Positions 1 through 64,000 of a DNA stretch of 64,000 nt are shown one piece after another. The notes beneath the pieces are model-generated. The model saw nothing but the letters and a program-made list of their open reading frames with translations, did no database searches and was not told the origin of the DNA. A program made the position numbers and the translations under genes. Numbering within the stretch: position 1 is the first letter of the stretch; each line of letters opens with the position of its first letter. The stretch is taken from assembly GCA_015067525.1 (NCBI GenBank), contig SVMH01000007.1:1-64000 (forward strand), in the 5' to 3' direction. The DNA comes from Oscillospiraceae bacterium. Its GTDB lineage: Bacteria; Bacillota; Clostridia; Oscillospirales; Oscillospiraceae.

Positions 1-1
1 C

Positions 2-1120
2 TTCCTCCCCAAGGGCATGGTGCTGCGCAACACCCTGATCGACTACTGGCGTCAGGTCCACAAGCGTTACGGCTATGTGGAGTGCTCCACCCCCATGATG
101 ATGAACCGTCAGCTGTGGGAACGCAGCGGTCACTGGGGCCACTACAAGAACAACATGTACACCACCGTCATCGACGATGTGGACTTTGCCATCAAGCCCA
201 TGAACTGCCCCGGCGGTATGCTGGTGTATCAGTCTGAGCCCCATTCCTACCGCGACCTGCCCCTGCGCGTGGGCGAGCTGGGTCTGGTGCACCGCCATGA
301 GCTGTCCGGCGCCCTGCACGGCCTGTTCCGCGTGCGCTGCTTCACTCAGGACGATGCCCACATCTTCATGACCTGGGATCAGATGAAGGACGAGATCAAG
401 AACGTGGTCAAGCTGTTCGACGAGGTATACTCCGTCTTCGGCCTGAGCTATCAGATCGAGGTGTCCACCATGCCCGAGGATCACATGGGCGATGAGAAGG
501 ATTGGGACTTCGCCACCGAGACCCTCAAGCGCGCCGTGGAGGAGATGGGCAAGAGCTACGTCATCAACGAAGGTGACGGCGCCTTCTACGGCCCCAAGCT
601 GGACTTCCACCTGGCCGACTCTCTGGGCCGTACCTGGCAGTGCGGCACCATCCAGCTGGATATGCAGCTGCCTGAGCGCTTCGAGCTGGAGTACGTGGGT
701 GAGGACGGCCAGAAGCACCGTCCCGTCATGATCCACCGCGTGGTGCTGGGCTCCATCGAGCGCTTCATCGGCGTCATCACCGAGCACTTCGCCGGTGCCT
801 TCCCCGCATGGCTCTCTCCCGTGCAGGTCAAGGTGCTGCCCGTCACCGACCGCGCCGCCGAGTATGCCGGCGCCATCGCCGCCCAGCTGGATCAGCAGGG
901 CTTCCGCGCCGAAGTGGACTACCGCAACGAGAAGATTGGCAAGAAGATCCGCGAGGCCACGCTGGAGAAGATCCCCTACATGCTGGTGGTGGGCGACCGC
1001 GACATGGAGAATGAGACCGTGTCCGTCCGTACCCGCAGCGGTGAGGATCTGGGCGCCATGAGCCTTGGTGACTTCGCCACCATGCTGCACACCGTGGTGG
1101 ACAGCAAGGAACGCAAGTAA
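2..1120 (+). CDS. thrS: Threonyl-tRNA synthetase, C-terminal part (5' truncated by window start)
   Basis: Frame open from base 2; class II aaRS motifs (MNCPGGMLVYQ, HRHELSGALHGLFRVRCFTQDDAHIF, HRVVLGSIERFIG) and C-terminal anticodon-binding domain. Confidence 0.97.
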   Translation, partial: FLPKGMVLRNTLIDYWRQVHKRYGYVECSTPMMMNRQLWERSGHWGHYKNNMYTTVIDDVDFAIKPMNCPGGMLVYQSEPHSYRDLPLRVGELGLVHRHELSGALHGLFRVRCFTQDDAHIFMTWDQMKDEIKNVVKLFDEVYSVFGLSYQIEVSTMPEDHMGDEKDWDFATETLKRAVEEMGKSYVINEGDGAFYGPKLDFHLADSLGRTWQCGTIQLDMQLPERFELEYVGEDGQKHRPVMIHRVVLGSIERFIGVITEHFAGAFPAWLSPVQVKVLPVTDRAAEYAGAIAAQLDQQGFRAEVDYRNEKIGKKIREATLEKIPYMLVVGDRDMENETVSVRTRSGEDLGAMSLGDFATMLHTVVDSKERK

Positions 1121-1137
1121 GCTTTGTCACAATCTAC

Positions 1138-1176
1138 AAAAGCCGCCGGAAGCAGCCGCTTCCGGCGGCTTTTTTG
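1138..1176 (+). terminator. Rho-independent terminator after thrS
   Basis: gccgccggaagc-agcc-gcttccggcggc followed by tttttt. Confidence 0.9.
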
Positions 1177-1501
1177 CCCCTGCCGGGCAAAATGATGGGC
1201 GCTCTTGCAAAAAATGCAGGGTCGAAGCATCGAAATTGCAAAATTTGCGGAGAAAACTTGCAAAAACGGCTATCCGGCACAAGAGCGAGATTCGGCAAAT
1301 ACGAAACCTTAACGGGCTGAAAACGAAAAAAACTGAAAAAACGGAGAAATTTAACTGGGATTTTGAGCAAAAATAGAAACACGCTAAAGGAAAAGATTGT
1401 GCATTTTTTTAAGAAACATACTTGCAAAATGTGAAAGGATGGTTTACAATAGCACCATCGCTAATACTTGCCCCTCGGGGCAACAGTAAAGGAGAACGAT
1501 T

Positions 1502-2473
1502 ATGAAAAAGATTTTTGCACTGATTCTGACTCTGGTTATGGTTCTGAGCATGGCTGCCTGCGGCAGCAAGGACCCCGAAGTGGTGAAGATGCGCTTCGTC
1601 ACCGGCAGTGAGAGCGGCACCTACTACGCTTTCGGCGGCGCCATCGCCCAGCACGCCACCAACAATGCCGCCGGCATCGAGGTCGTTGGTCTGGCCGGCA
1701 GCGGCTCCAAGGCCAACTGCCAGGAACTGCAGGCCGGTAATGCTGAGCTGGCCTTCTGCCAGAGCGACGTCATGGCTTATGCTTATAACGGCACCAACCT
1801 CTTTGCCACCGAGGGCAAGATCGACAACTTCTCCACCGTGGCTGCCCTGTACATGGAGCAGGTGCAGATCGTCACTCTGGATCCCAGCATCAAGACCGTG
1901 GCTGACCTGAAGGGTAAGCGCGTGTCCATCGGTGCTGCCGGCTCCGGCGTGTACTTCAACGCTGTTGACATTCTGGGTGCCTACGGCATGACCGAGGCCG
2001 ACATCATCCCCACCTATCAGGGCTTCGGTGACAGCGCCAACTCCCTGAAGGACGGTCAGATCGACGCCGCCTTCGTGGTGGCCGGCGCTCCCACCACCGC
2101 CATCGTGGAGCTGGCTACCTCCAAGACCACTTACATCGTGGAACTGGAGGACACCTACATCGACAAGCTGCTGAAGGCCTCCCCCTACTATGCCAAGTCC
2201 GTCATCAAGGCCGGCACCTATAACGGCCAGACCGAGGATGCCGTCACCGTGGCTGTGGGCGCTGTTGTTCTGGCCCGCAACGATATCCCCGAGGATGCCA
2301 TCTATGCCCTGACCGCCGACATCTTTGACAATGCTGCCAGCCTGGTCAGCACCCACGCCAAGTACGGCGAGCTGAGCCTGGAGTTCGGCGCTTCCATCAC
2401 CGCTGTGCCCTATCATCCCGGCGCTGCCAAGTACTTCGCTGAGAAGGGCTTCACCGTTCCTACTGCTGAATAA
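1502..2473 (+). CDS. TAXI-family TRAP transporter solute-binding lipoprotein
   Basis: Lipobox signal MKKIFALILTLVMVLSMAACGSK; TAXI-type sequence (FVTGSESGTYYAFGGAIAQ, LAFCQSDVMAYAYNG). Confidence 0.92.
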   Translation: MKKIFALILTLVMVLSMAACGSKDPEVVKMRFVTGSESGTYYAFGGAIAQHATNNAAGIEVVGLAGSGSKANCQELQAGNAELAFCQSDVMAYAYNGTNLFATEGKIDNFSTVAALYMEQVQIVTLDPSIKTVADLKGKRVSIGAAGSGVYFNAVDILGAYGMTEADIIPTYQGFGDSANSLKDGQIDAAFVVAGAPTTAIVELATSKTTYIVELEDTYIDKLLKASPYYAKSVIKAGTYNGQTEDAVTVAVGAVVLARNDIPEDAIYALTADIFDNAASLVSTHAKYGELSLEFGASITAVPYHPGAAKYFAEKGFTVPTAE

Positions 2474-2514
2474 AAGCTGAACGGAAACTGAACACAGAAA
2501 ACGACCCCAAAGGC

Positions 2515-2556
2515 AACTACGGCGGGCTTTGGCCCGCCGTAGTTCCGTGCATTTTT
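2515..2556 (+). terminator. Strong hairpin, possible terminator after TAXI gene; its distal part is the first copy of a 37-bp direct repeat
   Basis: aactacggcgggc-tttg-gcccgccgtagtt perfect 13-bp stem, then ccgtgcattttt. Confidence 0.6.
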
Positions 2557-2754
2557 CGGTGGAAGCACGAAAGAAGCGCTCTTTCCATTGAATTTTTTCT
2601 ACCGACATGCGCGGGAGAAAAAATACCGCTCAGAGCGCAAACGTGCGAGCAGAGCGAGTGCGCTGCAGCGCTCTGCAAAGCTCAACGAAAAACCAAGGTT
2701 TTTCGTTGAAAATCGTGCGGCGGGCTTTGGCCCGCCGTAGTTCCGTGCATTTTT
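2520..2754. repeat. 37-bp exact direct repeats (2520-2556 and 2718-2754) flanking a 161-bp hairpin-rich insert
   Basis: cggcgggctttggcccgccgtagttccgtgcattttt occurs twice, offset 198 bp. Confidence 0.9.
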
Positions 2755-2847
2755 AAGTATGCAGTCCCTCGGCGTACAAGAGGACATACGCGCCGCGTGC
2801 GGCCCCTTGTATGCTGAGGATCTGAGAGATCGTGTGAGGAGGAAACC

Positions 2848-4836
2848 ATGAAGTTATTCAAGAAGAAAGTTGACGAAGCTGTGGTGGCGGAGAATACCAC
2901 CGTTGCCGACAGCGGCGATATGGCGGCGGATATCGACGCCGTAATGCGCAAGTACGACCGTGAGTCCGCCACCCGTATCTGGGAAGGTACGCCCAAGCTG
3001 GTGGTGCAGCTGCTGATGGCCGCCTTTTCCATCTACTGCATCGGCATGACCTTTTTGAGCGTGGAGCTGCCGGAAACCAAGCTGGCCCGCTTCCTGGGCA
3101 TCATCATCATTCTGGGCTTTTTGACCTATCCGGCCAAGAAGGGCTCTATGAAGGTGAACTACGTGCCCTGGTACGACATCGTGCTGATGGTGCTGGGCGC
3201 AGGCTGCTTCCTCTACTTCGCCTTTGACGCCATGACCATCATCAATCTGGCCACCCGCATCCAGACCCATCACGTCATCATCGGTGCCGTGGGCATCCTG
3301 GTACTGGCGGAACTCTGCCGCCGCTGCGTGGGTCTGCCCATTCTGGTGGTGGTGGGCGCGCTGCTGGCCTATGCCTTCTACAACCAGATGTACTGGAACC
3401 CCGACATCTATCTGGCACTGAAGAACATCGTCTACAAGCTGTTCTATACCACCAGCGGCGTCATCGGTACGCCGGTGAACGTGTGCTATACCTACATTGT
3501 CCTCTTCATCATCTTCGGCGCATTTCTGGAGCGTACCGGCATCGCCAGTATGTTCATTGAATTTGCCAACCGCGTGGCCGGCTGGTCCTCCGGCGGCCCT
3601 GCCAAGGTAGCCGTTATCGCCAGCGCGCTGGAGGGTATGTGCTCTGGCTCCTCCGTGGCCAACACCGTGGGCTCCGGCTCCATCACCATCCCCATGATGA
3701 AGCGCACCGGTTATAAGCCCGAGTTTGCCGCGGCCGTGGAAGCTGCTGCCTCCACCGGCGGCCAGATCATGCCCCCCATCATGGGCGCTGCCGCCTTCCT
3801 GATGGCCGAGTACATGAACCTGCCCTACATGGAGGTGGCCAAGAAGGCCATCCTGCCCGCCATCCTCTACTTTGCCGGCATCTTCATCGCCGTTCATCTG
3901 GAGGCCAAGAAGCTGGGTCTGCGCGGTATCCCCAAGGAAGAGATGCCCAAGTGGGGTCACCTGCTGAAAAAGAGCTACCTGCTGCTGCCCCTGGTGCTGC
4001 TGGTTACGCTGGTGTCTTCCGGTGCCCGTACCATGCAGTTCTCCGCCGCCGTGTGCATTCTGGCCGCTGTGGTGGTGGGCTTCCTCAACAGCGAGGAGCG
4101 CCTGACCTTCGGTAAGATTCTGGAAGCGCTGGAAGCCGGTGCCCGCGGCACCATCACCGTGGCTGTGGCCTGCGGCATGGCCGGTATGATTGCCGGCTGC
4201 ATCACCGTCACCGGTCTTGCCTCCACTCTCATCAACGCCATCGTCAACGTGGCCGGCAACGCCACCATCATCGGTCTGGTGCTGACCATGATCTGCTGCA
4301 TCGTGCTGGGCATGGGCGTGCCCACCACCGCCAACTACTGCATCATGGCTTCCACCTGCGCACCCATCCTCATCGAGCTGGGCTTCCCCCCCGTGGCCGC
4401 CCACTTCTTCGTATTCTACTTCGGCATCGTGGCCGACATTACGCCCCCTGTGGCCCTGGCCGCCTATGCCGGCTCCGCCATTGCCAAGTCTGACCCCATG
4501 AAGACAGGCGTCAACGCCACCAAGCTGGCCATTGCCGCCTTTGTGGTGCCCTACATCTTCGCTTACAGCCCCACCATGATCCTGGAGGGCGTCACCAGCT
4601 TCTGGCAGGTGGCCTTCATCGGCGTCACGGCCCTGCTGGGCATCTTCTGTGTGGCGGCTGCCCTGAACGGACACCTGTACCGCAAGATCCCCATGGTACT
4701 GCGTCTGGTGCTGGTGGCCGGCGGTCTGTGTATGATGGTCCCCGGCTGGCAGACCGACCTCATCGGCGTGGTGATCATGGCTGCCGTGGTGCTGGTGCAG
4801 TATTTGAGCGGCAAGAAAGCTGCGCAGATCGCGTAA
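2848..4836 (+). CDS. TRAP transporter permease, fused 4TM/12TM (DctQM-type)
   Basis: 662-aa polytopic membrane protein with GMCSGSSVANTVGSGSITIPMMKRTGY and PTTANYCIMASTCAPIL motifs; follows TAXI gene. Confidence 0.93.
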   Translation: MKLFKKKVDEAVVAENTTVADSGDMAADIDAVMRKYDRESATRIWEGTPKLVVQLLMAAFSIYCIGMTFLSVELPETKLARFLGIIIILGFLTYPAKKGSMKVNYVPWYDIVLMVLGAGCFLYFAFDAMTIINLATRIQTHHVIIGAVGILVLAELCRRCVGLPILVVVGALLAYAFYNQMYWNPDIYLALKNIVYKLFYTTSGVIGTPVNVCYTYIVLFIIFGAFLERTGIASMFIEFANRVAGWSSGGPAKVAVIASALEGMCSGSSVANTVGSGSITIPMMKRTGYKPEFAAAVEAAASTGGQIMPPIMGAAAFLMAEYMNLPYMEVAKKAILPAILYFAGIFIAVHLEAKKLGLRGIPKEEMPKWGHLLKKSYLLLPLVLLVTLVSSGARTMQFSAAVCILAAVVVGFLNSEERLTFGKILEALEAGARGTITVAVACGMAGMIAGCITVTGLASTLINAIVNVAGNATIIGLVLTMICCIVLGMGVPTTANYCIMASTCAPILIELGFPPVAAHFFVFYFGIVADITPPVALAAYAGSAIAKSDPMKTGVNATKLAIAAFVVPYIFAYSPTMILEGVTSFWQVAFIGVTALLGIFCVAAALNGHLYRKIPMVLRLVLVAGGLCMMVPGWQTDLIGVVIMAAVVLVQYLSGKKAAQIA

Positions 4837-4847
4837 ATCTCTGCAAA

Positions 4848-4887
4848 AAAGAAACACTCCGAAGCCAGGCTTCGGAGTGTTTTTTGT
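4848..4887. terminator. Bidirectional terminator between convergent genes
   Basis: aacactccgaag-ccagg-cttcggagtgtt then tttttg. Confidence 0.85.
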
Positions 4888-5873
4888 TATTGCAGCGCCA
4901 GCTTTTCGTTGATCAGCTCCGTCAGCCGCTGGGCGTAGAGGAAGAAACCGTACTCATTGGGGTGGAGTCTGGCGTCGTAGAAATACCGCCTGTCGTGGGG
5001 CACCATGTCGAAGTCGTCGATCACATGGTAGCCATGTTTGGCGGCCAGACGGCCGATGAGGGTGCGGCACACCCGGAAGTCGCCGGCGCGGTAGGTGTCC
5101 AGAAAATCCGAGCGCCACAGGGGCAGGATCATGAACGCCGGGGTGTTGGGGTAGAGCTCCTTGAGCCGGCGCAGAAAGGCGTCGGTGTCGGGGCCGATGT
5201 CGTCGCCCAGCTTTTTGCGCCAGTCGTTGGTGCCGTAGGCCACGGTGATGAAGTCGAAGTGATCACCTGCATAGGCCGGCGTGTTGGGGTCGAAGCAGGC
5301 GCCGCCGATGGCCTGATTGATGATCTCCGCGTCGTAGTACAGCGCCAGACGGTTGGCGTAGCAGGCGCTGGGGTAGTAGGTGTCATAGCCCTGCGTGATG
5401 CTGTCACCGTGCATCAGGATGCGGCGGCGGGGCTTGTAGGGGCGGATGGCGGCGCCGTCCGTCACCGTAACGGAGAGGACGGAGATGGGCGTCACGGCGG
5501 AGAGGAAGATCTGCACGTGGTTTTCCTGCCCGTCCAGATGAACGTGCAGCGTGCCCTCCTGACCGTCGGTGTAGCTGGGCGCGCCCTCGTGGGCGGCCAG
5601 CGTGCCGTTGACCAGTGCGTCCAGACCGAAGTAGGCCCGGTCGGAGATGTGGGGCCCCAGACGGTAGCGCACGGCCACCTCGGCGGCGTCGGTGTAAAAG
5701 TCGAAACGGACGCCGCTGGGGGCGGAAGCGCGGGGACCCAGCTCAGGGCTCTGGCGGGTGAAAGCGTCGGCCTGCTGCGCGCTCATGCGATGGAAGAAGA
5801 AGGCATCGCCCTCCTGCCGGATCTCCAGCGCGCCCAGAGTGACGGAGCGCAGCTGCTCAAGTGTCAGATTCAT
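4887..5873 (-). CDS. SGNH/GDSL hydrolase family protein (copy 1)
   Basis: HGDSITQGYD (block I), AYGTNDW (block III), RLHPNEYGF (block V). Confidence 0.85.
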   Translation of the reverse strand: MNLTLEQLRSVTLGALEIRQEGDAFFFHRMSAQQADAFTRQSPELGPRASAPSGVRFDFYTDAAEVAVRYRLGPHISDRAYFGLDALVNGTLAAHEGAPSYTDGQEGTLHVHLDGQENHVQIFLSAVTPISVLSVTVTDGAAIRPYKPRRRILMHGDSITQGYDTYYPSACYANRLALYYDAEIINQAIGGACFDPNTPAYAGDHFDFITVAYGTNDWRKKLGDDIGPDTDAFLRRLKELYPNTPAFMILPLWRSDFLDTYRAGDFRVCRTLIGRLAAKHGYHVIDDFDMVPHDRRYFYDARLHPNEYGFFLYAQRLTELINEKLALQ

Positions 5874-5882
5874 AATACCACC

Positions 5883-6866
5883 TCAGCTCTGCAGCTTTTC
5901 GTCGATCATCTGGCAAAGGCGCTGGGCGTACAGGTCAAAGCCGATGTCATTGGGGTGGAGATACCCGTCGGAGAACAGGCGGGTGTCGTGGGGCAGCAGG
6001 TCGTAGTCGTCCAGCACGTGGAAGCCCTGGGTGGCGGCCAGCCGTCCGATCAGGGCGCGGCACTCCATAAAGTCGCCGGCGCAGAACTCGCCGTCGTCGG
6101 TGTCGGTGCGCCAGATAGGCAGCACCACGAACACGGGGATCTTGCCGTAGATGATGTTCAGCCGGGCGAAGAAGCCGGCGGCGGCGGCGGTCAGGTCGGC
6201 CATGGTCTTGCCGCGCCAGTCGTTGGTGCCGTAGGCCACCACCACAAAGTCGAACTGACCCACATACTGCAATACTTCGGGGTTGAAGCAGGCAGCGCCC
6301 ACGGCCTGGTTGAGGATCTCGGCGTCATAGTACTGGGCCAGACGGTTGGCGTAGTTCCATGCGGAGAACTGGGCGTCGTAGCCCTGGGTAATGCTGTCGC
6401 CGTGGAACAGGATACGGCGGCTGGCGCGGTGGGGCATGACGGTAGCGCCGTCGGCCAGCGTCACGGCGGCCACGGTCACATCCGTCAGCAGGGGGAAGAA
6501 CACCTGCACGCGGTGCATGCCCTCCGGCAGCGTCAGGCAGAAGCTGCCCTCCGGCTGGGCGGTGCAGTCGGGGGTGCCGCTGTGCAGCGTCATCACGCCG
6601 TCCACCAGCACGTCGAAATAGCAGAAGGTGCGGGCGGAGGACAGCTTGGCGTTGCACCAGCGCAGCGCCAGAATGGGGGAGTCGGTGTAGAAATCCAGCC
6701 GCACGCCGCTGGTGGTGGCGATCTTCAGCAGGAACTCGGGGTTCGCTTCGCCAAAGGCGGCCGTCTGCATGGGCAGCGCGCGGAAAAAGTGGAAACCGTC
6801 GCTGTCCTCCCGGATATCCAGCGCGCCCATGGTAATGGTCTGCAGCTGGGAAAGATTCAGATCCAT
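5883..6866 (-). CDS. SGNH/GDSL hydrolase family protein (copy 2, tandem paralogue)
   Basis: FHGDSITQGYD, VAYGTNDWRGK, GYLHPNDIGFDLYAQRL; colinear with 4887-5873 product. Confidence 0.85.
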   Translation of the reverse strand: MDLNLSQLQTITMGALDIREDSDGFHFFRALPMQTAAFGEANPEFLLKIATTSGVRLDFYTDSPILALRWCNAKLSSARTFCYFDVLVDGVMTLHSGTPDCTAQPEGSFCLTLPEGMHRVQVFFPLLTDVTVAAVTLADGATVMPHRASRRILFHGDSITQGYDAQFSAWNYANRLAQYYDAEILNQAVGAACFNPEVLQYVGQFDFVVVAYGTNDWRGKTMADLTAAAAGFFARLNIIYGKIPVFVVLPIWRTDTDDGEFCAGDFMECRALIGRLAATQGFHVLDDYDLLPHDTRLFSDGYLHPNDIGFDLYAQRLCQMIDEKLQS

Positions 6867-6878
6867 AGCTAACCTCGC

Positions 6879-7898
6879 TTAGAAACCGTAGATCATGTCG
6901 CGGGTGATGTCGCTCAGGCTGTGGGCGCCGCACATGGCCATGGTGTCGGCCAGCTCGGCCTTCAGCTTGTCCACATACACCTGCACGCCCTCGGCGCCGC
7001 CGCCGTAGACCATGGTCACGAAGGGACGGCCGATCAGCACGCCGTCGGCACCCAGAGCCAGCGCCTTGAACACGTCCATACCGCTGCGGATACCGCCGTC
7101 CACCAGAACGGTCATCTTGCCGCCCACGGCGTCAACGATGGCGGGCAGGACTTCGGCGGTGGCGGGGCACTGATCCAGCACGCGGCCGCCGTGGTTGGAC
7201 ACCACAATGCCGCTGGCGCCGGCTTCCAGAGCCTTCAGCGCACCCTTGACGGTCATGATGCCCTTGAGGATGAAGGGGACTTCGGCGATCTTGGCGATCT
7301 CAGCCAGTTCCTCCACCGTCTTGCTGCCGGCGGGGGGCGTCAGATTCTTCAGGAAGGGCAGACCGGCCGCGTCGATATCCATGGCGATGGCGATGGGGCC
7401 GGAGGGCTTGACCATGCCCATCTTCTGGCGGATCAGGTCGATGTTCCAGGGCTTGATGGTGGGGACACCCTTGCCTTCCGCCTTGGCCAGCGCGTTGGCA
7501 GCGGCCTCGATGACGGCGGGGTTGGTGCCGTCGCCGGTGAAGGCGGCGATGCCGGCGTCGGCACAGGCGGACACCAGAATGTCGTTATATTCCAGATCGG
7601 TGTACTTGTCGCCGTAGTGCAGCTGCATGGCGCCCACGGGGGCGGCAAACACGGGCAGCACAAACTCGCGGCCGAAGAGGCGGGCGGTGGTGTCCACGGG
7701 GATATTTTCACAGATGGTGTCCATGTTGACGCACAGCTCCTGCCACTTCTGGTAGTTGCGGATGGCGCCGGTGCCTAGACCCTTGGCGCCGGGGCCGGGA
7801 ACGGTGTTCTTGCAGGCCATACCGTTGCACACGGGGCAAGCCTTGCAATAGGGGCCCATGCTGCCGCGGGCCTGCTGCAGAATCTCCTGATAGTTCAT
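6879..7898 (-). CDS. FMN-dependent alpha-hydroxy-acid oxidizing protein with N-terminal Cys cluster
   Basis: GIVVSNHGGRVLDQCPAT and VDGGIRSGMDVFKALALGADGVLIGRP typical of the LldD family; N-terminal CKACPVCNGMAC. Confidence 0.88.
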   Translation of the reverse strand: MNYQEILQQARGSMGPYCKACPVCNGMACKNTVPGPGAKGLGTGAIRNYQKWQELCVNMDTICENIPVDTTARLFGREFVLPVFAAPVGAMQLHYGDKYTDLEYNDILVSACADAGIAAFTGDGTNPAVIEAAANALAKAEGKGVPTIKPWNIDLIRQKMGMVKPSGPIAIAMDIDAAGLPFLKNLTPPAGSKTVEELAEIAKIAEVPFILKGIMTVKGALKALEAGASGIVVSNHGGRVLDQCPATAEVLPAIVDAVGGKMTVLVDGGIRSGMDVFKALALGADGVLIGRPFVTMVYGGGAEGVQVYVDKLKAELADTMAMCGAHSLSDITRDMIYGF

Positions 7899-7981
7899 GT
7901 CGGATCCTCCCTGTTTTGATCAAAGTAGCTTCATTTTACCACTAAGCTGCGGCGCTTTGCAACCGCTTTGCCGCTTTTTCC

Positions 7982-8010
7982 TTGCCGCAAAGCGGCTTGT
8001 GGGGTATAAT
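7982..8010 (+). promoter_or_regulatory. Putative sigma-A promoter upstream of MBL-fold gene
   Basis: TTGCCG-N17-TATAAT. Confidence 0.6.
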
Positions 8011-8040
8011 AAAGGCAAAATCAGAAACGGAGGGATCGTT

Positions 8041-8655
8041 ATGCGTATTTCCTGGCTGGGTCACGCCTGTTTTGCGGTGGAGCATGAGGGCTATCGGGTG
8101 GTCATCGACCCGTTCTGCGATGTGCCGGGCTGCCGCGACGTGTCGGCAGAGGCGGAAGAGGTGCTGTGCAGCCACGGCCATTTTGACCACGCCTATACCA
8201 AAGGCGTCACGCTGCATCTGGGCAAGGAGAGTCCCTTTACCGTGGAGACGGTGGACACCTTCCACGATGAAAAGGGCGGCGCTCTGCGCGGGCGCAATAC
8301 GGTCCACATCCTGCGCGCCGGCGGCAAAACGCTGGTGCATCTGGGCGATCTGGGCCATCCCCTCAGCGCCGGGCAGGCGGAAAAGCTGCGCTGCTGCGAT
8401 GTGCTGCTGATCCCCGTCGGCGGCGTCTACACTGTGGACGGCGCTGCCGCGGCATCGGTGGTCAGGGCGCTGCAGCCCCGCACCGCCATCCCCATGCACT
8501 ATCGCGGCGACGGCTTTGGCTTTGACAATATCGGCACGCTGGATGACTTTTTGTGCCATTTTGCCGCAGACGAGGTGCATTTTGCCAACGGAAGCACCGT
8601 GGCGGTGGATGAAGCGCTGCCCTGCGGCGTGGTGGTGCCGGCCTTTCCTGTATAA
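8041..8655 (+). CDS. MBL-fold metal-dependent hydrolase (UlaG/YtkL-like)
   Basis: MRISWLGHACFAVEHEGYRVVIDP...CSHGHFDHAY...IPMHYRGDGFG; start at 8041 behind an RBS. Confidence 0.85.
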   Translation: MRISWLGHACFAVEHEGYRVVIDPFCDVPGCRDVSAEAEEVLCSHGHFDHAYTKGVTLHLGKESPFTVETVDTFHDEKGGALRGRNTVHILRAGGKTLVHLGDLGHPLSAGQAEKLRCCDVLLIPVGGVYTVDGAAAASVVRALQPRTAIPMHYRGDGFGFDNIGTLDDFLCHFAADEVHFANGSTVAVDEALPCGVVVPAFPV

Positions 8656-8706
8656 AATCGGCGTCTTGCGCGTATCCTAAGGTATCGATGCGCGGGAGGC
8701 GAGGAA

Positions 8707-9243
8707 ATGAAAGAGCGAAATTGGCGCAGGTGGGAAGTGGCAGGACTGTTCTTTGCTATCGGCGCGGGAAACCTGCTGCACTTTGTGTATGAATGGAGCG
8801 GCGAGAGCCCTGTGGCGGCCCTCTTTTCCGCCGTCAACGAGTCCACATGGGAGCACATGAAGCTGCTGGCGGTGCCGTGGATCCTGTGGACGGCGGTGGA
8901 GCTTTTGGTGCTGCGCCGCAGCGTGCTGGCGGCCCGGGCGGCAGGCCTTGTGACGGGCCTTGCGGTGATCCCACTGCTGTACTACACCTATACCGGTGCG
9001 CTGGGCGTCAGCAGCTCGCTGGTGAATATCATCATCTTCCAGCTGGCTGTGCTGGCCGCCTTCGCCGTCAGTTTCTGCATGCAGAAGAAGCGGCGCCTGA
9101 CCGGCCCTGTCTGGCAGCTGGCCGGCGGCGCGGTACTGCTGGGTCTGGCGGCGCTTTTCGTGTGGTGGACGTTCGAACCGCCGCAGCTGCCGGTGTTCAT
9201 CGATCCCACCACCGGTCTTGCCGGCGCCAAAACGAAATTTTAA
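8707..9243 (+). CDS. DUF6512-like membrane protein
   Basis: Polytopic 178-aa protein; HFVYEWSGESPVAALFSAVNESTWEHMKLL motif. Confidence 0.65.
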   Translation: MKERNWRRWEVAGLFFAIGAGNLLHFVYEWSGESPVAALFSAVNESTWEHMKLLAVPWILWTAVELLVLRRSVLAARAAGLVTGLAVIPLLYYTYTGALGVSSSLVNIIIFQLAVLAAFAVSFCMQKKRRLTGPVWQLAGGAVLLGLAALFVWWTFEPPQLPVFIDPTTGLAGAKTKF

Positions 9244-9247
9244 ACCA

Positions 9248-9287
9248 GCAGCGGCGCGAAACGGATGCTTCGCGCCGCTGCTTTTTC
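9248..9287 (+). terminator. Rho-independent terminator
   Basis: agcagcggcgcgaa-acggatgc-ttcgcgccgctgct then ttttc. Confidence 0.85.
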
Positions 9288-9316
9288 TTGACCGCGACTT
9301 TTGTGTGGAGTATAAT
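9288..9316 (+). promoter_or_regulatory. Sigma-A promoter for xpaC-telA-TPM operon
   Basis: TTGACC-N17-TATAAT. Confidence 0.8.
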
Positions 9317-9359
9317 AAACTATCAAACTGCGAGCATCCAAGCAACAGGAGGCGATGGA

Positions 9360-10118
9360 GTGAAAAAAATCGTGCATAAATCGGCGGCGCCCATTTACGC
9401 CGCGGCGGTGGTGTGGCTGCTGTATGGCCTGCTGTTTCCGCTGTATCGCGTCATCCACTTTGTCATCGTGATCGCGGCTTCGGCGGTGGTGTATTGCATC
9501 GCCAAGGCCCTGTGTCCCGACATTGTGGAAGAGGTGAAGGTGGAGGAGAAGCCCCAGACCACCGGCAACGCGGAGCTGGACAAGATGATCGCCGACGGCA
9601 AACTGGCCATCAGCGAGATGAAGCGGCTCAACGAGAGCATCAAGGACGAGACCATCAGCCGCCAGATCGACCGGCTGGAGGAGATCAGCGGCAAGATCTT
9701 CGCGCAGGTGCAAGCCGAGCCCCAGAAGCTGTCCCAGATCCGCAAGTTCATGAGCTACTATCTGCCCACCACACTCAAGCTGCTCAATGCCTATGACCGC
9801 ATGAGCGAGCAGGGCGTCAGCGGCGAGAACATCAGCGGCACCATGAAGCGGGTGGAGGACATGATGGACACCATCGTGCAGGCTTTCGAAAAGCAGCTGG
9901 ACAGCCTCTTTGGCGCGGAGGCGCTGGATATCTCCACCGATATCACCGTTCTGGACAACATGATGGCCCGTGAAGGTCTGGTGGACGACCTGATCCACCG
10001 CACCCAGACTGCCGCGCCGGTGCAGGAGGCGCCGCAGGCGGAGGTCAAGACCCAGCCCAACAGCGTGACCATCAACTATGAGGACGAACTTTCCGGCGGC
10101 ATCACGCTGGAGCTGTAA
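9360..10118 (+). CDS. XpaC-like (5-bromo-4-chloroindolyl phosphate hydrolysis family) membrane protein
   Basis: GTG start after aacaggaggcgatgga; two TM helices then LRKFMSYYLPTTLKLLNAYD-like segment (IRKFMSYYLPTTLKLLNAYDRM) typical of XpaC. Confidence 0.8.
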   Translation: MKKIVHKSAAPIYAAAVVWLLYGLLFPLYRVIHFVIVIAASAVVYCIAKALCPDIVEEVKVEEKPQTTGNAELDKMIADGKLAISEMKRLNESIKDETISRQIDRLEEISGKIFAQVQAEPQKLSQIRKFMSYYLPTTLKLLNAYDRMSEQGVSGENISGTMKRVEDMMDTIVQAFEKQLDSLFGAEALDISTDITVLDNMMAREGLVDDLIHRTQTAAPVQEAPQAEVKTQPNSVTINYEDELSGGITLEL

Positions 10119-10161
10119 GACAAATCAACCGATGAAATATACAGAAAGTGAGGAAAACACC

Positions 10162-11322
10162 ATGACTGACAAGATCCCTGAGCTGACCCTGGAGGGCATT
10201 GAGCTGGATGCTGCCGTTCCCACCCTGACCCTGACCCCCGAGGCACCCGAGGCCCCTGTGGCGGTGGAAGAGCCCCAGATCGAACCTGTGGAGATGGACG
10301 AGCGCCTGCTGACCGAGGAAGAGCGCAAGGCCGTGGAGGAATTCTCCAAGAAGATCGATATCCGTGACACCAACATGATCCTGCAGTACGGCGCTGCCGC
10401 GCAGAAGAGCGTGGCCAGCTTCTCCGAAAGCGCGCTGAGCAGCGTGCGCAGCAAGGATCTGGGCGAGATCGGCCAGGATCTGAGCAAGCTGGTGGTGGAG
10501 CTCAAGGGCTTCGGCGGCGAGGAGAGAAAGGGCCTGCTGGGCCTGTTCCGCAAGGCCGGCAGAAGCATCGAGGCCATGAAGGCCGAGTACGGCAAGGTGG
10601 AAGCCAACGTGGAGAAGATCGCCCAGGCTCTGGAGCAGCATCAGATCACCCTGCTCAAGGACGTGGCCATGTTCGACCAGATGTATGAGCTGAACCTGAA
10701 GTACTACAAGGAGCTGACCATGTACATCCTGGCCGGTAAGAAGCGCCTGGCCGAGATCCGCGCCACCGAGGTGGAGGCGCTGCGCAAGAAGGCAGAGGAG
10801 AGCGGCCTTGCCGAGGACGCGCAGGCCTACAACGATCTGGTGAACCTGTGCGGCCGCTTTGAAAAGAAGCTGCACGATCTGGAGCTGACCCGTATGGTGT
10901 CCGTCCAGATGGGTCCCCAGACCCGCCTGCTGCAGAACAACGACACCCTCATGATCGAGAAGATCCAGTCCTCTCTGGTGAACACCATCCCCCTGTGGAA
11001 GAGCCAGATGGTGCTGGCACTGGGTCTGGAGCACAGCCGTCAGGCCACCGCTGCCCAGAGCGCCGTTACCGAGATGACCAACGAGCTGCTCAAGAGAAAC
11101 GCCGAGACGCTGAAGATGGGCACCATCGCCACCGCCAAGGAGGCCGAGCGCAGCATCATCGACATCCAGACGCTGCGTGAGACCAACGAGAAGCTGATCT
11201 CCACGCTGGACGAGGTGCTGACCATCCAGCGCGAGGGTGCTGCCAAGCGTCAGGCCGCCGAGGCCGAGCTGGGCCGCATCGAGGGCCAGCTGAAGGCCAA
11301 GCTGCTGGAGCTGCGCGGCTAA
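10162..11322 (+). CDS. Toxic anion resistance protein (TelA family)
   Basis: TelA-like coiled-coil protein; IDIRDTNMILQYGAAAQKSVASFSESALSSVRSKDLGEIG. Confidence 0.9.
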   Translation: MTDKIPELTLEGIELDAAVPTLTLTPEAPEAPVAVEEPQIEPVEMDERLLTEEERKAVEEFSKKIDIRDTNMILQYGAAAQKSVASFSESALSSVRSKDLGEIGQDLSKLVVELKGFGGEERKGLLGLFRKAGRSIEAMKAEYGKVEANVEKIAQALEQHQITLLKDVAMFDQMYELNLKYYKELTMYILAGKKRLAEIRATEVEALRKKAEESGLAEDAQAYNDLVNLCGRFEKKLHDLELTRMVSVQMGPQTRLLQNNDTLMIEKIQSSLVNTIPLWKSQMVLALGLEHSRQATAAQSAVTEMTNELLKRNAETLKMGTIATAKEAERSIIDIQTLRETNEKLISTLDEVLTIQREGAAKRQAAEAELGRIEGQLKAKLLELRG

Positions 11323-11352
11323 AAATCCCTCCTTCTTGAAAGGGGAAGTGCT

Positions 11353-12300
11353 ATGAAATTTTATCAACGGCGCAGTGTGGCACTGGTGGTGCTGGTGCTG
11401 GCCATTCTGGGCGCCAGCTTCTATGGCTTAAGTCGTCGCCCTGCCAGCCTGCCCAAGGTGGAATACTACAACTGGATCGCCGATGAAGCCAATTTGCTGA
11501 GCACCGATACGGAGCGTACCGTCGAGACCTACAACAAAAACTGGAACGACAAGTACTATGCCGTCATCGCCGTGGCCGCTGTGGACAATATCCGCGGCTG
11601 GAAGGCGGAGGACTTCGTCTATGACCTGGGCGAAAAATGGGGCCTTGGCGCCAACGATATGCTGCTTTTGCTGGTGGAAGACGGCGACTATTACGTAGGT
11701 CTGGGCGACAATCTCCTGAACATGACGGACACGCAGCAGACCAAGCTGCAGGCGGCCATCGATACGGACTACTACAAGGGCGACTACAACGCCGCCGTGG
11801 TGTCCTTCTTCCGTCAGGCGGATGTGTTTTACGCCCAGATGGCGTCCCAGTCTTTTTACAACGGCCCTGACTATGAGTGGGTGGGCGGCAACGGCGACCG
11901 GGTTGGCCTGAGTATTTTCGGCGTCATCCTGGTGGTAGCCGTGGTGTTCCTGGTCTGGGCCGCGCTGGATAAGGTGCGCTACAACCGCTATCAGCGGCGC
12001 GTGCGCATTACCCCCGGCATCGTGTATTATCCCATTTTCTGGGGCAGACCCCGCCGCCCGGCAGCCCCCGTGCGGCCGGTGCAGCCTACCCGGCCGCCCC
12101 AGAGCGCTTACCGCCCCGGCGGCAGCTACACGCCTCCGCGCAGCAGCGGCTCCACCGTGCGCCGCAGCAGCCCCACTACCCGTCCTGCCCAGCGCAGCGG
12201 CGGCAGCCGCAGCAGCTTCGGCAACGGCGGCTTCGGCGGCGGCAGCAGAGGCGGTACGCCCCGTGGAGGTTCCCGCGGCGGCTTTGGCGGACGTCGGTAA
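11353..12300 (+). CDS. TPM-domain membrane protein with Gly/Ser/Arg-rich C-terminal tail
   Basis: VEYYNWIADEANLLSTDTERTVETYNKNW..., TM helix, low-complexity SGGSRSSFGNGGFGGGSRGG tail. Confidence 0.8.
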   Translation: MKFYQRRSVALVVLVLAILGASFYGLSRRPASLPKVEYYNWIADEANLLSTDTERTVETYNKNWNDKYYAVIAVAAVDNIRGWKAEDFVYDLGEKWGLGANDMLLLLVEDGDYYVGLGDNLLNMTDTQQTKLQAAIDTDYYKGDYNAAVVSFFRQADVFYAQMASQSFYNGPDYEWVGGNGDRVGLSIFGVILVVAVVFLVWAALDKVRYNRYQRRVRITPGIVYYPIFWGRPRRPAAPVRPVQPTRPPQSAYRPGGSYTPPRSSGSTVRRSSPTTRPAQRSGGSRSSFGNGGFGGGSRGGTPRGGSRGGFGGRR

Positions 12301-12305
12301 AACGT

Positions 12306-12349
12306 AAAAAAAGGACTGCTTCCCTTTGACGGGGAAGCAGTCTTTTTTC
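12306..12349. terminator. Bidirectional terminator
   Basis: gactgcttccc-loop-gggaagcagtc flanked by A and T tracts. Confidence 0.85.
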
Positions 12350-13721
12350 ATTCGTATTTGGCCTCGGTGTGCAGCGCGTGGAACAGCTGCTGCTGCCGCT
12401 CCAGACGGCCCGTTTTGTAAAAATAGAGGGGCAGGAGCACCAGATCTGCCAGGATCCAGGCCAGCACATGGGCCAGCACCGAGCCGGAATAGCCCCACAG
12501 CTCCACCAGCGTGAAGGCGGCGGCCACGCGGCCCACCAGCTCGGCAAGACCTGCCAGCATGGCAGAGTTGGAAAAGCCCATGCCCTGCAGGCCGTTGCGG
12601 AACACCAAGATCACCAGCAGTGTGGGGTAGGCGATCACCAGGATCATCAAAAAGCGCTGAGCCAGCGCCAGCACCTCTGTCTCGCCGGCTTCGATGAACA
12701 AAAGGGCCATGGTGGGGCCGAAGAAGTAGGCTGCGGCCAAAGCAACGGCGCAGTAGACAAGGCCCACCCACATGATCTGCCGGACACCCTTGCGGATACG
12801 GTCGATCCGTCCGGCACCCAGATTCTGGCCGCAGTAGGTAGCCATGGCCAGACCCATCGTTTCAAAGGGCGCGGCCAGCACATTGTGCACCTTGCTGCCG
12901 GCGGAGACGCCGGCCACCGCCAGATCACCCAGCGAGTTGACGGCGCTTTGCAGCGTCACCGAGCCGATGGCCGTGATGGAGAACTGCAGGCCCATGGGAA
13001 TGCCCACACCGGCGATGTGCAGCATCTCTCGCCAGTCGGGCCGGAGATCCTGCCGCGTCAGGCGCAGCAGCGGCACCTTGCGGTCCATATAGACCAGACA
13101 GGCAAGGCCGGAGAACAGCTGGGCGATGACGGTGGCGAAGGCGGCGCCCTCCACGCCCATGTCCATGGGTCCCATGAACACGATGTCCAGCACGATGTTG
13201 ATGACTGTGGCCGCGATGAGGAAGTAAAGGGGCGTGCGGCTGTCCCCCAGCGCCCGCAGGATGCTGGCAGCCATGTTGTACAGCACCAGTGCGCCGGTAC
13301 CCATAAAGATGATGAAGATGTAGGTGTAGGCATCGTCATACAGGCTGGGCGGTGTGTTGGTGATGCGCAGGATCCAGCCGGTGGTGAAGAAGGTGATGCC
13401 GGTGATGAGCGCCGTGGTCATCAGGCACAGCCACACGGTCTGGCCGCAGCGGCGGCGCACTGCCGCCATATCGCCGGCACCGAAGCTCTGAGAGATGGGG
13501 ATGGTGAAGCCGGAGCACACGCCCAGGGCGAAGCCCAGCACCAGAAAGTTCAGCGAGCCGGTGGAGCCCACGGCGGCAAAGGCGTCGGTGCCCAGCATGC
13601 GGCCAACGATGATGCTGTCGGCCAGATTATAAAACTGCTGAAAGAGGTTGCCGATCAGCAGCGGGACGCAGAAGATGAGGATCTGCCGGATCGGCGACCC
13701 GGTGGTCATGTCGCGTGTCAT
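12348..13721 (-). CDS. MATE-family efflux transporter
   Basis: MTTGSPIRQILIFCVPLLIGNLFQQFYNLADSIIVGRMLG; 12-TM pattern. Confidence 0.93.
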   Translation of the reverse strand: MTRDMTTGSPIRQILIFCVPLLIGNLFQQFYNLADSIIVGRMLGTDAFAAVGSTGSLNFLVLGFALGVCSGFTIPISQSFGAGDMAAVRRRCGQTVWLCLMTTALITGITFFTTGWILRITNTPPSLYDDAYTYIFIIFMGTGALVLYNMAASILRALGDSRTPLYFLIAATVINIVLDIVFMGPMDMGVEGAAFATVIAQLFSGLACLVYMDRKVPLLRLTRQDLRPDWREMLHIAGVGIPMGLQFSITAIGSVTLQSAVNSLGDLAVAGVSAGSKVHNVLAAPFETMGLAMATYCGQNLGAGRIDRIRKGVRQIMWVGLVYCAVALAAAYFFGPTMALLFIEAGETEVLALAQRFLMILVIAYPTLLVILVFRNGLQGMGFSNSAMLAGLAELVGRVAAAFTLVELWGYSGSVLAHVLAWILADLVLLPLYFYKTGRLERQQQLFHALHTEAKYE

Positions 13722-13908
13722 GCACTTTCCCTCCTTTCGGGATTTCCAGATGGTATTCTAACGCATTTTCCACCATAGTCAAGAGGGAAAATAGACAGCT
13801 GCTGCATGGAAAATCATGTAAGGCGGGGGAGGGCGGACGAAAACGGAACAGGGGAAAACAAATCCCACATTTTTGCAAAAATGCCTTGCAAAAATGCGGC
13901 GCTTTTCG

Positions 13909-13937
13909 TTGACATTGGGGGCAGAAAATGGTATAAC
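13909..13937 (+). promoter_or_regulatory. Sigma-A promoter upstream of phosphodiesterase gene
   Basis: TTGACA-N17-TATAAC. Confidence 0.7.
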
Positions 13938-14016
13938 GGGCATAGAAAACCGCTCCCGCGGGTGGCGGGAGAAAAGAACATGGAGCTATGCTCACAGGAA
14001 AGGAAACGAAACGAAT

Positions 14017-15336
14017 ATGAGTGAGAAACTGATCGTCCTGTCCATGGATGCCATGGTGAGCGAGGACATTGCCTATCTGAAGACGAAGCCCAATTTTTCC
14101 CGTCTGTTCCGTAACTGCGCCCAGGTGGAGAAGATGTGCACCGTTTATCCCAGCATCACCTATCCCGCCCACGTCAGCATGATGACCGGCTGCCGCCCCG
14201 GCAAGCACGGCATCTTCAATAACCACCACTTCAAGTCCGAACTGCCCTATCCCGACTGGTACCTGTACAACTCCGACATCCATGTGGAGAACGTGTTCGC
14301 CGCCGCCAAGCGCGCCGGCAAGACCACCGCTGCCGTGTACTGGCCTGTCACCGGCAACGACCCCAACATCGACTACCTCATCAACGAGTACTTCTTCTAT
14401 GCCGGTGAGGACGTGGAAGAGATGTTCGCCAAGTTCGGCGCCAACGAGGATACCCTCAACGTCATCCGTGAGAACGCACACCGTCTGCCCACCAACCGCA
14501 AGAAGGAAGAGCGGATGTATCTGCGCAACGGTTTTGATGACTTTATCATGGGCTGCATGTGCAGCCTGATCCGCAACCACCAGCCCGACCTGCTGATGGT
14601 GCACAACTGCTGGATGGACTCCACCCGTCACCGCTACGGTGTGTTCAACGAGTACACCCGCGAGGGTCTGGATCTGACCGATATGTGGCTGGGTCAGGTC
14701 ATCAAGGCGCTGGAAGATGCCGGTATTTACGATGAGACCAACTTCGTTCTGGTCAGCGACCATGGCCAGCGCGACTTTGCACGCCGCATGAAGCCCAATG
14801 TGCTGCTGCGCCGCGGCGGCTTCTTCGACGTCACGGAGGATGGCAAGGTGGGCGACTGGCGCGCCTATGCCCAGTCCAACGGCATGTCCTTCAGCGTGTT
14901 CCTGAAGGATAAGAACGACGAGGTCACCAAGAAGCAGGTCTACGAGTATCTGCAGCAGCTGCAGGCCGAGGGCGTCTGGGGCGTGGGTAAGATCCGCACC
15001 GAGGAAGAGGCCCGTGCCGAATATGGCCTGTACGGCGACTTCTCCTTCATCATCGAGACCGACGGCTACACCACCTACTCCGATGCATGGCAGGAGCCTG
15101 TCATCAGCGGTATCGACTTCAGCGACTACCGTCTGGGCAACGCCACCCACGGCTATGAGCCCGAGACCGGCGCACAGCCCGTGTTCGTGGCCCGTGGTCC
15201 CGCCTTCAAGGCCGGCTTCTTCCGTGAGCGCGGCCGCGTCATCGACGAGGCTCCCACCTATGCCTACATTCTGGGCGACTCCCTGCCCGAGGCTGAGGGC
15301 AGCGTCATGATGGATGTTCTGGCCGAGGGCCGCTGA
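14017..15336 (+). CDS. Alkaline phosphatase family / nucleotide pyrophosphatase-phosphodiesterase
   Basis: LSMDAMVSEDIAYLKT...YPSITYPAHVSMMTGCRPGKHGIFNN...LVSDHGQRDF metal-binding motifs. Confidence 0.88.
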   Translation: MSEKLIVLSMDAMVSEDIAYLKTKPNFSRLFRNCAQVEKMCTVYPSITYPAHVSMMTGCRPGKHGIFNNHHFKSELPYPDWYLYNSDIHVENVFAAAKRAGKTTAAVYWPVTGNDPNIDYLINEYFFYAGEDVEEMFAKFGANEDTLNVIRENAHRLPTNRKKEERMYLRNGFDDFIMGCMCSLIRNHQPDLLMVHNCWMDSTRHRYGVFNEYTREGLDLTDMWLGQVIKALEDAGIYDETNFVLVSDHGQRDFARRMKPNVLLRRGGFFDVTEDGKVGDWRAYAQSNGMSFSVFLKDKNDEVTKKQVYEYLQQLQAEGVWGVGKIRTEEEARAEYGLYGDFSFIIETDGYTTYSDAWQEPVISGIDFSDYRLGNATHGYEPETGAQPVFVARGPAFKAGFFRERGRVIDEAPTYAYILGDSLPEAEGSVMMDVLAEGR

Positions 15337-15353
15337 GCCGACAACTACCGATA

Positions 15354-15392
15354 AAAAGGACAGCTTCGCAACCGCGAAGCTGTCTTTTTTTG
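15354..15392 (+). terminator. Rho-independent terminator
   Basis: gacagcttcgc-aacc-gcgaagctgtc then ttttttt. Confidence 0.9.
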
Positions 15393-15717
15393 TTGCGAAA
15401 ACATTGGCAACATTGTCAAATAATAGTCGTATTCCAAAAGAGAAAATGGGATATTTCTATAGAAAGAGGGGGGGGAACAGAGGGGTGTTGTGTTGAAGGC
15501 GAAACAATATTTGCAAGTTTTGATAATATTTATCGATGGAAGTTGTGAGAAGTGCACAGAAAATGAAAGCAAAATTGGCCATATCGCAGAAAACTGGCAT
15601 GAGTAAGGAGACTTACTTGACTGAATTTGCCAAAAAAGATAAAATTGCTGGTATAAAACCAGAATGCCGATGAACGGTGGGCTTTATCGCACGGTAAAAC
15701 CAAAAGGAGGAACGATC

Positions 15718-18700
15718 ATGAGTGAAGTGGAAACCAAGACCGCGGAAACCGGTAAGAAGAAAAAGCTTCCGCTGCTGATTTTGCTGGCGGTGCTGCTGAT
15801 CGGCGGCATCGGCGCGGCAGTGGCGCTTCTGGGCGGCGGCGAGGATGACGCCTGGCTGCGCAAAGCTCTGGCAGACGAGTCTGTCAGTACCATTGAACTC
15901 AACGAGGACATCAAGGCAACGGAAGGCTATGAGGTCAACGGTACCAAGACCATCGTCGGTACCGGCAAGATCTCCATGACCACGGACAGCAGCTATGTCT
16001 TCAGCGTTAACGACGGCGCTTCGCTGACGGTGGACGGCATCGCGGTCAACGTGATGAATATCGGTGCCAACGGCGTGGTGGTCCGCTCCGGTGGCGCGCT
16101 GGAGTGGAAGAGCGGTACGCTGTCCTATCCCAAGCAGTATGCCGTCATGAGCTACGGCGATACGAAGATCTCCGGCGGTACTTTTGAATTTGCCGGCACC
16201 AACTGGCTGTATGTCAAGAGCGGTACCAAGGCCGAGGTCACCGGCGGCCACTTCGTCAAATCCGGCGCTGTGGGCTTTGAGGTGGAAAAAGATGCCGAGC
16301 TCTCGATCAGCGGCAAGGATACGCTGATCGAACGCGCCGGCACCAACACCATCAATAACTACGGAAAGGTCACGCTGACCGAGGCCACCATCTCCGCTTC
16401 CGAGGTGTGGACCGTCACCAACCACGGCGAGCTGCTGATGGACGGCGCCATTGTGAAGGACTGTTCTGTCAAGGGCGTGCTTTATAATTACAAGGACGCT
16501 GTCTCTGCCGAGATCCGCAACTGTACCTTCTCCGGAAGTAAGACCTATCACATCTATAACCAGCACGAGGTCACCATCAAGGATACGGATATGTCCGATT
16601 CCGGCGCTTCCTCGCTGAACAACCAGCCCGGTGCCATCATGAACATTGAGAACGTGACGCTGACCAACTGCGGCTATCACGCTATCTACAATGACCGCGG
16701 CACCATGAACATCAAGAACTGCGACATCGACACCACGGTGTACAAGGGCGTGCAGAACAAGACCGGCTATGTCACCATCGACGGCATGACCCTCAATAAC
16801 GTAGGCGGTGCCGGCCTTGGCAACGTGGCCTATGTTACCGGCGGCGGTTATGGCTACATCCACGCCAACAATGTCACCGCCACCAACACGGTGGACTACA
16901 ACGTGGTCAGCTACGGCGGTGAGCTGAAGCTGAGCAACAGCGTGATGAATGTGACCCCCGGTGCCAACGTGTACATCCGCAACGGCACTTTCGAGCTGGA
17001 CAACGTCCAGATCCTGGGCACCAAAAATCCCGGTAAGGTGGCACTGGCACTGGGTTCTGACACCTACCGCACGGTGGAAGGCTCTATCAAGGGTAACACC
17101 GTCATCAAGGGCAGTGCCTCCCGCGGCGTGACCAACTACGGCACGCTGTATATCTACGGCGGCACCATCACCGGCAACAAGCCCTCCGGCACCTCCAAGG
17201 CCGGCGGCGGTATCTATACCCTGGGCAAAGTGTATATGTACGGTGGCTCCATCACCGGCAACACCGCCCTGACTTACGGCGGCGGTATCCGTGTGGACTC
17301 CGATGAGAAGAGCGTGGGCAGCCTGTACATGTACGGCGGCTCCATCTCCGGCAATAAGGCCGGCAGCAACGGCGGCGGTATCTCCATCGCCGATCCCGCC
17401 TGCGGCCTGTACCTGCACGGCGGCACGGTGGCCAACAACGTATCTGACGCCAAGGGCGACGGCATCCTCATCAACGGCAAGTTTGACCTGTATAACGGTG
17501 CAGCTATCAAGAATAACGATGTCTACATCTTCGAGGCCGGCCAGTACATCAATGTCAAGTCTGAGTCTCTGGCAAACAATGTCATCACCGTGCGCCATGG
17601 CGCCCTGAGCGAGGGTACTGTGGTGGCCAAGTTCCCCAGTGAGGCTGCTGCAGCCGCGCTGGCTGACCGCTTCGTCAGCGGCAACGATCAGTTCACCTTC
17701 GAAGTGGACGGTAAGGATCTGGTGGCCCGCATCACGGCCAAGGATCTGGAGTCCCCCGCGGACTTTGCTGACGCCAAGACTGTGACCGTCACCACCTTCG
17801 CCCAGCTCAAGAGCGCGGTGGAGAGCACCAAGGGCGAGAAGATCATCAAGATCGCTGCCGATATCCCCATGACCGGTATCATCCGCGTGCCCGCTTCCGC
17901 CTCCGTCAAGCTCATTGACGACGGCACGGCCCGCACGCTCAAGCGCTCTGGTTATCAGGGCGAGCTGTTCTATCTGAACAACGAGGCCAACCTCTATGTG
18001 GCCGGCACGGCCGGTCTGACGCTGGACGGCGCATCTGACACCGTTCTGGCCGAAAAGCCCCTCATCTTTGCCACGGCCAACTCCTACGTGGTGCTGGAGA
18101 GCGGCGCTGTGCTGCAGAACAACACCAACACCAGCTATGCCACCTCCGCCTGTGCCGGCGCCGTGAATCTGTATGGCGGCCGCATGATCGTGGACGGCGG
18201 TATCATCCGCAACTGCAACGGCCCGACCTATGAAACGGCTGACAGCGGCATGACCAACCGTCCCGCCGTGTATGTGTCCACCACCGGCGTGGTGTCCGTC
18301 AAGGGCGGCGAGATCTCCGGCAGCCAGAACGGCGCCATCCGCAGCTATGGCCGCGTGTACGTCTCCGGCGGCGAGATCAAGGATAATGTCCGCAGCGGCG
18401 ACGGCGGCGCAGCCATCCGCGCTCCGTGGATCTACATGACCGGCGGTACCATCTCCGGCAACAAGAGCACCAACGGCGGCGGTGCGGTCTACCTGACTCC
18501 CTCCGAGGCCATCCCCGAGGGCTACTTCTACATGAGCGGCGGCAGCATCACCGGCAACTTCTCCGGTGTGAACGATGCCGACCCCAACTACGACTTTGAC
18601 ACCGTGGGCGGCGCGGTCTATGTGGACCAGAACTGTGTGTTCGACTGCGTGGCCGGTACCATCAGCAACAACCAGGCCATCGGTGACAAGACCGGCAGCT

Positions 18701-21700
18701 CCATCGGTCAGAACGGCGGCGGCATCGTCAACGACGGCGTGGTCTACCTGCGCAGCGGTGCGGTGGTCAGCGGCAACTATGCCACCCGTAACGGCGGCGG
18801 CATCTTCTGCCGCAACAAGGGCGCCCAGCTCATCATTGAGGGCGCTGCCATTTCCGGCAACTATACCGATGGCCGCGGCGGCGGTATCTTCAGCGAAGGC
18901 GCTGACAACACCGTCACCATCACCGGCGCTACCATTGAGAACAACAAGGCGCTCGGCGGCGGCGGTATCCTCTTCGGCGGCGGCGTGGCCAGCGTGACCG
19001 ACACGGTCTTCCGCGGCAACGAGGCCCAGCGCACCGGCAGCAGCTACGGCAACGCCGGCGCCATCATGAACCAGAGCAGCACCAAGCTGACGCTGACCAA
19101 CGTCACCTTCGACGGCAACAAGGCCATCGCCAAGGATGGCGGCGGCGGATGCGGCGGCGCTGTCTATAACGACAAGGCGGACATCGTCATCAACGGCATC
19201 GTCAGCAAGAACAACGAGGCTCGCGTGGCAGATGACATCTTCATCAGCAAGAACACCCTCAGCAACAGCGTGTCCGGCGCCTTCGACGTCACCGAGGTCT
19301 ATCTCGAGGGCAGCGAGACGCTGGTCATCGGCGAGAACTTCACCGGCCGCAGTGATAACGGCCTGATCCTGGTGGATCTGCCCAACGGCAGCAGCACCAA
19401 CCGCTATCTGGCCGGCGAGCAGCTGCTGGAAGGCAATGTCGGCGAGACTGTGGCGGCCCTGTTCACCCTGGGCAGCGACTATGCCGACCTGGCTATCGGC
19501 GCCGACGGCAAGATCGTGGGCGGCCAGACGCCCGACCAGCCCGATACGCCCGTCATCCCCGAGGGTCCCGCAGCCCAGATCGGCGAGCAGAAGTATGACA
19601 CGCTGGCCGAGGCCGTGGCCGCCGCACAGGCAGGCGACACCATCGTCATCATCAACGACATGATCCTCGCCGACACCCTGACCATTGAAAAGACCATCAC
19701 CATCACCACCGACGGTGTGGCCGACCGCACCATCTACAGCGCGGTGGAAGGTGCGGACTACTACATCAACGTCAAGGCTGACGGCGTGGTCATCACCGGC
19801 AGTGAGAACTCCCGCCTCATCATCGACGGCGAGGGCAAAACTCACCAAAGAGGTCTGGTGGCCCTGCAGGGTGCCGGCTGCAAGCTGGAATATGTGACGC
19901 TGCAGAACAATGTCAGCACCTATAACGGCGGCGGTCTGTACACCAACAAAACCGGCGGCGTGCTGAACAGCGTGGAATTCATCAACTGCAAGGCCGAGGG
20001 CGCGGAGCTGTGCGGCGGCGCGCTGTACCTGACCAGCAGCGGCGGCGTGACGGCCACCAACTGCCTGTTTGAGGGCAACGAGGCTACCTACCGCGGCGGC
20101 GCTGTGTACGCTGCAGGCAGCGCGGTATTCACCGCTGAGGGCTGCACCTTCAAGAGCAACAAAGCCGTTGAAAACCGCGGCGGCGCCATCTATGCCGTTG
20201 CCAACGTGACGCTGACCCTGACCGACTGCGTATTCGACGGCAATGAGGCCAAGGACTCCGGCGGCGCCATCCTCAGCGCCAAGGCATCTGACCAGCTCAT
20301 CACCGGCTGTACCTTTACCAATAACACCTCCGGTAACTTCGGCGGCGCGGTGGGCTTCTCCTCCGGCGCCAGCACCGTGACGCTGGACAGCTGCACCTTC
20401 TCCGGCAACACGGCCAACGGCACCGGCAACTTCACCGGCGGCGCCATCTCCGTGGGCACGACTGTCACCGTCACCGGCGGCGAGACCTACATCACCTACA
20501 ACGCAGCCCCCAACGGCTACGGCGGCGGTATCGGTACCCAGAAGGCTGTGGGCACCGCCAGCGTGACCGTGAACGAGGGTGCCACCCTGCACATCTACGG
20601 CAACACCCAGAAGTCCGGCGGCGAGGTGTCCTTCAAGGCGGAGGACGGCGCCATTACCAACAATGGCACCCTCGTCACCGAGGCTCCCGAAGATCCTCAT
20701 GTGGCCAAGATCGGCGAGACCGGCTATGCCACGCTGGCTGAGGCGGTGGCCGCCGCCCAGAGCGGTGACACCGTGGTACTGGTGAGCGACGCGGTGCTGA
20801 CTGAGACGCTGGCCATCGACAAGGCCATCACCCTTACCACCGACGGGCTGGGCAAGCGCACCGTTACCGGTGACGCGGCCCTGACCGGCAGCTTCTTTAA
20901 GGTAACGTCCGGCGGCGTGAAGCTGTCCGGCACGGCCGACAGCCGCCTCATGATCGACGGCGCGGGCGTGGAGCGCGACAGCCTGATTGCTGTGGAGTGC
21001 GCTGATGCAGCTGACACCGTGACCGCGGAATATGTGACAGTCTGCAACGCCAAGAGCAAGAGTAACGGCAGCGCCGTCAGCATCACCAAGGGCAAGCTGG
21101 CTGCTGCAAACTGCATCTTTGACAAGAACGAAGTGGACGCACAGGCCGATAAGAGCGGCAGCGGCGGCGCCATCTATCTGGCAGCCACCAACTCCGCGGC
21201 CGACCTGATCGACTGCACCTTCACCGGCAACAAGGCCAACTACCGCGGTGGCGCCATCTACGCCAATAAGGAAGTGCCTGTGGTGCTGACGGGCTGCGTG
21301 TTTGACGGCAACAGTGCCGGCAACGCAGGCGGTGCCATCCTGTCCGGCAAGACCGACGGCCAGCTCATCACCGATTGCGAGTTTACCGACAACACGGCCG
21401 GTGCTTTCGGCGGCGCGGTGGGCTTCTCTGCCGGCGCCAGCACTGTGACGCTGGACGGCTGCACCTTCACCGGCAACATTGCCAACGGCACCCAGAAGTA
21501 TGCCGGCGGCGCCATCTCCGTGGGTACGGCGCTGACCGTTACCGGCGGCGAGACCTGCATCACCGGTAACGCGGCACCCAATGGCTACGGCGGCGGCATC
21601 GGCACCCAGAAGGCCGTGGGCACTGCCAGCGTGACCGTGAACGAAGGCGCCACGCTGCATATCTACGGCAACACCCAAAAGACCGGCGGTGAGGTGTCCT

Positions 21701-22674
21701 TCTCTGCGGTTGACGGCACCATCACCAACAATGGTACCCTTGTCACCGAGGCTCCTGTTTATCCTGCCATGATCGGCACCACCGGCTACGCCAGTCTGGC
21801 GGAGGCCGTGGCTGCTGCCAATGCCGGCGACACCGTGGTGATCTGCGCCGATGTGGAGCTCAACGGCACTCTGACGGTCGACAAGGCCATCACCATTGCC
21901 ACCGACGGCGTGGCTGACCGCACCATCACCGGCTCTCCCAGCGCGGGCAACTACTACATCAACATCAAGGCCGATGCGCCTGTGGCCATCAAGGGCACTG
22001 CTGCTTCTCGCCTGATCATCGACGGTGAGAGTGCCACCCACGACAGAGGTCTGGTAGCCGTACAGACGGCGGACAGCGTGCTGGAGTACGTGGTGCTGCA
22101 AAACAACATCAACGGCAACGCTGACAATCTGGGCGGCGCGCTGTATGTCAATAAGACCGGCGTGGCACTCAATAACTGCGTGCTGCAGGGCAATAAGTCT
22201 GGCGGTGGCGGCGCTGCCTACCTGACCGGTGCGGCCGCAGTGGTCATGACCAACTGCCAGATTACCGGCAATAACTCCACCAAGTACGGAGGTGCATTCC
22301 AGGGTGCTGGCGGTAGTATTCTGACGCTAAAGGGCTGCGTGGTGGAAAGCAATACGGCCTCCAACGTGGGTGGTGCGGCCTATATGGCACAGAGCAGCGG
22401 CAATCCTGCCACCATTGTGGCCGATGGCACCATCTTCAAGGCAAACTCCACTACGGCCACCGGCGGCGTAATCCGTGCTACCGGTGCGTTCCAGCTGACC
22501 GACTGCACCTTCGAGGGCAACTCCGGCAGCGACGGTGACATCAGCGAGGGCAACACCACTGCATACACCCGCACCGTGACCAACTGCGTGTTCGACAAGA
22601 CCGAGGGTGCTGCCATCGCCAAGAAGGATCCCACTCAAGTGGTGGTCAGTGGCTGCACCTTTGCGGCTGAATAA
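15718..22674 (+). CDS. Giant (2318 aa) right-handed parallel beta-helix repeat surface protein, N-terminal TM anchor
   Basis: RBS aaaggagg; KKKKLPLLILLAVLLIGGIGAAVALL TM; dozens of G(G)xI/V..N.A...GGGI/AIY coils; three large C-terminal modules beginning AxIGxxxYxxLAEAVAAA. Confidence 0.85.
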   Translation: MSEVETKTAETGKKKKLPLLILLAVLLIGGIGAAVALLGGGEDDAWLRKALADESVSTIELNEDIKATEGYEVNGTKTIVGTGKISMTTDSSYVFSVNDGASLTVDGIAVNVMNIGANGVVVRSGGALEWKSGTLSYPKQYAVMSYGDTKISGGTFEFAGTNWLYVKSGTKAEVTGGHFVKSGAVGFEVEKDAELSISGKDTLIERAGTNTINNYGKVTLTEATISASEVWTVTNHGELLMDGAIVKDCSVKGVLYNYKDAVSAEIRNCTFSGSKTYHIYNQHEVTIKDTDMSDSGASSLNNQPGAIMNIENVTLTNCGYHAIYNDRGTMNIKNCDIDTTVYKGVQNKTGYVTIDGMTLNNVGGAGLGNVAYVTGGGYGYIHANNVTATNTVDYNVVSYGGELKLSNSVMNVTPGANVYIRNGTFELDNVQILGTKNPGKVALALGSDTYRTVEGSIKGNTVIKGSASRGVTNYGTLYIYGGTITGNKPSGTSKAGGGIYTLGKVYMYGGSITGNTALTYGGGIRVDSDEKSVGSLYMYGGSISGNKAGSNGGGISIADPACGLYLHGGTVANNVSDAKGDGILINGKFDLYNGAAIKNNDVYIFEAGQYINVKSESLANNVITVRHGALSEGTVVAKFPSEAAAAALADRFVSGNDQFTFEVDGKDLVARITAKDLESPADFADAKTVTVTTFAQLKSAVESTKGEKIIKIAADIPMTGIIRVPASASVKLIDDGTARTLKRSGYQGELFYLNNEANLYVAGTAGLTLDGASDTVLAEKPLIFATANSYVVLESGAVLQNNTNTSYATSACAGAVNLYGGRMIVDGGIIRNCNGPTYETADSGMTNRPAVYVSTTGVVSVKGGEISGSQNGAIRSYGRVYVSGGEIKDNVRSGDGGAAIRAPWIYMTGGTISGNKSTNGGGAVYLTPSEAIPEGYFYMSGGSITGNFSGVNDADPNYDFDTVGGAVYVDQNCVFDCVAGTISNNQAIGDKTGSSIGQNGGGIVNDGVVYLRSGAVVSGNYATRNGGGIFCRNKGAQLIIEGAAISGNYTDGRGGGIFSEGADNTVTITGATIENNKALGGGGILFGGGVASVTDTVFRGNEAQRTGSSYGNAGAIMNQSSTKLTLTNVTFDGNKAIAKDGGGGCGGAVYNDKADIVINGIVSKNNEARVADDIFISKNTLSNSVSGAFDVTEVYLEGSETLVIGENFTGRSDNGLILVDLPNGSSTNRYLAGEQLLEGNVGETVAALFTLGSDYADLAIGADGKIVGGQTPDQPDTPVIPEGPAAQIGEQKYDTLAEAVAAAQAGDTIVIINDMILADTLTIEKTITITTDGVADRTIYSAVEGADYYINVKADGVVITGSENSRLIIDGEGKTHQRGLVALQGAGCKLEYVTLQNNVSTYNGGGLYTNKTGGVLNSVEFINCKAEGAELCGGALYLTSSGGVTATNCLFEGNEATYRGGAVYAAGSAVFTAEGCTFKSNKAVENRGGAIYAVANVTLTLTDCVFDGNEAKDSGGAILSAKASDQLITGCTFTNNTSGNFGGAVGFSSGASTVTLDSCTFSGNTANGTGNFTGGAISVGTTVTVTGGETYITYNAAPNGYGGGIGTQKAVGTASVTVNEGATLHIYGNTQKSGGEVSFKAEDGAITNNGTLVTEAPEDPHVAKIGETGYATLAEAVAAAQSGDTVVLVSDAVLTETLAIDKAITLTTDGLGKRTVTGDAALTGSFFKVTSGGVKLSGTADSRLMIDGAGVERDSLIAVECADAADTVTAEYVTVCNAKSKSNGSAVSITKGKLAAANCIFDKNEVDAQADKSGSGGAIYLAATNSAADLIDCTFTGNKANYRGGAIYANKEVPVVLTGCVFDGNSAGNAGGAILSGKTDGQLITDCEFTDNTAGAFGGAVGFSAGASTVTLDGCTFTGNIANGTQKYAGGAISVGTALTVTGGETCITGNAAPNGYGGGIGTQKAVGTASVTVNEGATLHIYGNTQKTGGEVSFSAVDGTITNNGTLVTEAPVYPAMIGTTGYASLAEAVAAANAGDTVVICADVELNGTLTVDKAITIATDGVADRTITGSPSAGNYYINIKADAPVAIKGTAASRLIIDGESATHDRGLVAVQTADSVLEYVVLQNNINGNADNLGGALYVNKTGVALNNCVLQGNKSGGGGAAYLTGAAAVVMTNCQITGNNSTKYGGAFQGAGGSILTLKGCVVESNTASNVGGAAYMAQSSGNPATIVADGTIFKANSTTATGGVIRATGAFQLTDCTFEGNSGSDGDISEGNTTAYTRTVTNCVFDKTEGAAIAKKDPTQVVVSGCTFAAE
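19570..22671 (+). repeat. Three large modules inside the beta-helix gene (about 19570-20700, 20701-21762, 21763-22671)
   Basis: Each starts AQIGEQKYDTLAEAVAAAQAGDT / AKIGETGYATLAEAVAAAQSGDT / AMIGTTGYASLAEAVAAANAGDT; modules 1 and 2 share NAAPNGYGGGIGTQKAVGTASVTVNEGATLHIYGNTQK exactly, offset 1068 bp. Confidence 0.85.
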
Positions 22675-22707
22675 ACAGCAACTGCACGATATCTAAACAA
22701 CACCTAA

Positions 22708-22732
22708 GGGGGGCGGGCATAGCCCGCCCCCC
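22708..22732 (+). other. GC-rich hairpin between beta-helix gene and lipoprotein genes, no U-tract
   Basis: ggggggcgggc-ata-gcccgcccccc. Confidence 0.7.
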
Positions 22733-22825
22733 TGCACCGATACGGAGGAAAGTTCGCCGCACGAATGATCTTCCCCTGAAACGTTATCTTTTTCCTTTTT
22801 TGTAAAAACCAAACAGGAGGAAATC

Positions 22826-24451
22826 ATGATGAAAAAGAGAATCCTTTCCCTGCTGCTGATGCTCTCCCTGCTGCTGGGCCTGACGGCCTGCGGCGGCGGT
22901 GGCGGTACGGCTTCTGCCGATGTGACACTGAGTGACGGCGGCTATAAGATCGTCTATCCCGCCGACGCTACCGACGAGATCATGTCCACCGTCAGCTACC
23001 TGCAGACGGCTTTGCAGCAGCTGACCGGCGCGGAATTTAAGGCCGAAGAGGATATGGCCACCAGTCCCTCTGCCGACAGCAAGGAGATCCTGGTGGGCGC
23101 CACTGACCGCGACGAATCGAAGACTGCCATTTCCGGCATGAGCGGCTCGGGCGAATACATGGTGAAGGTCAGTGGCAGCAAAATCGTGCTGGCCGGCATG
23201 CTGGACATGGGCGTGCAGGAAGCCGCCGAAAAACTGGTGGCTGACTTGAAGGCTGCTGGTGCGCCTTACACGATTGCAGGCAGTTACGCCGTCAAGGGTA
23301 CCAGTGAGTCCCCCGTGCAGTATCTGCCCGCATATAACTACGGTGCGCTGCAGACCAGCTACGACTGCGGCGACGGTGTGGATATGCTGATCTATGACTA
23401 CGACAAGGACGGCTTTGCCTCCTACTGCAAGGATCTGGAGAGCGCCGGCTTTGCCAAGTATACCGACAATGCTATTGCGGACAACAGCTTTGCCACCTAC
23501 ACCAAGGACGGCGTCATGGCCCATGTGATGAGCCTGCCGGCGCTGGACAGCGTTCGCATCGTGGCCCAGAAGGACGCGGTGCTGCCCGCCCTGCAGAGCG
23601 AAAAGGTGACGGCTGCGGTGCAGCCCAGCATCACCCAGCTGGGTCTGGAGGGCTATGAGGTCTCCGGCAACACCAACCAGAAGGGCATGAGCTATCTCTA
23701 TCAGCTCTCCGACGGCAGCTTTATCATCGTTGACGGCGGCCACAACAAGGCCGAGGCTGCCGATCAGCTGCTGAATACCATGAAGGCTCTGGCTCCCAAC
23801 GCCGCCAACATCATGGTGCGGGCCTGGTTCATCAGTCACGCCCATCCCGACCATGTGGGATGCTTTATCTACTTCGCCGACCACCATGCCGACGCGGCAA
23901 AGGTGGAGCAGGTCATCTGTAACCTGCCCAATGATCTGGAGATGGACGGCGGCTCCGACTCCACCTCCGACTACCGCGATCAGGTCTATGCTGCCGCTGA
24001 AAAGCTGGGCGCACAGATGATGAAGACCTACACCGGTCAGGTGCATTATATCGGCGACGCCGTGATCGAGGTGCTGTGCAGCATCGAGGTGGTGGCGCCC
24101 CAGACCTTTGCCGACTACAATAACTCCTCCCTCATCTTCTCTGTGGAGCTGGGCGGCCAAAAGATCATGCAGCTGGCTGACTGCGGCCCCCTGCAGAGCC
24201 CCATCATGACCGGCCTGTACGGCGACACCCTCAAGAGCAGCATCGTACAGAACGGCCACCATGGCTACCGCGGCGCTACTGTGGCGCTGTATCAGGCGAT
24301 TGATCCGGACTACATGTTCTGGCCCGGCGGCAGCCGCGTGTACGAGAACTATAAGGGCGAGGATTATAACGCATGGGTGCTGGGCCGCGTGAAGGAGAAT
24401 TGGCTGGCGCTGGACAAGGTCATCACTAAGACGCTGCCCATCGGCGGATAA
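22826..24451 (+). CDS. Lipoprotein: GH67N/GH20b-like N-terminal domain plus MBL-fold hydrolase domain (paralogue 1)
   Basis: Lipobox LLLGLTACGG; IVYPADATDEIMSTVSYLQTALQQLTGAEFK...EILVGATDRDES; HAHPDH metal motif. Confidence 0.75.
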   Translation: MMKKRILSLLLMLSLLLGLTACGGGGGTASADVTLSDGGYKIVYPADATDEIMSTVSYLQTALQQLTGAEFKAEEDMATSPSADSKEILVGATDRDESKTAISGMSGSGEYMVKVSGSKIVLAGMLDMGVQEAAEKLVADLKAAGAPYTIAGSYAVKGTSESPVQYLPAYNYGALQTSYDCGDGVDMLIYDYDKDGFASYCKDLESAGFAKYTDNAIADNSFATYTKDGVMAHVMSLPALDSVRIVAQKDAVLPALQSEKVTAAVQPSITQLGLEGYEVSGNTNQKGMSYLYQLSDGSFIIVDGGHNKAEAADQLLNTMKALAPNAANIMVRAWFISHAHPDHVGCFIYFADHHADAAKVEQVICNLPNDLEMDGGSDSTSDYRDQVYAAAEKLGAQMMKTYTGQVHYIGDAVIEVLCSIEVVAPQTFADYNNSSLIFSVELGGQKIMQLADCGPLQSPIMTGLYGDTLKSSIVQNGHHGYRGATVALYQAIDPDYMFWPGGSRVYENYKGEDYNAWVLGRVKENWLALDKVITKTLPIGG

Positions 24452-24467
24452 AGAGAGGAAGCGCAAC

Positions 24468-26114
24468 TTGAAACACATTTATCGACGTCTTGCGGCGCTG
24501 GCACTGGTACTGCTGCTGGCGCTGACAGGCTGTGCTCCAGCGGAACAAAAAGAGGAAGCGCTGACGCTGGCAGATAACGGCGTTACGGAGTTTCGCGTGG
24601 TCTACGGCGCCGGCTGCACGCAGCAGACGGTGGATGCCGCCTCTGTGCTGCAAAAAGAGATCGAGCGTCTGACCGGCGCATCGCTGAGCGGCGGCGAGGA
24701 TCTGGCCACCACGCCCACCGCGGACAGCTGGGAGATCCTGCTGGGCAGCTGCGACCGCAGCGAGGATGACACCGTATACGCCGCGCTGCGCAGCATCGCC
24801 GACTATCGGGTGCAGGTGCAGGGCCGCAAGCTGGTCATCGCTGCGACCAGGGACGACAGCCTCCTGGCCGCCGTGCAGGCGCTGTGTCTGGTGCTGGGCG
24901 ACTATACGGAAAACGGCAAGATGGTGCTGCCGGCCGATTTTCTGCTGACCGGAGGCGCGGACGGAGAGGGGGAACCTGGGATCCCTGTATTTGCCGGCGG
25001 CACGCTGCGCGCCGGCGTGGACGGCGGCAACGGCACAGAACTGTTGATCTACAGTGCCGACAGCAAAGACTGTGACGCCTATCTCAAGGCGCTGGATGGG
25101 GCGGGCTACGCCCTGCACGCGCAGCATGAGATCGACGGCAACCGATACTTCACTTGCGTGGGCAACGGCGCTACCGTTACGGTGATGGATACGCCTGCCA
25201 TGGGCGCGGTACGCGTCAGCGTGGACCCTGCGGAGTATCTCTTGCCCACCCAGCCGGAAAAGACGGATGCCGTGGTGCAGCCCAGCGTGACGCTGCTGGG
25301 CCTAGAGGGTTACAACACCAACAGCGCACCCACCCAGACGGGTTTGAGCATGCTCTACCAGCTCTCCGACGGCCGATTCATCGTGGTGGATGGCGGACAC
25401 AATAAGATCCAGGCATCCGGCCCTATCTACAAAACCATGGCTAAGCTGGCGCCTGATCCGGACAATATCACCGTGGCCGCATGGCTCGTCACCCACTCCC
25501 ACAACGACCACGCCGGCGCCTTTATCAGCTTCTGCCGCAACTACGGCAAAAAGGTCACCGTGGAAAAGGTGCTGGTCAACTTCCCCGGCGACGGGCAGTA
25601 CACATCCTCCTCCACCGGTACCTCCTATAAGGAGAATGTGCTGGCTGAGGCGGAAAAGCTGTCCGGTACGCAGATCATTAAGGTCCATCCCGGCCAAGTG
25701 TTCTATCTGGGTGATGCGGTGATGGAGATCCTTTACACGCTGGACCTGTATGAGCCGGACAGGCTGGTGGATTTCAATGACTCCTCCATCGTTTGCTCCA
25801 TAACACTGGGAGGCCAGCGCATGCTGGTCACCGGCGACTGCGGTGTGCTCAGCAGCAACATTTTGTGCCGTTTGTATGACGGCGCCTTGCGCAGTGACAT
25901 CGTGCAGATGTCCCACCACGGCTATCAGGGTGCCACGGAGGAGCTGTATCGGGCGGTGGACCCGCTGTATGTGCTGTGGCCCTCCGGTTCCACTACGTAT
26001 GAACGTTACAAGACAGCATCCAACAACACATGGCTTTTGCAGGAATCCCACATGGAGCGGCTGTGGCTGGCGGAGGATAAAATTCAGACGCTGCCGCTGC
26101 CCATCGGCGGGTGA
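24468..26114 (+). CDS. Lipoprotein: GH67N/GH20b-like N-terminal domain plus MBL-fold hydrolase domain (paralogue 2)
   Basis: Lipobox LLLALTGCAP; VVYGAGCTQQTVDAASVLQKEIERLTGASL...EILLGSCDRSED; HSHNDH metal motif; colinear with upstream gene. Confidence 0.75.
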   Translation: MKHIYRRLAALALVLLLALTGCAPAEQKEEALTLADNGVTEFRVVYGAGCTQQTVDAASVLQKEIERLTGASLSGGEDLATTPTADSWEILLGSCDRSEDDTVYAALRSIADYRVQVQGRKLVIAATRDDSLLAAVQALCLVLGDYTENGKMVLPADFLLTGGADGEGEPGIPVFAGGTLRAGVDGGNGTELLIYSADSKDCDAYLKALDGAGYALHAQHEIDGNRYFTCVGNGATVTVMDTPAMGAVRVSVDPAEYLLPTQPEKTDAVVQPSVTLLGLEGYNTNSAPTQTGLSMLYQLSDGRFIVVDGGHNKIQASGPIYKTMAKLAPDPDNITVAAWLVTHSHNDHAGAFISFCRNYGKKVTVEKVLVNFPGDGQYTSSSTGTSYKENVLAEAEKLSGTQIIKVHPGQVFYLGDAVMEILYTLDLYEPDRLVDFNDSSIVCSITLGGQRMLVTGDCGVLSSNILCRLYDGALRSDIVQMSHHGYQGATEELYRAVDPLYVLWPSGSTTYERYKTASNNTWLLQESHMERLWLAEDKIQTLPLPIGG

Positions 26115-26128
26115 GGGAAGGAGAGAAT

Positions 26129-27184
26129 ATGAAGCGTCTTGCTTCCAAGCTGTTGGCCACTTCACTGGCGGCGCTGATGCTGCTGGGCCTGACGGCCTGC
26201 CAAAAGGAGGTGCAACCGCCCTATGTCAGCCGGCTGCCGCAGGAGCTTGAGCCATATGCCCTTGCGTGGCAACTGGACGCGCCGGAACTGGCCGGACGCC
26301 GCGGCGAGATCCACTACTACTTCATGGCCGGCGAGGGCATGGTGATCAATGCCGCCTCGGACTATCCGGAGAAATGGGGCGACGCTACGCTGGTGGTGTT
26401 CCCCAACGGCGAGACCATGCTTATTGATGCGGCTATGGGCGCTTATGCGCCGGTGCTGGTGGAAAATCTCCGCCGTCTTGGCGTGGAAAAACTGGACTAT
26501 CTCTTCATCTCCCACCCCCATGATGACCACTCCTACGGTGCCTTGGTGGAAGGCGGCGTGCTGGACAGCTTCGAGGTGGGCACGGCTTATCACAGCGGTC
26601 TGGTCAACGCCGCGTGGAGCAAGTATTCGCTGCCGGAGATTTTTGCCGGGCGCGGCATTCCGGCGCAGGAGCTGAAGGCGGGAGATGTGCTGACCATCGG
26701 CGGTGTGGAACTGAAGGTTTTCAGTCCTGAGGACTGTACCGGCGGCGTCACCGCCAAGGGTAGTACCAATATCAATAACCTCTCGCTGGTGGTGCGCTTT
26801 ACCTATGGCGAGCATACCGCCCTCTTCACCGGTGACATCTATGTGGAGCGGGAGCGGGAACTGGTGCTGCAGTACGGCCGAGAGCTGGATGTGGACCTCC
26901 TCAAGATGCCTCACCACGGCACCGAGGTGTCCAATTCCAGAGATTTTGCCAAGGTCACCAGTCCTGAGATCGCCGTAGCCATGGGCCGGCGAATGGTGCA
27001 GAAGGAGAACTATTACTACTATGCTGCCGAGGGTGCCCGGGTGCTGATGGACGAGCATGACGGCTATATCCATATCAGCTCCGACGGTAAAACGATGGCG
27101 TATGAGACTAGCCGTCAGCGTCTCATCGATACACCGCTCAAGCAGCAGTACGCCGCTCTGGACAAGTGGGCGGGGCTGGAATGA
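26129..27184 (+). CDS. Lipoprotein: ComEC/Rec2-like MBL-fold hydrolase (paralogue 3, lacks GH67N-like domain)
   Basis: Lipobox LLGLTACQK; ISHPHDDHSYG; LFTGDIYVERE; KMPHHGTEVS. Confidence 0.8.
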   Translation: MKRLASKLLATSLAALMLLGLTACQKEVQPPYVSRLPQELEPYALAWQLDAPELAGRRGEIHYYFMAGEGMVINAASDYPEKWGDATLVVFPNGETMLIDAAMGAYAPVLVENLRRLGVEKLDYLFISHPHDDHSYGALVEGGVLDSFEVGTAYHSGLVNAAWSKYSLPEIFAGRGIPAQELKAGDVLTIGGVELKVFSPEDCTGGVTAKGSTNINNLSLVVRFTYGEHTALFTGDIYVERERELVLQYGRELDVDLLKMPHHGTEVSNSRDFAKVTSPEIAVAMGRRMVQKENYYYYAAEGARVLMDEHDGYIHISSDGKTMAYETSRQRLIDTPLKQQYAALDKWAGLE

Positions 27185-27219
27185 GAAAAAACAGGAGCGC
27201 TGCGCGCTCCTGTTTTTTC
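27185..27219. terminator. Bidirectional terminator
   Basis: acaggagcgc-tgc-gcgctcctgt flanked by A/T tracts. Confidence 0.85.
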
Positions 27220-27754
27220 ATCCCTCCATGTGGCGGCCCAGAAAGGCGGCCACCGTCTGGGCCAGCTTGTGTTCCGTTTCGCCGCCGGTCTGCCCCTCGC
27301 CGGTGAGGAACAGTACCAGACCCAGCACGTCGCCGCCGCAGAGGATGGGCGCCGCCACCGCCACGGTGTACTTGTCGCTGCCGTCGGTGACGGGCACGGT
27401 GGGTACGCCCTCGCTGCGGTAGATGCTGCGCTCCTCCATCAGCTGTTCCAACGCGGCGGAGATCTGCTTGCCCATCAGCTCCCGTTTGCCGCTGCCGGCG
27501 ATGGCGATGATGGCGTCACGGTCGGTGACGGCGGCGGTAAAGGCCGTGGAGCGGCTGAGGGTGTCGCAGAACTGGGCGGCAAAATCCTCCAGCCCACCGA
27601 TGAGGGAATACTTTTTGAAGATGACCTCACCCTCCCGGGTGGTGTAGATCTCCAGCGGGTCGCCCTCGCGGATGCGCATGGTGCGGCGGATCTCCTTGGG
27701 GATCACCACACGGCCCAGGTCGTCGATGCGCCGGACAATGCCTGTTGCTTTCAT
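27218..27754 (-). CDS. spoVT: Stage V sporulation protein T-like regulator (SpoVT/AbrB N-terminus, GAF-like C-terminus)
   Basis: MKATGIVRRIDDLGRVVIPKEIRRTMRIREGDPLEIYTTREGEVIFKKYS. Confidence 0.92.
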   Translation of the reverse strand: MKATGIVRRIDDLGRVVIPKEIRRTMRIREGDPLEIYTTREGEVIFKKYSLIGGLEDFAAQFCDTLSRSTAFTAAVTDRDAIIAIAGSGKRELMGKQISAALEQLMEERSIYRSEGVPTVPVTDGSDKYTVAVAAPILCGGDVLGLVLFLTGEGQTGGETEHKLAQTVAAFLGRHMEG

Positions 27755-27876
27755 ATATCCAAGTCTCCTTTTATGCTCAAATCGTAAGATTAGCTTCTGC
27801 CGATCCGGCCGATTTATACGGCCGGATTTTCCTTTTCCGCGCTGCCGTGTCCGGCGAAAATACGCAAAACCTGTAC

Positions 27877-27905
27877 TTTACAACGCGCCTCCGCTCTTTT
27901 ATAAT
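27877..27905 (+). promoter_or_regulatory. Sigma-A promoter
   Basis: TTTACA-N17-TATAAT. Confidence 0.65.
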
Positions 27906-27937
27906 AAACACAACCAAACAACAAAGGAGGACGCGCC

Positions 27938-28693
27938 ATGTATCCGTTATGGGAAGATCTGAAACGCCTGAAAGGCTATCGCTGGGTGGAGCTGTCCCAC
28001 TCCATGAACAATGACAGCCCCTACTGGTCCGGCATCCCCGCCGGCTCGGTGGAAGTGGGCAAGGTGGTTTACGACTGGGGCGAGCCCATGCTGGAGTGCC
28101 AGATCCAGACCTTTAAGTTCCCCGGCCAGTTCGGCACCCACATCGATTTCCCCGGCCATTTCATCAAGGACGCCGCCCTGTCGGAGTCTTACGGCGCCGA
28201 GCAGATGATGTATCCCCTGTGTGTCATCGACATCACCGGCAAGGTGGCCGAGGATGTGCACTACGCCGTCACGGCGGATGACATCCGCGCCTATGAGGCC
28301 CAGTACGGCCCCATCCCCGACGGCGCCTTCGTGGCGCTGCGGACCGACTGGTACAAGCGCTGGCCGGATATGAACGCTTTTTCCAATCTGGATGAGAACG
28401 GCGGCGAGCACTGCCCCGGCTGGTCCATGGACGCACTGCGCTACATCTACGAGACGCGCAATGCTGCGGCCAACGGTCACGAGACGCTGGATACCGACGC
28501 CAGCGCGGAGGCGGAAAAGGCCGGCGATCTGGCCTGCGAGCGCTATGTGCTTCAAAGCGGCAAGCTGCAGATCGAGGTGCTGCAGAATCTGGACAAGGTG
28601 CCTGCAGCCGGCGCTGTTCTGGTGGCGGCGTGGCCCCGTCTGGAAGGCGCCACCGGTCTGCCGGTGCGCGTGTGGGCCATCTGCCCGGAATAA
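27938..28693 (+). CDS. Cyclase family protein (kynurenine formamidase-like)
   Basis: FPGQFGTHIDFPGHF (HxGTHxDxPxH-type motif); ALRTDWYKRW. Confidence 0.85.
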   Translation: MYPLWEDLKRLKGYRWVELSHSMNNDSPYWSGIPAGSVEVGKVVYDWGEPMLECQIQTFKFPGQFGTHIDFPGHFIKDAALSESYGAEQMMYPLCVIDITGKVAEDVHYAVTADDIRAYEAQYGPIPDGAFVALRTDWYKRWPDMNAFSNLDENGGEHCPGWSMDALRYIYETRNAAANGHETLDTDASAEAEKAGDLACERYVLQSGKLQIEVLQNLDKVPAAGAVLVAAWPRLEGATGLPVRVWAICPE

Positions 28694-28705
28694 ACGAAGA
28701 AGATA

Positions 28706-28740
28706 AAAAAGACCTGTTCCCGCGGGAACAGGTCTTTTTT
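28706..28740. terminator. Bidirectional terminator
   Basis: gacctgttcccgcgggaacaggtc flanked by A/T tracts. Confidence 0.85.
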
Positions 28741-28753
28741 GTTGTGAAAGGGT

Positions 28754-29704
28754 TTACTCCGCGTTGTCCTCTTTCAGCATGGCTGCGGCAACGCACAGAG
28801 ACAGGAATACCTGCTCTTCCATGCTGGAGCGGGAGGTGATGGCCACGGGCACCTTGGTGCCGGCCAGCACGCCGCAGGCGTTGACGTTGGCAGACATGGT
28901 CAGTACCTTCATCACGGTGTTGCCGGCCATGACGTTGGGCATCAGCACGGCGTCAAACTCGCCGCAGTGGGGATTGTCATAGCCCTTCAGACGGGCAGAC
29001 TCCTTGCTGACGATCAAATCCCAGGGGATGGGGCCTACCAGCTCGCAGTCGGCGATGGGGTCGGCCAGATGGGCCCGGACGATGTTCTGGGCCTCCACGG
29101 TGTCGCGCATGTGGAAGCTGGGTTTTTCCACCAGGGACAGAACGGCGATCTTGGGACGCTTCACACCCAGATGGCTCAGCACATCCACAATGTTTTTGGC
29201 GATCTTGCGGCGCTGGCCTTCGGAGGGGTTGATCATTACGGATACATCGGACAGGGCCAGCACCTTGTCGTAGTAGGGGACCTTCAGCAGGGCTACCTCG
29301 CTGACCAGACCCTTGGCCAGGCCATTCCTCTTATCCAGAATGGGCATCAGGAAGTTGCGGGTGGAGGTGTTGCCGCGGACCAGGATGTCGCCCAGGCCAT
29401 CGTTGATGATGGAAATGGCACGCTTCATGTAAATGTGATAGTCGGTACTCAGGTCGGGCAGCTCGCAGCCGGTCACATCGCTGATGACATACTTGCGCTC
29501 GTACAGGTCCAGCTCCTTCAGCATGGCCTCGATGCGGTCTTTGTAGCCCACCAGAATGGGCTCGCAGAAGCCCTGTGCCTCGGCCTCGAACACGGCCTTC
29601 ATGATGTTTTCGCAGTCAGCGCCGGCCACGACCACGCGGGCCGGACGTTCCAGAGACTTGGCGCGCTGGATGACAAAATCAAATTCTTTTTCGTAAATAT
29701 GCAT
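28754..29704 (-). CDS. Phosphate acetyl/butyryltransferase family protein
   Basis: [46 protein letters not shown]. Confidence 0.85.
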
Positions 29705-29728
29705 ATATACGGTTCTCCTTTTGCTTGA

Positions 29729-31723
<1,995 letters not shown>

Positions 31724-31865
31724 AGTTTTTCGTTCCTTTCCTGTTTGTTCCTTCTTTTTCTGATATTGTCTGTAAAAAACAATAGTAACTATAATATCTT
31801 ATTATATCCTGCGGTCGAGTGCAAGAGATTTGTCAAAAAATGGGGGAATATTCCGCTGTATTTTG

Positions 31866-33857
31866 TCAGCTCTTGTGCTGCTCGGCGATGGCGCCGCTGC
31901 GGAAGGCGGACAGCAGGGCCAGCAGGTCGTCGATCTGCTCCTGCAACGACCGGCCGATGTCGGTGTCGGCAATCTTCTGGCGCTTATCCATCCGCTCGAA
32001 GATCTGGGAGGTGGAGCCGATGTCCCGGTTTTCCCGGATGGCGTTGGCGCGTCCTGCGAAGGGCTCGTGGGATACCAGACGCAGACACTCGGAGTTGTAG
32101 ATCAGGGTGTAGCCGGCGATGCCGGTGGTGCCCTGATAGGCCTTGCAGAAGCCGCCGTCGATCACCAGCAGCTTGCCGCCGCCCTTGATGGGGCTCTCGC
32201 CCTTCTTGGACTTGACCGGCACGTGGCCGTTGATGATGTGGCAGTGCTCACCCTCCAGACCGAACTCCCTGAGAAGGCGCTCGCACACGGCGGGATCCTT
32301 GTAGAGGGTGTAGTATACGTTCTTGGGCTCGGTCCAGGTGTCCTCGTCGGCGATGAAGCGGCGCTCGAAGGTGGTCATGCGGTCGCGGCCGAAGATAGGG
32401 CTGTTGCGTCCGCACCACAGCCACCACAAAAAGTCCATGCCGAACTGCCGCTCGGGGGAGCCGGGCTTGTTGTAGTAGGCGCGGCGGGCCGTGGCGTCGG
32501 CGTAGTCCAGGAATTCCTTGCCGCCCAGATCGTCACAGCCGATGGAGAAGTGCAGCAGCGAGCCGTCCTCGGCCATGGGGATGCAGCCGTGGAGCAGCAG
32601 ATTGTTGTTGTAGACCTTGTACAGGCTTCCCTTGGAGTAGAGGAAGCGGATGTGGCGCTGCAGCTTTTCGCTGTGGCGGAAGGAGCGGGTCAGCGTGGCG
32701 ATCAGGGCGTCCTCCTCAGGCGTGAGGGTGTAGGGATCCTTGGGATCCACGGTGGGGAAGTCGGTATCCAGCATGGGATAGGTCTTGCCGCCGATGGTGA
32801 TGCACTTGTTTTCATAGTCGATCTTGTCCAGCAGCAGCCGGTCCTCCATGCCGAAGCTGGGATTGCGCAGGATCTTCTGACCCTCCAGCTTGAACAGGAT
32901 CATGGTGATGGCCTTGTGCATCTGGGCCACCAGACGCTTGTCAGTCTCGGTGTAGTCCTTCTCGTCGTCACCGGTGAACTTGATCTTGAACCGGGAGATG
33001 TCGCAGCCCTTGTACACCGCGTCGGCAAACACGCTCAGCGGGCGCAGGGAGATACCGTAGCCGGTCTCGATCACGTCCAGATTGTTGTAGCGCAAGGAGT
33101 TGAGCAGCACCGTGGCCACCAGCGTGCGGGAGCCGGAGGCGGCGCCCATCCACAGAATGTCGTGGTTGCCCCACTGCACGTCCACGTTGTGGTAGTTGAG
33201 CAGCGAGTCCATGATGATGTCGGCGCCGGGGCCGCGGTCATAGATGTCGCCCACCAGATGCAGGTGATCCACCGCCAGACGTTTGATCAGCTCGCACAGC
33301 TGGATCAGGAAGTTGGGGGCGCGGCCCAGGTCGATGATGGTGGAGATGATGTTCTCGTAATAGTCCCGCTTGTCTGTGTCCTCGTAGTGGGTGTGGATCA
33401 ATTCGTCGATGATGTAGGCATAGGCAGGGGGCATGGCTTTACGCACCTTGGAGCGGGTATACATGGAGCTGACCAGGCAGCACACCTCGATGAGCCGGTG
33501 GAAGGTGATGCGATACCACTCCCGCATGTCCTCGGTGACGCGCTCGATCTCCTCCAGCTTCTCCTCGGGGTAGTAGATCAGCGTTGCCAGCTGGTCCCGC
33601 TCGGCACGGGTCATGGAGGTGCCGAACAGCTCCTCCACCTTTTCCCGCACCACGCCGGAGGCGGAGGCCAGGATATGCTGAAACGCCTCGTGCTCGCCGT
33701 GTACGTCGGAGATGAAGTGCTCGGTGCCCTTGGGCAGGTTCAAAATAGCCTGCAGGTTGATGATCTCGGTGCTGGCGGCCTGCACGTTGGGGAACTGCTT
33801 GGCCAGCATTTTCAGGTAGTGCAGATGTTCCGGACGATAGGTGATCTCTTTCGCCAT
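31866..33857 (-). CDS. fbp: Fructose-1,6-bisphosphatase class III
   Basis: FISDVHGEHEAFQHIL, LVGDIYDRGPGAD, WGNHDILWMGAASGS; start at MAKEITYRPEHLHYLK. Confidence 0.95.
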   Translation of the reverse strand: MAKEITYRPEHLHYLKMLAKQFPNVQAASTEIINLQAILNLPKGTEHFISDVHGEHEAFQHILASASGVVREKVEELFGTSMTRAERDQLATLIYYPEEKLEEIERVTEDMREWYRITFHRLIEVCCLVSSMYTRSKVRKAMPPAYAYIIDELIHTHYEDTDKRDYYENIISTIIDLGRAPNFLIQLCELIKRLAVDHLHLVGDIYDRGPGADIIMDSLLNYHNVDVQWGNHDILWMGAASGSRTLVATVLLNSLRYNNLDVIETGYGISLRPLSVFADAVYKGCDISRFKIKFTGDDEKDYTETDKRLVAQMHKAITMILFKLEGQKILRNPSFGMEDRLLLDKIDYENKCITIGGKTYPMLDTDFPTVDPKDPYTLTPEEDALIATLTRSFRHSEKLQRHIRFLYSKGSLYKVYNNNLLLHGCIPMAEDGSLLHFSIGCDDLGGKEFLDYADATARRAYYNKPGSPERQFGMDFLWWLWCGRNSPIFGRDRMTTFERRFIADEDTWTEPKNVYYTLYKDPAVCERLLREFGLEGEHCHIINGHVPVKSKKGESPIKGGGKLLVIDGGFCKAYQGTTGIAGYTLIYNSECLRLVSHEPFAGRANAIRENRDIGSTSQIFERMDKRQKIADTDIGRSLQEQIDDLLALLSAFRSGAIAEQHKS

Positions 33858-33980
33858 GGGTGTCATCCTCCTTGTGTGCAAAATGCACCATAATATGACG
33901 CAAAAATGCCTTGACGTTGGTGATAGTATAGCACACTCTGCGGCAAAAGGGAAGCAGGAAAGGGCGAAAGAAAATCAGTT

Positions 33981-34009
33981 TTGACAAATCCTTTTCCGTA
34001 TCTTATCAT
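33981..34009 (+). promoter_or_regulatory. Sigma-A promoter
   Basis: TTGACA-N17-TATCAT. Confidence 0.7.
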
Positions 34010-34041
34010 GCAGTCAACGGAAAAACGAAAGGGGTGGCCAT

Positions 34042-34971
34042 ATGGCTTGGATCTTACTGGGCGCGGCTGTTGTTCTGCTGGTGCTGTGGGTGGCGTACCG
34101 CATGGCGTTTTACTCGCCGGTGGGGGAGCAGAACGACCCGTACCGCATTTTGCCCAACGGGGATTATCAGGCCCGCAGGGAGGAGATGCTGCGGCTCATC
34201 GCCGCGCTGGAGGCGCGTCCGTGCGAGCGGGTGTCCGTCACCTCCCATGACGGCCTGCGTCTGACGGGCCGGTATTACCACCATGCCGACGGCGCGCCGC
34301 TGGACATTGCCTTCCACGGCTACCGGGGCCACGCGCTGCGGGATTTCTGCGGCGGCAGCTGCATCAGCTTTCAGCTGGGCCACAACCTGCTGCTGGTGGA
34401 CCAGCGCGCCCACGGCGAAAGCGAGGGCCACACCATCACCTTCGGCGCCAAAGAGAGCCGGGACTGTCTGGACTGGGTGAACTGGGCCAATGCGCGCTTC
34501 GGCAGTCCTGACATTGCGCTGTTCGGCGTGTCCATGGGAGCGGCCACGGTGCTGCTGGCCACGGCGCTGGATCTGCCGGAAAACGTGCGCTGCGCGGTGG
34601 CGGATTCTCCCTATTCCCGGGCCGAGGACATCATTGGCACCGTGGGCCGCGATATGGGCCTGCCGGGCGCACCGGTGATCCTGCTGGCCCGCTGTGCCGC
34701 CCGGGTGTTCGGAGGCTTCCGCCTTGGCGACGCCAGTCCGCTGGACGCGGTGCGGCGGGCGAAGGTGCCGGTGCTGCTGTTCCACGGCGAGGCGGACCGG
34801 CTGGTGCCCTGCGCCATGAGCGGCGTGCTGCAGGAGAACTGCGCCTCTGCCGTCAGGCGCTATACCTATCCCAACGCCGGTCACGGCCTGAGCTATCTGG
34901 TGGATCGGGAGGGCTACACCGCGGCCGTTGTGGATTTTCTGGCGCAGTGCGGCGAAAGGGAAAGTTCTTGA
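34042..34971 (+). CDS. Alpha/beta hydrolase
   Basis: DQRAHGESEGHTITFG; LFGVSMGAATVLLA nucleophile elbow; NAGHGLSY. Confidence 0.88.
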   Translation: MAWILLGAAVVLLVLWVAYRMAFYSPVGEQNDPYRILPNGDYQARREEMLRLIAALEARPCERVSVTSHDGLRLTGRYYHHADGAPLDIAFHGYRGHALRDFCGGSCISFQLGHNLLLVDQRAHGESEGHTITFGAKESRDCLDWVNWANARFGSPDIALFGVSMGAATVLLATALDLPENVRCAVADSPYSRAEDIIGTVGRDMGLPGAPVILLARCAARVFGGFRLGDASPLDAVRRAKVPVLLFHGEADRLVPCAMSGVLQENCASAVRRYTYPNAGHGLSYLVDREGYTAAVVDFLAQCGERESS

Positions 34972-34997
34972 CAAAAACATAACGGCCACTTTACAAT
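34968..34997 (+). promoter_or_regulatory. Sigma-A promoter for enhancer-binding protein gene
   Basis: TTGACA-N18-TACAAT, overlapping stop of preceding gene. Confidence 0.65.
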
Positions 34998-35033
34998 GAC
35001 CCCAAAGAAACCGCACCGAAAGGGGAGGGGCAG

Positions 35034-36413
35034 ATGAAAAGCAGTGACGCCCTGAAATGGCTGAACGAAAACTTCAACTATGTGGACTCCGTGACCATTA
35101 TTGACGCCAACGGTACCATCATCGCCAAGCAGCGCTTTAACCCCCGCTACACCGATGAGGAGAACATCACCGACAACCACTGGGCGCTGGGCAAAAACCT
35201 GCTGGAGGTGTTCCCCACCCAGGATCCCCAGACCAGCTCACTGCTGACGGCCCTCAAGCGCGACGGCGTCATCCACCGCAAGCAGGATGTGGCCTACAAC
35301 CATCAGGGCAAGAAGTCGGTGACCAACCACCTGACCTTTCCCATCGTCTGCCGCGGCCGCTTTGTGGGCAGCGTGCAGATCTCCCGCGACGTGACCAACA
35401 TGGACGCCGGCCGTGTCAGCGCGCCGGACGCCGCGCCGCGCACCAGCAACGCCAAGTTCACGCTGGAGGACATCGTGGGCGTCTCACCGGAGATGCGGCA
35501 GATCAAGTCCGTCATCTCCCGCATTGCCGACAGCGAATCCTCCGTTCTGGTCTGCGGCGACACCGGTACCGGCAAGGAGCTGGTGGTCTCCGCCATCCAC
35601 AACGCCAGCTACCGCCGCGACAAGACCTTCATCCCCATCAACTGCGCCGCCCTGCCTGAGAGTATTCTGGAGGGCCTGCTGTTCGGCTCGCGCAAGGGCG
35701 CCTTTACCGGCGCGGAGAACATGAAGGGCCTTTTTGAGGAGTGCGACGGCGGCACCATCTACCTCGACGAGATCAACTCCATGCCCCTGAACCTGCAGGC
35801 AAAGCTGCTGCGCGTGCTGCAGGACAAGGCGGTGCTGCCGCTGGGCGAGACCAAGCCCCATCCGGTGGATGTGCGCATCATCGCCTCGGTCAACAAGCCG
35901 GTGAAGGAGCTGCTGCAAAGCCGCGAGATGCGCGAGGATCTGCTCTACCGCCTCAACGCCATCAACATCCAGCTGCCGCCCCTGCGCAGCCGTCAGGGCG
36001 ACATCCGGCTGCTGGCGGAGTATTTCGTGGTGAAATACGGTCAGGCGCTGGGCAAGCACACCGCCGGTATCAGTCCCGAGGCGCTGACGCTGCTGCAGGC
36101 CTACCGCTGGCCCGGCAACGTGCGCGAGCTGGAGCACACCATCGAGTCGGCCATCAACCTGACGGAGGATTACCGCCCCCTGCAGGTGGACGACCTGCCC
36201 TCCTACCTCATCATCCGGGAGGAGGAGCACCCCGACTCCGTGGCCGGTGATCCGGAGGCCATCAACCTGACGGACGCCGTGGCCGCCTACGAAAAGCGGC
36301 TCATCCGCGACATGCTGGTGCGCACCGGCGGCAACGTGGCCAAGGCCGCCAAGCTGCTGGGCGTGCCGCGCACCACGCTGTACTCCAAAATGGAAGCGTT
36401 GGGTCTGCGCTGA
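35034..36413 (+). CDS. Sigma-54-dependent transcriptional activator (PAS - AAA+ - HTH)
   Basis: GDTGTGKELV Walker A, GAFTGA loop (GSRKGAFTGAENMKG), GGTIYLDEINSMP Walker B, C-terminal NVAKAAKLLGVPRTTLYSKMEALGL Fis-type HTH. Confidence 0.93.
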   Translation: MKSSDALKWLNENFNYVDSVTIIDANGTIIAKQRFNPRYTDEENITDNHWALGKNLLEVFPTQDPQTSSLLTALKRDGVIHRKQDVAYNHQGKKSVTNHLTFPIVCRGRFVGSVQISRDVTNMDAGRVSAPDAAPRTSNAKFTLEDIVGVSPEMRQIKSVISRIADSESSVLVCGDTGTGKELVVSAIHNASYRRDKTFIPINCAALPESILEGLLFGSRKGAFTGAENMKGLFEECDGGTIYLDEINSMPLNLQAKLLRVLQDKAVLPLGETKPHPVDVRIIASVNKPVKELLQSREMREDLLYRLNAINIQLPPLRSRQGDIRLLAEYFVVKYGQALGKHTAGISPEALTLLQAYRWPGNVRELEHTIESAINLTEDYRPLQVDDLPSYLIIREEEHPDSVAGDPEAINLTDAVAAYEKRLIRDMLVRTGGNVAKAAKLLGVPRTTLYSKMEALGLR

Positions 36414-36414
36414 G

Positions 36415-36451
36415 TGTCGAAAATCAGACGCTTGTGTCGAAAAACCGACGC
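36415..36451 (+). promoter_or_regulatory. Two tandem candidate activator sites (UAS) for the sigma-54 activator
   Basis: TGTCGAAAATCAGACGC (36415-36431) and TGTCGAAAAACCGACGC (36435-36451), 20 bp apart; GTCG-N6-CGAC dyad. Confidence 0.55.
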
Positions 36452-36509
36452 AAGGCGCCGGAAAGTTTCCCCATAAGAGGGAAAGTGCCCCGCAGAAGAA
36501 AAGAAATCG

Positions 36510-36548
36510 GAAGAAGGTGTGTCGGATTTTCGACGCACCTTCTTTTTT
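36510..36548 (+). terminator. Terminator after activator gene; its apical stem is a third GTCG-N6-CGAC site (36520-36536)
   Basis: aagaaggtg-t-gtcg-gatttt-cgac-g-caccttctt then ttttt. Confidence 0.75.
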
Positions 36549-36657
36549 TCTGGTAATTTTGGTGCTGTGCTGACGGAGAAAAAGGGAAAAAAGGGAAATT
36601 TGTTGTATAGCATTTCTAAAATGTGCCGCAAAATTTTGTGAAAAGGGACGATGATTT

Positions 36658-36674
36658 TTGGCACGAAAATTGCT
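36658..36674 (+). promoter_or_regulatory. Sigma-54 (-24/-12) promoter of the nhaC-lyase-prpD-mae-fum operon
   Basis: TTGGCACGAAAATTGCT: GG-N10-GC spacing, near-perfect match to YTGGCACGrNNNTTGCW. Confidence 0.92.
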
Positions 36675-36786
36675 ATTATAAAATCACGGATCCCTTCGGA
36701 GGCCGGCCGCGGCTGCGGGGAAAGGCAGCCGGTTCAACCCGGCCGGCCGAAGGAGGGGTATCAAAAAAAAGAAAAAGGAGAAAATC

Positions 36787-38295
36787 ATGGATAACTTTGG
36801 TTTACTGTCCCTGATCCCCCCCATTCTGGCGGTTGCTCTGGCTTTTGCCACCAAGAACGTCGTGCTGTCCCTGTTCATCGCTCTGTTCAGCGGCTGCCTG
36901 ATCGTGTCTCTGGGCAATCCCTGGACTGCTCTGCAGATCACCTTCAGCGACTATCTGTTCGTTGATATGACCAGCGGCAGCAACGCTCAGACCATCGTGC
37001 TGATGGCCGTCATCGGCGGCTTCGTGGCACTGGTGGAAAAATCCGGCGGCGCCCGTGCCTTTGCACAGGCCATCTCCAGCAAGATCACCAAGCCCGTCAG
37101 CGCTCAGATCGCTGCCTGGCTGGGCGGTCTGGCCATCTACTTCTCTGACTCCGGCAACAGCCTGATCCTGGGCCCCATCTTCCGCCCTGTGTTCGATAAG
37201 CTGAGAGTTTCCCGCGCCAAGCTGTCCTACATTCTGGACTCCACCTCTTCCCCCGTGTGCATCCTGATCCCCATCACCGGCTGGGGCGTGTACATCATGA
37301 ACATCATCGCCACCGAGTTCGGCAACCTGGGCATCGAGGCTACCGACGCTGCTACCTTCATGCAGGCGATTCCCTATCAGTTCTACGCCATCCTGGCCCT
37401 GGTGCTGATCCCCGTGATGGCTCTGAGCAAGAAGAACTTCGGCCCCATGGCCAAGGCTGAGCTGCGCGCTGAGCTGGAAGGCCCCTCTGCTTCCGAACTG
37501 GCCAACGACGGTGAGATCCTGGTCAGCGAGGAGAAGAAGGTCTCCATGTGGAACATGCTGCTGCCCCTGATCGTCCTGTTCGTCGTGATCTTCGCCATGT
37601 TCATCGGCTGGGGCTTCCCCACCCAGAACATCGCCGGCTCCAAGATCCGTATCGCTCTGACCTCCGGCTACCTGCTGGCTGCCATCACCTGCGGCATCAT
37701 GATCGTCAAGCAGAAGCTGATGACCTTTGAGCAGACCTTTAACGTCTTCATCGGCGGTATCCAGAAGATGGCTTCCATCCTGGTGGTCATCGTTGTTGCT
37801 TGGGGCGTGGGCAGTGTCTGCGGCACCCTGGGCACCTCCACCTTCATCGTCGGCGCTGTGGACGGCGTTCTGAGCCCCGCTCTGATGCCCGCCCTGATCT
37901 GCCTGATCGGTGCTGTTATCTCCTTCGCCATCGGCTCCTCCTGGGGCACCATGGCCATCCTGCTGCCCATCGGCATCACCATGGCTCACAGCTTCGAGCT
38001 GTCCCAGCCCCTGATGATCGCCGCCGTGCTGAGCGGCTCCCTGTTCGGCGACCACTGCTCCCCCATCTCCGACACCACCATCATGTCTTCCATGGCCGCC
38101 GGTGCCAACCACCTCGACCACGTCAAGACTCAGCTGCCCTATGCTCTGGTGGCTGCCATCGCTTCCTTCATCGGTTACCTGATCGTTGGCTTCGCCGGCC
38201 TGAACTCCTTCGTGGGTCTGGCTGTCGCCATCGTGATCATGCTGGTCATTTTCTTCGTGGCCTGCAAGCTGTTCGGTGCCAAGAAGGCTGCCTGA
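36787..38295 (+). CDS. NhaC-family Na+/H+ antiporter-like transporter
   Basis: 502-aa polytopic protein; GDHCSPISDTTIMSSMAAGANHLDHVKTQLPYAL and SGSLFGDH motifs. Confidence 0.9.
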   Translation: MDNFGLLSLIPPILAVALAFATKNVVLSLFIALFSGCLIVSLGNPWTALQITFSDYLFVDMTSGSNAQTIVLMAVIGGFVALVEKSGGARAFAQAISSKITKPVSAQIAAWLGGLAIYFSDSGNSLILGPIFRPVFDKLRVSRAKLSYILDSTSSPVCILIPITGWGVYIMNIIATEFGNLGIEATDAATFMQAIPYQFYAILALVLIPVMALSKKNFGPMAKAELRAELEGPSASELANDGEILVSEEKKVSMWNMLLPLIVLFVVIFAMFIGWGFPTQNIAGSKIRIALTSGYLLAAITCGIMIVKQKLMTFEQTFNVFIGGIQKMASILVVIVVAWGVGSVCGTLGTSTFIVGAVDGVLSPALMPALICLIGAVISFAIGSSWGTMAILLPIGITMAHSFELSQPLMIAAVLSGSLFGDHCSPISDTTIMSSMAAGANHLDHVKTQLPYALVAAIASFIGYLIVGFAGLNSFVGLAVAIVIMLVIFFVACKLFGAKKAA

Positions 38296-38383
38296 TTTAA
38301 CGGCAACGGCTGCTGCGTCGGTATGTGATTTCTCTGTCTCCTCCCGGCGCAGCGGCCGACCCTTTTCACTGCAAGGAGTGCCT

Positions 38384-39889
38384 ATGAACAAAGATACGTA
38401 TTATCAGCCCTATGCCGGCCGGGACATCAAGATCCTGGACCAGCATGCGAAAAACACCATTGCGGAAGATTATCTCACCTTTCCCTTTCAGATCCTGGAT
38501 CATCTGGCCCACGTGGTGATGCTGCAGGAGCAGGAGATCATCCCCCGCAAGGATGCGGCTGTGATTCTCAAGGCGCTGCTGCGCCTGAAGAAAGAGGGCC
38601 CCGATATCGTGCCCCACAAGCCCGGCCTGACCGACCTTTACTCCAACGTGGAGGAGTGGCTCATCGATCAGGTGGGTATTGAGGTGGGCGGCAAGATGCA
38701 TACCGGCCGCTCCCGCAACGATATGAACCCCGCCATCGAGCGTATGTACACCCGTCAGGCCATTCTGGACGTCTGCGAGGCCATCATGCTGCTGATGCAG
38801 ACGCTGCTGGTGCAGGCGGAGGCTCATAAGAACACCATCATCCCCGCCTATACCCATCATTCCCAGCAGGCACAGCCTGTGACGCTGGGACACTTCTACA
38901 TGAGCGCCTATGAGAACTTTGCCCGTGACCTGGAGCGCCTGATGGCCGCTTACGAGCATGTGAATCTCAGCCCCATGGGCGGCGCCGCCGTAGCCACCAC
39001 CAGCTTCCCCATCAGCCGTGAGCGGGTGTGTGAGCTGCTGGGCTTTGACCACCTGCTGGTCAACTCCATGGACGCGTGCAGCACGCTGGACTATGCCTAC
39101 GAGCCTGCCTGCGCCATGGCTATCTTCATCAACAATGTGGGCCGTGTGGCCGAGAGCCTGCTGCTGTGGAACCTCAATGAGGTGGGCATCAGCCGCCTGG
39201 CCCTGCCCTACTGCTCCTACAGCACCATCATGCCCCAGAAGCGCAACCCCGTGGCTCTGGAAACGCTGCGTATGGCCGGCGAGTGGACCTATGGTACGCT
39301 GAGCACCATGTTCAACACCATGAAGGCCTATCCTCCCGGAAACGGCCGCGAGCCCGGCTACGTGGTGGGTCTGTTCTTCGAGATCGCCCAGCGCATCGAG
39401 GACAGCGCCTATCTGCTGGAGGGCATCGTGCGCAACCTGGAAGTGAACGTGGAACGCGCTCTGCAGGTCACCCGTGACGGCTTCAGCACCGTCACCGACC
39501 TGGCCGACGAAATGGTCAAGAGCATGGGCCTGTCCTTCTCCGCTGCCAAGAAGATCGTGGGCCGCCTGGTGGTCACCGCCCACGCCGAGGGTATCGCCTG
39601 CACCGACATCGACACCGCTCTGGTGCGCCGTGCCGCCAAGGAAGCCCTGAACATCGACCTGGAAATGCCCCAGGAGCTGATCACCAACGCGCTGGATCCG
39701 GTGCAGAACGTTATGCGCCGCACCATCGTCGGCGGCCCCAGCCCCGAACGTGTGCAGCAGACCGTGGACGCCGGCCAGCAGGAACTGGAACAGTTCCGCA
39801 GCCGCTGGCAGGCTGAGTGCGGCCGTCTTGCCGAGATGGACGCCCGGCTGATGGCGCTGGCCGAGGCCATCGCCGCCGAAGCGGAATAA
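38384..39889 (+). CDS. ArgH-like lyase of the fumarase/aspartase superfamily (C-N lyase releasing fumarate, substrate unknown)
   Basis: GKMHTGRSRNDMNPAIERM; STIMPQKRNPVALE superfamily signature; SPMGGAAVATTSFPISRERV. Confidence 0.88.
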   Translation: MNKDTYYQPYAGRDIKILDQHAKNTIAEDYLTFPFQILDHLAHVVMLQEQEIIPRKDAAVILKALLRLKKEGPDIVPHKPGLTDLYSNVEEWLIDQVGIEVGGKMHTGRSRNDMNPAIERMYTRQAILDVCEAIMLLMQTLLVQAEAHKNTIIPAYTHHSQQAQPVTLGHFYMSAYENFARDLERLMAAYEHVNLSPMGGAAVATTSFPISRERVCELLGFDHLLVNSMDACSTLDYAYEPACAMAIFINNVGRVAESLLLWNLNEVGISRLALPYCSYSTIMPQKRNPVALETLRMAGEWTYGTLSTMFNTMKAYPPGNGREPGYVVGLFFEIAQRIEDSAYLLEGIVRNLEVNVERALQVTRDGFSTVTDLADEMVKSMGLSFSAAKKIVGRLVVTAHAEGIACTDIDTALVRRAAKEALNIDLEMPQELITNALDPVQNVMRRTIVGGPSPERVQQTVDAGQQELEQFRSRWQAECGRLAEMDARLMALAEAIAAEAE

Positions 39890-39952
39890 CAGCCCCAAAC
39901 ATACCGGCAGGAGGCGCGTCACACCGACGTTGGGCTAAGCCTTCTTGTCGCC

Positions 39953-39985
39953 ACCGCCCCGCCGCCCAACGGACGGCGGGGCGGT
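39953..39985 (+). other. Strong intercistronic hairpin between lyase and MmgE/PrpD genes
   Basis: accgccccgccg-cccaacgga-cggcggggcggt perfect 12-bp stem. Confidence 0.85.
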
Positions 39986-40025
39986 ATCACGTTTCCCAAA
40001 CAGAATACTGAGGAGGAAAATTATC

Positions 40026-41378
40026 ATGACATTGAGCGAGATCTTTGCTGCCTTTATCTGCGGCAGTGGCAATATCACCGAAAACGACCTGTATCTGGCC
40101 AAGCGCTCCATCGTGGACACCGTGGGCGCCACCATCGCCGGCAGCCGCACCGAGGTGGTGCGCCAGACGCTGCCCGTCTACTCCGCACCCGGCAAGTCCA
40201 CCGTCATCGGCGTGGGCAAGGGCTATTCGGCACAGGGCGCCGCCTTCATCAACGGCGTCAGCGGCCATGAGCTGGAGCTGGACGACACCTGCTCTTCCAA
40301 TCTGGGCCACCCCACCGTGGCCGTGCTGCCCGCCCTGCTGGCTGTGGGTGAGGAGCTGGGCTCCTCCGGCGAGCAGATCCTCAAGGCCTTCCTGTACGCC
40401 ACCGAGGTGGAGTGCAAGATCGGCCGCATCTGTGCCGCCGAGCTCCACCGCCGCGGCTGGCACGCCAGCAGCATCACCGGCGTTCTGGGCGCCGCTGCCG
40501 GCTGCGGCTACCTGTACGGTCAGGACGAGGTGACCATGCGCCACACCCTGGGCATCGCCGCCTCCATGGCCTCCGGCGTGCGCGAGAACTTCGGCACCAC
40601 CACCAAGTCCGTCCACATCGGCAAGACCGCCGGTGACGGCGTCATCGCCGCACAGCTGGCCAATCAGGGCGTTACCGCCTCTCCCCGCGCGCTGGAAGGC
40701 CACGAGGGCTACCTGCGCGAGTATGCCGGCTTTGACGGCATGACCTTCGGCGAGGACTTCGCCGCCACGCTGGGCAATCCCTTCGACATCGCCGCCCCCG
40801 GCTTTGCTCTGAAGAAGCACCCCTCCTGCTCCAGCACCCACCGCGCCATCGACGGCCTCATCGACCTCATCGAGGAGAACAACCTGACCGCCGACGATAT
40901 CGCCCGTATCGATGTGGGCCTGAGCCAGCCCGCCCTGCGCGAGCTGGTGACCCCCTATCCCAAGGATGGCGAGGAGGCCAAGTTCAGTATCGGATTCCAG
41001 CTGGCTCTGTACTTGACCGGACGGGACAATATGCCCTATAATTATAAGGAGGAAGTCATCTTCCTGCCGGAGATCCAGCGCATCATCAACGCCACCTTCC
41101 TGTATAACGAGCCCTCTTCCGACAACCTGCCCTCCGAGATGGGCGTGGGCCCCGCCCATGTGTCCATCACCAAGCCGGACGGCACCGTGCTCAAGAAGGT
41201 CCGTATCTTCCCCGAGGGCCATCTGACCCATCCCATTCCCGACGAGGGCATTTACGACAAGTACAAGAAGTGCACCACCGGTATCCTCAGCGATGAGAAG
41301 GCCGATGAGCTGTATCACCGCATCATGAATCTGGAGAAGGAAGCGGATATCCGCGCCATTCTGGAGCTGTGCATCTGA
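40026..41378 (+). CDS. MmgE/PrpD family protein
   Basis: KRSIVDTVGATIAGSRTEV; GHELELDDTC; KKHPSCSSTHRAIDGLIDL. Confidence 0.9.
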   Translation: MTLSEIFAAFICGSGNITENDLYLAKRSIVDTVGATIAGSRTEVVRQTLPVYSAPGKSTVIGVGKGYSAQGAAFINGVSGHELELDDTCSSNLGHPTVAVLPALLAVGEELGSSGEQILKAFLYATEVECKIGRICAAELHRRGWHASSITGVLGAAAGCGYLYGQDEVTMRHTLGIAASMASGVRENFGTTTKSVHIGKTAGDGVIAAQLANQGVTASPRALEGHEGYLREYAGFDGMTFGEDFAATLGNPFDIAAPGFALKKHPSCSSTHRAIDGLIDLIEENNLTADDIARIDVGLSQPALRELVTPYPKDGEEAKFSIGFQLALYLTGRDNMPYNYKEEVIFLPEIQRIINATFLYNEPSSDNLPSEMGVGPAHVSITKPDGTVLKKVRIFPEGHLTHPIPDEGIYDKYKKCTTGILSDEKADELYHRIMNLEKEADIRAILELCI

Positions 41379-41396
41379 GAAAAGGAGAAAAAGAAC

Positions 41397-42548
41397 ATGG
41401 AACTGAAAGAACAGGCACTGAAAATGCATGCTGACAACCGCGGCAAGCTGGCCGTGGAATCCAAGGTGGCCATCACCTGCGCCGCCGAGCTGTCTCTGGC
41501 TTATACCCCCGGCGTGGCCGAGCCCTGCAAGGAGATCGCCAAGAACACCGAGGATGTGTACAAGTATACCTCCAAGGGCAACATGGTGGCCGTGGTCACC
41601 GACGGTACGGCCGTGCTGGGTCTGGGCGATATCGGCCCTGAGGCCGCCCTGCCTGTCATGGAAGGCAAGGCCTGCCTGTTCAAGACCTTCGGCGGTGTGG
41701 ATGCCTTCCCCATCTGCCTGAATACCAAGGACCCCGACGAGATCGTCCGCGCCGTGCAGCTGATCGCCCCCGGCTTTGGCGGCATCAATCTGGAGGACAT
41801 CTCCGCTCCCCGCTGCTTTGAGATCGAGCGCCGCCTCATCGAGACGCTGGATATCCCCGTTTTCCACGATGACCAGCACGGCACCGCCGTGGTGGTGCTG
41901 GCCGCCCTCATCAACGCCGCCAAGTGCATGGGCAAGGAGTTGGGCGAGATCAAGACCGTCATCTCCGGTGCCGGCGCCGCCGGTATCTCCATCTGCACGC
42001 TGCTGATGAAGGCCGGTGTCAAGGATGTCATCCTGTGCGACCGCTCCGGCGCCATCTATGAGGGCCGCGAGGGCCTCAACAGCGCCAAGGAGGAGATCGC
42101 CCGCGTCACCAACCGCGATATGGTCAAGGGCACGCTGGCCGACGCTCTGGTGGGTCGCGACCTGCTCATCGGCGTATCCGGCCCCGGCATCGTCAATGCC
42201 GATATGATCCGCTCCATGGGCGACAAGCCTCTGGTGTTCGCCCTGTCCAACCCCACCCCCGAGATCATGCCCGACGTGGCCAAGGAAGCCGGCGCTTACA
42301 TCGTGGCCACCGGCCGCAGTGACTTTGCCAACCAGATCAATAACCTGCTGGTGTTCCCCGGCATCTTCAAGGGCGCTCTGGAAGCCCGCGCCCGCCGCAT
42401 CACCGAGGATATGATGATCGCCGCCGCTTACGCCATCGCCTCCTGCGTGAAGCCCGAGCAGCTGGGCACCGAGTGCATCATCCCCAGCGTGTTTGACCGC
42501 ACCATCGCCGGTGTGGTGGCCGAGGCCGTGAAGAAATACGTGGACTGA
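41397..42548 (+). CDS. NAD(P)-dependent malic enzyme
   Basis: LSLAYTPGVAEPCKEIAKN; VFHDDQHGTAVVVLAAL; ISGAGAAGISICTLLMKAGVKDVILCDRSGAIYEGR. Confidence 0.96.
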   Translation: MELKEQALKMHADNRGKLAVESKVAITCAAELSLAYTPGVAEPCKEIAKNTEDVYKYTSKGNMVAVVTDGTAVLGLGDIGPEAALPVMEGKACLFKTFGGVDAFPICLNTKDPDEIVRAVQLIAPGFGGINLEDISAPRCFEIERRLIETLDIPVFHDDQHGTAVVVLAALINAAKCMGKELGEIKTVISGAGAAGISICTLLMKAGVKDVILCDRSGAIYEGREGLNSAKEEIARVTNRDMVKGTLADALVGRDLLIGVSGPGIVNADMIRSMGDKPLVFALSNPTPEIMPDVAKEAGAYIVATGRSDFANQINNLLVFPGIFKGALEARARRITEDMMIAAAYAIASCVKPEQLGTECIIPSVFDRTIAGVVAEAVKKYVD

Positions 42549-42558
42549 GAGGCGTGCC

Positions 42559-43404
42559 ATGAGAGAACTGGATGTCAGCGTCGTGCGTGACGCCGTGGCG
42601 CAGCTGGTGGTGGACGCCAACTGCCGCATCGGCGACGGCATGATGCACTGTCTGGAGCGCTGCCGCGATCAGGAGGAAAAGCCTCTGAGCCGCAGCATCC
42701 TGGATAAGATCGTCCTCAACGATCGTCTGGCCGAGGAGCGCATGGTGGCCATGTGCCAGGATACGGGTATGGCCATCTTCCGCGTGCAGGTGGGTCAGGA
42801 GATCTGCTTCACCGGCGGCAGTCTGGACGAGGCCATTCACGAGGGCACCGCAAAGGGCTACTGTGACGGCTACCTGCGTAAGAGCGTGGTCACGGACCCC
42901 CTCTTTGACCGCGTGAACACCAAGGACAATACCCCCGCCATCATCTACTATGAGATGGTGCCGGGCGACAAGCTCCATATCACCTTTGCCCCCAAGGGCT
43001 TCGGCAGCGAGAATATGAGCTGCGTGAAGATGCTCAAGCCGGCCGACGGCGTGGACGGCGTGGTGGACTTCGTGGTGAATGCTGTGAAGAACGCCGGCCC
43101 CAACCCCTGTCCCCCCATCGTGGTGGGCGTGGGCATCGGCGGCACCTTTGAAAAGTGCGCCCAGCTGTCCAAGTTTGCCCTGATGCGCGAGATCGGCAGC
43201 CACAATGATGACGCGCGCTATGCCGCGCTGGAGGACGACCTGCTGGCGCGCATCAATGCGCTGAACATCGGCCCTGCCGGCCTTGGCGGCAAGACCACGG
43301 CCCTTGGCGTCCATGTGGAGTGGTTCCCCACCCACATCGCCGGCCTTCCCGTGGCCGTCAACATCTGCTGCCACGCCTACCGCCACGGCAGCGTGACGCT
43401 GTAA
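42559..43404 (+). CDS. Class I fumarate hydratase / L(+)-tartrate dehydratase alpha subunit
   Basis: CQDTGMAIFRVQVG; FAPKGFGSENMS; PCPPIVVGVGIGGTFEKCAQLSKFALMR. Confidence 0.93.
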   Translation: MRELDVSVVRDAVAQLVVDANCRIGDGMMHCLERCRDQEEKPLSRSILDKIVLNDRLAEERMVAMCQDTGMAIFRVQVGQEICFTGGSLDEAIHEGTAKGYCDGYLRKSVVTDPLFDRVNTKDNTPAIIYYEMVPGDKLHITFAPKGFGSENMSCVKMLKPADGVDGVVDFVVNAVKNAGPNPCPPIVVGVGIGGTFEKCAQLSKFALMREIGSHNDDARYAALEDDLLARINALNIGPAGLGGKTTALGVHVEWFPTHIAGLPVAVNICCHAYRHGSVTL

Positions 43405-43419
43405 AGGAGGGTGCAGGGT

Positions 43420-43938
43420 ATGAAACGTTTACAGCTTCCTCTGAAAAAAGAGGATATCGCGGCCCTGCGCGCCGGCGACGAGGTGCTGCTGACCGGCCCC
43501 GTCTACACCGGCCGCGACGCCGCCCATAAGCGCCTCACCGAGGCCATGGCCCGGGGCGAGGAGCTGCCCGTTGACCTGCGGGGCCAGACCATCTACTATG
43601 TGGGCCCCGCCCCCGCCAAGCCCGGCACGCCCATCGGCCCCGCCGGCCCCACCACCAGCTACCGCATGGACCCCTATACCCCCGCCCTGCTGGACGCCGG
43701 TATGGTGGCCATGATCGGCAAGGGCCGCCGCACCGAGCCGGTGCGCGAGGCCATCGTCCGCAACGGCGCGGTGTACTTCATCACCATCGGCGGCGCCGCC
43801 GCCCTCATCGCCGACAGCATCCGCAGCAAGGAGCCGGTCTGCTACGAAGACCTGGGCACCGAGGCGGTGTGCCGTCTGGAGGTGGAGGACTTCTACGCCA
43901 TCGTGGGCATCGACAGTCAGGGCAACTCCCTGCTGTGA
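43420..43938 (+). CDS. Class I fumarate hydratase / tartrate dehydratase beta subunit
   Basis: LTGPVYTGRDAAHKRL; YYVGPAPAKPGTPIGPAGPTTSYRMDPYTPALLDAG. Confidence 0.93.
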   Translation: MKRLQLPLKKEDIAALRAGDEVLLTGPVYTGRDAAHKRLTEAMARGEELPVDLRGQTIYYVGPAPAKPGTPIGPAGPTTSYRMDPYTPALLDAGMVAMIGKGRRTEPVREAIVRNGAVYFITIGGAAALIADSIRSKEPVCYEDLGTEAVCRLEVEDFYAIVGIDSQGNSLL

Positions 43939-43961
43939 GGGAAGAAAGAAGGTCTTGACCC

Positions 43962-45344
43962 ATGAACCAACGCCGCGGCGGCAGCCTTGTCGCCACGCCT
44001 GCCTTTTACCGCAAGGTGGCGCGCATCGCGCTGCCTATCTGCCTGCAGCAGCTTTTGAATCACGGCGCCAACCTCGTGGACACGCTGATGGTCAGCTATA
44101 TCGGCTACGTCAGCGCCGTCACCGTGGCCTCGGAGATCAACAACCTGCTGTTCCTCTTCGGTTTTGGCATCAACTCCGCCGTCAGCATCTATGCCGCCCA
44201 GTTTTACGGCATCCGTGACTGGAAGAACCTGAAGCGTGCCTTCGGCCTTTTCATGGTGCTCAACACCGGCGCGGCGCTGCTGTTTTTCCTGGTGGCCCAA
44301 CTGGGCAGAACGGGACTTTTGTCCTTCTACAGTAACGACGCTGAGCTGGTGTCCAGGGCGTGGGAGTATCTGTCCATTTTCAGCATCTCCTTTTTCTTCA
44401 CCGCGGTGACCAACGGCTTTTCCTTCATGTACCGCTGTATCCAGAAGGCCACCGTCCCCATGGCCATCGGTATCGGCGTCAACATCTCCAACGCCTGCTT
44501 GAACTATGTGCTGATCTTCGGCAAGCTGGGCCTGCCCGCCATGGGTGCAAAGGGTGCGGCCCTCGCTTCTGTTATCGCCACCGGCGCGGGCCTTGCCGCC
44601 CACATCATCTACGCCGTGGCCACCCGCCAGCCCTTCCTGGGCAAGGTGCGGGAAATGACCGACTGGCCCGCCAGCTTCATCCGCCCCATGCTGCGCCGTA
44701 TGGTGCCGGTCATGGGCAACGAGATGATCTTCGGTCTGGGCGACACCATGTACATCAAGGCCTACGGCCTGCTGGGCACCGCCGCGCTGGAGAGCTACAA
44801 GGTGGCCTACTCCATCAGTATGATCCCCTATGTGGTCACGCTGGGCGTGGGCAACGCCTGCTCCATGATCGTGGGCGAGTGCCTGGGCCGCAAGGACCTG
44901 CAGGGCGCCAAGGATACCATCCGCTACCTGCTGCCCCTGTCGGCGCTGGCCGGTCTGGTGCTGTCTATCCTGCTGATCCTGATGGCCGATCCTGCGGTGG
45001 GCCTTTTCAACCTGTCCGCTGCGGCGCTGCGGCAGAGTACCGTGCTGATGACGCGGCTGTTCGCCATCCGCATCGCCACCCGCCTTTTCAACTTCATCTT
45101 CCTCTCCGCCATCCGTGCCGGCGGCGACAGCATGTTCCTCCTGTTTTTGGACTGCGGCCTTGTGTGGCTGGTGGGCCTGCCCATCGCCTACGGCAGCATT
45201 TTGCTGCTGGGCGTCACGTCTTTGCCGCTGCTGTACCTGCTGGTGCAGATCGAGCAGCTGGTGCGTCTGGTACTGGGCATCTGGCGCTACCGCTCCGGCA
45301 AGTGGCTGCGCAACCTGACGGACGAGGTGGAAAAACGACCATAA
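43962..45344 (+). CDS. MATE-family transporter (likely last gene of the operon)
   Basis: RKVARIALPICLQQLLNHGANLVDTLMVSYIGYVSAVTVASEI; 23-bp gap from fumarase beta. Confidence 0.9.
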   Translation: MNQRRGGSLVATPAFYRKVARIALPICLQQLLNHGANLVDTLMVSYIGYVSAVTVASEINNLLFLFGFGINSAVSIYAAQFYGIRDWKNLKRAFGLFMVLNTGAALLFFLVAQLGRTGLLSFYSNDAELVSRAWEYLSIFSISFFFTAVTNGFSFMYRCIQKATVPMAIGIGVNISNACLNYVLIFGKLGLPAMGAKGAALASVIATGAGLAAHIIYAVATRQPFLGKVREMTDWPASFIRPMLRRMVPVMGNEMIFGLGDTMYIKAYGLLGTAALESYKVAYSISMIPYVVTLGVGNACSMIVGECLGRKDLQGAKDTIRYLLPLSALAGLVLSILLILMADPAVGLFNLSAAALRQSTVLMTRLFAIRIATRLFNFIFLSAIRAGGDSMFLLFLDCGLVWLVGLPIAYGSILLLGVTSLPLLYLLVQIEQLVRLVLGIWRYRSGKWLRNLTDEVEKRP

Positions 45345-45380
45345 AAAAGAACGCTGTGGTAAACACAGCGTTCTTTTTTT
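45343..45380. terminator. Bidirectional terminator ending the sigma-54 operon
   Basis: aagaacgctgtg-gtaaa-cacagcgttctt flanked by A/T tracts. Confidence 0.9.
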
Positions 45381-45386
45381 GTCCCT

Positions 45387-46109
45387 TCAGTCCTGCAAGA
45401 GGCCGTATTTGGTCTGGATGCGATGGAGCATCTTCAAAAGGGGACGGCCTAAAAGGGCCAGCGTCACCGCCGTGGCGGCGGCGTGGGGCAGGTTGGCGGT
45501 GAGAAAACCGGTGAGATAGATGGGCAGCGCCGCCGTGGCACCGGCGGACTTGATGGCCACGGTCAGATAGGTGCTGGTGTCCAGAATGGGGCCCACCAGC
45601 ACGACGATGAGAAGAAAGCCTACCATGCACAGCACGGCGATGTCCTTCCAGCCGCGCACGTGGCGCTTCAGCAATCCGGCGCGGCACAGAAGACCCGCCG
45701 CCAGTCCGCCCAGTCCGTAGCCCATCATCTGCCACGGCGTCCACGGCCCCTGACCAAAGAAGAAGTTGCTCACCAGCGCCGTCACCGCGCCGCACAGGAA
45801 GCCGCGCTCAGCGCCGAAGGCCATGCCGGCCAGAAGGATGAAGGCCATGGTGGGCTTGAAGCTGGGGAAGGGCACCACCACCCGGGAGGCCACCGCCAGC
45901 GCGCAGACCACCGCCAGCAGCGCCAGCTCACGGGCCTGGGGTGCGCGGCGCTCGAAAGACAGGAAGAAGACCGCCATTGTCATGGCGATGACCAGCAGGG
46001 CGGAGAGATAGTACTTCCGCTCAGACACGGCGCACAGATACACCGTCAGCGGCATCACCGCCAGCACGATGGCCCAGCGCAGCGCGCGCAGAGAACGCAG
46101 CTTTTTCAT
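45387..46109 (-). CDS. ECF transporter S component (probable cobalamin or precursor)
   Basis: Polytopic protein, VVPFPSFKPTMAFILLAGMAFGAERGFLCGAVTALVSNFFFGQGPWTPWQMMGYGLGGLAAGLL; overlaps ECF ATPase gene; upstream cobalamin riboswitch. Confidence 0.82.
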   Translation of the reverse strand: MKKLRSLRALRWAIVLAVMPLTVYLCAVSERKYYLSALLVIAMTMAVFFLSFERRAPQARELALLAVVCALAVASRVVVPFPSFKPTMAFILLAGMAFGAERGFLCGAVTALVSNFFFGQGPWTPWQMMGYGLGGLAAGLLCRAGLLKRHVRGWKDIAVLCMVGFLLIVVLVGPILDTSTYLTVAIKSAGATAALPIYLTGFLTANLPHAAATAVTLALLGRPLLKMLHRIQTKYGLLQD

Positions 46110-47761
46110 AGGCCGTTCTCCTTCATGAGGTACACCACATCCTCCGCCGTCACCGCCTGGGGGAAGAGATGGCGGGCCATGCGGTTGGCGGCGGTGGTGT
46201 AGAAGCTGTTTTGGGCGAAGAACTGCCGCGGCGTTGTGGTGGTCAGTACCTGCCCGTCAAAGAACATGCTGACGGCGTCGGCGTTGCGGGCGCAGAACTC
46301 CACGTCGTGGCTCACCATCAAAATGGTGACGCCCTCGTGCAGCAGGCGGCGGAAGAGCTCGCCCAGCTGCTCTTTGAAGAAGCTGTCCAGACCCTTGGTA
46401 GGCTCGTCCAGCAGCAAAAGCCGGGGTTCCGTCAGCAGCACCTTGGCCAGCGCCGCGCGCTGCTGCTCGCCGCCGGAGAGGTCGTAGGGGTGCTGCTCCA
46501 GCAGCCCTTCGATGCAGCAGATCTCCGCCATACGGGCGATTTTCTCCTCGGCGTGGGGGTCACCGGCCACCATTTCCATCAAATCGCCGCGCACCGTGTC
46601 TTTCACAAAGAGGTTGCGCGGATCCTGGGGCAGCATGGCGAGCTTACCGCGGAAGAGGTCTTTTTCCTTGCGAATATCGGTGCCGTGGAGCAAAACGCGG
46701 CCGCGGTACGGGCGGCAGATGCCGCAGATGGACTTGAGCGTGGTGGACTTGCCGGTGCCGTTGCCGCCGAGGATGGCGTGAAGGCTGCCTTCGGTCACGC
46801 GCAGATCCACGCCGCGCAGAATGTCGGCGCCGTCCTTTTCGTAGCGGAACCACAGGTTCTGCAGCTCCAGCGCGCGTTTACCGGCGGGAATGTCCTCCTG
46901 CGGCAGTGCCGTGGTGAGGGTGCGGCCCGCGGTCAGCTCCGTGAGCCAACTGCGGCCCTCCCGCACCGTCAGGGGACAGTCGGGGCCGGTGAAGCCGGCG
47001 TCATAGAAAATGCGCACGGGGGAGGGCAGGGCGGCAAACATGTCGCTGCGCTGCTCTTTCAAAAGACGGCCCACGGCGCGGGGTTCGTCGTCGGCGATGA
47101 TGCGCCCGTGCTCCATCACCACGCAGCGGTCGGCGGCGTGGAAGATATCCTCCAGCCGGTGCTCGGTGATGATGACGGTGGTGCCCAGCTCACGGTTGAT
47201 TTTGCGCACCGTGTTCAAAAAGTCGCTGGCGGCAATGGGGTCCAGCTGGCTGGTGGGCTCGTCCAGGATCAGCACCTGGGGCTGCAGGGCCATGATGGCC
47301 GCCAGATTCAAAAGCTGCTTCTGGCCGCCGGAGAGCTGGGCGATGCTGCGATGGAACCAGTCCTGAATACCGAAGTAGCTGGCCATCTCCGCCACCCGCA
47401 GGCGCATCACGTCCTCCGGCGTGCCTAAGTTTTCCAGACCGAAGGCCAGCTCGTGCCACACCTTGTCGGTGACGATCTGGGCATCGGGGTCCTGCATCAC
47501 GTAGCCGATGGCGGCGCTCTGGTCACGGAGGGAAACGGCCTCCAGTTCCTGCCCGTCCAGCAGGATGCGGCCACTCTTCACGCCGTGGGGGGCGAGAGCC
47601 GTTTTCAGATGCCGCAAAAGCGTGGTCTTGCCGCTGCCGCTGCGGCCGCACAGGGCGATGTATTCGCCCTGCCGCACCTGCAGGCTTACATCGTTCAGCA
47701 CCTTGCGCTCGGCTGCGGCGGCGTAGGCAAAGGTCAAATGTTCGATCGCAAGATGCGCCAT
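46106..47761 (-). CDS. ECF transporter fused tandem ATPase
   Basis: Two ABC domains: GRSGSGKTTLLRHL / LSGGQKQLL / LILDEPTSQLD and GGNGTGKSTTLKSI / LSGGEQQRAALAKVLL / LLLDEPTKGLD. Confidence 0.95.
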   Translation of the reverse strand: MAHLAIEHLTFAYAAAAERKVLNDVSLQVRQGEYIALCGRSGSGKTTLLRHLKTALAPHGVKSGRILLDGQELEAVSLRDQSAAIGYVMQDPDAQIVTDKVWHELAFGLENLGTPEDVMRLRVAEMASYFGIQDWFHRSIAQLSGGQKQLLNLAAIMALQPQVLILDEPTSQLDPIAASDFLNTVRKINRELGTTVIITEHRLEDIFHAADRCVVMEHGRIIADDEPRAVGRLLKEQRSDMFAALPSPVRIFYDAGFTGPDCPLTVREGRSWLTELTAGRTLTTALPQEDIPAGKRALELQNLWFRYEKDGADILRGVDLRVTEGSLHAILGGNGTGKSTTLKSICGICRPYRGRVLLHGTDIRKEKDLFRGKLAMLPQDPRNLFVKDTVRGDLMEMVAGDPHAEEKIARMAEICCIEGLLEQHPYDLSGGEQQRAALAKVLLTEPRLLLLDEPTKGLDSFFKEQLGELFRRLLHEGVTILMVSHDVEFCARNADAVSMFFDGQVLTTTTPRQFFAQNSFYTTAANRMARHLFPQAVTAEDVVYLMKENGL

Positions 47762-48636
47762 GTCATGTCCTCCCAGAGATGCAGGATGGTGGGGATCAGC
47801 AGCAGTACCGTCCATGCGGCCAGACCTGCCGCGCCCAAAGGTGTGTCGCTGCCGGCGATGTAGAGGGTGGGTACGAATTCCGCCCGGGCGTAACCGGCGG
47901 TGCCGGCCCACAGCGTCACGGCAGCCGCCGCGGCCAGGATGGCCAGCAGCACGCCGTCAGCGGCGGTGAAGCGGTAGGGGTTGAAGTTGGTGCGCTTTGC
48001 CGCACCGTAGCCGCGGCTGCGCATGGAGTCGGCGGTGACGATGGCCCCCTCCAGCGCCCATGCGGTGAGGGCGGCGAGATTGGCGCTCATGCCCCGCAGG
48101 GCGTCGCGCTTTGTACCGCCGCTGCCGCCAAGGCCGATGCACTGCCGCGCCGTGGTGATCTGCTGTGCCTTGCGGCCGTAGGCGGGCACCAGACGCAGCA
48201 CCATCACCAGAAGAAGGCTCAGGGATGGCAGGAGCGGGGCGAAGAGAGCGGTGAACTTGTCGCCGGTCATGATGGCGTTGTAGCAGAAAAACCACAGCAG
48301 CATGGCGATGAACATGCCCGAGAGCATGGCGCCGTTGGCGAGAAGCTCCCACGTAATGTAGCGGCCGAAGAGGGAGAAGAGCACGTGCCCGCCCTGGGCG
48401 TCCTTCAGTGGGTTGAGGAGGGGACTCACGGCGGTGATGGCGAGGAAGAGGGGCACCATAGCCGCCAGCTGCCAGAAAGCTTTTCGGCCCCGCAGGCACA
48501 GGAGATAGGCGGCAGCGCCCGCCAGACTCAGCGCCAGATACACCGGGTGCAGCAGCATCACCGAGAGCAATATGACTGCCGCAAAAAAGCTGAAGCTGAC
48601 GGCAGGATGTGCGCGGGAAAAGCGGTCGGTACCCAT
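47734..48636 (-). CDS. ECF transporter transmembrane component (EcfT)
   Basis: MVLRLVPAYGRKAQQITTARQCIG and SADSMRSRGYG-type ARG-like motifs; overlaps ATPase start. Confidence 0.9.
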   Translation of the reverse strand: MGTDRFSRAHPAVSFSFFAAVILLSVMLLHPVYLALSLAGAAAYLLCLRGRKAFWQLAAMVPLFLAITAVSPLLNPLKDAQGGHVLFSLFGRYITWELLANGAMLSGMFIAMLLWFFCYNAIMTGDKFTALFAPLLPSLSLLLVMVLRLVPAYGRKAQQITTARQCIGLGGSGGTKRDALRGMSANLAALTAWALEGAIVTADSMRSRGYGAAKRTNFNPYRFTAADGVLLAILAAAAAVTLWAGTAGYARAEFVPTLYIAGSDTPLGAAGLAAWTVLLLIPTILHLWEDMTWRILRSNI

Positions 48637-48648
48637 AAAAAACCTCAC

Positions 48649-48679
48649 AAAAAAGAAAAACGCCCCGTTTGGGGGCGTT
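48649..48679 (-). terminator. Intrinsic terminator between the minus-strand riboswitch and ecfT
   Basis: Minus strand aacgcccc-caaac-ggggcgtt followed by tttttctttttt. Confidence 0.8.
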
Positions 48680-48734
48680 AAGGGGGCGCATTGGCTGTTT
48701 CGGACATCCCCCAAGAGTCTCACAGCAAAAACAT

Positions 48735-48870
48735 CACAGGCAAGTATTCCGGCTCCGGACGCCCTGATGCCCGCCTGCCTTCTCGGTGTTCACCAATGAC
48801 AGGGGGCGGCATAATGTCCGTCTACGGCGGCTTGGTACCGCTGGGATTTGACCCATTCCATTCCTGCGAC
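48735..48870 (-). ncRNA. Cobalamin riboswitch upstream of ECF operon
   Basis: Minus strand: ggtcaaatccc..., CATTGGtgaacaccGAGAAGGC, B12-box-like AGCCGGAATACTTGCCTG (48737-48754). Confidence 0.82.
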
Positions 48871-48984
48871 AATAAGCGCAACTATGTATTTAATGTCATC
48901 ATATCACGAATCCCGCCGCTTGACAAGGGGGGAGCGGTGGTATATGATGAAACCACAATTTCATACGCTGCATCGTGTTTCGCG

Positions 48985-49170
48985 TCAAGACTGCCCCACG
49001 GGGCAGGCGCCGAAATAAGGAAATCCGGTTAGAGTCCGGAGCATCAAGCGTTGCTGTAAGTGCAGGAGTGCATCACCCGCGCCGTGAGGCGGCCATTGGG
49101 AAACTGAGAAGGTAGGGTGACGTCACGCAGGGCCGCCGGCCCCCAATGCACAAGCCAGAAGGTCGACGAT
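48985..49170 (+). ncRNA. Cobalamin riboswitch upstream of DUF4430 lipoprotein
   Basis: GGCGCCgaaataaggaaaTCCGGTTAgAGTCCGGAgC...GCTGTAA...GCCATTGGGAAACTGAGAAGGTAGGGTGACG...AAGCCAGAAGGTCGA. Confidence 0.88.
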
Positions 49171-49235
49171 GATCGAGTATCAGGGGAGCCGTGCCGGCTT
49201 TGGCAGGAGCGCCCCACCGAACACGGAAAAGTACG

Positions 49236-49272
49236 CCCGTGGCAGAGTTTTCTCTGCCACGGGTTTTCTTTT
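49236..49272 (+). terminator. Intrinsic terminator (riboswitch expression platform)
   Basis: cccgtggcagag-ttt-tctctgccacggg region then ttttcttttt. Confidence 0.85.
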
Positions 49273-49359
49273 TGGCAGCGGAAAAGGAGGGATCGACCGG
49301 ACAAACAGCATTTCCCCGCGGCAAAAAAGAAATTTTTCGTGAAAAAAGGAGTACACAAA

Positions 49360-49788
49360 ATGAGAAAACATACGACCCAACTGGCCGGACTGCTGCTGGC
49401 CCTGACCATGATCTTCACCCTGACCGCCTGCGCGCCGGTAGGCCAGCAGGATGAGCAGCCCTCGGGCGCCATCGAGAACGGCGCTACCATCGGCACCGGC
49501 GCCAAGACCTTCACCGTGGAAGTTACCGACGCTGAGGGCAAGGTGACGGCCTTTACCGTCAAGAGCGACGAAAAGACCGTGGGCGCGGCACTGCTGGCGC
49601 TGAACGTGATCGCCGGTGAGGACAGCCAGTACGGCCTCTACGTCAAGACCGTCAACGGCATCACCGCCGACTATGACAAAAACCAGACCTGGTGGGGCTT
49701 CTACATCGATGGTGTCAGCGCCACCGCCGGCGTGGACGCCACCGATATCGTGGACGGCAGCACCTACGGCTTCAAAGTGGAGAAGTAA
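49360..49788 (+). CDS. DUF4430 (transcobalamin-like) domain lipoprotein
   Basis: Lipobox TLTACAP; KTVGAALLALNVIAGEDSQYGLYVKTVNGITADYDKNQTWWGFYIDGVSATAGVDATDIVDGSTYGF. Confidence 0.88.
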   Translation: MRKHTTQLAGLLLALTMIFTLTACAPVGQQDEQPSGAIENGATIGTGAKTFTVEVTDAEGKVTAFTVKSDEKTVGAALLALNVIAGEDSQYGLYVKTVNGITADYDKNQTWWGFYIDGVSATAGVDATDIVDGSTYGFKVEK

Positions 49789-49791
49789 AGA

Positions 49792-49819
49792 AAAAAATCC
49801 CCCGAAAGGGGGATTTTTC
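49792..49819. terminator. Bidirectional terminator
   Basis: aaatccccc-gaaa-gggggattt. Confidence 0.85.
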
Positions 49820-50522
49820 ATGTTTTATCCTTCTTTTCGTGCCTGGCGATCACCAGCCGGTAAATGCCCGCACCTGCGAGGGACAGAGCCGCCGTGGCGG
49901 CAAAGACCCACACCGCGCCGCCGTAATTCTCCGTGCCCAGCGCGCCGCCGCCTATGGTGGAGGTGATGATGGAGGGCAGGCGGCCCACCGAGCAGATGAA
50001 GAGCCACTTGCGCCACGGAAGATCCGTGAGTCCGGCAAAATAGCACAAAAGATCCTTGGGCGTGCCGGGCATCATGAAGATGAGCCAGAAGAGGAAGTCC
50101 CGCCTGGGGGAGCTGTGCAAAAAGCGCAGGCTCTGCACCTTCTCCCGGGAGAAGAACAGCTCCACGATGGCCCGTCCGAAGCGCCGCACCAGCCAGAATA
50201 CCAGAACGCTGCCCGCCGTGGCGCCCAGCAGGCACAGCAGCGTGCCCGGCACCGCGCCGAAGGCGTAGCCGCCGCAGATCTCCAGCGGCTCGCCGGGGAT
50301 CAGAGCCACCAGCACCTGCAAAAAGGTCATGCCCGCGTAGAGGAGGCCGCCCCACACGCCGTAGCCTGCCACCCATGCGCGGAACTGCTCCGGATCGCTG
50401 GCAAAGCGCACCATGGGCCGGCCGAAAAACCAGCCCACCGCGCCGCAGAACAGGAGAAAGACGGCCACAAGGGCGGCGGATATCCACTTTTTCTGCTGGG
50501 GGGTAAAGGAAAATTCCTTCAT
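49818..50522 (-). CDS. TVP38/TMEM64 (DedA-related) membrane protein
   Basis: IPGEPLEICGGYAFGAVPGTLLCLLGATAGSVLVFWLVRRFG; FMMPGTPKDLLCYFAGLTDL. Confidence 0.9.
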   Translation of the reverse strand: MKEFSFTPQQKKWISAALVAVFLLFCGAVGWFFGRPMVRFASDPEQFRAWVAGYGVWGGLLYAGMTFLQVLVALIPGEPLEICGGYAFGAVPGTLLCLLGATAGSVLVFWLVRRFGRAIVELFFSREKVQSLRFLHSSPRRDFLFWLIFMMPGTPKDLLCYFAGLTDLPWRKWLFICSVGRLPSIITSTIGGGALGTENYGGAVWVFAATAALSLAGAGIYRLVIARHEKKDKT

Positions 50523-50603
50523 GGCTTGTACCTCACGGGGGAAGATGGGAACAGCTTACCCGATGGCTGTGAACAGCGTTTGAACGCCGGATTAAGATTT
50601 CCT

Positions 50604-51743
50604 TCAGCCGATGGCGGCGAGGAAGAGGGCGCTGTCCTCATTCAGCTTGGCCTTGGCCCAAGCGAGCATCTCGCTGACGCTGACGGGGGCGGTGACCACG
50701 CCGTCGCCCATGGCCTTCTCCGTGACGGAGGCGAGCCATGCGTCCTTGCTGGCGGTGCGCACATAGTAGGCGTACTTCACGCCGCTGTTGTCCGGCTGCA
50801 TGGGAGCGGCCTTGCCGGCGTAGAAGGCCTTCTTGCCGCCGAGGATATCCACACAGTCCTGCACCACGTTGGAGGCGGTGGGATAGCGGCCGGCGCCCTG
50901 ACCGTAGTAGCTCTGGCGGCCCAGATACTCGGACTGGAAGGAGATCAGGTTATAGTTGGCGGGCACGGCGGCCTCCAGCGCGTGGGAATCCACCAGCGTG
51001 GGCTGCAGCCATGCGGCCACGCCGCCCTCGGTGCGGCGGGCGGTGGCAATCAGCTTGCAGACGTAGCCTTCCCGCTGGAACGTGGCAATATCGCCGTCGG
51101 TGACGGTGCGGATGCCGAACATGGGGATGTCCTCCTCCTGCAGCAGGGCGTCAAAGGCGATGTTGGCGGAAATGGTCAGCTTGCGGCGGATATCGTCGCC
51201 GTCGATGTCGGCGCTGGGGTCAGCCTCGGCGTAACCCAGCTCCTGTGCCTTCTTGAGGATGTCGGCAAAGGCCACGGGTGCGCGGTGCATGGCGTCCATG
51301 ATGTAGTTGGTGGTGCCGTTCATGATGCCGGAGACTTCCGTCACCGTGTCGATGCGGCGGCAACGCTCCAGATTGATGAGCCAGGGGATGCCGCCGCCCA
51401 CAGCGGCGGTGCAGCGCAGGGCCACGCCCTGTTCCGCGGCCAGCGCGGTCAGCTCACGGTAACAGGCGCTGATGACAGCCTTGTTGGCGGTGACCACATT
51501 TTTGCCGGCGCGCAGAGCGGCGGAGATGTATTCATAGGCCGGATGCACGCCGCCCATCACCTCCACCACCGTGTCGATGGCGGGGTCTGCGACGATGTCG
51601 TTGATGTCCGTGGTGGAAATGGCGGCAACTTCCTCGATGGGGCGGCGCACCAGCACGCGCACGACCTCCATGTCGTTGCGCTTTGCGATGATATCGTAGG
51701 CGCCTTTGCCCACCACGCCGAAGCCCAAGAGTGCAATTTTCAT
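50604..51743 (-). CDS. hom: Homoserine dehydrogenase (short form, no C-terminal ACT domain)
   Basis: LLGFGVVGKGAYDII; VVEVMGGVHPAYEYI; VSGIMNGTTNYIMDAM; ELGYAEADPSADIDGDDIRRKL. Confidence 0.94.
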   Translation of the reverse strand: MKIALLGFGVVGKGAYDIIAKRNDMEVVRVLVRRPIEEVAAISTTDINDIVADPAIDTVVEVMGGVHPAYEYISAALRAGKNVVTANKAVISACYRELTALAAEQGVALRCTAAVGGGIPWLINLERCRRIDTVTEVSGIMNGTTNYIMDAMHRAPVAFADILKKAQELGYAEADPSADIDGDDIRRKLTISANIAFDALLQEEDIPMFGIRTVTDGDIATFQREGYVCKLIATARRTEGGVAAWLQPTLVDSHALEAAVPANYNLISFQSEYLGRQSYYGQGAGRYPTASNVVQDCVDILGGKKAFYAGKAAPMQPDNSGVKYAYYVRTASKDAWLASVTEKAMGDGVVTAPVSVSEMLAWAKAKLNEDSALFLAAIG

Positions 51744-51856
51744 GATAAAATCCTCCTTGCAGGATGAAATTTGCTATCATTTTACCCCGTTTGACAGGCG
51801 CTGTCAACGAAAAAGACCTGCCGGCAGGCGGCAGGTCTTTCGGGGGTGGGGGAAGC

Positions 51857-52813
51857 TCAGTCGTCGCGCTCGGCGTCGTAGTCCAGCACCTTGCCGGTGA
51901 GGGCGTGGACGTCACAGCTGTACTCATAGCCATTGGCGCGGAACTCCAGCTCGTAGACGGGAACGCCGTCGTCCAGATCAAAGTCGCTCTCCTCCCAGAC
52001 CGCATTGGCCGCGGCCACGCCGGCGCGCTCCAGCGCGATGGCGCGGGCCTTCTCCAGACCGATGTAGTCGGCAGAGGGGGCGGAGGGGGCGGCTGCGGAG
52101 GAAGCGGGGCGGTCATCGCCGCGCTCGGTCCAGGTGCGCAGGATCTTGCCGGTGGCGGCGTCAATGTCGTATTCGTACTCGGTGCCGTTGACGGCAAACT
52201 CCAGCTCGAAGACGGGCTTGCCGTTTTCAAAGTCGAACTCGCGCTCGTCCCACACGGCGTCCGCCGCGCTGACACCGGCGTGGGTCAGGGCGATCTCGCG
52301 GGCCTTTTCCATGGTGATATAGGGGGAGGGCGCGCCGTTTGTTTCGTAGCGCTTGTCATAGTCATCGCCGCCGATGTCCACCACGTCGCTCGTCAGCGCC
52401 AGATCGGCCACCAGAGAGGTGACGTCGCGGCTTAAAAGCTCCAGAAAATCGTCATCGGGCAGGGCGGAGCCGGGCTCCACCTGCAGCACGATCTGCCGCT
52501 TGCCGGTTTCGGCGTCCTCCACGAAGTAGCCGGCCTTGTAGATGTCGGTCACCAGCTCCCGCAGCACGGTGCTGCAGTCCTTGCCGATGTAGTCGGTGTA
52601 GGCACCGGCGATGGCGGTGCCGTCGTCGTTGCGGCCCTCCAGACCGGTGACGAGGCCGTCAGCATTGTAGGCGATGCGGATGGCGGGGTTGACGCTCAGG
52701 GTCAGATAGCCCGCGGCGGTGTCGCTGCCGCTGGAGCCGCAGCCGGTCAGAAGGACAGTGAGCAGCACTGCCAGGGAAGAGACCAGCGCGATGAGAGTTG
52801 TTCTTCTTTTCAT
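51857..52813 (-). CDS. Lipoprotein with RsgI-like extracytoplasmic domain and two PepSY-like repeats
   Basis: Lipobox LLTGCGS; YLTLSVNPAIRIAYNADGLVTGLEGRNDDG resembles RsgI; two I(T/G)xEKAR.IAL..AGV.AA.AVW repeats. Confidence 0.8.
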   Translation of the reverse strand: MKRRTTLIALVSSLAVLLTVLLTGCGSSGSDTAAGYLTLSVNPAIRIAYNADGLVTGLEGRNDDGTAIAGAYTDYIGKDCSTVLRELVTDIYKAGYFVEDAETGKRQIVLQVEPGSALPDDDFLELLSRDVTSLVADLALTSDVVDIGGDDYDKRYETNGAPSPYITMEKAREIALTHAGVSAADAVWDEREFDFENGKPVFELEFAVNGTEYEYDIDAATGKILRTWTERGDDRPASSAAAPSAPSADYIGLEKARAIALERAGVAAANAVWEESDFDLDDGVPVYELEFRANGYEYSCDVHALTGKVLDYDAERDD

Positions 52814-52859
52814 ATGGTTGCATCCTTTCTATTGAAAATGGGGGTTTGTGTGCCTGTAG

Positions 52860-52900
52860 GGATAGGATACGCAGCGAACGGCGCAAAAGCGGGGCCGCGG
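52860..52900 (-). promoter_or_regulatory. Putative sigma-I promoter upstream of PepSY lipoprotein gene
   Basis: Minus strand CCCC-N19-CGTA in CCGCGGCCCCGCTTTTGCGCCGTTCGCTGCGTATCCTATCC, matches sequence upstream of sigI. Confidence 0.65.
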
Positions 52901-52952
52901 CGAAAAATTTTTGAAAAAAAGCGGAGGTGCACCGCAGCACACCTCCGTCATG

Positions 52953-53573
52953 TCAGTCGTCGTCATCATCGTCATCGTCGTCGTCGGGGATTTCCTCCCG
53001 ATCCGGCGTGACGAGCAGCGTGTGGCTGTCGTAGATCTCCACGGTGACGCCGCCCACGCCCTGACGCAGGGCGGTGCCGTATTGGATAAAGCGGACCTCG
53101 TCCGGCGTGTTGATGGTGAACACCACCTTGTCGCCTTCGGACAGGAAGCCCATGGCCATGGCCCGGCCGATCAGCTCACGGGAAACGGTGAGGCTGTCCT
53201 TACCCCGTCCGTCGTAGCCCTGCAGCAGCGCCGCGGCGTCGCTGTTCAGGCCCGTCAGCTCCACCACGCTGCCGCGGCTGTTGAGATCCATGCGCACCTC
53301 GGGGTTCATGCGCAGCACGATGGAGGACACGGGATACATAAACAGCTGATAGACCAGCAGGCCCAGCAGTAGTGTCAGACAGGCGGCCAGCGCACCGGCG
53401 GCGTAGGCCCACGGACTGGCTTTGCGGCGGCGCAGGCGGTGCTGGCGCATCAGAACCGGCTCGGTGACGGTGTCGCCCACCGCGTAGTGCAGGTTGGCGG
53501 CCTTGTGGAAGCGGCCGTCCTCGTCCAGCAGGATCACAAAGCTGGGATAGCACTCCATTACGATATATTTCAT
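52953..53573 (-). CDS. RsgI-like anti-sigma-I factor with Asp10 C-terminal tail
   Basis: MKYIVMECYPSFVILLDEDGRFHKAANLHYAVGDTV (RsgI N-terminus), single TM, SSIVLRMNPEVRMDLNSRGSVVELTGLN extracytoplasmic domain. Confidence 0.88.
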   Translation of the reverse strand: MKYIVMECYPSFVILLDEDGRFHKAANLHYAVGDTVTEPVLMRQHRLRRRKASPWAYAAGALAACLTLLLGLLVYQLFMYPVSSIVLRMNPEVRMDLNSRGSVVELTGLNSDAAALLQGYDGRGKDSLTVSRELIGRAMAMGFLSEGDKVVFTINTPDEVRFIQYGTALRQGVGGVTVEIYDSHTLLVTPDREEIPDDDDDDDDDD

Positions 53574-54295
53574 GCCTTGCCGCCTCCTTTCAGCACTTGA
53601 TGCAGATGTCCGCGGATGATCTCATAGCCGTTGGTGCAGATCAGTAGCAGCGCCAGCAGATATTTGCGGTGCCGCTCCAGCGTTTTGCGTTCCACGCCGC
53701 TGCCCTGTGCCAGCTCACTGAGGGGCAGCTTGCCGGTGCGCACCACCTGCTCGAGAAGGTCGGGCCGGCTCTTGGCGTAGGTGAAAGCTGCGCGGCAGGC
53801 CGCCAGCGTGCGCTCCTGACGGGGGCAGTTGTCCGCCACATCGGATAAGGACACGCCGAAGCCCTGCATCTGCTCCGTCAGTTCCCGGATCTCAAAGGCG
53901 GTGGCCTCCCGGGTGGCGAGCCGGCCCGCGTGGTCGGCGGGATCGGACAGAGTTTCCAGCAGCGTGCCGTCCTCTTCGCCGTGGGGGGCATCCAGCGAGA
54001 TGCTTCCCCGGTGGCGCCGCTCGCGCCGGTCATAGTCGATGAGCCGGCTGCGGATCACCGTGGCGGCGTAGGACAGAAAGGCGCCCCGCCCCTTTGCATA
54101 GCCGCAGACGGCCTCGTGGAAGGCGATCATGGCGATGCTCAGCTCATCGTCGCTGTCCGTGGGGGGACGGCTCAGGAATTTGGCGGTCTCGGCGCGGATG
54201 AAGGGGAGATAGCGCTCGATGAGCCGGTCGGCGGCATAGCTGTCCTGCTGGGCGTCCAGTACCTGCCGGACGATGTCGTGTTCCTTGTGGTGCAC
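53570..54295 (-). CDS. sigI: RNA polymerase sigma-I factor
   Basis: DRLIERYLPFIRAETAKFL...ELSIAMIAFHEAVCGYAKGRGAFLSYAATVIRSRLIDYDRRERRH; overlaps rsgI start; GTG start at 54295 inferred. Confidence 0.9.
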   Translation of the reverse strand: MHHKEHDIVRQVLDAQQDSYAADRLIERYLPFIRAETAKFLSRPPTDSDDELSIAMIAFHEAVCGYAKGRGAFLSYAATVIRSRLIDYDRRERRHRGSISLDAPHGEEDGTLLETLSDPADHAGRLATREATAFEIRELTEQMQGFGVSLSDVADNCPRQERTLAACRAAFTYAKSRPDLLEQVVRTGKLPLSELAQGSGVERKTLERHRKYLLALLLICTNGYEIIRGHLHQVLKGGGKA

Positions 54296-54316
54296 AGTCT
54301 CACCCTCCTCTCCTTG

Positions 54317-54356
54317 GGATAGAATACGCAGCGGCGGTGGCAAAAAACGGGGCCGC
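54317..54356 (-). promoter_or_regulatory. Putative autoregulatory sigma-I promoter upstream of sigI
   Basis: Minus strand CCCC-N20-CGTA in GCGGCCCCGTTTTTTGCCACCGCCGCTGCGTATTCTATCC. Confidence 0.65.
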
Positions 54357-54412
54357 CGCTTATTTTTTCCATCATAGCGGGAAAAACGCAGGAAGAAAGC
54401 GGCAAATGCAAC

Positions 54413-54440
54413 AAAAAAGGACGGCCGAAGCCGTCCTTTT
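54413..54440 (-). terminator. Rho-independent terminator
   Basis: aaaaggacggc-ttcg-gccgtcctttttt on minus strand. Confidence 0.8.
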
Positions 54441-54446
54441 GCGGTT

Positions 54447-55151
54447 TTATTCCAGTTCCTGTGCCTTGCTGTTGAGCTTGCCGAGGTAGCGGTAGATGCT
54501 GGCCTCGCTGCTGCGCAGCTCCCGGGCCACGTAGCTCACCGAGCCCTTGAGGAGGAACACGCCCTTGCGGTTGAGGATGTCCATGATCTCCATCTTTTCG
54601 TCCTGCGTCAGGCGGCTCACGTCCACGGGATAGGCGGAGATGACGGAGGAGACGATGCTGGCGGTGGCGCCGGCGATGGAGGTGGGATAGCCGCGGCGCA
54701 GCTCGTCCTCAGAGGGATCGTTGTGGTCGGCGATGAGGCTGGTGCCGCTCTCCACACCGGGGGCGATGAGGCCGCCGCACAGGTCCATCACGCGGCCTGC
54801 CAGTTCCTCATAGCGGCTGGAATCAAAGTTGATGCACAGAAGGCCCGCCAGCTCGCCGTCGGCGCCCTTGATGAACATGCTGTTGGAGCGCATCTTCTTG
54901 CCGTTGGCGGCGGTGGACTCAAAGCTGAGTACGTAGTCCTGTGTCTCGTACATGCGGCCGGCCACAAATTCCAGCATTTTGTTGCTCAGAGGGGAGCCCA
55001 GATGGCGGCCCGTCAGTTCGCCGTTGGCGATGGCGATGATGCGGTTGGAGTCATCGGTCAGCTCGTGCAGGGCGATCTCGTAATCGGGGCCGAGAATGTG
55101 GCCCAGAAAGTCCACGATGAGTGTGTAATGCCGTTTCAGTTCCTTGTCCAT
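54447..55151 (-). CDS. YheO-like PAS/HTH transcriptional regulator
   Basis: LGPDYEIALHELTDDSNRIIAIANGELTGRHLGSPLS; FLLKGSVSYVARELRSSEASIYRYLGKL HTH. Confidence 0.88.
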   Translation of the reverse strand: MDKELKRHYTLIVDFLGHILGPDYEIALHELTDDSNRIIAIANGELTGRHLGSPLSNKMLEFVAGRMYETQDYVLSFESTAANGKKMRSNSMFIKGADGELAGLLCINFDSSRYEELAGRVMDLCGGLIAPGVESGTSLIADHNDPSEDELRRGYPTSIAGATASIVSSVISAYPVDVSRLTQDEKMEIMDILNRKGVFLLKGSVSYVARELRSSEASIYRYLGKLNSKAQELE

Positions 55152-55360
55152 AAAGGCGCCTCCTTGGGTTGTGAGCTGTGCAGAGCCCAACTTTTCAACA
55201 TTATATATGATAGCACTTTTTGTGACAGATTTCCATATTTTTTGATGAAGAAATTTTGAGGAGAGAAAAGTTTAAAAAAACGGGAGAGGGGTTACCTCTC
55301 CCGGGTGTTAGTTTGTAGGGCAAAAGAGAATGGTTTCTTTACGGTGCATTTTTCGTACTT

Positions 55361-55921
55361 TTAACAAGCTCCTTCTTTATCTCGATACCATTCCCACAAC
55401 GCGATAATATCTGGCGTGTCTAAACCTGTTGAGCAAAGATATACTGTGGGGATAGAGATTCCTTTATCGCCATAATATCGATCTGCCTTTTCGCTGATTG
55501 TCCGGTAGGCATTGTCAGCATATTCGTCCTTGCTCAACGGCGTAATCAGTAGCAGTGTATGATGCAGTCCCCGGGGGACGGTGGAAGAACCCACGAACTT
55601 GCAGTCACTCCACCGGAGATATTGCTTCTGAAAAAACCGTTGCTCAGTTACACCGTCCTGATCAATGATAAAGCAAGTAGTCGCATTATCAACAGCAACA
55701 AGGACCGAAAATCCACACCATATCAAGGCCATAAGCGCCATCGAAATATAATCCCGCGTCACAGCAGGCGGACTCGCCAAATACCAAATCACGATAATCA
55801 CTGTTGGAATAGTAAGCCAAAGCAGGCTCTCAATGACAATATCTTTTGCGGGAACCCAAGCTACAATTTTCCCCTCAGCGCGTAGGCGTTGTGCTTCTTG
55901 TTTGGTCATGCGCTTTTGCAA
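55361..55921 (-). CDS. Hypothetical membrane protein
   Basis: 186-aa ORF, two predicted TM segments, lower GC than surroundings. Confidence 0.6.
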   Translation of the reverse strand: MQKRMTKQEAQRLRAEGKIVAWVPAKDIVIESLLWLTIPTVIIVIWYLASPPAVTRDYISMALMALIWCGFSVLVAVDNATTCFIIDQDGVTEQRFFQKQYLRWSDCKFVGSSTVPRGLHHTLLLITPLSKDEYADNAYRTISEKADRYYGDKGISIPTVYLCSTGLDTPDIIALWEWYRDKEGAC

Positions 55922-56046
55922 AACATGTCACCTCGCATTTCATCCGAACATTAATATCGCGCCCAGGCAAAGTTTATATTTTATTATACCATTCTCACAC
56001 GGCGGAAGGCAACAAAAACAGGGAAAACAGATGCGGAAATGGAAGA

Positions 56047-56085
56047 AAAACTCCCTGTTCGTTTTTGAACAAACAGGGAGTTTAT
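56047..56085 (-). terminator. Terminator downstream of displaced asnS 3' end
   Basis: aactccctgtttg-ttcaaaaa-cgaacagggagtt then ttt on minus strand. Confidence 0.8.
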
Positions 56086-56090
56086 AACTT

Positions 56091-56129
56091 TTAGAACTCG
56101 GCGTTACCGACCGTGCGGGGATGCAGCTC
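56091..56129 (-). pseudogene. Displaced duplicate of the asnS 3' end (codes [12 protein letters not shown]-stop)
   Basis: 36/39 identity to 56298-56336; all three differences at synonymous third positions. Confidence 0.9.
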
Positions 56130-56297
56130 CGCCCCACAAAAACACTGGTTTTTGCGGGGACCCCTGCAGGATCAGGCATGCTCGGCGGAAGTGAATTCCG
56201 CCTGCGCCAAGGTTTTGCCGGCGGCAAAACGCTTGTACGCGCTTACGCGCGATGCGCGACGTGGAGCATTGGCCTTGCGAAAGGGGGAAGATCTGGC
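56130..56297. mobile_element. 168-bp hairpin-rich insert between the two asnS 3' ends (possible MITE/REP-like element)
   Basis: Three hairpins: 56132-56159, 56184-56202, 56212-56230; flanked by the asnS-end duplication. Confidence 0.55.
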
Positions 56298-57701
<1,404 letters not shown>

Positions 57702-57895
57702 CTGTTGCTTTTCATATTTTACTGCCCATAGCAGTAACCATTATACAGTAATAACGTATTATAACCCTTTTTCTTCCACTTTACAAGGGGGAATCTTGCA
57801 CAGGCATATTTTGCTGTGCTATGATGAAAAAAAGCGAAAATCCCCGGTGAGATCTGCGCGGAAAATCTGTCTTGATAGGTGAGGAGGTGAAGCGT

Positions 57896-58456
57896 ATGGA
57901 GGATGAGAAGATCATCGAGCTGTACTGGCAGCGTGACGAGCGGGCCATCGCCGCCACGGCGGGGAAATACGGGCCCTACTGCACCGCCATCGCCCGCAGC
58001 ATTCTGCACAGCCCGCGGGATGAGGAGGAGTGCGTCAGCGACACGTGGCTTGCCGCGTGGAACGCCATGCCGCCCCACCGGCCCAACATCCTCAGCGCCT
58101 TTTTGGGGCGGCTGACGCGGAATCTGGCCTTCAACCGCTACACCCGTGACCGGGCGGCCAAGCGGGGCGGCGCCGAGACGGAGCTGGTATTGGACGAGCT
58201 TGCCGAGGTGGTGTCCGGTACGGAGGATACGCACAGTGAGGTGGAGCGGCAGGAGCTGGCACGGGAACTGAATGTGTTTTTGAACGCTCTCAGCGCCAAA
58301 AAGCGGGCCATCTTTCTGCAGCGGTACTGGTACGCCCACAGCGTGGGCGAAATCGCCGCGCGCTGGGGGATGAAAGAGACGGCCGTTTCCATGACGCTGC
58401 ACCGCCTGCGCCGGGATCTCCGGCAGCATCTCACGGAAAGGGGTTTTGCGCTGTGA
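57896..58456 (+). CDS. ECF-type RNA polymerase sigma factor
   Basis: RDERAIAATAGKYGPYCTAIARSIL...DEEECVSDTWLAAWNAMPPHRP; region 4 RYWYAHSVGEIAARWGMKETAVSMTLHRLRRDLRQHL. Confidence 0.9.
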   Translation: MEDEKIIELYWQRDERAIAATAGKYGPYCTAIARSILHSPRDEEECVSDTWLAAWNAMPPHRPNILSAFLGRLTRNLAFNRYTRDRAAKRGGAETELVLDELAEVVSGTEDTHSEVERQELARELNVFLNALSAKKRAIFLQRYWYAHSVGEIAARWGMKETAVSMTLHRLRRDLRQHLTERGFAL

Positions 58457-59259
58457 CGAAGGAGCAGTTGTTTGAAGTGATCGGCGAGGCAGAGGAAGTT
58501 TATGTCCGCGACGCCGCGGAAGGGAAGAAGCACAAGGCCGCATGGGTCAGATGGTGCGCGCTGGCGGCCTGTTTGGCGCTGGCGGTGGGCACGGTGCTGT
58601 GGCAAGTGCCGCCCGGAGGGGCCGGTGAGCAGGAGATACCGCCTATTGTGACATACAACGGTGTGGAGTATATGGAGTCGGGCTATGCAAGCTACCGCAC
58701 GGCTCTCTCCGAACTGCCGGCGGGGTATGTTCTTGCCGGAACCACGGTGATGGGTCAACAGGGTGAGTGTCCGTTTTATGCCAACCCGGAGGAACCTCTG
58801 TGGGTCTATGTGTACTGCACGGTTTACAGCACCAACAGCTATGAACCGCCCAAAATGGGATATGTCCGCTTTGTGGATGTGCGTCTGCGCAGCGCTGAGA
58901 TGATCTGCTATAACGGACAGCTTTACATCGGTATGATGAGCGCCAATCTGTGGAGCAGCGAGAACAACGATGTGGAGCAGGAACTGTACGATGCGCTGGA
59001 AGCGGAGTATAGTAAGGCCTTCGAAGGTGAGGCACCGGAGGGGTTTGTCTGTCTGGGAGAGGTGGAATACACCGGCCCCGATACGCTGCCCAGCGGTGAA
59101 CTGGCAGGCAATATCAAGGCGGTGGTCTGGGCCCATCCCGACCGGCCGGAACTGCTGCTGAAAGAGACTTACTGGCATAGCTTTACGGAGCAGGAAATGC
59201 AGGAGACCCGCCATCACGGATTTGAGGTATTTGCCCTTTACACCGGTCCGCTGGCATAA
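58453..59259 (+). CDS. Putative membrane anti-sigma factor / partner of upstream ECF sigma
   Basis: GTGA overlap with sigma gene; N-terminal cytoplasmic segment, one TM (WCALAACLALAVGTVLW), extracytoplasmic domain. Confidence 0.65.
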   Translation: MTKEQLFEVIGEAEEVYVRDAAEGKKHKAAWVRWCALAACLALAVGTVLWQVPPGGAGEQEIPPIVTYNGVEYMESGYASYRTALSELPAGYVLAGTTVMGQQGECPFYANPEEPLWVYVYCTVYSTNSYEPPKMGYVRFVDVRLRSAEMICYNGQLYIGMMSANLWSSENNDVEQELYDALEAEYSKAFEGEAPEGFVCLGEVEYTGPDTLPSGELAGNIKAVVWAHPDRPELLLKETYWHSFTEQEMQETRHHGFEVFALYTGPLA

Positions 59260-59274
59260 AAATACAAACCAAGG

Positions 59275-59303
59275 AAAAGCACGCCTGCGGGCGTGCTTTT
59301 TTT
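59275..59303 (+). terminator. Rho-independent terminator
   Basis: aaaagcacgcc-tgc-gggcgtgctttt then tttt. Confidence 0.85.
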
Positions 59304-59336
59304 GTGAAAAAAGTTACGGCAGAAGCCATCTTTCTG

Positions 59337-59364
59337 TTGACATCCCTATACTGTATGCTATAAT
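59337..59364 (+). promoter_or_regulatory. Sigma-A promoter of pseudouridine operon
   Basis: TTGACA-N16-TATAAT. Confidence 0.75.
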
Positions 59365-59408
59365 AAACATATGATTAAATTCTAAAGTTTTGCTTACGAG
59401 GTGAGGGC

Positions 59409-60494
59409 ATGACACAACGGGAACGGCAGATCCTCAACTGGATCAAAGAGAACCCCATGATCTCCCAGCAGGAGCTGGCGGACAAGGCCGGCATCACCCG
59501 CTCCAGCGCGGCGGTGCACATCTCCAACCTGATGAAAAAGGGGTACATCTCCGGCAAGGGCTACATCGTCCGCACGGCGCCCTATGTCACGGTGGTGGGC
59601 GGCGTGAACATGGACATCGGCGGCAGATCCAATGCACCGCTGGTGGACCGCGACTCCAACCCCGGTCAGGTGCGCATGAGCCTGGGCGGCGTGGGCCGCA
59701 ACATCGCCCACAACATGGCCCTTCTGGGCGTGGATGTGAAGATGCTGACGGCGCTGGGTGACGACCTGTACGCCCAGAAGATCGGCGCCAGCTGTGCCGA
59801 GATCGGCATTGACCTTTCTCACGCGCCGGTGATTCCCGGTGGGCATACCTCCACCTATCTCTTTATCAATGATGCTGACGGCGACATGGCGCTGGCGGTG
59901 TCGGACATGGACATCTGCCGCCACATCTCGCCGGAGTTTCTCGCTTCCCGCCGCGCTCTGCTGGACGGCAGCCAGATCGTGGTGGTGGACACCAATATCC
60001 CGGAAGAGAGCATCCGCTGGCTTGCCGAAAACTGCCGCGCGCCCCTCTTTGTGGACCCTGTGTCCACCATCAAGGCCGAGAAGCTCCGCGGTGTGCTGGG
60101 CGCCATCCACACCCTCAAGCCCAACCGTATGGAGGCTGAGCTCCTCTCCGGCGTGGCCATCCGGGACGCCGAGAGCCTGCGCCTGGCGGCCAGAAGGCTG
60201 CTGGACACCGGCATGCACCGCGTGTTCATCTCTCTGGGCGGTGACGGCGTCTATGCCGCCGACCGCACCACCGGCACCGAGGTGCAGCTGCCGGTGATGG
60301 AGGCAGAGATGGTCAACACCACCGGCTGCGGCGACGCTTTCATGGCAGCCATCGCCTGGGCCTACCTGCAGGGCACCGACCTTGCCGATACCGCCCGCTG
60401 CGGTCTGGCCGCATCTGCCATCGCCATGGAGAGCGCCGACACCATCAACAGTTCGCTCAGCGCCGACGCGGTGCGGCAGGGGCTGCGCGAATAA
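59409..60494 (+). CDS. PfkB-family kinase with N-terminal winged HTH (pseudouridine kinase-like)
   Basis: MTQRERQILNWIKENPMISQQELADKAGITRSSAAVHISNLMKKGYI HTH; NTTGCGDAFMAAIAWA PfkB signature; next to psuG. Confidence 0.9.
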   Translation: MTQRERQILNWIKENPMISQQELADKAGITRSSAAVHISNLMKKGYISGKGYIVRTAPYVTVVGGVNMDIGGRSNAPLVDRDSNPGQVRMSLGGVGRNIAHNMALLGVDVKMLTALGDDLYAQKIGASCAEIGIDLSHAPVIPGGHTSTYLFINDADGDMALAVSDMDICRHISPEFLASRRALLDGSQIVVVDTNIPEESIRWLAENCRAPLFVDPVSTIKAEKLRGVLGAIHTLKPNRMEAELLSGVAIRDAESLRLAARRLLDTGMHRVFISLGGDGVYAADRTTGTEVQLPVMEAEMVNTTGCGDAFMAAIAWAYLQGTDLADTARCGLAASAIAMESADTINSSLSADAVRQGLRE

Positions 60495-60549
60495 CACAAG
60501 ATAATCAATAAAACAAACAATATATACGACGAAATTGGAGGAAACGAAC

Positions 60550-61473
60550 ATGCTCAACAAGTATCTGGACATCGCTCCCGAAGTCAAGGCCGCTCTGGAT
60601 GAGGGCCGTCCCGTGGTGGCTCTGGAGTCCACCATCATCTCCCACGGTATGCCCTATCCCCAGAACGTGGAAACCGCTCTGAAGGTGGAGGAGATCATCC
60701 GCGAGTGCGGCGCCGTGCCCGCCACCATCGCCATCATCGGCGGCCGCCTGAAGGCCGGCCTGAGCCATGAGGAGATCGACTATCTGGGCAAGACGGGCCT
60801 CGCTGTCACCAAGGCTTCCCGCCGCGACCTGCCCATCCTGGTGGCCAAGGGCGTGGACGGTGCCACCACCGTTGCTACCACCATGATGATCGCCGCCATG
60901 GCCGGCATCAGCGTGTTCGCCACCGGCGGTATCGGCGGCGTACACCGCGGCGCCGAGGTGACCATGGACATCTCCGCCGATCTGGAAGAGCTGGCCGAGA
61001 CCCCCGTGATGGTGGTCTGCGCCGGTGCCAAGTCCATTCTGGACCTGGGCCTGACGCTGGAGTATCTGGAGACCAAGGGCGTCACCGTGCTGGGCTACGG
61101 CACCGAGGAGCTGCCCGCCTTCTACACCCGCAAGAGCGGCTTCGGCGTGGACTACCGCATGGACACCGCCGAGGAGATCGCCAAGGCCTTCCACGTCAAG
61201 CGCGCCCTGGGTCTGCGCGGCGGCATGCTGGTGACCAACCCCATCCCCGAGGAGTACTCCATGGACGCCGACGTCATCAACACCGCCATTGAGAAGGCTG
61301 TGGCCGAGGCTGAGGAGCAGGGCATCCACGGCAAGGCCACCACCCCCTTCCTGCTGGCCAAGATCAAGGAGATCACCGGCGGCAGCTCTCTGGATTCCAA
61401 CATCCAGCTGGTGTTCAATAACGCCCGTCTGGCCGCTGCCGCTGCTGTGGAGCTGGCCAAGCTGAGCAAGTAA
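60550..61473 (+). CDS. psuG: Pseudouridine-5'-phosphate glycosidase
   Basis: PVVALESTIISHGMPYPQNVETA; FATGGIGGVHRGAEVTMDISADLEEL. Confidence 0.97.
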   Translation: MLNKYLDIAPEVKAALDEGRPVVALESTIISHGMPYPQNVETALKVEEIIRECGAVPATIAIIGGRLKAGLSHEEIDYLGKTGLAVTKASRRDLPILVAKGVDGATTVATTMMIAAMAGISVFATGGIGGVHRGAEVTMDISADLEELAETPVMVVCAGAKSILDLGLTLEYLETKGVTVLGYGTEELPAFYTRKSGFGVDYRMDTAEEIAKAFHVKRALGLRGGMLVTNPIPEEYSMDADVINTAIEKAVAEAEEQGIHGKATTPFLLAKIKEITGGSSLDSNIQLVFNNARLAAAAAVELAKLSK

Positions 61474-61751
61474 TGAAGCCGGTCATTCTTGCCGCCCTTG
61501 TGTATCTGGCCCTTGTCAATGTGATCGCCTTTGCAGTTTACGGCGCGGATAAGCGCCGGGCGAAGAAGGACAAGCGCCGCGTACCGGAGAAGACCATCTT
61601 CCTGCTGGCCCTCATCGGCGGCAGCGTGGGCGCGCTGGCGGGTATGTATACCTTCCGCCACAAGACGCGCCACTGGTACTTCGTGTGGGGTATTCCGGCC
61701 ATTCTGGCGGTGCAGATCGCCCTTGCTGTGTGGCTGACGGCGCAGAAGTGA
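61473..61751 (+). CDS. DUF1294 membrane protein
   Basis: VYGADKRRAKKDKRRVPEKTIFLLALIGGSVGALAGMYTFRHKTRHWYF; start overlaps psuG stop. Confidence 0.9.
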   Translation: MKPVILAALVYLALVNVIAFAVYGADKRRAKKDKRRVPEKTIFLLALIGGSVGALAGMYTFRHKTRHWYFVWGIPAILAVQIALAVWLTAQK

Positions 61752-61790
61752 ATACAGGGTGTTATTTTGTCGAAGAATATTGCAAAGCGT

Positions 61791-61826
61791 AAAAAAACCG
61801 CTCCCCAAACGGGGAGCGGTTTTTTA
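61791..61826. terminator. Bidirectional terminator
   Basis: aaccgctcccc-aaa-cggggagcggtt flanked by A/T tracts. Confidence 0.85.
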
Positions 61827-62039
61827 TACTTCATCGTCGATATAAGTCAGCACGTCAGTTACCTGACAGTGCAGTAGGCGGCACAGCGCATCCAGCGTGT
61901 TGGTGGAAACGGACTCGCCGGCTTTCAGGCGGCGGATGGTGGAGCTGCTGATGCCGCCCTTGACCTGCAGGGTATAGGTGGTGGCCTTCTGCCGCCGCAT
62001 GGTCTCCCACAAGGGGGCGTAAGAAATCATCCGCTTCAC
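61824..62039 (-). CDS. XRE/Cro-type HTH regulator (71 aa)
   Basis: GISSSTIRRLKAGESVSTNTLDALCRLLHCQVTDVLTYI. Confidence 0.88.
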   Translation of the reverse strand: MKRMISYAPLWETMRRQKATTYTLQVKGGISSSTIRRLKAGESVSTNTLDALCRLLHCQVTDVLTYIDDEV

Positions 62040-62052
62040 CTGCCTTTCCGCT

Positions 62053-62079
62053 TGACATATCTCTATTATTGCCTATTAT
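62053..62079 (+). promoter_or_regulatory. Putative sigma-A promoter for the small ORF
   Basis: TTGACA followed by TATTAT at near-consensus spacing (about 15-16 bp). Confidence 0.6.
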
Positions 62080-62092
62080 GTAAGCAGAGTGT

Positions 62093-62112
62093 TATAGGCA
62101 ATAATGCCTATA
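62093..62112. promoter_or_regulatory. Palindromic operator candidate for the XRE regulator
   Basis: TATAGGCA-ATAA-TGCCTATA perfect dyad, with another TGCCTAT half-site at 62070-62076. Confidence 0.6.
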
Positions 62113-62130
62113 TAAGAGTGGAGGGATTCG

Positions 62131-62289
62131 ATGTATCGGAAGATGTATATTCAGCTTTTCAATGCGGTCACGGACAGTCTGGAGGAGATGCAGGCGCAGA
62201 ACTTTGGCCGGGCGCAGGAGATCCTGGTTGCCGCGCAGCAGCGCTGCGAGGAGATCTACATGGATGCCGAAGATGAAGAAGAACAATAA
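62131..62289 (+). CDS. Small ORF, 52 aa: MYRKMYIQLFNAVTDSLEEMQAQNFGRAQEILVAAQQRCEEIYMDAEDEEEQ
   Basis: Absent from the ORF track (<60 aa) but has a promoter, upstream gagtggaggg RBS and downstream terminator. Confidence 0.75.
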   Translation: MYRKMYIQLFNAVTDSLEEMQAQNFGRAQEILVAAQQRCEEIYMDAEDEEEQ

Positions 62290-62321
62290 AAAATCGCTCC
62301 CCGTGTGGGGAGCGGTTTTTT
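62288..62321. terminator. Bidirectional terminator
   Basis: aaaaaatcgctccccgtgtggggagcggtttttt. Confidence 0.8.
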
Positions 62322-62326
62322 CATGT

Positions 62327-64000
62327 TTAATCCACCGATTTCATGGATTCCACCATGTTGATCTTCTTGAGGCGGAAGTGCATGATGAAGTTGACGAAGA
62401 AGGAGAAGGCAAAGGTCAGCACCACGGCCATGACGAAGCTGGGGGCGTAGATGTGGCGGCCGAACATGATGCTGTCTACCTCCGCGGTGGAGACCACAAA
62501 CCTTGTCAGCACCACGCCCAAACCCATGCCGATGCCGGTGCCGAGGATGGTGAGGAGGATATTCTCCCGGTAGATGTAGGCCGAGACCTCGCCGTCGTAG
62601 AAGCCCAGCACCTTCAGCGTGGCGATCTCACGGGTGCGCTCGGTGATGTTGATGTTGGAGAGGTTATACTGCACCACAAAGGCCAGCAGACCGGCCGACA
62701 CGATGATGAGGGCCACCACGTAGCCCAAGTTATCGGTGATGCCGGTGAACTGCTCCAGCACGTCCAGCACGGCGGACACCATCTGCACCGAGGTCCCTGC
62801 CAGCAGCTCCTCCTTGAAGTGCTGCATGTCGGCGCCCTCGGTCAGGTGGAGGATGACGCTGTTGTACTCCGGCGCGGCGCCGAAGATGGCGCGGTAATAT
62901 TCCTCGGAGAGATAGAGGAAGTGATCGGCGTAGTTTTCGGCAATGCCGGTAATGGTCAGCTCGTAGGCGTTGTGGTCGCTGTCCCGGACGGTGACGGTGC
63001 CGCCTACCTCAAGGCCCAAGAGAATGGCCAGCTTCTCCGTCACCACGGCGCCCTCCCGCTGGGGGGTGATGACCTCGCCGCTCTCGCGGTTCTGGAGCTG
63101 GATGTAGTCGGTGAGACGGGCGTAATCGCGGGAGACGGTGACGTTCACCTCATAGTCCTTCTCCGTGCCCACGGCGTGGAGGGTCTGGCGGGCCTGGGGC
63201 ATCCAGTCGGCCACCAGAGCGTGGCTTTCGAGGAAATCGTAGATCTCCTGCCGCTCCTCGTCTGTCTCCACGCTGAAGCCGGCGAGAAGATCATAGTGGA
63301 ACACGTTTTCAAACTGGCAGCGGACGATGTCGTCAATGGCGTCCTGCAGGCCGTAGCCGGTGAGTACCAGCGCGGCACAGCCGGCGATGCCGATGAGTGT
63401 CATGCACACCCGCTTGCCGTAGCGGAAGAGGTTGCGGGCCGTCACCTTATAGCTGAAGGACAGGCGGCTCCACAGCGGCTTCACGTACTCCAGCGGGATG
63501 CGCTTGCCGGCGGCGGGCGCCTTGGGCCGCATGATGGTAGCGGGGGTCTCCCGCAGCACGCCGCGGCAGACGAAGTAGGTCACCAGTCCCACGCACAGCA
63601 GTGCCACGGCGGCGCAGCCGGCGGCAACGCCCATGTGGAACGGCGTGGAGGGCGCGGGCAGGTCATACATCATGCAGTAGGCGGTGATGATGACCGTGGG
63701 GAAGATCCGGAAGCCTGCCGCAAGACCGATAGCGCAGCCCAAGGCGGTGGCGCTGAGGGAGTAGAACATATACTTGCGGCGGATGCGTCCGTCGCTGTAG
63801 CCCAGGGCCTTGAAGGTGCCGATCTCGGTGCGGTGCTCCTCCACCATGCGGGCCAGGGTGGTCATGCACACCAGCGTGGCCACCGCCAGGAAGAACACGG
63901 GGAACACGGCGGAGATGTTGTCCATGCGGTCGGCATCGTCAGAAAACTCGCGGAAGCCCGGCTGGGCCTCGGCGCGGTCGTAGATATACCACTTGGCGGG
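62327..64000 (-). CDS. ABC transporter permease, FtsX/MacB-like (truncated by window end)
   Basis: Reading frame continues in-frame to base 64000 (PAKWYIYDRAEAQPGFREFSDDADRMDN...); MTTLARMVEEHRTEIGTFKALGYSDGRIRRKYM; NINITERTREIATLKVLGFYDGEVSAYIYREN. Confidence 0.92.
   Translation of the reverse strand, partial: PAKWYIYDRAEAQPGFREFSDDADRMDNISAVFPVFFLAVATLVCMTTLARMVEEHRTEIGTFKALGYSDGRIRRKYMFYSLSATALGCAIGLAAGFRIFPTVIITAYCMMYDLPAPSTPFHMGVAAGCAAVALLCVGLVTYFVCRGVLRETPATIMRPKAPAAGKRIPLEYVKPLWSRLSFSYKVTARNLFRYGKRVCMTLIGIAGCAALVLTGYGLQDAIDDIVRCQFENVFHYDLLAGFSVETDEERQEIYDFLESHALVADWMPQARQTLHAVGTEKDYEVNVTVSRDYARLTDYIQLQNRESGEVITPQREGAVVTEKLAILLGLEVGGTVTVRDSDHNAYELTITGIAENYADHFLYLSEEYYRAIFGAAPEYNSVILHLTEGADMQHFKEELLAGTSVQMVSAVLDVLEQFTGITDNLGYVVALIIVSAGLLAFVVQYNLSNINITERTREIATLKVLGFYDGEVSAYIYRENILLTILGTGIGMGLGVVLTRFVVSTAEVDSIMFGRHIYAPSFVMAVVLTFAFSFFVNFIMHFRLKKINMVESMKSVD

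Follow-up and report, generated by a model that had tools for sequence, protein, structure and literature searches.

A giant beta-helix protein and three metallo-beta-lactamase (MBL)-fold lipoproteins, encoded one after the other in an Oscillospiraceae genome (G000), could well form the extracellular half of a surface module that captures, cleaves, and imports material for nutrient acquisition. Such a module would be a surface nutrient locus analogous to Gram-positive polysaccharide-utilization loci (PULs) but equipped with MBL hydrolases, an assignment made with moderate confidence for the class of function and with low confidence for the substrate. The observations considered here are gene order, domain composition, metal-ligand pattern, conservation, gene fusions, and linkage to importers. 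The window, i.e. the whole stretch of 64,000 nucleotides that was analyzed, lies on contig C5; the assembly comprises 1.97 Mb in 87 contigs (~85% complete). Most of the genomes compared with it are drafts or MAGs, genes at the fetched loci were called by a simple codon-usage script, and single-protein matches above ~1e-6, mostly signal-peptide matches, were ignored.

Organization of the cassette

A preceding sequence-only reading had named a 2318-aa beta-helix protein and three lipoproteins encoded in the same direction with the motifs HAHPDH, HSHNDH, and HPHDDH. Gene calls, Pfam domains, and lipoboxes confirm all four genes as real, and all are located on the + strand. The giant protein (15718..22674, +; 2318 aa) is documented by Pfam, a model of residues 38-691, and an orthologue in a relative of the same genus, the MAG Oscillospiraceae bacterium SIG485 (locus L033, taken as genome G207). 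It is followed by MBL1 (22826..24451, +; 541 aa), documented by Pfam, alignments, a structural model, and Foldseek, by its paralogue MBL2 (24468..26114, +; 548 aa, TTG start), identified by Pfam and alignments, and by MBL3 (26129..27184, +; 351 aa), a ComEC/CbpE-like MBL with Pfam and sequence matches and a counterpart in L033. The start of the giant gene at 15718 is preceded by GGAGG, and a further in-frame ATG is present upstream at 15664. The intergenic gaps amount to 151, 16, and 14 bp, in this order, and the genes are presumed to be co-transcribed. A strong terminator (~15354..15391, z = -7.9) parts the cassette from an upstream gene, and a second one (27184..27217, z = -6.2), common to the cassette and a convergent SpoVT-type gene, closes it.

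The 151-bp gap between the giant gene and MBL1 harbors a very stable G+C hairpin (22707..22733, +; z = -4.2) with a 12-bp stem, a 3-base loop, and no T tract directly after it; a similar hairpin is found at the equivalent place in L033 (z = -5.4). This structure may determine how much enzyme is made relative to the giant, or split the transcripts, and could uncouple the beta-helix gene from the MBL genes. A search for the hairpin pattern elsewhere in the window yielded no hit, a result of little weight because the 5-base loop of the pattern also misses the known 3-base loop. The gene upstream of the cassette (14017..15336, +) encodes a type I phosphodiesterase of the NPP/alkaline phosphatase superfamily, assigned by Pfam and 57% identical to its L033 counterpart, with no export signal seen. 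It is probably associated with the cassette, as the L033 cluster, as far as it was read, ends with its counterpart; its placement is different, just upstream of the cassette behind the terminator in the window and at the end of the run in L033. Two further frames in the window deserve mention. A 2162-aa open frame antisense to the giant gene (15613-22101, -) is regarded as a side effect of repetitive, G+C-rich coding and not as a gene, and another MBL-fold protein (Lactamase_B_3; 7897-8655, +) is apparently cytoplasmic and unrelated to the cassette.

The giant protein begins with a K-rich cytoplasmic tail. The long hydrophobic segment that follows shows no obvious cleavage site and is predicted to act as a signal anchor; no LPXTG motif was seen. 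The remainder consists of tandem right-handed beta-helix domains, several blocks of which open with IGxxxYxTLxEAVAAAxxGDT. Pfam reports Beta_helix in eight stretches (2.3e-29), and AlphaFold models residues 38-691 as a nearly all-beta structure (mean pLDDT 81, pTM 0.80), which together place the protein among the right-handed beta-helix proteins. A PDB sequence search gave no match, and Foldseek with the modeled part returned nothing significant (best E 0.037): matches to PL6, GH28, and other folds were insignificant, as was a weak similarity to Ag43 and pertactin. The latter is shared with PMP/autotransporter-type adhesins, which the giant also resembles in its GGAIY and FTGN repeats and a Pfam Chlam_PMP match. 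Unlike these adhesins, it would be signal-anchored in a Gram-positive cell, and no autotransporter barrel was seen.

The three MBL lipoproteins

Each MBL begins with a lipobox signal and carries a Pfam Lactamase_B domain (6.8e-10, 8.1e-9, and 1.6e-11, respectively). MBL1 and MBL2 are 40% identical and are composed, after the signal, of three parts: an accessory domain of GH20/GH67 type, a linker domain, and an MBL domain of ComEC/Pce type. The linker comprises ~100 residues and is shared, in conserved form, by all relatives; none of the Pfam families reported here includes it. Putative metal ligands of MBL1 (H338, H340, D342, H343, D452, H478, and H479) are invariant in an alignment of 14 sequences, and the third-motif histidine of typical MBLs is absent from MBL1-type sequences, as it is from ComEC. 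The MBL fold, the HxHxDH motif, D452, and HHG identify these proteins as members of the metallo-beta-lactamase superfamily.

A PDB sequence search with MBL1 gave no meaningful match, and its AlphaFold model (pLDDT 78.7) matched the MBL domain of ComEC best (E 3.9e-10), followed by an MBL-fold arylsulfatase (8gyg). Shorter matches of ~120-170 columns concern a lacto-N-biosidase, an alpha-glucuronidase, GH84, and GH115. They would fit the accessory domain of glycosidases and, judged by their length on the model, the N-terminal part of MBL1; the entries matched over ~150-170 columns are 4h04, 1h41, 6pv4, and 4c91, which represent GH20, GH67, GH84, and GH115. In glycosidases this domain precedes a TIM barrel, whereas here it precedes the linker and the MBL domain or, in a protein on contig C23, a GDPD domain.

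MBL3 lacks the accessory and linker domains and belongs to a different, ComEC/CbpE-like subfamily, with sequence matches to ComEC and, remotely, to the phosphorylcholine esterase CbpE. The closest relative in fold and sequence is the C-terminal MBL nuclease domain of ComEC (PDB 9ic4). This domain is a Mn-dependent phosphodiesterase that degrades DNA, and among structural homologues Pce is nearest to it (PMC12455585). HxHxDH or HxDxDH, the later D and HHG ligands, and the missing third-motif histidine are common to ComEC and the MBLs described here. Unlike ComEC, the latter are predicted to be lipid-anchored stand-alone proteins without channel or OB domain, and MBL1 and MBL2 carry the accessory and linker domains in addition. 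In a test for ComEC/Rec2 equivalogs, MBL3 scored 58 bits against a cut-off of 190, with the MBL part alone matching. Pce/CbpE (PDB 1wra, 2bib, 12qj) are surface MBL-fold phosphodiesterases, as MBL3 might be in view of its sequence match; this similarity is remote and confined to the catalytic domain, and in place of choline-binding repeats, of which Pfam reported none, MBL3 carries a lipid anchor. Two other assignments were rejected. A class B beta-lactamase conferring beta-lactam resistance is discounted, as all matches lie far below curated cut-offs, and so is a defence system, as the matches to Avs1a, LmuA, and 6A-MBL are weak and the cassette contains no defence partner.

Recurrence in relatives and linkage to importers

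The adjacency of the genes, whose absence from relatives would have spoken against the sequence-only reading, is conserved. L033 keeps the beta-helix gene, MBL1, and MBL2 in order at 58-64% identity (60-64% for the beta-helix orthologue), and the pairing of giant and MBL recurs at further loci in the genus and in the cassette's own genome. Codons of the beta-helix gene, MBL1, and MBL2 are under purifying selection, since dN/dS versus the L033 relative is ~0.24 (first 700 aa), 0.31, and 0.33, respectively. In L033, MBL2 is followed by two permeases, a solute-binding protein, an MBL3-like lipoprotein (16462-17427; 31% identity to MBL3), an FGGY kinase, an OCD-like protein, and the type I phosphodiesterase. 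The L033 beta-helix protein itself contains an internal MBL domain (residues ~2206-2565) with 35% identity to MBL1/MBL2. An opine dehydrogenase-type gene was noticed by eye near this cluster (L082, 6317-7399).

Further cassettes are present in the same genome. On contig C20, two permeases and a binding protein come first, followed by two MBL lipoproteins and a PHP hydrolase; an anchored beta-helix protein of ~2134 aa completes the series. Contig C23 shows a beta-helix/MBL/HAD fusion together with permeases, a binding protein, and an MBL lipoprotein, as well as an OCD-like protein (89% identity to the L033 counterpart); further along, an anchored beta-helix protein is flanked by a phosphatase lipoprotein and a GDPD lipoprotein, the latter with the accessory domain of MBL1. 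The fusion is a single frame (C23 ~4103-6982; L034 4166-6982) of beta-helix repeat, linker-MBL, and complete HAD hydrolase, in which no clear export signal was seen; it may be genuine or may result from a sequence error that merged two genes. MlrC-like M81 genes, accompanied by FGGY kinases and DeoR-type regulators, lie near several cassettes (L040, L041, L063, L074), and three of them are located on C23 (L040 and L041 being G000:C23).

Within the genus, the full linker-MBL domain was detected in five of 32 genomes (G000, G207, G203, G214, and G215). Strong matches to the giants are restricted to the identical five, and three other genomes show weak repeat matches. The naive chance of this coincidence, 1/C(32,5) = 5e-6, overstates the case because the five genomes represent two related groups. 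At six loci of the genus, an MBL gene, a giant gene, and an ABC importer are adjacent (L069 and L070 in G203, L074 and L075 in G214, L076 and L077 in G215), and 1 to 135 bp separate the MBL gene from the giant gene. The giants of these three genomes are GLUG-type, i.e. of another repeat type, with no Pfam match. An opine (octopine/nopaline) dehydrogenase-type gene and an amino acid permease adjoin the module at L069 and L076.

Across the order, linker-MBL matches (E up to 1e-15, full-length or partial) occur in 81 of 394 genomes, as stand-alone lipoproteins, tandem copies, and proteins fused to repeat domains. Linker-MBL is joined to beta-helix or comparable repeats in the own genome and in other families (L034, L073, L086, L092, and L097), and L092 shows a lectin-like domain after the MBL. 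In the other families, the linker-MBL protein often has no giant neighbor. The three-part module of MBL, giant, and importer applies to the genus and not to the order, since the importer is mostly absent from the fetched stretches of the wider relatives. Three further loci were noticed: four tandem lipoprotein or lipoprotein-like linker-MBL copies in another family (L089; G338:C20:56431-63389), three genes resembling, by eye, the neutral ceramidase N-terminal domain beside a linker-MBL gene (L083; G401:C14), and a tandem pair of ComEC-like MBL lipoproteins that converges with the gene for a secreted protein of 2244 aa and has no importer nearby (L078, 9923-12015; G210:C41).

Like Gram-positive PULs, the modules combine anchored proteins, a binding protein with two permeases, and kinase/isomerase enzymes in one run; they differ in their anchored components, MBL-fold hydrolases and a giant beta-helix protein. 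The importer genes characteristic of PULs are present in L033, L034, L064, L069, L070, and L074-L077, and no importer adjoins the cassette within the window. None of the scanned module proteins matched a GH or PL family above cut-off, and one neighbor in L075 gave a sub-threshold GH20 match. The modules are accompanied by phosphoesterases (NPP-type, PHP, GDPD lipoprotein, and alkaline phosphatase) and by catabolic genes (sugar isomerase, FGGY kinase, and GFO/IDH). Their importers are of two types, one Ugp-like and the other Lpl-like, so that the substrate may differ among loci. UgpA and UgpB are the best matches for the importer genes of L033, C20, and C23; compared with the UgpABCE glycerol-3-phosphate importer, scores are far below the equivalog cut-offs, and the UgpB tryptophans are not kept. 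The NQRET arginine of glycerol kinases is missing from the FGGY kinase. Glycerol-3-phosphate, suggested by the Ugp- and GlpK-like genes, was not accepted as substrate, as the binding residues differ.

Proposed function and competing explanations

The sequence-only reading had proposed a cell-surface processing apparatus. Its functional link between beta-helix and MBL is well supported, because the adjacency is conserved, several fusions exist, and both components co-occur. A location of the proteins at the surface is predicted from their signal sequences. The importer of the relatives, the accessory domain, the kinship with ComEC/Pce, and the phosphoesterase neighbors were not part of that reading. 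Combined with these, the process can be envisaged as follows. Retained in the membrane by its signal anchor, the beta-helix protein would span the wall and offer a docking surface, either as scaffold or as receptor. The lipid-anchored MBL1 and MBL2, a dedicated hydrolase pair, and MBL3 would then cut the captured material by a two-metal active site of ComEC/Pce type. Small products would enter via a CUT1-type ABC importer, encoded in the same gene run in relatives and on other contigs here, and be processed by cytoplasmic kinases and phosphoesterases.

A phosphodiester is the most probable bond, to judge by analogy, since the ComEC domain and Pce act on phosphodiesters and several phosphoesterase families are found in the neighborhoods; it would be situated in a glycan, a polyol-phosphate, or a teichoic-acid-like polymer. 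The accessory domain, the sugar-type importers, the catabolic genes, and the lectin-like domain of L092 point to a carbohydrate or polyol as substrate. Resemblance to the MBL superfamily is insufficient to fix the reaction, and no substrate-specific enzyme fixes the substrate. The same surface arrangement might instead cut a carbohydrate sulfate ester, a lactone, or an acyl ester. The arylsulfatase ranking second in Foldseek, the catalytic diversity of the MBL fold, and the glycosidase origin of the accessory domain would agree with this, but the ComEC-like ligand pattern without third-motif histidine and the phosphoesterase neighbors favor phosphodiesters, and another bond is considered unlikely.

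Somewhat less likely again is the scavenging of extracellular DNA, in which the MBLs would be secreted ComEC-type nucleases and the beta-helix protein would hold DNA or biofilm matrix. The nearest structural and sequence relatives are indeed nuclease domains of ComEC, which degrade DNA (PMC12455585). However, a glycosidase-type accessory domain, sugar-type importers, and the lectin-like domain of L092 speak against such a role, sugar isomerase, FGGY kinase, and GFO/IDH genes adjoin the modules, no DNA-binding domain was seen, and no nucleoside importer was noticed beside the modules, where none was searched for specifically. It is more doubtful still that the giant is an ordinary adhesin and the lipoproteins are unrelated exoenzymes, placed next to it by chance and split off by hairpin and gap. 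The strong hairpin in the 151-bp gap and the linker-MBL proteins found alone in other families speak for this explanation; the kept adjacency, the repeated fusions, and the co-occurrence speak against it, as do the missing T tract of the hairpin and its presence at the equivalent site in L033. Self-directed wall remodeling or defence, with MBLs trimming the cell's own teichoic acids or acting against phages or competitors, is very improbable. The similarity to CbpE/Pce and the weak defence-MBL matches would agree with it, but the defence matches are superfamily-level and, where cut-offs are given by NCBIfam, far below them, the modules are flanked by importers and catabolic genes, and the distribution in the genus is patchy.

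For the module of capture, cleavage, and import, the parts are known folds. Their combination, the linker-MBL family, and its recurrence with giants and importers are undescribed in the open-licence literature searched. Tentatively, and at less than even confidence, the modules may represent an undescribed Gram-positive class of surface nutrient systems, in which a giant tethered beta-helix scaffold cooperates with dedicated MBL hydrolases that replace glycosidases, cut phosphodiester-linked glycans or polyol-phosphates, and feed CUT1 importers, and which has been duplicated and fused across the order. If this is true, many uncultured Oscillospiraceae-type bacteria would reach, via surface MBL hydrolases, a nutrient that is missed by searches for carbohydrate-active enzymes. 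A widespread anonymous domain family would thereby gain a function, and giant beta-helix proteins, mostly labeled as adhesins, would gain a role.
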